Source: a virus. From it: DNA of 26,044 bases. A program made the position numbers and the translations under genes. Positions within the stretch are counted from its first letter, which is position 1, and every line of letters begins with the position of its first letter. The notes under the pieces were generated by a model. The model was not told the origin of the DNA. It did no database searches and saw only the letters and a program-made list of their open reading frames with translations. Below are positions 1-26,044 of this stretch, one piece after another. The DNA lies in IMG/VR virus record IMGVR_UViG_3300023109_003022, positions 1 through 26,044 of that record. The stretch is one strand, 5' to 3'.

Positions 1-3000
1 GCTTCAGAAACTTCAGGTACTTCAGGATCAACAGGTTCAAATGGAACAAGTGGTGATGCAGGAACAAGCGGAGCTTCAGCTACAAGTGGTAGTTCAGGTT
101 CATCAGGTACTGAAGGTACAAGCGGTGTAAATGGAACATCAGGAGATAGTACTTCAAGTGGAACTTCAGGTTCAACAGGTACTGTAGGTTCATCAGGTAA
201 TAATGGTACTTCAGGTGCTTCAGCTACAAGTGGTAGTTCAGGTAGTACTGGTTCAAATGGTACTAGTGGAAATGCAGGTCAAAGTGCTCTAAGTAGAACT
301 TCAGGTTCAAGTGGTTCATCAGGTACTTTAGGTACAAGTGGTGTAGCTGGAACTTCAGGTGCTAGTGTAACGAGTGGTTCAGCTGGAACTTCAGGATCTT
401 CAGGTTCAACAGGAACTGAAGGTACAAGTGGTGAAGCAGGTACTTCAGGTGCTAGTGAAACCTCAGGTACAAGTGGTTCAACAGGTACTGTAGGTTCAAG
501 CGGTGAAGCAGGTACTTCAGGAGTAAGTGCTTTAAGTGGAACAAGCGGATCAACAGGTTCAAATGGTACCTCAGGTAACAATGGTCAATCAGGATTAAGC
601 AGAACATCAGGTTCAGCAGGTTCATCAGGTACTTTAGGTACGAGTGGTGTAGCTGGAACAAGTGGAAATAGTGCAACTTCAGGTACCACAGGTTCATCAG
701 GTACTTCAGGAGCTGATGGTGTTGAAGGAACTTCAGGTGAATCAGGTACTTCAGGTACTACAGGTTCAGCTGGTACTTCAGGAGAAGATGGTGTTGCTGG
801 TACTTCAGGAGAAGCAGGTACTTCAGGTACTACAGGTTCAGCAGGTACAAGCGGTGAAGATGGTACTTCAGGTGCTTCATCTACAAGTGGTACAAGTGGA
901 TCAACAGGTTCAAACGGTTCATCAGGAAATGCAGGTCAAAGTGCATTAAGTAGAACATCAGGATCTAGTGGTTCAAGCGGTACATTAGGTACTTCAGGTG
1001 TAGCAGGAACTAGTGGAGCTTCTAGAACAAGTGGTACTAGTGGTTCAACAGGTACATCAGGTTCAAGTGGTGTAAATGGAACAAGTGGTGAAAGTGCTCT
1101 AAGTAGAACATCTGGATCTAGCGGTTCATCAGGTACAACTGGTTCATCTGGTAATAATGGTGCTTCAGGTGCTTCAAGAACTTCAGGTTCAGCAGGTTCA
1201 TCAGGTTCAAATGGTACTTCAGGTGTTAATGGAACATCAGGTGCTTCAAGAACAAGTGGAACTTCAGGTTCAACAGGTACTGTAGGTTCATCAGGAGATG
1301 CAGGAACTTCAGGATTAAGTAAAACAAGTGGTACAAGTGGATCAACAGGTTCAAACGGTACTTCAGGAAATAATGGACAAAGTGCATTAAGTAGAACATC
1401 AGGTTCAAGCGGTTCATCAGGTACCTTAGGTACAAGTGGTGTTAATGGAACATCAGGTGCTTCAAGAACAAGTGGAACAAGTGGTTCAAGTGGTACAAAC
1501 GGTACTTCAGGTAATAGTACAACATCAGGTGCTTCAAGTTTAAGTAGAACTTCAGGTTCAAGTGGTTCATCAGGTACTACAGGTTCATCTGGTAATAATG
1601 GTGCTTCAGGTGCTTCAAGAACTTCAGGTTCAGCAGGTTCATCAGGTTCAAACGGTACTTCAGGTAATAATGGTACTTCAGGTGCTAGTAGATTATCAGG
1701 AACATCAGGTTCATCAGGTTCAAATGGTACTTCAGGTAATAACGGAGGATCAGGATTAAGCAGAACAAGTGGTACAAGTGGATCAACTGGTTCAACAGGT
1801 TCATCAGGTAATAATGGTCAATCAGGATTATCTAAAACAAGTGGTTCAGCAGGTTCATCAGGTACTTTAGGTACAAGTGGTGTAGCTGGAACTTCAGGTG
1901 CTAGTAGAACATCAGGTAACTCAGGAACTTCAGGTTCATCAGGTACTTCGGGTACTACAGGTGCTAGTAGAACAAATGGTGCTTCATCACTTAGTAAAAC
2001 TTCAGGTTCAAGTGGTTCATCAGGTACTACAGGTTCATCTGGTAATAATGGTGCTTCAGGTGCTTCAAGAACAAGTGGAACATCAGGTTCATCAGGTTCA
2101 AATGGTACTTCAGGTAACAATGGTACTTCAGGTGCTAGTAGATTATCAGGAACTTCAGGTTCAAGTGGTTCAAATGGTACATCAGGTAATAATGGAGGAT
2201 CAGGCGCTTCAAGAACAAGTGGAACAGCAGGTTCTTCAGGTTCAACAGGTTCAAGCGGTAACAATGGTCAGTCAGGATTATCTAGAACTTCAGGTTCAGC
2301 AGGTAGCTCGGGTACTTTAGGTACATCAGGTGTAGCTGGAACTTCAGGATTAAGTAGAAATTCAGGAACAAGTGGATCAACGGGTACAAATGGTACTTCA
2401 GGTAATACTGGAACTAATGGATTAAGTAGAGCTTCAGGTACATCAGGTACCACAGGTTCGAATGGTACCTCAGGTAATAATGGTACTTCAGGTGCTTCAA
2501 GAACATCAGGTAATTCATCAACATCAGGTTCAAGTGGTACAAGTGGTACAAGTGGTGCTAGTACAACAAATGGTGCTTCAAGTTTAAGTAGAACTTCAGG
2601 TTCAAGTGGTACAAGTGGTACATCTGGTAATACAGGTACTAATGGATTAAGTAGAGCTTCAGGTACAAGCGGATCAACAGGTTCAAATGGTACCAGTGGT
2701 AATAATGGTCAGTCAGGAATATCAAGAACTTCAGGTTCAGCAGGTTCATCAGGTACTTTAGGTACTAGTGGTGTTAATGGAACATCAGGTGCTTCACGTA
2801 CAAGTGGTACATCAGGTTCACGTGGTACATCAGGTACAACAGGTGTTAACGGTACTTCAGGTGCTAGTAGATTATCAGGAACAAGTGGATCTGCAGGTAC
2901 AAATGGTACAAGTGGTGTAACGGGAACTTCAGGATTAAGTAGAGCTTCAGGTACAAGTGGTACAAGTGGTTCAGTCGGTTCATCAGGTATTGGTGGTGCT

Positions 3001-3723
3001 GGAGGAGTATCAGGAGGTTCAGGTTCATCAGGTACTTCAGGTACAAATGGTACTAGTGGTATATCAGGTAATGTAGGTTCAGCCGGTACTTACGTATCAA
3101 TAATCGCAGGAACCGGAATGACTGGTGGGGGTGTATTAAATACCAACAGAACATTAAGTATTGACTGGACAAACACTAACAATGATGGTGAAATAGTTAG
3201 TTATAATGCGGGTGATCCAAATAGATTAACAGTAGCTAAGTGGCTAAACCCAGATTTCATTTGGGATGGTAATATGATGCCACTTCAAAATATGACTTGG
3301 AATATTGGTTCTCCTGACAAATGTTGGATGGAAATTTGGGCAGTCGCGTTTAATACTTGTGGTATTTTCGAACAGAACTTAGCAGGATCTAATAGAGAAG
3401 ATAACTTAGATCACATAACTGGTACAGTAATGGTTTGGAAAGACGGAGAAATGTTACCATGTTCAAGTGAAAAAGATCACATGAGAATGGGTGTAATGCA
3501 AAACGGTAAAGATATCCCGATCGTACAAGGTGCTGAACCCGTACTAGTGGTTGGAGTAGTAAAAGAAGGTGATTATCTTGTTACTTCAGAAAAAGAAGGA
3601 CATGCTAAAGCTATAAGTAGAGAAGAGATGATTAATGAAAAATTACATGATGTAGTATTTGCAAAAGCTCTAGAAGATGGAGAAGGAGATTCATACATTA
3701 TTAATGCTTACATTAATATTTAA
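1..3723 (+). CDS. Collagen-like Thr/Ser-rich fibre protein (5' end outside window)
   Basis: The reading frame is open from the first base to TAA at 3721-3723, giving 1,240 visible residues; the true start lies upstream. Residues 1-1030 are Gly-X-Y triplets dominated by GTS, GSS, GSN, GNN and GTL, with Pro, Cys, Met, His and all aromatics absent. The first aromatic residue (Tyr) is encoded at 3091. About every 24 residues a triplet's Gly is replaced, usually by Arg. Residues ~1031-1240 form a non-repetitive head that opens with IIAGTGMTGGG, a linker style common before phage fibre tips, and contains NIGSPDKCWMEIW and GDYLVTSEKEGHAKAI, resembling C-terminal domains of phage tail-fibre proteins. 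Acidic residues occur only before ~1300; from there to ~3150 the shaft is purely cationic. Role inferred: virion fibre or adhesin with a rod-like shaft. The ATG at 3118 is internal and should not be taken as a start. Whether the shaft is a collagen triple helix or a polyglycine-II-type bundle cannot be told from sequence. Confidence 0.9.
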   Translation, partial: ASETSGTSGSTGSNGTSGDAGTSGASATSGSSGSSGTEGTSGVNGTSGDSTSSGTSGSTGTVGSSGNNGTSGASATSGSSGSTGSNGTSGNAGQSALSRTSGSSGSSGTLGTSGVAGTSGASVTSGSAGTSGSSGSTGTEGTSGEAGTSGASETSGTSGSTGTVGSSGEAGTSGVSALSGTSGSTGSNGTSGNNGQSGLSRTSGSAGSSGTLGTSGVAGTSGNSATSGTTGSSGTSGADGVEGTSGESGTSGTTGSAGTSGEDGVAGTSGEAGTSGTTGSAGTSGEDGTSGASSTSGTSGSTGSNGSSGNAGQSALSRTSGSSGSSGTLGTSGVAGTSGASRTSGTSGSTGTSGSSGVNGTSGESALSRTSGSSGSSGTTGSSGNNGASGASRTSGSAGSSGSNGTSGVNGTSGASRTSGTSGSTGTVGSSGDAGTSGLSKTSGTSGSTGSNGTSGNNGQSALSRTSGSSGSSGTLGTSGVNGTSGASRTSGTSGSSGTNGTSGNSTTSGASSLSRTSGSSGSSGTTGSSGNNGASGASRTSGSAGSSGSNGTSGNNGTSGASRLSGTSGSSGSNGTSGNNGGSGLSRTSGTSGSTGSTGSSGNNGQSGLSKTSGSAGSSGTLGTSGVAGTSGASRTSGNSGTSGSSGTSGTTGASRTNGASSLSKTSGSSGSSGTTGSSGNNGASGASRTSGTSGSSGSNGTSGNNGTSGASRLSGTSGSSGSNGTSGNNGGSGASRTSGTAGSSGSTGSSGNNGQSGLSRTSGSAGSSGTLGTSGVAGTSGLSRNSGTSGSTGTNGTSGNTGTNGLSRASGTSGTTGSNGTSGNNGTSGASRTSGNSSTSGSSGTSGTSGASTTNGASSLSRTSGSSGTSGTSGNTGTNGLSRASGTSGSTGSNGTSGNNGQSGISRTSGSAGSSGTLGTSGVNGTSGASRTSGTSGSRGTSGTTGVNGTSGASRLSGTSGSAGTNGTSGVTGTSGLSRASGTSGTSGSVGSSGIGGAGGVSGGSGSSGTSGTNGTSGISGNVGSAGTYVSIIAGTGMTGGGVLNTNRTLSIDWTNTNNDGEIVSYNAGDPNRLTVAKWLNPDFIWDGNMMPLQNMTWNIGSPDKCWMEIWAVAFNTCGIFEQNLAGSNREDNLDHITGTVMVWKDGEMLPCSSEKDHMRMGVMQNGKDIPIVQGAEPVLVVGVVKEGDYLVTSEKEGHAKAISREEMINEKLHDVVFAKALEDGEGDSYIINAYINI
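7..2964 (+). repeat. 72-nt (24-residue) tandem repeat array of the Thr/Ser shaft
   Basis: A triplet in which Gly is replaced (by R, K, A, S, T, E or V), normally reading xTS or xLS, recurs at a fixed register. Positions of the substituted codon include 7, 79, 151, 223, 295, 367; 457, 529, 601, 673; 880, 952, 1024; 1105, 1177, 1249, 1321, 1393, 1465; 1546, 1618, 1690, 1762, 1834, 1906; 1996, 2068, 2140, 2212, 2284, 2356, 2428, 2500; 2653, 2725, 2797, 2869, 2941. I count 31 intervals of exactly 72 nt. The exceptions differ mostly by 9 or 18 nt, so the triplet phase is always kept. Confidence 0.93.
277..3060 (+). repeat. GQS-anchored super-repeat, ~441 nt
   Basis: A GQS triplet followed by ALS/GLS/GIS, then RTS (KTS once), GSS/GSA, GSS, GTL, GTS begins at 277, 583, 934, 1375, 1816, 2266 and 2707. 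Intervals are 306, 351, 441, 441, 450 and 441 nt, all multiples of 9. 441 nt equals six 72-nt units plus one triplet, so this is a higher-order unit built on the 72-nt array. Confidence 0.85.
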
Positions 3724-3732
3724 TAAGTAAAT

Positions 3733-6420
3733 ATGGGTTTAGAAATAACAGGAAATAGAATCTACCCAACAGGTTCTAATGATATAGATTTAAGAACATT
3801 AGTGATGACAGGGTCAATGAACCCTGTCGTCTTAAATCTTTCTTCACATACTAATGATTCAAATTTCATTACATTTACATCTTCAGGTACCCAAATTTAT
3901 AATACTCAAAGGTCATCCGGAGCCCAAGGTCCTCAAGGTACTCAAGGATATACTGGTAATACAGGTAATAACGGAGGAGGAGGATCCCAAGGAGCTCAAG
4001 GTAATCAAGGACCTCAAGGTAATCAAGGGGTTAAAGGATATCAAGGTCCACAAGGTAGACAAGGTGTTATAGGAGATGTAGGACCTCAAGGATATAGAGG
4101 TTCTCAAGGAGGTAGAGGATCACAAGGTGGTCAAGGTAATAATGGATTTACAGGATATAGAGGTCCTCAAGGAGGAAGAGGTCCACAAGGAAGCGATGGT
4201 GTTCAAGGACTTGAAGGTAGTGCAACTGGAGCAACAGGACCTACGGGATTAACAGGTGTTCAAGGTTCACAAGGTAGCCAAGGTGGTCAAGGACCTAGAG
4301 GTAATCAAGGTGGTCAAGGACCTCAAGGATTAGGCGGAAGAACTGGATTTGGAGGTCCTCAAGGTAGCCAAGGAAACCAAAGTGGAGTAAATGGTCCTAC
4401 AGGTTATACTGGTCCTCAAGGAGGAAGAGGTAATCAAGGAGGAACAGGTCCTGGTGGTTTAACCGGATATACAGGATATAATGGACCAAGAGGTCCACAA
4501 GGAGGAGCAGGACCTAATGGTCCCCAAGGATATCAAGGACCTCAAGGTAACCAAGGTAACCAAGGTGGTCAGGGGTTAGGAGGTAGAACAGGAAACACAG
4601 GATATAATGGACCAAGAGGTCCACAAGGAGGAGCAGGACCTGAAGGACCTACAGGTTATCAAGGACCCCAAGGTAATCAAGGTAACCAAGGAGGACAAGG
4701 ATTAGGGGGTAGAACAGGAAATACAGGGTATAATGGTCCTAGAGGTCCACAAGGAGGAGCAGGACCTAATGGTCCCCAAGGATATCAAGGTGCTCAAGGA
4801 TATCGAGGTAATCAAGGAGGACAAGGAGTAACAGGTAGTGGTGGATATCAAGGTCCTCAAGGAGGACAAGGTAGTAGAGGTTCTCAAAGTTCTACTACAG
4901 GACCTACAGGATATCAAGGATCACAAGGTGTTAGAGGTACTCAAGGTGGTAGCGGTAATCAAGGATCACAAGGTCCAACAGGATTTAATGCTCAAACTGG
5001 ACCTAGAGGATCACAAGGAACAGGACCTGGACCTACAGGATATCAAGGACCACAAGGTAGTAGAGGTACTCAAGGTGGTCAAGGTAGTAGAGGACCACAA
5101 GGATATACAGGAAGAACAGCAGCAACAGGATTTAGAGGACCACAAGGAACAGGACCAGGACCTACAGGATATCAAGGACCACAAGGTGGTAGAGGTACTC
5201 AAGGTAGTCAAGGTTCACAAGGTCCTCAAGGATATACAGCTCCTACAGCAGATGTAGGACCTAGAGGACCCCAAGGAACAGGACCAGGACCCCGAGGATA
5301 CCAAGGTCCACAAGGTGGTCAAGGAGGTAATGGAAATCCTGGTTCTCAGGGACCTCAAGGATATACAGGAAGAACAGCTGCTACTGGTCCCCAAGGTGCT
5401 CAAAGTAGTACAACTGGACCTCAAGGATATCAAGGTCCTCAAGGATATCAAGGAAATCAAGGATATGTTGGTGCCCAAGGGCATCAAGGCCCACAAGGTG
5501 GTCAAGGAGGTGGAGGAGCTACAGGTCGTACAGGATCTAGTGCTAATACAGGATATCAAGGTCCTCAAGGATATCAAGGAGGTCAAGGTAATCCAGGTGG
5601 TCAAGGTTCTCAAGGAGGAGCAAACCCAGGTTATACAGGTCCTCCAGGTAGACAAGGATCATCTGCAACTACTGGTCATGTAGGACCACAAGGTGCTCAG
5701 GGACCACAAGGACCACAAAGTACATATTCTCAACCAGGTTATCAAGGACCCCAAGGTACTAGAGGTAGTCAGGGAACCGCAGCTAATACAGGATATTCAG
5801 GATACACAGGTAGAACAGGTCCAGCAGGAGAACCAGGCTCACAAGGTTCTCAAGGTGGTCAAGGTATTCAAGGACCTAATGGATCTTCTTCTTCATCACC
5901 CGGACTTTCAGGTAATAATTTTTCTGGTAGACCTAATGCTAGTAATTCTGATTTTTATTGGGAACAAGAACCCCAAACCTATATGCCATCAAACGCATAT
6001 ACTTTAGTACCATATACTTACGATACTATAACAGGTAATGGTGCTGGAACTTCTCGAGGTGGTACTAATAATAATGGATTTATATTCCCCACAGGAATTT
6101 ATTATATAGAATTAAGTATGGTTATATCCCCTGAAACACGTAGTGGATTAACTGGTGGATCAAGTACAGGAAGTTCTAATGAATATCTCCAACTAGGATT
6201 ATATGAGGGGGACCCATCTGTAGCAATATCTCTTTTTGAAACTAATCAAATAATGGGTAATAACGTAAATATGAATTTAGTTCCTTCGGGGTGTACTTTA
6301 TGTGGTATATTCAATATTTCATCTCAAACAACATATTATATATATGCTTATCCTTTTAACTATGGTGCTGTAGTATATGATTTAGGATTTTCATGTTTAA
6401 CAATAAATAAATTAGGATAA
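3733..6420 (+). CDS. Gln-rich collagen-like fibre, paralogue A (895 aa)
   Basis: Start ATG at 3733 lies 9 nt after the previous stop, and its MGLEITGN opening is shared with the two following genes, which fixes the start. Residues 1-~60 are a short domain probably used for attachment or trimer nucleation. Residues ~62-720 are Gly-X-Y repeats rich in [12 protein letters not shown] and GRT, with Gln or Thr in the Y position and Pro mostly in X. Residues ~720-895 form a Gly/Thr/Tyr-rich globular head with strand patterns such as [12 protein letters not shown] and [10 protein letters not shown], consistent with a C1q/TNF-like jelly roll as found at the ends of collagen-like proteins. Tandem 126-nt and 129-nt units occur inside the shaft. 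Inferred role: trimeric fibre with a receptor-binding tip. The head family is inferred from strand patterns only. Confidence 0.92.
4478..4858 (+). repeat. 126-nt tandem repeat in fibre A, ~3 copies
   Basis: Units encode [12 protein letters not shown] and then ten further triplets (14 in all). The equivalent ATGG of the GYN-G junction falls at 4481, 4607 and 4733, exactly 126 nt apart. The third copy diverges after its first half. Confidence 0.9.
5017..5400 (+). repeat. 129-nt tandem repeat in fibre A, 3 copies
   Basis: Units start with GTGPGP at 5017, 5146 and 5275, spaced 129 nt (43 residues). The unit has one residue more than 14 triplets because GTGPGP breaks the Gly-X-Y phase; each unit also has an in-phase substituted triplet (AAT or ADV). 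Confidence 0.88.
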
Positions 6421-6428
6421 TATTTATA
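6420..6428 (+). promoter_or_regulatory. ATATTTAT(A) motif before fibre B
   Basis: One of eight ATATTTAT elements close upstream of start codons in this window. It ends 4 nt before the ATG at 6433 and starts at the last base of the previous stop codon. Could be a promoter or a translation-related leader element; function unproven. Confidence 0.3.
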
Positions 6429-6432
6429 ATAA

Positions 6433-9069
6433 ATGGGTCTAAAGATAATAAATAACCAAATCCTCCCCACAGGAACAGATAGTGAAATTCACATTGAAAA
6501 TGTAATTTTCGATGGGAATGTTCCTATTGTGAATGTGTTATCTGCTAACCCATCAACAGGTAATTATATTGGTGTAGATAGCAGTGGGATACTATATAGA
6601 CGTGCAAAAACACCTGGATACACAGGGGGTAGAGGATCCCAAGGATCTCAAGGACATAATGGACACACAGGTCATACAGGACCACAAGGAGGGAATGGTA
6701 ATCAAGGTGGACAAGGTGGTAGAGGAAGTCAAGGTGGACAAGGTACACAATCCGGAAAAGGATCACAAGGTGCTCAAGGTTCTCAAGGAAGAACCGGTAA
6801 TTTAGGTTTAGGAGGATCAGGAGGTCCTCAAGGTGGTCAAGGTGGTCAAGGTAATAATGGAAGAACAGGATTTACAGGTATAATAGGTCCTACAGGAGCA
6901 CGAGGTAATCAAGGATTATCTGGTTTTTATGGTCCTCAAGGATATACAGGTAGAACCGGTGTAGGAGGTCCAGGTGGTGCTCAAGGATCTAATGGTATAG
7001 TTGGACCTCAAGGTTCACAAGGATATCAAGGTCCTCAAGGTAATACAGGATACACAGGCCGAACAGGTACCCAAGGAAATCAAGGTCCCCAAGGATATAC
7101 AGGATATACAGGTCGTACAGGATATGTAGGACCTCAAGGATATAGAGGCCCTCAAGGTCCTCAAGGATATACAAATGCTACTGGTTATACCGGGGCACAA
7201 GGTGGTCAAGGAGGTCAAGGAGGAACAGGTTCTCAAGGTTCTCAAGGATTAAAAGGAGCACAAGGTTATCAAGGTTACCAAGGTCCTCAAGGATTTACAA
7301 ATGCTACTGGTTACACAGGGGCACAAGGAAGCCAAGGAGGTCAAGGAGGAACAGGTGCTCAAGGTCCCCAAGGATTAAAAGGAGCACAAGGTTATCAAGG
7401 TTACCAAGGTCCTCAAGGATATACAAATGCTACTGGTTATACCGGGGCACAAGGTGGTCAAGGAGGTCAAGGGGGTCGTGGTAGTCAAGGTCCAAATGGT
7501 ATACTAGGTCATACAGGATACAGAGGTCCCCAAGGAGGAACAGGACCTGGTGGACCTACAGGATTTGTAGGTAGAGCTGGTGGTCAAGGTGCTCAAGGAC
7601 CTAATGGTAGAACAGGTAACACAGGTAGACTAGGTCATGTAGGATATATAGGACGTCAAGGTAGTCAAGGACCTAAAGGAGAGGCAGGTTACACAGGTAG
7701 AGCTGGTGGTCAAGGTGCTCAAGGTGCTGATGGTAGAACAGGCTATATAGGTAGGTTAGGACACACAGGATATAGAGGTCCTCAAGGTACTCAAGGAGGA
7801 CAAGGACCTACAGGATACCAAGGTATAGCTGGTGGTCAAGGTGCTCAAGGTGCTGATGGTAGAACAGGATATGTAGGTAGATTAGGTCCTAATGGATATA
7901 GAGGTCCTCAAGGTGAAAAAGGAGGACAAGGACCTACAGGATACCAAGGTAGAGCTGGTGGTCAGGGTGCTCAAGGTCTTACTGGACTTGGAGGATATAC
8001 AGGTAGACCAGGTCCTAATGGGTATAGAGGTCCTCAAGGTAATCAAGGTCCTCAAGGATATACAGGATATACAGGTATAGCTGGTGGTCAAGGTGCTCAA
8101 GGTGGTAGAGGAACCCAAGGGGGTCAAGGTAGTCAAGGTACTCAAGGTGGTCAAGGTGGAGGCGGATTAACTGGACGAACAGGTGCTCAAGGTAATCAAG
8201 GTGCAAATAGAGCTGGATCTCAAGGTCCTCAAGGTGGTCAAGGTATTCAAGGACTTATAGGACCTTTAGGATATGGAGGTAGAACAGGATATTTAGGTCC
8301 TCAAGGTCAACAAGGTTATGAAGGTTTTCAAGGTTTAAATAGATCGGGAACACAAGGTCCCCAAGGATATAATGGAAGAACAGGAATTCAAGGTGGTACT
8401 GGGGGTAATGGTCCTCAAGGTAGACAAGGATATACTGGATTAACAGGACATACAGGATATGCTAGAGGAGGTCAAGGACCCCAAGGACCTCAAGGTAACC
8501 AAGGTAGAATTGGAAGTTCACCTACTGGTCCTAATGGAGGTAGTGGTTCTACTGGTTTCCAAGGTAAACCTGGAGGACCAGGTACTCAAGGACCAACAGG
8601 ATCAGGTAGTAATACACAACCTGAATGGGGTATAGTATATGGGCCTGGAGCTATAATATGGAATGACCCAAACCTCCCAGACCTTAGTTTACCAAATAAC
8701 TCTTCTTTAGCTGGGGTTTTTGGTACGGGTAATACTTCAATGTCAATCTTAGGTGGAGATACTTTAAGTATTAACGCAAATCACTCAGGTTATTATTATT
8801 TACAAGTAGGATTTACTTTCTTGGATGGTTTTAGTAGTGGAAAGATTTATGGGTATGTATATGATGACTTGCTAGGACAGATACGTACATCTGCGGGTGG
8901 TTGGGTGTATGGAGGAAATTCACATACGGAAACATTTACAACTAGTTGTGTATTATATGTAGATGATGCCGGAGCTCAATTACAATTTAAAGCTGCGTTA
9001 TTGAATAATCCTTTCTCAACAGCTGAGCAATTTGTAGGTCTAACGTGTAATCTAGTAAAGATACAATAA
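6433..9069 (+). CDS. Gln-rich collagen-like fibre, paralogue B (878 aa)
   Basis: The ATG at 6433 gives MGLKIINNQILPTG, clearly related to the openings of paralogues A and C. Residues 1-~60 are the shared N-terminal domain, ~61-725 a Gly-X-Y shaft with [12 protein letters not shown] and GYT, and ~728-878 a globular head with strand signatures GYYYLQVGFTFLDG and QFVGLTCNLVKIQ, consistent with a C1q/TNF-like beta sandwich. The shaft contains two 126-nt repeat arrays. The triplet NAT replaces a Gly triplet three times without changing phase. No Shine-Dalgarno is seen; TATTTATA sits 4 nt before the start. Inferred role: a second, differently tipped virion fibre or adhesin. It could be co-expressed with A and C or used alternatively; the sequence does not decide. 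Confidence 0.92.
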   Translation: MGLKIINNQILPTGTDSEIHIENVIFDGNVPIVNVLSANPSTGNYIGVDSSGILYRRAKTPGYTGGRGSQGSQGHNGHTGHTGPQGGNGNQGGQGGRGSQGGQGTQSGKGSQGAQGSQGRTGNLGLGGSGGPQGGQGGQGNNGRTGFTGIIGPTGARGNQGLSGFYGPQGYTGRTGVGGPGGAQGSNGIVGPQGSQGYQGPQGNTGYTGRTGTQGNQGPQGYTGYTGRTGYVGPQGYRGPQGPQGYTNATGYTGAQGGQGGQGGTGSQGSQGLKGAQGYQGYQGPQGFTNATGYTGAQGSQGGQGGTGAQGPQGLKGAQGYQGYQGPQGYTNATGYTGAQGGQGGQGGRGSQGPNGILGHTGYRGPQGGTGPGGPTGFVGRAGGQGAQGPNGRTGNTGRLGHVGYIGRQGSQGPKGEAGYTGRAGGQGAQGADGRTGYIGRLGHTGYRGPQGTQGGQGPTGYQGIAGGQGAQGADGRTGYVGRLGPNGYRGPQGEKGGQGPTGYQGRAGGQGAQGLTGLGGYTGRPGPNGYRGPQGNQGPQGYTGYTGIAGGQGAQGGRGTQGGQGSQGTQGGQGGGGLTGRTGAQGNQGANRAGSQGPQGGQGIQGLIGPLGYGGRTGYLGPQGQQGYEGFQGLNRSGTQGPQGYNGRTGIQGGTGGNGPQGRQGYTGLTGHTGYARGGQGPQGPQGNQGRIGSSPTGPNGGSGSTGFQGKPGGPGTQGPTGSGSNTQPEWGIVYGPGAIIWNDPNLPDLSLPNNSSLAGVFGTGNTSMSILGGDTLSINANHSGYYYLQVGFTFLDGFSSGKIYGYVYDDLLGQIRTSAGGWVYGGNSHTETFTTSCVLYVDDAGAQLQFKAALLNNPFSTAEQFVGLTCNLVKIQ
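7171..7450 (+). repeat. 126-nt tandem repeat in fibre B, anchored on TNATGYT
   Basis: The ACAAATGCTACTGG anchor occurs at 7171, 7297 and 7423, spacing exactly 126 nt. Copies differ by a few synonymous and X-position changes. Confidence 0.92.
7597..8110 (+). repeat. 126-nt tandem repeat in fibre B, anchored on GGQGAQG
   Basis: The codons following GGQGAQ fall at 7597, 7723, 7849, 7975 and 8101, all 126 nt apart. Internal sequence of the 14 triplets diverges considerably (GRTGYIGRLG versus GRGTQGGQG), yet the period is kept. Confidence 0.92.
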
Positions 9070-9079
9070 ATATAAAATA

Positions 9080-12000
9080 ATGGGTTTAGAAATAACAGGA
9101 AATAAAATATTAACAACATCACCATCAACACAAGCAACAATTGACAATGCTGTATTGTCAGGTTCTTATGTCGATATAGATACTATTACAACCCATAGTT
9201 CTATTGAAACTTTTTTAACTATTGATCCTTCAACAGGAGCTCTTAGAAAAACAAATAGTGTTACAGGACATTCAGGTCATTCGGGTCCTCAAGGAGGTCA
9301 AGGAGGTCAAGGAGGACAAGGTAATACAGGATATACAGGTAGAACAGGATATACAGGTAGAACAGGAAATGGAGGAGACACAGGTAATACTGGTTTTATA
9401 GGATCTACCCCTTCTCCAGGATCTCAAGGAGTTCAAGGTTATCAAGGAGTTCAAGGATATGGAGGTTATACAGGTCCTACTGGAGGTGGTGGTTCTCAAG
9501 GATTTCAAGGTCCTCAAGGATTTCAAGGTATAAGGAGTAACGTAGGATTTTTATCGTATAATATATATTCAACCCATTTTGGAAATGGGGGGACTAGTGA
9601 TTATGTAAAAAATGGATTCTCCAGTTACCCTAATAATGCTACCCAATTTGATATTTTATTAAACCCAAACCAAACAGCAACATCAATAGCAGGAAGTGGT
9701 CAAATTAGTGTTAGCACAGGTATTGATTTTACAACATATACCCAATTAGCAAATGTAGGTGTACCTGTACCTAATTCAGGAGCATATTATGCTTTTGCAG
9801 TATATGGAACTTTTGTTCCCACTACTACAGGTACTTATACTTTTAGTTGTGAAGGAGATGATGCTGTTGATTTATTTATTAATAACACATTAATTGCTTC
9901 TCATTATGGAGGACATGGTATTGCTCCTATAGGTACACATACAGGTACTATTTCATTAACCGCAGGTGTAGCTTACAACTTTAAAGCTAGAATGCAAGAA
10001 TATAGTGGGGGTGATGGTTTACGAGTATATTGGAAAAAACCAGGATCATCTACATGGCAAATAGATACAAATGAATTATTTGATGACGTAGGACTTCAAA
10101 ATGTAAATGTAGGAGGTCAAGGAGGTCAAGGAGGTCAAGGAAATCAAGGTCGTGGTGGATTCCAAGGATACACAGGACCTCAAGGATATCAAGGAGGTAA
10201 TAATGGTTACCGAGGACCACAAGGTGGTAACGGTAGTCAAGGATCACAAGGTTACCAAGGTATTAGAGGCCCAGAACCTAGAGGTTCACAAGGTTCTCAA
10301 GGTATTCAGGGTTATCAAGGTGGTACCCAAGGAGGTCAAGGAGGACAAGGTGGTAGAGGTTCTCAAGGTCCCCAAGGTTTCCAAGGAACATCTCCTACTG
10401 GAGCTGGAGGTAGAACAGGATATACAGGTAGAACTGGGCATCAAGGTGCAAATAGAGGTCCTCAAGGAGGACAAGGTGGTAGAGGTTCTCAAGGTCCTCA
10501 AGGTTTCCAAGGAGTATCACCTGGAGGTGGAAGTGGTAACACAGGACATACAGGTAGAACTGGGCATCAAGGTGCAAATAGAGGTCCTCAAGGAGGACAA
10601 GGTGGTAGAGGTTCTCAAGGTCCTCAAGGTTTCCAAGGAACATCTCCTACTGGAGCTGGAGGTAGAACAGGACATGGTGGTCCTCAAGGATATCAAGGTG
10701 GACCTCAAGGACCACAAGGAGGAACAGGACCTGGTGGACATACTGGTCCTCAAGGACCTCAAGGTTACCAAGGTAACCAACCCACAGGCTTCCAAGGTTA
10801 TCAAGGTCCTCAAGGATATCAAGGAGGAGCACAAGGTCCTCAAGGTTATCAAGGACCAGCAACTGGTCAAGGACCACAGGGACCTCAAGGTTACCAAGGT
10901 AATCAACCAACAGGCTCTCAAGGTTATCAAGGTCCTCAAGGATATCAAGGAGGGGCACAAGGTCCTCAAGGATACACAGGTCCCGGAACTGGTACTGGTA
11001 GTCAAGGATCACAAGGTTACCAAGGCAATCAACCAACCGGCTCTCAAGGTTATCAAGGTCCCCAAGGATATCAAGGTGGACCTCAAGGACCTCAAGGATC
11101 TGTAGGTCCTGCAACTGGTACTGGTAGTCAAGGATCACAAGGTTATCAAGGTAACCAACCTACCGGATTTCAAGGATATAGAGGACCTCAAGGTACTCAA
11201 AATGGAAGTCAAGGACCCCAAGGACATGCAGGTCCAGATACAAGTAGAGGACCACAAGGTAACCAAGGTAATCAAGGTAACCAACCCACTGGTAGAACAG
11301 GATATACTGGAAGAATAGGAGTAGGAGGTACCCCTAGTGATACACCAGGATATACAGGAAGTCAAGGTTATCAAGGACCTCAAGGTCCTACAGGTAACCC
11401 AGGTCCTAATCCTTCTGGAAATTCAGGTAATAGAGGATACCAATCTGGATCACAAGGACCACAAGGTCCTCAAGGTAATCAAGGTGGTCAAGGAGGACGA
11501 GGTGGTCAAGGTGTTCAAGGATATGATGGTGCAAATCCAAGAGGATCCCAAGGTCCCCAAGGATATAATGGTAGATCAGGTTACTCTAATGGAAGTCAAG
11601 GTCCTCAAGGTAATCAAGGAAATAGAGGACCTCAAGGCTATCAAGGTACAAATCCAACAGGATCTCAAGGTTCTCAAGGAACTCAAGGTACTTCTACTCC
11701 TGGAAATCAAGGATATAGAGGACCACAAGGTAACCAAGGTAATCAAGGATCAAATGGACCAACAGGTGTACAAGGTGCCAACGCACTTCCTGAAGGACAG
11801 GCTGTTATTGTTGATTATGCAATGAATGCAAGTTTAGGTCAAACAGAAAATGCTGCTACTCAATTATCATTTGTTAATACTGGATGGAATACCAGTGCAA
11901 ATGTTAGTATATCCTCAGGAACAATAGATCAATTTACAATTTTAACTACTGGTAATTATTATATTGAGTGTGGGTTTAATTTTGAATTTATTTCATCATC

Positions 12001-12241
12001 TTCAACTCAATCTAATGGTGCTTTCTTTAAATTAGTTCCTAATACTAATGTAAATAATTATTTATCATTTGGTAGAAGTAGAATCCAAAATAGTAATAGC
12101 CACTTAGGTTCAGTCAAGTTATACTTTGCCGGTAATATTGTTGGAGGAACTATTTTAGAAGTATATGGATTTAAAATAAATAGCAGCCAAACAATAGGAG
12201 TTTATTCAGGTAATATATTTATATCAGAAATTACCCCATAA
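9080..12241 (+). CDS. Gln-rich collagen-like fibre with embedded PA14-like domain, paralogue C (1053 aa)
   Basis: The ATG at 9080 gives [11 protein letters not shown], as in paralogue A. After the ~60-residue N-terminal domain there is a short Gly-X-Y shaft (~61-150), then a non-collagen domain at ~151-338 with TYTFSCEGDDAVDLFINN, a Gly/Thr strand, and GDGLRVYWKKPGSSTW. This pattern matches the PA14 family (beta-barrel, often carbohydrate-binding through an Asp-Asp pair and calcium). A long shaft follows (~340-900) with two arrays of 126-nt repeats. The C-terminal ~150 residues form a beta-rich head with TGNYYIECGFNFEF, C1q/TNF-like in appearance. Inferred role: a fibre with two binding modules, one mid-shaft and one at the tip. 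An AT-only inverted repeat follows the stop codon. Confidence 0.92.
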   Translation: MGLEITGNKILTTSPSTQATIDNAVLSGSYVDIDTITTHSSIETFLTIDPSTGALRKTNSVTGHSGHSGPQGGQGGQGGQGNTGYTGRTGYTGRTGNGGDTGNTGFIGSTPSPGSQGVQGYQGVQGYGGYTGPTGGGGSQGFQGPQGFQGIRSNVGFLSYNIYSTHFGNGGTSDYVKNGFSSYPNNATQFDILLNPNQTATSIAGSGQISVSTGIDFTTYTQLANVGVPVPNSGAYYAFAVYGTFVPTTTGTYTFSCEGDDAVDLFINNTLIASHYGGHGIAPIGTHTGTISLTAGVAYNFKARMQEYSGGDGLRVYWKKPGSSTWQIDTNELFDDVGLQNVNVGGQGGQGGQGNQGRGGFQGYTGPQGYQGGNNGYRGPQGGNGSQGSQGYQGIRGPEPRGSQGSQGIQGYQGGTQGGQGGQGGRGSQGPQGFQGTSPTGAGGRTGYTGRTGHQGANRGPQGGQGGRGSQGPQGFQGVSPGGGSGNTGHTGRTGHQGANRGPQGGQGGRGSQGPQGFQGTSPTGAGGRTGHGGPQGYQGGPQGPQGGTGPGGHTGPQGPQGYQGNQPTGFQGYQGPQGYQGGAQGPQGYQGPATGQGPQGPQGYQGNQPTGSQGYQGPQGYQGGAQGPQGYTGPGTGTGSQGSQGYQGNQPTGSQGYQGPQGYQGGPQGPQGSVGPATGTGSQGSQGYQGNQPTGFQGYRGPQGTQNGSQGPQGHAGPDTSRGPQGNQGNQGNQPTGRTGYTGRIGVGGTPSDTPGYTGSQGYQGPQGPTGNPGPNPSGNSGNRGYQSGSQGPQGPQGNQGGQGGRGGQGVQGYDGANPRGSQGPQGYNGRSGYSNGSQGPQGNQGNRGPQGYQGTNPTGSQGSQGTQGTSTPGNQGYRGPQGNQGNQGSNGPTGVQGANALPEGQAVIVDYAMNASLGQTENAATQLSFVNTGWNTSANVSISSGTIDQFTILTTGNYYIECGFNFEFISSSSTQSNGAFFKLVPNTNVNNYLSFGRSRIQNSNSHLGSVKLYFAGNIVGGTILEVYGFKINSSQTIGVYSGNIFISEITP
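9530..10095 (+). other. PA14-like domain inside a collagen shaft
   Basis: Residues ~151-338 of fibre C lack Gly-X-Y and show PA14 hallmarks: YTFSCEGDDAVDLFINN followed by GTISLTAGVAYNFKARMQE and a VYWKKPGSS strand. The Asp-Asp of GDDA is where PA14 lectins commonly bind calcium and sugar. Gly-X-Y repeats resume directly afterwards. Confidence 0.8.
10351..10680 (+). repeat. 126-nt tandem repeat in fibre C (GGRGSQGPQGFQG units)
   Basis: The TGGTAGAGGTTCTCAAGG anchor occurs at 10351, 10477 and 10603, exactly 126 nt apart. Copies are nearly identical except for the TSPTGAGG versus VSPGGGSG segment. Confidence 0.92.
10763..11262 (+). repeat. 126-nt tandem repeat in fibre C (GYQGNQPTG units), 4 copies
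   Basis: The GYQGNQPTG anchor begins at 10763, 10889, 11015 and 11141, exactly 126 nt apart. Each unit has compensating interruptions (GNQPTG is long, GYQGGAQ and GQG are short), so the total remains 42 residues. Confidence 0.92.
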
Positions 12242-12248
12242 CTTGGAT

Positions 12249-12270
12249 ATATAATATTTATTTATTATAT
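12249..12270 (+). promoter_or_regulatory. AT-only inverted repeat between fibre genes and modification cassette
   Basis: ATATAATA (12249-12256) and TATTATAT (12263-12270) are perfect inverted repeats around a 6-nt loop, 8 nt after the stop of fibre C. With no G-C pairs it would be a weak terminator; it may also be part of a promoter for the cassette. The function is not determined. Confidence 0.35.
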
Positions 12271-12294
12271 TGGGTATTAAATTAAAAAAGTTGT

Positions 12295-13539
12295 ATGAAA
12301 TTAAGTGTAGTTACACCTACCCATAAGGGTACTTATTTAAATGAATTATATGATTCATTAAAAGATCAAACATATACTAACTGGGAATGGTTATTATACC
12401 TAAACGGTGGTTTACGTAAAGATGATATCTCTCAAGAAATAGTTAATGATTCTCGTGTAGTAATCCATCATGATATTAAATGTCCTTTAAGTACAAATGT
12501 AGGTTATCTAAAAAATAAAGCATTCCATTTAGCTACTGGAGATATATTAGTTGAAGTAGATCATGATGATGTTATAACCCCTGATTGTTTAGAGGAAACC
12601 GCTAAAGGATTTAAAAATCCTGAAATTGGTTTTGTATATAGTGATAATGCTAAATTACAAGATGATTTTATACCTTATGGTTCTGAATATGGATGGACTT
12701 ATGGATCAGCTGAATGGAAAGGTAAACATTATATCTCAATGGATTCTTTTGAACCATCAGCTAATTGTGTTTCACTTATTTGGTTTGCTCCTGACCATGT
12801 TAGGGCCTGGAGATCATCAGTTTATAGAGAAGTAGGAGGTCATAACCCTGAATTATCAATTCTAGATGACCAGGAATTAATGATGAGAACCTATATGGTT
12901 ACTTTATTTAAATATATCCCTAAAACACTTTATTTTTATAGAATTTACGGAGAAAATACTTGGTTAGAACGTAACCAAGAAATTCAAGAAGGCACAGTTA
13001 ATATGATGTATGAATGGCAACAACGTTTAGCTGAACGTGATGCTGATTTAAAAGGCCTACGTAAAATTGACATAGGTGGTGGTTTATATCCACGTGAAGG
13101 ATATGAGTCAGTGGATATTACGAATGGAGATATAACCGCAGATTTAACGCAGAAATGGCCATTTGAAGATAATTCAATTGGAGTAATAAACGCATCTCAT
13201 GTCATAGAACACCTACCAGATAAACAATTTACTATGTCTGAGATGCATAGAGTACTAGCAGATGGTGCTTGGGCTTTTATAGAAGTCCCATCTACCGATG
13301 GTAGAGGTGCATTTCAAGATCCAACTCATGTAAGTTATTGGAATGAAAATTCATTTTGGTATTATACTAAAAAATTACATGCTGATTTCATATATAATGA
13401 TAAAGTCCACTTCCAATCATTTGTTTTAGATACTTACTTCCCCGATGAATTTATGTATGAAAATAATATTTCTGTTACTAGAGCTTATTTAAGTGCTATT
13501 AAAAGCGATAAACGTAGACCCGGATATAAAGAATTATAA
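12295..13539 (+). CDS. GT2 glycosyltransferase fused to SAM-dependent methyltransferase
   Basis: Residues 1-~240 form a GT-A family 2 glycosyltransferase: MKLSVVTPTHKG opening strand, DQTYTNWEWLL, and the metal/nucleotide-sugar motif VEVDHDD (residues 87-92). Residues ~255-400 are a class I methyltransferase: KIDIGGGLYPREGY (SAM glycine loop near 258-263), the acidic second strand SVDITNGD, WPFEDNSIGVI, and SHVIEHL (301-307), as in Methyltransf_11-type proteins in sugar gene clusters. The protein probably transfers a sugar and methylates it or a nearby group; acceptor unknown. It is the first gene of the cassette, 53 nt after fibre C, and its stop overlaps the next start by one base (TAATG). 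The domain assignments are clear; the substrate is not. Confidence 0.88.
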   Translation: MKLSVVTPTHKGTYLNELYDSLKDQTYTNWEWLLYLNGGLRKDDISQEIVNDSRVVIHHDIKCPLSTNVGYLKNKAFHLATGDILVEVDHDDVITPDCLEETAKGFKNPEIGFVYSDNAKLQDDFIPYGSEYGWTYGSAEWKGKHYISMDSFEPSANCVSLIWFAPDHVRAWRSSVYREVGGHNPELSILDDQELMMRTYMVTLFKYIPKTLYFYRIYGENTWLERNQEIQEGTVNMMYEWQQRLAERDADLKGLRKIDIGGGLYPREGYESVDITNGDITADLTQKWPFEDNSIGVINASHVIEHLPDKQFTMSEMHRVLADGAWAFIEVPSTDGRGAFQDPTHVSYWNENSFWYYTKKLHADFIYNDKVHFQSFVLDTYFPDEFMYENNISVTRAYLSAIKSDKRRPGYKEL

Positions 13540-14186
13540 TGACAGAACAATTTCAAAAATTTCATGAATTAACTCGCTCTGGTATTAATAACGGAGAAGA
13601 AATCACTATATTAGCCATAGATGATTTTTATAATGATCCTGATGGTATTAGAGAATTTACAATAAATAACTTTAATTTTGAACCATCCCAATGGCATAAA
13701 GGACAAAGAAGTCATGAAAAATTAATAGTTGAAGGTACAAAAGAAAAACTAGAAAAAGTATTACAACAAGAAATAACAAATTGGGATTATAATTACAATG
13801 GTGTTTTTCAATTTTGTAATGCTCAAGATTCATTAGTATATCATTGTGATACCCAACAATATGCGGCTGTAGTATTTTTAACTCCAGATGCCCCTCCTGA
13901 AGCAGGAACTAATTTTTATCGCTCTAAAATAACAAAAAAGACTCGATTTGAACCTTGGGAAAATGGGAGTGAAATTTATAATAATACTTTTCCTGATGGA
14001 AATTACTATGATAAAACTAAATTAGAATTAATTGATAAAGTAGGTAATGTTTATAACAGATTAGCATTATGGGATGCTCGTACTATACATGCAGCCAGTG
14101 AATATTTTGGGGATAATATATATAACTCTAGATATTTTCATATGTTCTTTTTTGATTGTGATAAACCCGAACCCCCAAGATATTAA
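13539..14186 (+). CDS. DUF6445-like 2-oxoglutarate/Fe(II) oxygenase
   Basis: This 215-aa protein carries the iron triad of the double-stranded beta-helix oxygenases: H102-C-D104 in SLVYHCDTQQYAAVVFLTP, distal H184 in WDARTIHAAS, and R198 in NSRYFHMFFF as the likely 2-oxoglutarate anchor. The segment APPEAGTNFYRS between them resembles DUF6445-type proteins, which are oxygenase-like and uncharacterised. It starts one base inside the preceding stop codon and precedes a second, different oxygenase, so the two are probably made together. The substrate is unknown; candidates are fibre residues or cassette sugars. Oxygenase fold confidence is good; family name is moderate. Confidence 0.78.
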   Translation: MTEQFQKFHELTRSGINNGEEITILAIDDFYNDPDGIREFTINNFNFEPSQWHKGQRSHEKLIVEGTKEKLEKVLQQEITNWDYNYNGVFQFCNAQDSLVYHCDTQQYAAVVFLTPDAPPEAGTNFYRSKITKKTRFEPWENGSEIYNNTFPDGNYYDKTKLELIDKVGNVYNRLALWDARTIHAASEYFGDNIYNSRYFHMFFFDCDKPEPPRY

Positions 14187-14189
14187 TAT

Positions 14190-14783
14190 ATGAGAACATT
14201 TTATAATTTTGATCCTAATTACGAAACTAACCCAACAGAATTTTATTGGTTTCAAGAAGCATTCACACCTGAAGAAATAGATAAAATTATTACTGATTGT
14301 AGTAAAGTAGAAACCCAACATGCTACAATTGCCGGTGGAGGAAATGAAGATGAAATAGCAGGTGTAAGAAAATCAACAGTTAGATGGGTCCCCCAAACAG
14401 ATGAATTTAGTTGGATATATTGGAGAATATCAGAACTAGCAAAAGAAGCAAATTCAATTTGGGGTTTTGATTTACAATCAATGCCTGAAGGTATTCAATT
14501 TACTGAATATTTTGATAATGGAGGACATTACGATTGGCATCAAGATATTGGTCCTGGAGAATTAAGTATTAGAAAAATATCAGTGACAATTCAATTATCA
14601 GATTCCGATGACTATGAAGGAGGTGATTTAGAAATATTAAGAGGTGCAACTGAAGAAAAAACAGTAAGAGGTAAAGGAGTAGCCGTACTTTTCCCATCAT
14701 ATATGCTTCATAGAGTTTCACCTATAACTAGGGGAACTAGAAGATCTTTAGTATTATGGTTAGGTGGTTCACATTTTAAATAA
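14190..14783 (+). CDS. Prolyl-4-hydroxylase-like 2-oxoglutarate/Fe(II) oxygenase
   Basis: This 197-aa protein has the P4Hc/PKHD pattern: N-terminal FQEAFTPEEIDKII, the segment RKSTVRWVP, iron ligands H117-Q-D119 in HYDWHQD, GGDLEIL, distal H174 in FPSYMLHRVSPIT, and R184/R185 in GTRRSLVLW for 2-oxoglutarate. The length is normal for single-domain phage and bacterial members. It sits 3 nt after the DUF6445-like gene. Proximity to collagen-like fibres makes hydroxylation of fibre residues an attractive idea, but fibre prolines lie almost all in the X position of Gly-X-Y and the first fibre shaft has none. Targets on other phage or host proteins, or on sugars, remain possible. Confidence 0.85.
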   Translation: MRTFYNFDPNYETNPTEFYWFQEAFTPEEIDKIITDCSKVETQHATIAGGGNEDEIAGVRKSTVRWVPQTDEFSWIYWRISELAKEANSIWGFDLQSMPEGIQFTEYFDNGGHYDWHQDIGPGELSIRKISVTIQLSDSDDYEGGDLEILRGATEEKTVRGKGVAVLFPSYMLHRVSPITRGTRRSLVLWLGGSHFK

Positions 14784-14789
14784 AAGTTT

Positions 14790-17700
14790 ATGTTTGATTA
14801 CGGAGATGTAGAAATTAAAGATCCATATTTTAAAGAATGTTTAGAAAGAGAATTTTTTAATGACTCTCAATATGAAAAATATGTTAGTGTTAAAGAAGGA
14901 GACGTAGTAGTAGATATAGGGGCAAGTATTGGTCCTTTTTTATATACTATTAAAGATAAAAATTTATCTAAAGTAATAGCAGTAGAACCTATGCCTTCTT
15001 ACCATAAGCTATTACTTAAAAACTCAGGATTACCTAACTTAATTCTTTATAAAAACGCTATTGGATCCAATGATAATGAAATTATAGATTTAGAATGGAG
15101 TAGTGAAAAAGAACAAGTTAAAACAATATCATTCCAAAGTATAGTTAATAATAACGATTTATCATACATTAATTTTCTCAAATTAGATTGTGAAGGAGGA
15201 GAATATGATATTTTTACTGAAGAAAATATTGATTATTTAAAAAATAATGTAGGTTATATTGTAGGTGAATTTCATCTTAATGATGAAAGAATGACCAATG
15301 AATTTAAAAAATTATATAAACTACTTAATAAACATAATTTTAATTTTCATATTGAATCAGTTGATGGATATGATAATACACAATGGTTTAAAGATGATTT
15401 AGAATATTCATCCAACCAAAAATCCCAAGTTATACTTTATATAGATAATAGAAAAATGAAAAAATTATTATGTATAGCACCTCATTTATCAACAGGAGGT
15501 TTACCCCAATATTTAACTAAAAAAGTAGAATTACTTAAAGATGAATATGAAATTCATTTAGTTGAATGGCAAGATGTTACTGGAGGAAGATTAGTAGTTA
15601 CTAAAAACAAAATTCTTGCTCTAGTTCCAGATGATAGGTTTTATACTCTAGGAGAAAATAAAATGGAATTAATGGAATTAATTGATAAAATTAAACCAGA
15701 TATTATCCATAGTGAGGAAATTCCTGAATTTTATATGCCTAATGACATAGCACAAAAATTATATGCTACTGATAGATCTTATAAAATTGTAGAAACATCT
15801 CATGATTCATCATTTGATGTAGAACAAAAACGTTTCTTCCCAGATAAATTTATGTTTGTATCTCAATGGCAAATAGATCAATATAAAGATATTGATATAC
15901 CTAAAGTATTAGTTGAGTATCCTATTGAGTATATTCCACGTCCTGATAGAACAGAGGCATTACAAAAATTAGGGCTGGATCCAAATAAAAAACATATTTT
16001 ACATATTGGGTTATTTACATCTAGAAAAAATCAATCTGAATTTTTTGAATATGCCAAAATGTTACCTGAATATGAATTCCATAGTGTAGGGAACCAAGCA
16101 GATAATTTTAAATGGTATTGGGAACCTTTAATGCAAGATAAACCCGATAATTTAACATGGTGGAATGAAAGAACGGATGTTGATAATTTCTATCAATCAA
16201 TGGATTTATTTTTATTTACATCTAGAGGTACAGCAAATGATAAAGAAACAATGCCCTTAGTTATTCGTGAGGCATTATCATATCAAATCCCTCAATTATT
16301 ATATAATTTAGAAGTATACCAGAATTATTTTGATAGTTATGATTCTATTAATTACCTAAATTTTGATAGTTTAGAGGAAAATAAAAAACTTATCCAACAA
16401 CATTTCCAAGAATCAGATTATATTGATCCTAGCAAAGAAGCATACGTTATATGCACATATCCAGTAACGGATGCTATTATTCAAACTACTAAAGATTGCA
16501 TTAACTCATTAAAACGAGATGGTAGAAAAATTATAATTTCATCACATGCTCCTGTTCCTAAGGAATTACAAGAAATGGTTGATTATGTTTTTTATGATGC
16601 TAATAATATCTTAACAAAACATACTTACTACTCTAGTTTTAATTTCTATACAGATTTATATGATACTAATTTAAATTTAAAAGGTGAAGATAATGATATA
16701 TACCATGGACCTGCTTGTTACACTAGTTTTAGAAACCCTGCTACATTTGCTAAAAATTTAAGTATTGAAAAGCTCCATTTTATTAATTATGATTATATTT
16801 TAAAAGATGAAGATTATATCAATTATATTTCTAAAATTCTAAATACTAAAGATACATTCTTTGGTGAATTTAAAGCCCAAGAAGGTAAATGTTATTATAC
16901 ATATTTCTTTAGCTCTAAACCAGAACCAATCTTAGAAAACACACCAGATATCCATTCAGCTAAAGAATACGATGATTTGATGTTTACTTGTGGATCTGAA
17001 TCTAATGGTATTGAAAATATGTATTACCATTTATTTAAAGATTACCCAAATAATTACATTGAACCTAAAGAAAAATTCGAATCAGATGCTGAAAAATATT
17101 TTGATTTTGAAGATTATTCAATGGTAGAGTACTACAGTATTCTCCCAACAAATGTACCTGGTAGATTTTGTCCTTGGATTACTATTTCAAATGCTAAAGA
17201 AAGTAAATTAATCCATTATACTGTAGAAAGAAATGGTGAAATAATCATTGATAGAAATTTAGAAGTTACAGGTAAATACTATTTTTGGGATATGGTTCCT
17301 TACTCATTAGATGATAACACAGTAGTAAAATTCCATATTACCGATTTAAACACAGGTGACTTTATTAAAGAACACGTATTTAATTTAAATAAAGATTATT
17401 TTTTAAATAAAATGCCTAATAATGGTACATTTAATTGGAAAGGTGGTATTAAAGAATATGCTCGAAAACCTAAAATTAAATTAATGCATTTAGTTACGGA
17501 ACCTGACACAAATGAAAAAGAAATTACTTCTATAGAAAGTGTTAAAGAATTTTGTGAGCTAACCGGTATTAAGTATGAACAACGTGTTAATGAAATTTAT
17601 AAAAATACCCCACCTAAAAATAATTGTAATAGACCAGATGATGTCCAAGATAAACCTGGATATTATAAATTAGCTCCTGGGCATTATGGTTGTTTTTTAG

Positions 17701-18158
17701 CGCATAAAAACGCAATGTTGGCATCAGACAATGAAGAATACGATTATGTATTAATATTTGAAGGTGACGTTATTATAGATACACCAATAAGTGAATTATA
17801 TAATAAATTAGTTGAATTTAACCAAACAGCTATTAAAACTGATATGGATATTATTGGGTTTGGTAATCCAACAGATAATAGAAATTTAAATGGTCCTAAA
17901 ATAGATGAAATCCATACAGATATAACTCCATTTGTACCTGCTCAATCGTATTTAATTACTAGAACTAAATTAAAAGGTATTAGAAAAAAATTAAATACAT
18001 TACCTTGGGATGCTTTTGATTTATGGATATGTAATGTAGCTAAATTAAGAGTAGGAACAGCAGATAAAATCTACACAAAACACCTACCCGGATTTAGTAT
18101 TATAGAACAAGAATTTAAAGGTATGGATGAAAATAGCCCTGAAATTTACGCAAAATGA
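14790..18158 (+). CDS. Four-domain enzyme: FkbM methyltransferase - GT4 - GT-like - GT25-like
   Basis: Residues ~36-165 are an FkbM methyltransferase (GDVVVDIGASIGPFL, VIAVEPMPS, INFLKLDCEGGEYDIF). Residues ~223-535 resemble a GT4 GT-B transferase: LLCIAPHLSTGGLPQYL opening, HILHIGLFTSRKNQSEF, and an E-x7-E site (E486/E494) in ETMPLVIREAL. Residues ~548-865 form a third domain (AYVICTYPVTDAII, KIIISSHAPVPKELQEMVDY) of a type I associate with phage and capsule glycosyltransferases but cannot assign. Residues ~895-1122 resemble GT25, the family of LPS galactosyltransferases and collagen galactosyltransferases: GHYGCFLAHKNAM, then YVLIFEGDV in place of the usual acidic motif, and PAQSYLITRT. The protein probably builds or caps an oligosaccharide in one polypeptide. 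The stop overlaps the next start (ATGA). GT25 is the least certain part. Confidence 0.82.
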   Translation: MFDYGDVEIKDPYFKECLEREFFNDSQYEKYVSVKEGDVVVDIGASIGPFLYTIKDKNLSKVIAVEPMPSYHKLLLKNSGLPNLILYKNAIGSNDNEIIDLEWSSEKEQVKTISFQSIVNNNDLSYINFLKLDCEGGEYDIFTEENIDYLKNNVGYIVGEFHLNDERMTNEFKKLYKLLNKHNFNFHIESVDGYDNTQWFKDDLEYSSNQKSQVILYIDNRKMKKLLCIAPHLSTGGLPQYLTKKVELLKDEYEIHLVEWQDVTGGRLVVTKNKILALVPDDRFYTLGENKMELMELIDKIKPDIIHSEEIPEFYMPNDIAQKLYATDRSYKIVETSHDSSFDVEQKRFFPDKFMFVSQWQIDQYKDIDIPKVLVEYPIEYIPRPDRTEALQKLGLDPNKKHILHIGLFTSRKNQSEFFEYAKMLPEYEFHSVGNQADNFKWYWEPLMQDKPDNLTWWNERTDVDNFYQSMDLFLFTSRGTANDKETMPLVIREALSYQIPQLLYNLEVYQNYFDSYDSINYLNFDSLEENKKLIQQHFQESDYIDPSKEAYVICTYPVTDAIIQTTKDCINSLKRDGRKIIISSHAPVPKELQEMVDYVFYDANNILTKHTYYSSFNFYTDLYDTNLNLKGEDNDIYHGPACYTSFRNPATFAKNLSIEKLHFINYDYILKDEDYINYISKILNTKDTFFGEFKAQEGKCYYTYFFSSKPEPILENTPDIHSAKEYDDLMFTCGSESNGIENMYYHLFKDYPNNYIEPKEKFESDAEKYFDFEDYSMVEYYSILPTNVPGRFCPWITISNAKESKLIHYTVERNGEIIIDRNLEVTGKYYFWDMVPYSLDDNTVVKFHITDLNTGDFIKEHVFNLNKDYFLNKMPNNGTFNWKGGIKEYARKPKIKLMHLVTEPDTNEKEITSIESVKEFCELTGIKYEQRVNEIYKNTPPKNNCNRPDDVQDKPGYYKLAPGHYGCFLAHKNAMLASDNEEYDYVLIFEGDVIIDTPISELYNKLVEFNQTAIKTDMDIIGFGNPTDNRNLNGPKIDEIHTDITPFVPAQSYLITRTKLKGIRKKLNTLPWDAFDLWICNVAKLRVGTADKIYTKHLPGFSIIEQEFKGMDENSPEIYAK

Positions 18159-19105
18159 GAATAGCACAAGTACATCCAGGATGTGGAATTCCTGTACCCC
18201 CTCCATCATGGGGAGCAATTGAAAAAATAGTATGGGAGTTTATATGTAATCAGAAAGAATTAGGTCATGAAGTTGATTTAAAATGGTCAGGTGATATTAA
18301 ACCTGGTGAGTATGATATAGTACATTGTCATGTTGCTAATTTAGCTATTGAATTATCATCCCGTGGTATTCCTTATATATATCAATTACATGATCATCAT
18401 GCTTATCATTATGGTAAAGATTCATTTGTTTATAAACAAAATTTAAAAGCAATTGAGGGATCACTATTATCCTTAATGCCTGCTAAATTTTTAGTAGATT
18501 ATTTTGATAATGATAAATGTATTTATTTTGCCCATGGGGTAAATACTAAAGAGTTTTATCCTACAATTAAACGTCATCCATTAAATAATCCCAAATTATT
18601 GATGGTAGCTAATAATGGTTTAGCTGGTGATCCTTCATTTGATAGAAAAGGATTTACTTATGGTTTAGGGCTAGCAATGATGAATAACCTAGAAATTACT
18701 ATAGCTGGACCTTCAGCTAATAAACAATTTTTTAATTCTCATTTATGGATGTTAAATTATCCTAAATTAAATTTGGTTTTTGATACTCCTAATAGTACAT
18801 TACTAGAATTGTATCATGATCATGACATATTTGTTCATCCTACTATGTTAGAAGCAGGACATCCTAATTTAACAATGATTGAAGCAGCAGCTGCTGGTTT
18901 ACCTATTATTGCTAATTGGGAATATGCTACTGATTTTCATGGCGCATGGAGAGCACCTCGTGATGTTTTTGAAATGAATAAAGGATTAAAAAATATTTTA
19001 TCTAACTGGGAATCATATATTGAACAATCTATTAATACTGGTAGAGAATTATCATGGTATAATCGTTCTAAAGAAATATTAAAAATATATAATTCAGTTA
19101 TATGA
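18155..19105 (+). CDS. GT4-family glycosyltransferase
   Basis: This 316-aa protein begins MRIAQVHPGCGIPVPPPSWG and AIEKIVWEFI, the acceptor-side opening of GT4 GT-B enzymes. It continues with YDIVHCHVANLA and YIYQLHDHHAY, and ends with HDIFVHPTMLEAGHPNLTMI and EAAAAGLPIIA, where the glutamates correspond to the nucleotide-sugar site of the family (spacing E-x9-E, two residues longer than usual). It is slightly short for GT4 but complete at both ends. The start overlaps the previous stop by ATGA, and the end overlaps the next start by ATGA, so it is translationally coupled. Donor and acceptor are unknown. Confidence 0.87.
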   Translation: MRIAQVHPGCGIPVPPPSWGAIEKIVWEFICNQKELGHEVDLKWSGDIKPGEYDIVHCHVANLAIELSSRGIPYIYQLHDHHAYHYGKDSFVYKQNLKAIEGSLLSLMPAKFLVDYFDNDKCIYFAHGVNTKEFYPTIKRHPLNNPKLLMVANNGLAGDPSFDRKGFTYGLGLAMMNNLEITIAGPSANKQFFNSHLWMLNYPKLNLVFDTPNSTLLELYHDHDIFVHPTMLEAGHPNLTMIEAAAAGLPIIANWEYATDFHGAWRAPRDVFEMNKGLKNILSNWESYIEQSINTGRELSWYNRSKEILKIYNSVI

Positions 19106-19740
19106 AAAGAAATACCCGCTTAGTTAGTATTAAAAATACCCCTATGGTAATATATGAGGGTCCTGAATGTATATCCGATGATATAGTAAAATATAATAAT
19201 TTTTGGGAATTTGAATTATTTGATTATTTTAAACATTGGTTTCCTAAAGAAGGATTAATGTTGGATATTGGAGCTAATATAGGAGCCCATTGTGTTCAAT
19301 TTAAACATTATTTTCCTAATTTAAAGATATGGGCTTTTGAACCATTTTTTGAAAATTATAATATATTAAAAACTAATACTGATAGATATAATGATGTTCA
19401 TTGTTTTAATTTAGGAGTAGGTAGTAATAACTCAATGGTTCATTTCGGAAACGAACAAGAACAAAATTCAGGTGTAATAAAAATAGTTCCTAAAAGTAAT
19501 ATTACTAATTTAGTTATTGCTTTAGATACAATTACATTTCCTGAACCTATTAAATTTATTAAAATTGATGTGGAAGGACATGAATTATCTGCTTTTGAAG
19601 GAATGACAGATTTATTATTAAAATATAAACCTATAATATGGTTAGAGGATAATAGTAAAACAGCAGTCCCTTATTTAGAAAAATTAGGATACAAAATAAT
19701 ACAAAAACAAATATCAACAAACGATTATTTAATGATATGA
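19102..19740 (+). CDS. FkbM-family SAM-dependent methyltransferase
   Basis: This 212-aa protein shows GLMLDIGANIGAHCVQF (SAM loop), IWAFEPFFENYNIL (acidic second strand) and FIKIDVEGHELSAFEG, the conserved FkbM core. FkbM enzymes O-methylate sugars and other hydroxyls and are common in surface-glycan clusters. It is a stand-alone copy, paralogous in family to the N-terminal domain of the 1,122-aa protein two genes upstream. It is coupled to both neighbours by ATGA overlaps. It probably methylates a sugar added by the flanking transferases; this is inferred from context. Confidence 0.87.
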   Translation: MKRNTRLVSIKNTPMVIYEGPECISDDIVKYNNFWEFELFDYFKHWFPKEGLMLDIGANIGAHCVQFKHYFPNLKIWAFEPFFENYNILKTNTDRYNDVHCFNLGVGSNNSMVHFGNEQEQNSGVIKIVPKSNITNLVIALDTITFPEPIKFIKIDVEGHELSAFEGMTDLLLKYKPIIWLEDNSKTAVPYLEKLGYKIIQKQISTNDYLMI

Positions 19741-20948
19741 AAGAAATATTAATAAAAGAATATAATAATCTTAAACAATTAAGCATTCCATTTAAAAAAG
19801 GAACAAATACACTTAAAGTTAATTTTATTAAAGGAGCATTTGCTGAAGTAATAGGTCCTAATTCTGCTAATTATACTATTAATTTTTATGATCAAGATAC
19901 AAACCAATTAAAATATTATTGTGATGTAACTAATAATATGTGGACTCGTTCTAATATTAAATATTTTATAAATTGGAAGATTGAAGTAGTAAATAAAGAA
20001 ACTGGAGAAGTAGAATTAAAACATATATTTAATCCTAAAGGAAAACGTATTTACATTCATTTAGATTCTTCTGCTATTGGAGATACATTAGCTTGGTTCC
20101 CTCATATAGATGAATTTAGAAAAAAATGGAACTGTGAAGTAATTACATCTACATTTCATAATGAATGGTTTGAAAAAGAATACCCAGAATTAGAATTTGT
20201 AAAACCAGGAACTGAAGTGCAAAATTTATACGCAATGTATAGTATTGGATGGCATTATAATGAAGATAAAAAATATGATGATACAAAAATCCCAATTGAT
20301 TTTAAGCAACATCCTTTAGGTGAAACAACAACTTCTATATTAGGTTTAGATTATAAAGAAATAAAACCAAAAATTACAATACCTAATAAAGGAAAACAAA
20401 TAGATGGAAAATATGTTGTTATAGCACCTCATGCTTCGGCACACGCCAAATATTGGATGTACCCAGGAGGATGGCAAACTGTAATTGATTATTTAAAAGA
20501 TCAAGGATATAAAGTAGTAATGATTACTAAAGAACGTTTAGGAAATGATTGGCATGATTCTAAATTAGGAGGTACTTTAAAAGGAGTAATTGATAAAACA
20601 GGTGATTATCCTATAGAAGATAGAATGGTAGATATTAAATATGCTGATGCTTTTATAGGTGTAGGTAGTGGTTTAAGTTGGTTAGCTTGGGCTACTGGAA
20701 CTCCCGTTACTTTAATTTCAGGATTTAGTGAACCTTATAGTGAATTTTTAGACTGTGAACGTGTATTTAATTATGATGAGGATGTATGTACTGGATGTTT
20801 TAATAGAGAATGGCTTAATCCTGGAGATTGGGATTGGTGTCCAGATCAAAAAGATACCCCACGACAATTTGAATGCAGTAAAACTATTACTCCTTCTCGT
20901 GTACTTGCATCGATTAATAGAACCCTTAATATTTATAACAAAAATTAA
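19737..20948 (+). CDS. TibC/Aah-like protein O-heptosyltransferase (BAHTr family, GT9-like)
   Basis: The 403 residues are close to the usual size of autotransporter strand-loop-strand O-heptosyltransferases. The N-terminal ~95 residues form a beta-rich domain, then a GT-B core: RIYIHLDSSAIGDTLAW (D110 and the GDTLAW turn match the family active-site segment), VVIAPHASAHAKYWMYPGGW, and AFIGVGSGLSWLAWATGTPV for the nucleotide-sugar side. Near the C terminus four cysteines, C351-x2-C354, C368 and C380, with WDWCPD and DTPRQFECSK reproduce the iron-finger of TibC-type enzymes. These enzymes add heptose to Ser/Thr in repetitive adhesins in the cytoplasm. Here the neighbouring Ser/Thr-rich fibre is the obvious candidate acceptor. 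Family assignment is strong; heptose as donor and the fibre as acceptor are inferred. Confidence 0.85.
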   Translation: MKEILIKEYNNLKQLSIPFKKGTNTLKVNFIKGAFAEVIGPNSANYTINFYDQDTNQLKYYCDVTNNMWTRSNIKYFINWKIEVVNKETGEVELKHIFNPKGKRIYIHLDSSAIGDTLAWFPHIDEFRKKWNCEVITSTFHNEWFEKEYPELEFVKPGTEVQNLYAMYSIGWHYNEDKKYDDTKIPIDFKQHPLGETTTSILGLDYKEIKPKITIPNKGKQIDGKYVVIAPHASAHAKYWMYPGGWQTVIDYLKDQGYKVVMITKERLGNDWHDSKLGGTLKGVIDKTGDYPIEDRMVDIKYADAFIGVGSGLSWLAWATGTPVTLISGFSEPYSEFLDCERVFNYDEDVCTGCFNREWLNPGDWDWCPDQKDTPRQFECSKTITPSRVLASINRTLNIYNKN

Positions 20949-20951
20949 ATT

Positions 20952-21713
20952 ATGGCAGGATTAGACAATTCAAATATATCTACAGGTAATACTGTTGAAG
21001 CATCTGATATTCAACAATTATATACCGCATTAGGTACAGGTTCCCCTGGTACTATTGATGGTTTGGTTATAACCGGTAGTCTTAAAGGTGACGTTGAGGG
21101 TGACGTTACGGGTGATTTAACAGGTAACGCAGATACAGCAACCACTTCTACTAATTCTAATTTTGGTAGAATATCTAATAATATAACAGCACCAACTTCT
21201 TACTCAGTTGTATTTGCTGATGCTCCTACGTCTCCAACATATAAACAATTATATGTAGACTCAGGCTCAGATGGCTCAGGTATGCATTATCAACCTTCAA
21301 ATAATTTACTACAAGTTACCGCTTCATATGCTGTTACCGCATCTCATGCTTTAAACAGTGGAGGTGGTGGAGGAAGTTCTGTATCATTAAGGATAACAGA
21401 AGATAGTAACCCCGCATTCCCTGGAAATTCTATAACAATGGTTCCTTTTGGAGGTATTTGGAATCCTTCAGTTACAGGGGGAGCAGGTGTAGATATATTC
21501 TCTATTTTTGGTAAAACCCCAACTCAATTTGGGGCAGATATATTAGCAACAGCTACCTGTTACGACCCAAATTTTATAGGTCCCGGAGCTAATACAGCAA
21601 TTGGAATAACTTTAGATACTACAAACCCAGCCCAACCTTTTCTTAATTTTACCGATAGTGTTGGGGCCCCATATAACAAAGAAGTTTCTTACCACGGATG
21701 GTTAGAAAATTAA
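20952..21713 (+). CDS. Phage fibre-like structural protein (253 aa)
   Basis: The N-terminal half has NISTGNTVEASDIQQLYTAL and then the GDVEGDVTGDLTGNADTAT repeat, a common style in tail-fibre and appendage proteins. A GGGGGSS linker (~137-143) precedes a ~110-residue C-terminal domain with TMVPFGGIWNPSVTGG and VSYHGWLEN, consistent with a compact beta-sandwich. The start is 3 nt after the heptosyltransferase stop, so it may ride on the same transcript, although a TATTTATA motif lies at 20930-20937. No close family is recognised. It is probably a minor virion protein linking the modification cassette to the tail block. Confidence 0.65.
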   Translation: MAGLDNSNISTGNTVEASDIQQLYTALGTGSPGTIDGLVITGSLKGDVEGDVTGDLTGNADTATTSTNSNFGRISNNITAPTSYSVVFADAPTSPTYKQLYVDSGSDGSGMHYQPSNNLLQVTASYAVTASHALNSGGGGGSSVSLRITEDSNPAFPGNSITMVPFGGIWNPSVTGGAGVDIFSIFGKTPTQFGADILATATCYDPNFIGPGANTAIGITLDTTNPAQPFLNFTDSVGAPYNKEVSYHGWLEN

Positions 21714-21742
21714 ATTAACAATAAGTTTTATATATTTATACA

Positions 21743-21991
21743 ATGGAACAACAGTTTTTAACCCCTGAAGAACTTACAGAAATTAAATCTTTAAATAAAC
21801 AAAGAAATAAACTAACTGAATTATTTGGAAGTTTAGAATTTGACCTACAATTAATAAAAATAGAAAAATTAAAAGTAGTAGAAGAATTAAAAAATGTAAG
21901 TGAAGCTACAGATAAAATGGCTCTTAACCTACAAGAAAAATATGGAGAAGGCAACGTTAATGTAGAAACAGGAGAGTTTATAAAACGATGA
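21743..21991 (+). CDS. Small coiled-coil protein (82 aa), function unknown
   Basis: The sequence is mostly helical with heptad-like Leu/Ile spacing (ELTEIKSLNKQRNKLTELF, IKIEKLKVVEELKNV), followed by a short C-terminal tail NVNVETGEFIKR. There are no Cys, Trp or membrane segments. It lies between a fibre-like gene and the tail sheath and ends 52 nt before the sheath start. A TATTTATA motif ends 2 nt before the ATG. It could be a tail-assembly or minor structural protein; I do not recognise a family. Confidence 0.7.
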   Translation: MEQQFLTPEELTEIKSLNKQRNKLTELFGSLEFDLQLIKIEKLKVVEELKNVSEATDKMALNLQEKYGEGNVNVETGEFIKR

Positions 21992-22009
21992 TTTTTAAAA
22001 CCTTTCTAT

Positions 22010-22018
22010 ATATTTATA
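22010..22018 (+). promoter_or_regulatory. ATATTTAT(A) motif before tail sheath
   Basis: ATATTTATA at 22010-22018, 25 nt before the sheath ATG, in the 52-nt gap after the small coiled-coil gene. The spacing would allow a promoter -10 role with a short leader. Equivalent elements precede the tube gene (23787-23795), the gp26-like gene (24361-24368), the tape measure (25419-25426) and the small gene (21732-21740). Confidence 0.35.
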
Positions 22019-22043
22019 ACAAAATAAAATAATACAAAACAAA

Positions 22044-23771
22044 ATGGCAGAAACATTAATATCTCCAGGAGTATTAGCAAGAGAAAACGATAATTCTTTT
22101 ATCTCCGAAAGACCTATTAGAAACGCGGCAGCTATTATTGGTCCAACAGTAAAAGGTCCAGTAGAAGTTCCAACCGTTGTTACTTCTTATAGTGATTATG
22201 AAAGTAGATTTGGAACTACTCTTACTAGTGGTAGTTTAGAATATTCTTATTTCACATCAATCGCTGCATTTAATTACTTTTCAAATGGTGGTGAGACACT
22301 TTTAGTATCAAGAGTAGCTAATACAGCTGCTGATTATGCCCCAGCAAGCTCATCAGCTGATTTATTTGGTAGTGGTACTTTAGCGGCAGTTAATGGAATT
22401 ACATTCAAAACTTTCGGTGATGGTGTTATTTATAATAGTGACGGAGCTGAAGATGCTGAAGGTGCATTAGTAAGTGGATCTTCTGATAACTTAAGATGGG
22501 AAGTAACAAATTCAAATGTTTCCAATGGTACATTTGATCTTCTTGTTAGAAGAGGTGATGATAACACTGATAATAAGATTGTAGTTGAAGCATGGACGGG
22601 TTTATCATTAGATCCTTTAGCCTCTAACTTTGTTTCTAAAGTAATAGGTGATATGTATGAAACTTATGATTCAGTTAATAACCAAATTTCAGTTAACGGA
22701 AATTATAAATCAAACTCAAGACATATTTATGTAGGTTCAGTCACTTCTGGTTTCTTAACACCAAATTATTTTGATAATAATGGAGTTGCAAAAGCAGCAT
22801 ATGCTGATATGATCCCAGTAAATGCTAGTGGTTCATTTGGAGCTGCAGAAGGTGATTTAATTAATGGAGTTAATTTTTACGAAAATATTACAGATACAAA
22901 TACTCAAGGTTTAGTAGCTGCTGATTATACCGACATGATTAGCTTATTAGCTAACCAAGATGATTATAAATTCAATACATTATCAATCCCAGGTTTATTT
23001 AACTCGGGAACTAATTTAGCTACTCCAATTGCAAATGCAATTAATAACACTCAACAAAGAGGAGATAGTATTTTTGTAATGGATTTAGTTGATTATGGTT
23101 CAACAGTAACACAAGTAACTACTCAAGCAGCTACTAGAAATACTTCATATGCTGCTTCGTACTGGCCTTGGTTACAAATAATTGATCCAAATTCAGGTCA
23201 ATTAGTATGGGTACCAGCATCAACAATGATCCCAGGAGTATATGCATTTAATGATTCAGTTTCTGAACCATGGTTTGCACCTGCAGGTATCAATAGAGGT
23301 GGTTTAGATCAAGTTATTAGACCTGAAGTTAAATTAACCCAAGCACAACGTGATTCATTATACTCAGGAAAAACAAATCCAATTGCTTCATTCCCAGCAA
23401 CAGGAGTAGTAGTATATGGTCAGAAAACATTACAAACCAAAGCTTCTGCTTTAGATAGAGTAAATGTTAGAAGATTATTAATTGCTTTGAAAAACTACAT
23501 CTCAGATGTAGCTCAAAACTTAGTATTTGAACAAAACACAATTGCAACAAGAAATGCTTTTATAAGCCAAGTTAACCCGTACTTAGAAACAGTACAACAA
23601 AGACAAGGTTTATATGCATTTAAAGTAATTATGGATGAAAGTAACAACTCAGCAGACGTAATTGATAGAAATGAAATGATTGGTCAAATTTACCTCCAGC
23701 CTACTAAAACAGCTGAATTCATTTACCTAGATTTCAATATTTTACCAACTGGAGCTACTTTCCCTGCATAA
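22044..23771 (+). CDS. Contractile tail sheath protein (T4 gp18-like)
   Basis: The 575-aa protein opens with ETLISPGVLARENDNSF and PIRNAAAIIGPTVKGPVEVP, then VTSYSDYESRFGT and FSNGGETLLVSRVA, the classic sheath N-terminal domain. The middle (~110-330) is a variable surface domain. The C terminus has NPIASFPATGVVVYGQKTL, LDRVNVRRLLIALKNYI and a final TAEFIYLDFNIL strand, the conserved core that forms the interlocked sheath mesh around the tail tube. It is somewhat shorter than T4 gp18, consistent with a smaller outer domain. It is directly followed by the tail tube gene, the usual order. Confidence 0.95.
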   Translation: MAETLISPGVLARENDNSFISERPIRNAAAIIGPTVKGPVEVPTVVTSYSDYESRFGTTLTSGSLEYSYFTSIAAFNYFSNGGETLLVSRVANTAADYAPASSSADLFGSGTLAAVNGITFKTFGDGVIYNSDGAEDAEGALVSGSSDNLRWEVTNSNVSNGTFDLLVRRGDDNTDNKIVVEAWTGLSLDPLASNFVSKVIGDMYETYDSVNNQISVNGNYKSNSRHIYVGSVTSGFLTPNYFDNNGVAKAAYADMIPVNASGSFGAAEGDLINGVNFYENITDTNTQGLVAADYTDMISLLANQDDYKFNTLSIPGLFNSGTNLATPIANAINNTQQRGDSIFVMDLVDYGSTVTQVTTQAATRNTSYAASYWPWLQIIDPNSGQLVWVPASTMIPGVYAFNDSVSEPWFAPAGINRGGLDQVIRPEVKLTQAQRDSLYSGKTNPIASFPATGVVVYGQKTLQTKASALDRVNVRRLLIALKNYISDVAQNLVFEQNTIATRNAFISQVNPYLETVQQRQGLYAFKVIMDESNNSADVIDRNEMIGQIYLQPTKTAEFIYLDFNILPTGATFPA

Positions 23772-23810
23772 TTTTTTAAAAGTTAAATATTTATAATAAA
23801 ATAAAATAAA

Positions 23811-24299
23811 ATGGCGATATTAGATTCCAACGAAATTTTCTTCACAGCTTTCGAACCGAAAGTACAAAATAGGTTTATCATGTATGTTGATGGTATTCCT
23901 GCATATACTATTAAAGGTGTTTCATCTGTAGGATTTGCACAGGAAGAAATTAAATTAAACCACATCAACACTTATAGAAAAATCAAAGGTAAATTATCAT
24001 GGAATGATGTTACAATGACTCTATTTGATCCGATTACTCCATCAGGAGCTCAAGCAGTAATGGAATGGGTAAGATTACACCATGAATCAGTTACTGGTAG
24101 AGATGGTTATTCTGATATGTATAAAAAAGATGTAACAATCAACGTATTAGGACCTGTAGGTGATATTGTTTCGGAATGGATCTTAAAAGGTGCATTTATT
24201 AAATCAGGCGAATTCGGAGAATACAACTGGGATAATGAAGCTGCTGCTCAAAATATGACAGTAGTATTAGGAATGGATTATTGCGTATTGAACTTCTAA
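23811..24299 (+). CDS. Tail tube protein (T4 gp19-like)
   Basis: At 162 aa it matches the size of gp19-type tube proteins. Diagnostic segments are RFIMYVDGIPAYTIKGVSS, KLSWNDVTMTLFDPITPSG, and WILKGAFIKSGEFGEYNWDN near the C terminus, before VVLGMDYCVL. Six copies per ring would stack inside the sheath and form the DNA conduit. The gene follows the sheath by 39 nt, with TATTTATA at 23788-23795 and a run of AAAAT before the ATG, and is followed by a strong hairpin terminator, as expected for a highly expressed gene. Confidence 0.93.
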   Translation: MAILDSNEIFFTAFEPKVQNRFIMYVDGIPAYTIKGVSSVGFAQEEIKLNHINTYRKIKGKLSWNDVTMTLFDPITPSGAQAVMEWVRLHHESVTGRDGYSDMYKKDVTINVLGPVGDIVSEWILKGAFIKSGEFGEYNWDNEAAAQNMTVVLGMDYCVLNF

Positions 24300-24321
24300 T
24301 AAAGAAATTCAAGATATTTTA

Positions 24322-24352
24322 AAGAGGAGCTTGGCTATGTCAAGCTCCTTTT
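24322..24352 (+). terminator. Rho-independent terminator after tail tube gene
   Basis: A perfect 9-bp stem AGGAGCTTG (24325-24333) / CAAGCTCCT (24341-24349) around a 7-nt loop is followed by TTT, with AA upstream extending the pairing. It lies 25 nt downstream of the tube stop codon. Confidence 0.9.
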
Positions 24353-24401
24353 GTATGTTAATATTTATCATAAGACAAAAGTTATTATTAAATAAAAATT
24401 T

Positions 24402-25157
24402 ATGGAACAACAAGAAAAACCCAAATTCAAATTCCCAACAGAACACGTTGAATTACCTTCAAAAGGATTATTATATCCTGAAGGTCATCCTTTATCTTCT
24501 GGGGTAGTAGAAATGAAATACATGACTGCTAAAGAAGAAGACATTTTAACTAATTTAAATTATGTTAAACAAGGTATCGTAATTGATAAACTACTTCAAT
24601 CATTAATAGTTACAGAGTTTGATTATTCAGATTTACTTATTGGTGACAAAAATGCAATTATGGTTGCCGCTCGTGTATTAGGTTATGGTAAAGATTATCC
24701 ATTTACTTATGAGGGAGAAGAAATAGTAGTTGATTTATCTGAATTATTGCCTACTGAATTAGATGAAAGCACAATTACTAAAGGTATTAATGAATTTGAA
24801 TACACCTTACCTTATTCCAAAAATAAAATCACTTATAAGATATTAAATGGAAAAGATGAAAAAGGAATTGAAGCTGAAATTAAAGGATTAAAACGCATTA
24901 ACAAAAATGTGTCTGCTGATATATCTACCCGTCTAAAACACCAAATTATTTCAGTTGATGGGGATGCTGATAAAAAAACAGTACGTGAGTTTGTAGACGG
25001 TTATATGTTAGCCAGAGACTCAGTTGCCTTTAGACAACATTTAAAAGCTACACAACCTGATATCCAAATGACATTTATTCATGATGGTAAAAATGGCGAG
25101 GAGGAGGTCGCAGTACCCATTGAGGTACAGTTTTTTTGGCCTGACTCAAGAATATAG
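24402..25157 (+). CDS. T4 gp26-like baseplate hub / tail assembly protein
   Basis: The 251-aa protein has the T4_baseplate (gp26-type) opening: HVELPSKGLLYPEGHPL, SSGVVEMKYMTAKEEDILT, IVIDKLLQSLIV and GDKNAIMVAARVLGYGKDY. A middle region with alternating acidic strands is followed by DISTRLKHQIISVDGD and a helical end, finishing FFWPDSRI. In T4 this protein acts in baseplate hub assembly; in many phages a gene in this position, between tail tube and tape measure, encodes the tail assembly chaperone. Its 3' end overlaps a second frame by 77 nt. It sits in its own unit between two hairpin terminators. Confidence 0.82.
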   Translation: MEQQEKPKFKFPTEHVELPSKGLLYPEGHPLSSGVVEMKYMTAKEEDILTNLNYVKQGIVIDKLLQSLIVTEFDYSDLLIGDKNAIMVAARVLGYGKDYPFTYEGEEIVVDLSELLPTELDESTITKGINEFEYTLPYSKNKITYKILNGKDEKGIEAEIKGLKRINKNVSADISTRLKHQIISVDGDADKKTVREFVDGYMLARDSVAFRQHLKATQPDIQMTFIHDGKNGEEEVAVPIEVQFFWPDSRI

Positions 25158-25383
25158 GTTTAACCTTTTTAAACAAATCCATGAGATAATATATTACGGA
25201 AAAGGATATGATTATGATACGGTATATAATATGCCATTGTGGTTGAGAAATATTACTTTTAAATTCATTCAGGATTCTATCAATCAGAGAAATGAAGCTG
25301 AAAGAAAAGCATACGAAGGATCTGAAGGAAATACAAACACAAACTTAGATTGGGTTAATCCCGATAGAAGTAAATTAAAATAA
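25081..25383 (+). CDS. gp51-like / frameshift extension of the gp26-like protein
   Basis: This frame is +1 relative to the gp26-like gene. From an ATG at 25081 it would give 100 aa, but the first ~17 residues (MMVKMARRRSQYPLRYS) only mirror the gp26 frame. The protein-like part begins at FFGLTQEYRF and continues NLFKQIHEIIYYGKGYDYDT and VYNMPLWLRNITFKFIQDSI, a helical domain of the kind found in gp51-like and tail-chaperone C-terminal regions. It may be made from an internal start (ATG 25081, 25084 or 25093, or TTG 25120, which lies 12 nt after GAGGAGGAGG), or by ribosomal frameshifting at T7 (25131-25137), which would give a ~326-aa fusion. That the frame is coding is well supported; the start is not. 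Confidence 0.6.
   Translation: MMVKMARRRSQYPLRYSFFGLTQEYRFNLFKQIHEIIYYGKGYDYDTVYNMPLWLRNITFKFIQDSINQRNEAERKAYEGSEGNTNTNLDWVNPDRSKLK
25131..25137 (+). promoter_or_regulatory. Candidate frameshift site (T7) in the gp26/gp51 overlap
   Basis: In the gp26 frame this reads CAG TTT TTT TGG. A +1 (or -2) slip on TTT re-pairs perfectly and enters the downstream frame at GGC CTG ACT; a -1 slip meets TGA at 25142. Position between the tail tube and tape-measure genes matches the location of programmed frameshifts in many tailed phages. Confidence 0.4.
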
Positions 25384-25390
25384 ATATTTA

Positions 25391-25417
25391 GGAGGCATCA
25401 AGTTTTTGGTGCCTCTT
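25391..25417 (+). terminator. Hairpin terminator after gp26/gp51 unit
   Basis: GAGGCATCA (25392-25400) pairs with TGGTGCCTC (25407-25415), with one G-U pair, around a T-rich loop, 9 nt after the stop at 25383. The downstream T tract is short (TTCATATTT), so termination may be partial. Confidence 0.75.
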
Positions 25418-25445
25418 CATATTTATGACATATACCTAATGTCTA

Positions 25446-26044
25446 ATGGCTAGTAAAGAAGAAATACAAAAGCAGAATATTGAAGAAGCAAACCAAGCTT
25501 TAGGGGAACAACTTAATTTAGTTTCCCAACTCAATGATAAAATGATTGATTTAACTAAAACCCTAAAAGAAAAGGGCACTTTAGATAAACTATCAGCTAC
25601 TGCCGTTAAAGATGTAGTTGCTGCAACTAAAAACCTAAAATCAGAATATGATTCTGTAAAAAATGTTCAAAAAGATATTGCAAAAAATGAAAAACTAAGT
25701 AATGAATTAATAAAACAAGGAAATGCTTTAAAAACTGCTGGTGGTAAACAATTAGAAGACGAAGTTAAAATGCTTAAAACACAAGAAAGCAGTTTAACAA
25801 AAGCACAAAATAAACTTGCTAAAATGAATCAACAAAAAGCTTTAGGGCAAAAAGTTGATGAAGTTTTACTTAAACAAGCTGAAGATACCGTTCTTAAAAA
25901 ACAAACCCAACTTGATATAACTCTAGAAACTCTTAGTGCAGAAGCAGAACAATTAGCTTATATAGAAGAAGCAGAAAAAGCAAATGCAGCTAATGCTCAA
26001 CATTTAGCTGAACAGTTAAAACGTCAACAAAACCTAGAAAAAGC
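25446..26044 (+). CDS. Tape-measure protein, N-terminal part (3' end outside window)
   Basis: An ATG at 25446 opens a frame that runs to the window end (199 complete codons) with no stop. The visible protein begins MASKEEIQKQNIEEANQALG and is almost entirely charged, alanine-rich coiled coil with Lys, Glu, Gln and Leu in heptads, and no Pro, Trp or Cys. This is typical of the N-terminal region of tail tape-measure proteins, which set tail length and are packed inside the tube. Position after sheath, tube and gp26/gp51-like genes supports this. No membrane segment is visible yet. Another long coiled-coil tail protein cannot be excluded. Confidence 0.75.
   Translation, partial: MASKEEIQKQNIEEANQALGEQLNLVSQLNDKMIDLTKTLKEKGTLDKLSATAVKDVVAATKNLKSEYDSVKNVQKDIAKNEKLSNELIKQGNALKTAGGKQLEDEVKMLKTQESSLTKAQNKLAKMNQQKALGQKVDEVLLKQAEDTVLKKQTQLDITLETLSAEAEQLAYIEEAEKANAANAQHLAEQLKRQQNLEK

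Follow-up and report, generated by a model that had tools for sequence, protein, structure and literature searches.

A strict 24-residue beat of glycine interruptions in a proline-free, collagen-like phage fibre shaft

The window, that is, the whole stretch of 26,044 nucleotides analysed, is a viral record of 26 kb that is not backed by any longer assembly. The presence of sheath, tube and baseplate genes identifies its source as a contractile-tailed phage. Its left end carries a collagen-like fibre gene, which is followed by three further collagen-like ORFs, a modification cassette and the tail genes:

1..3723, + strand: collagen-like fibre gene (Pfam PF01391), truncated at the 5' end by the window edge, with 1240 aa visible
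7..2949, + strand: periodically interrupted shaft of 24-residue modules, with 43 merged breaks and 31 intervals of 72 nt
682..879, + strand: sole long break-free stretch inside the shaft, between breaks at triplets 74 and 97
1996..2508, + strand: longest exact run of 24-residue modules, seven consecutive 8-triplet intervals
2950..3090, + strand: last 16 triplets, uninterrupted, linking the shaft to the C-terminal domain
3091..3720, + strand: non-repetitive C-terminal domain, with homologues at loci L092, L061 and L046
3733-6420, + strand: collagen-like ORF, Q/P-rich
6433-9069, + strand: collagen-like ORF, Q/P-rich
9080-12241, + strand: collagen-like ORF, Q/P-rich, with a PA14 domain between two collagen parts
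12295..20948, + strand: sugar/hydroxyl/methyl modification cassette adjoining the fibres
13539-14783: DUF6445 protein and PKHD-type 2OG-Fe(II) oxygenase, near the proline-bearing collagen ORFs
14790-18158: 1122-aa fusion of an FkbM methyltransferase, a GT4 and a GT25-like end (E=0.0012, below the cut-off)
22044..25157, + strand: tail sheath, tail tube and baseplate hub genes

Because the fibre ORF is open at the window edge, the start of the gene and the N-terminus of its product lie outside the window. In the visible protein, Pfam recognised collagen (PF01391) in 15 stretches (E=2.8e-96; 315.7 bits against a curated cut-off of 27.2) and no other family, and the product is probably a tail (or virion) fibre. 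Residues 1..1030 form a Gly-X-Y shaft, after which a non-repetitive domain of 210 residues follows. The shaft had been described in an earlier note, made from the sequence by itself, as free of proline, and it does contain 0 Pro, as well as 0 Cys, in 1030 residues. Its module consists of seven triplets of the G-[T/S]-S type and one triplet without Gly; the last 168 residues of the longest exact run (2005-2508) make up the first row of alignment A1. The final uninterrupted stretch is similar in the three homologues, where the last row has 14-18 triplets. The C-terminal domain matched no Pfam family, no PDB family and no known trimer, and its predicted model is poor. The three Q/P-rich ORFs (3733..12241) differ in type from the T/S shaft and have many out-of-register interruptions. 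Their N-termini are related (MGLEITGN, MGLKIINN and MGLEITGN), and they show DNA periods of 126 nt (42 aa).

When the Gly register of the shaft was read out, 50 of 329 triplets were found to lack Gly, which gives 43 breaks after merging of adjacent ones; seven of the 50 open a double break, mostly ALS or SLS followed by R/KTS. Thirty-one of the 42 successive intervals between breaks measure exactly 8 triplets (72 nt), the very count that the earlier note had reported, while random placement of the breaks in 100,000 trials gave a mean of 2.4 such intervals (sd 1.5, maximum 10). A peak in the break autocorrelation at a lag of 24 residues, proposed in the note as a check, is present, with values of 0.66 at 8 triplets, 0.49 at 16 and 0.32 at 24. 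The break-free stretch at 682..879 corresponds to a 23-triplet interval, or three units minus one triplet. The statement that Gly is usually lost to Arg was borne out in part: Arg is the replacing residue at 28 of the 43 breaks and Lys at 3, but Arg is the usual replacement in the distal two thirds of the shaft only, and A, T, V and E predominate among the first breaks (E, A, T, A, R, V, E, A).

A beat of this kind could have been left behind, without any function, by tandem duplication of 72-nt units, and Tandem Repeats Finder reported 72-, 144- and 441/450-nt arrays in the shaft, within which longer blocks are also repeated. In the window shaft, residues 8 triplets apart are identical at a rate of 0.665, compared with about 0.47 at other lags, and codon identity for the same residue is 0.605, compared with 0.568 expected from codon usage; eight other shafts that we examined behaved similarly. 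Since synonymous sites are near random between units while the pattern of Gly and non-Gly is intact, the spacing is upheld at the protein level, and saturation of the synonymous sites rules out duplication at the DNA level as the sole cause. Furthermore, dozens of sequence clusters have identical spacing with differing break residues. We therefore regard a functionless relic as extremely unlikely. Metagenomic repeat assemblies can be imperfect, though independent contigs agree.

Ordinary homology searches returned no relatives. None were found for the C-terminal domain among viral contigs and named phages; BLAST with the shaft protein gave no match, the query presumably having been masked by the low-complexity filter; and a DNA search with the shaft matched only the uninterrupted shaft of 735-kb phages. 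Sequence matches in the PDB to animal collagens reflected compositional Gly-X-Y likeness only, as did the match to 8zxl, whose GSQGAPGLQGAPGAP repeat is uninterrupted. Viral contigs were therefore searched by pattern, for Gly codons every 9 nt together with breaks. A pattern of two breaks 8 triplets apart recovered at least 119 stretches. In order that sampling should not preselect the spacing of 8, single-break patterns, which are neutral for intervals above 4 triplets, were also used. The first neutral sample, comprising all shaft types, contained 115, 135 and 74 intervals of 7, 8 and 9 triplets, with 27 at 6 and 35 at 10. In the second, of 81 T/S-rich viral shafts, 696 intervals equal 8, against 94.9 +/- 9.0 expected. 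When one shaft was taken from each 85%-identity cluster, the mode was 8 in 26 of 42 representatives and 15 or 16, about two units, in six more, and 35% of all intervals in these representatives were exactly 8. The substituted positions in relatives, which the earlier note had asked about, are thus not random. By comparison, the two-break pattern recovered 68 stretches, nearly all of them single matches, from bacterial and archaeal genomes (257 Gb); of the loci there with several matches each, the two that were read (L321 and L324) are T/Q/P-type collagens of another kind.

Among 23 records examined, the T4-type gp23 capsid protein was present in 15 and a tail sheath likewise in 15, both lower bounds because the loci are fragments. 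The gp23 proteins of carriers, which include a 299-kb phage, fall into groups at about 62% and 33% identity, and in the deepest group (L030, L163) the interval mode is 7-8 and looser. The beat is widespread, and its carriers include T4-like phages with major capsid proteins only about 33% identical. Flavobacterium phage immuto, whose tail sheath (55.6%) makes it the nearest cultured relative, lacks any collagen-like protein. Two phages provide natural controls for the beat: the T/S shaft of a 735-kb uncultured phage (LR756501.1, 95000-125000; L380) runs for about 800 triplets and is almost free of breaks, and the T/S shafts of Microcystis phage Mel-JY01 (PP395634.1; L379), up to 149 triplets long, have no regular breaks. 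That T/S-rich shafts exist which do not keep the beat means that it is not a by-product of T/S composition; by the same token, a T/S-rich phage shaft can do without joints, since periodic breaks are absent from many of them. Both states can occur in one chain. The shaft at L046 runs for 103 triplets with no break and then keeps a regular 8-beat up to its C-terminal domain, and at L114 periodic and long uninterrupted Gly-X-Y stretches similarly alternate. The uninterrupted stretches at these two loci have a short sub-period of their own (GTS GES GTS GTN type). In two collagen-like shafts with some proline (L195, L125), the breaks, which are Ala, lie mainly at 9 triplets. This hints that beats of 7-9 triplets also occur outside T/S shafts.

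We then compiled the sequence context of 3,594 breaks in 108 shafts. The break residue is Ala in 39%, Ser in 14%, Asn in 13%, Arg in 13%, Gln in 11% and Lys in 6%, and V, I, L, F, P and D practically never occur there; the dominant residue is A in 53 shafts, R in 14 and K in 5. Breaks lie in the context G-[L/A]-S-Z-T-S-G-T-S, where Z is the break. The Y residue before the break is Ser in 95%, the X residue before it is Leu in 29% against a background of 4%, and the Y residue three triplets before it is Ala in 50% compared with 12%; overall, Y positions are 64% Ser, 12% Ala and 10% Asn. The X positions after the break are almost all occupied by Thr or Ser and those before it are variable, so that the module has a direction. 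Gly occupies about 97% of the non-break Gly positions. The constant register noted in the window likewise extends to the viral shafts as a whole, with 3923 interruptions in register and 158 out of frame (96% in register). The homologues of the C-terminal domain, which were found only among loci from the Gly-break pattern search, are 74% (L092), 71% (L061) and 64% (L046) identical to that of the window protein by alignment and 70, 68 and 64% by tblastn. Next to this homologous domain all three keep the spacing, and their breaks carry R and E in L061, A and then R in L092, and N, S, A and E in L046. Together with the residue counts in the 108 shafts, these homologues rule out Arg as the conserved feature. 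The conserved trait is the regularly spaced, in-register interruption, to which Arg is one solution among several.

Where basic residues do occur, they are nearly confined to the breaks. In 84 periodic shafts, R and K account for 18.5% of break residues, 0.9% of X and 0.2% of Y, an enrichment of about 20-fold over X and 80-fold over Y, and in the window shaft 31 of 32 lie at breaks, with none at X and one at Y. R/K rises toward the C-terminus in 19 of the 27 cluster representatives that had enough basic breaks (sign test, p=0.05), significantly so in 6 and significantly in the opposite direction in 0, and acidic residues at X and Y tend to fall toward the C-terminus. In the window (7-2949), L061, L092, L094 and L105, the breaks near the visible N-terminal side are acidic or neutral, with D/E at X and Y, and those near the C-terminal end are R or K. 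These distributions favour the idea of positive charges at even spacing, put forward in the earlier note, which would then serve to bind an acidic surface. However, A, N, S or Q is the choice of most shafts, and L046, with a C-terminal domain 64% identical to that of the window, has no R/K at its breaks at all, so that charge can only be a secondary use. As a general explanation it appears very unlikely; it holds as a secondary, lineage-dependent truth. The note's broader expectation, that a strict period implies a purpose, stands insofar as the cause lies at the protein level, but evenly spaced positive charge is not the general purpose.

The cassette that adjoins the fibre genes suggests another role, in which the breaks would be modification sites and S-Z-T-S an exposed sequon that the adjacent glycosyltransferases and hydroxylase would decorate at regular distances. 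The cassette (12295..20948) encodes a GT2 with a methyltransferase, the DUF6445 protein, the 2OG-Fe(II) oxygenase, a fusion of FkbM, GT4 and a weak GT25, a further GT4, a further FkbM and a GT9. Homologues of the 1122-aa fusion, at about 51-83% identity, occur in many phages with T/S shafts, and GT25 includes the animal collagen galactosyltransferases; it is conceivable that 13539-14783 encodes a phage collagen hydroxylase. Ser and Thr are strongly fixed around the break, and GT25-like or GT9 genes accompany 30 of 128 T/S-rich shafts compared with 1 of 30 other collagen-like shafts (Fisher p=0.01). This association may, however, reflect shared phage lineage, the difference between periodic shafts (22 of 78 with the cassette) and other T/S shafts (8 of 50) is not significant (p=0.14), and the whole shaft is full of Ser and Thr regardless. 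We consider regular decoration at the breaks improbable.

Our preferred reading, to which we assign a probability of roughly 0.55, is a trimeric collagen-like tail-fibre shaft built of 24-residue modules, with the in-register interruptions as joints. It builds on the spacing, its maintenance at the protein level, the motif, the breadth of its distribution and the confinement of R/K to the breaks, all of which are directly supported. Seven Gly-X-Y triplets would form a short rod, about 6 nm long if triple-helical, and in the eighth triplet Gly would be replaced in register by A, S, N, Q, R or K within G-[L/A]-S-Z-T-S-G, a break of the G5G type. Each break would most likely be a point of local unwinding or a joint, by which the imino-free rod would be regularly segmented; its side chain would be free to vary between phages and, in this phage and several others, would carry the positive charge of the shaft, rising toward the C-terminal end. 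Peptidase_S74 is a trimerising chaperone of phage fibres, and this domain (PF13884) forms the C-termini of the five relatives with periodic shafts that were tested. The phage-encoded collagen-like protein EPclA has a trimeric true collagen domain (PMC3368898). From these two observations we infer that the shaft trimerises; the triple helix and the joint function are proposed in the same spirit. The alternation of periodic and uninterrupted stretches in one register in L046 and L114 is what one would expect of a single basic helix underlying both. Against this reading count the lack of proline in the shaft, which leaves the stability of a triple helix in doubt, the window protein's own C-terminal domain, which is neither S74 (by Pfam) nor a match to a known trimer, the many T/S-rich shafts with no periodic breaks, and the AlphaFold monomer described below. 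Among carriers, the periodic shaft is joined to various C-terminal domains.

The main rival to a trimeric rod would be another fold that has 24 residues per coil, either a beta-solenoid or a polyglycine-II bundle, in which the Gly-free triplet would close each coil. Twenty-four residues per coil is a usual size in parallel beta-helices, the shaft has no Pro and almost exclusively small residues at Y, and the AlphaFold model of a seven-module monomer, in which a weak strand marks each break, came closer to a 24-residue solenoid than to a rod. This model, however, has a pLDDT of 40 and stays below 50 throughout, and a fold search with it found no match in the PDB; as the models of both the shaft and the C-terminal domain are poor, fold searches with either say little. 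Furthermore, a solenoid requires neither strict triplet Gly nor an unbroken register over about 1000 residues, uninterrupted stretches of 50-100 triplets prolong the same chain, and S74 trimerisation domains stand behind such shafts in relatives. We consider a fold of either kind rather unlikely. The breaks are also unlikely to be register marks against slippage of the three chains, because the strict periodicity itself permits slips of 8 triplets; at lag 8, 35 breaks still coincide. The pitch of the collagen superhelix (7-10 triplets per turn) is numerically close to the 8-triplet beat and might conceivably account for it.

Tentatively, and with somewhat less confidence than in the segmented trimeric rod itself, we suggest that these shafts constitute a distinct class in T4-like phages, jumbo-sized ones included: imino-free, segmented Gly-X-Y fibres in which a polar or small residue takes the core (Gly) position once per module, thereby forming inner layers or joints at regular intervals, to which the positive charge is restricted. 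Substitution of Gly is the textbook lesion of collagen. Here, in many phages, selection favours Gly breaks at a strict period, and the effect of a Gly break on a triple helix becomes testable in a naturally repetitive and recombinantly accessible protein. With the beat as a simple rule, a widespread and apparently undescribed class of phage fibres can also be recognised by sequence, and the proline-free design may be of use in biomaterials. The open-access literature searched contained no account of regularly spaced Gly breaks in phage collagens.

Several known systems resemble the shaft in part. The polyglycine-II sandwiches of phage S16-type gp38 adhesins and of the snow-flea antifreeze protein are short multi-helix bundles that share with it Gly-X-X runs lacking proline; in the window shaft, in contrast, a single register is kept over about 1000 residues, and neither sequence nor fold searches gave a match. 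Tail fibres tipped with Peptidase_S74 are represented by the five tested relatives, whereas the window protein ends in another C-terminal domain. Collagens of the PF01391 family, such as EPclA of an E. coli prophage, have Gly at every third position, as does the window shaft over most of about 1000 residues, and phage and bacterial collagens of the EPclA type share its layout of N-domain, shaft and C-domain and its phage fibre context. The triplets of EPclA are, however, rich in P, E and K (PMC3368898, Table 4), unlike those of the window shaft. PF01391 collagens are characterised by uninterrupted Gly and by X and Y positions rich in Pro/Hyp; the window shaft departs from both, lacking Gly in one triplet of eight with a 24-residue period (50 of 329 triplets) and proline altogether. 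Non-fibrillar collagens, type IV and others, tolerate G1G, G4G and G5G breaks, which are thought to give local flexibility and are irregular and often out of register. The window shaft resembles these interrupted collagens in that its breaks are flanked by Gly triplets, usually seven between, in an otherwise collagenous chain; it is set apart from them by the order of its interruptions, which in the phage shafts are 96% in register with an interval of 8 triplets dominant.
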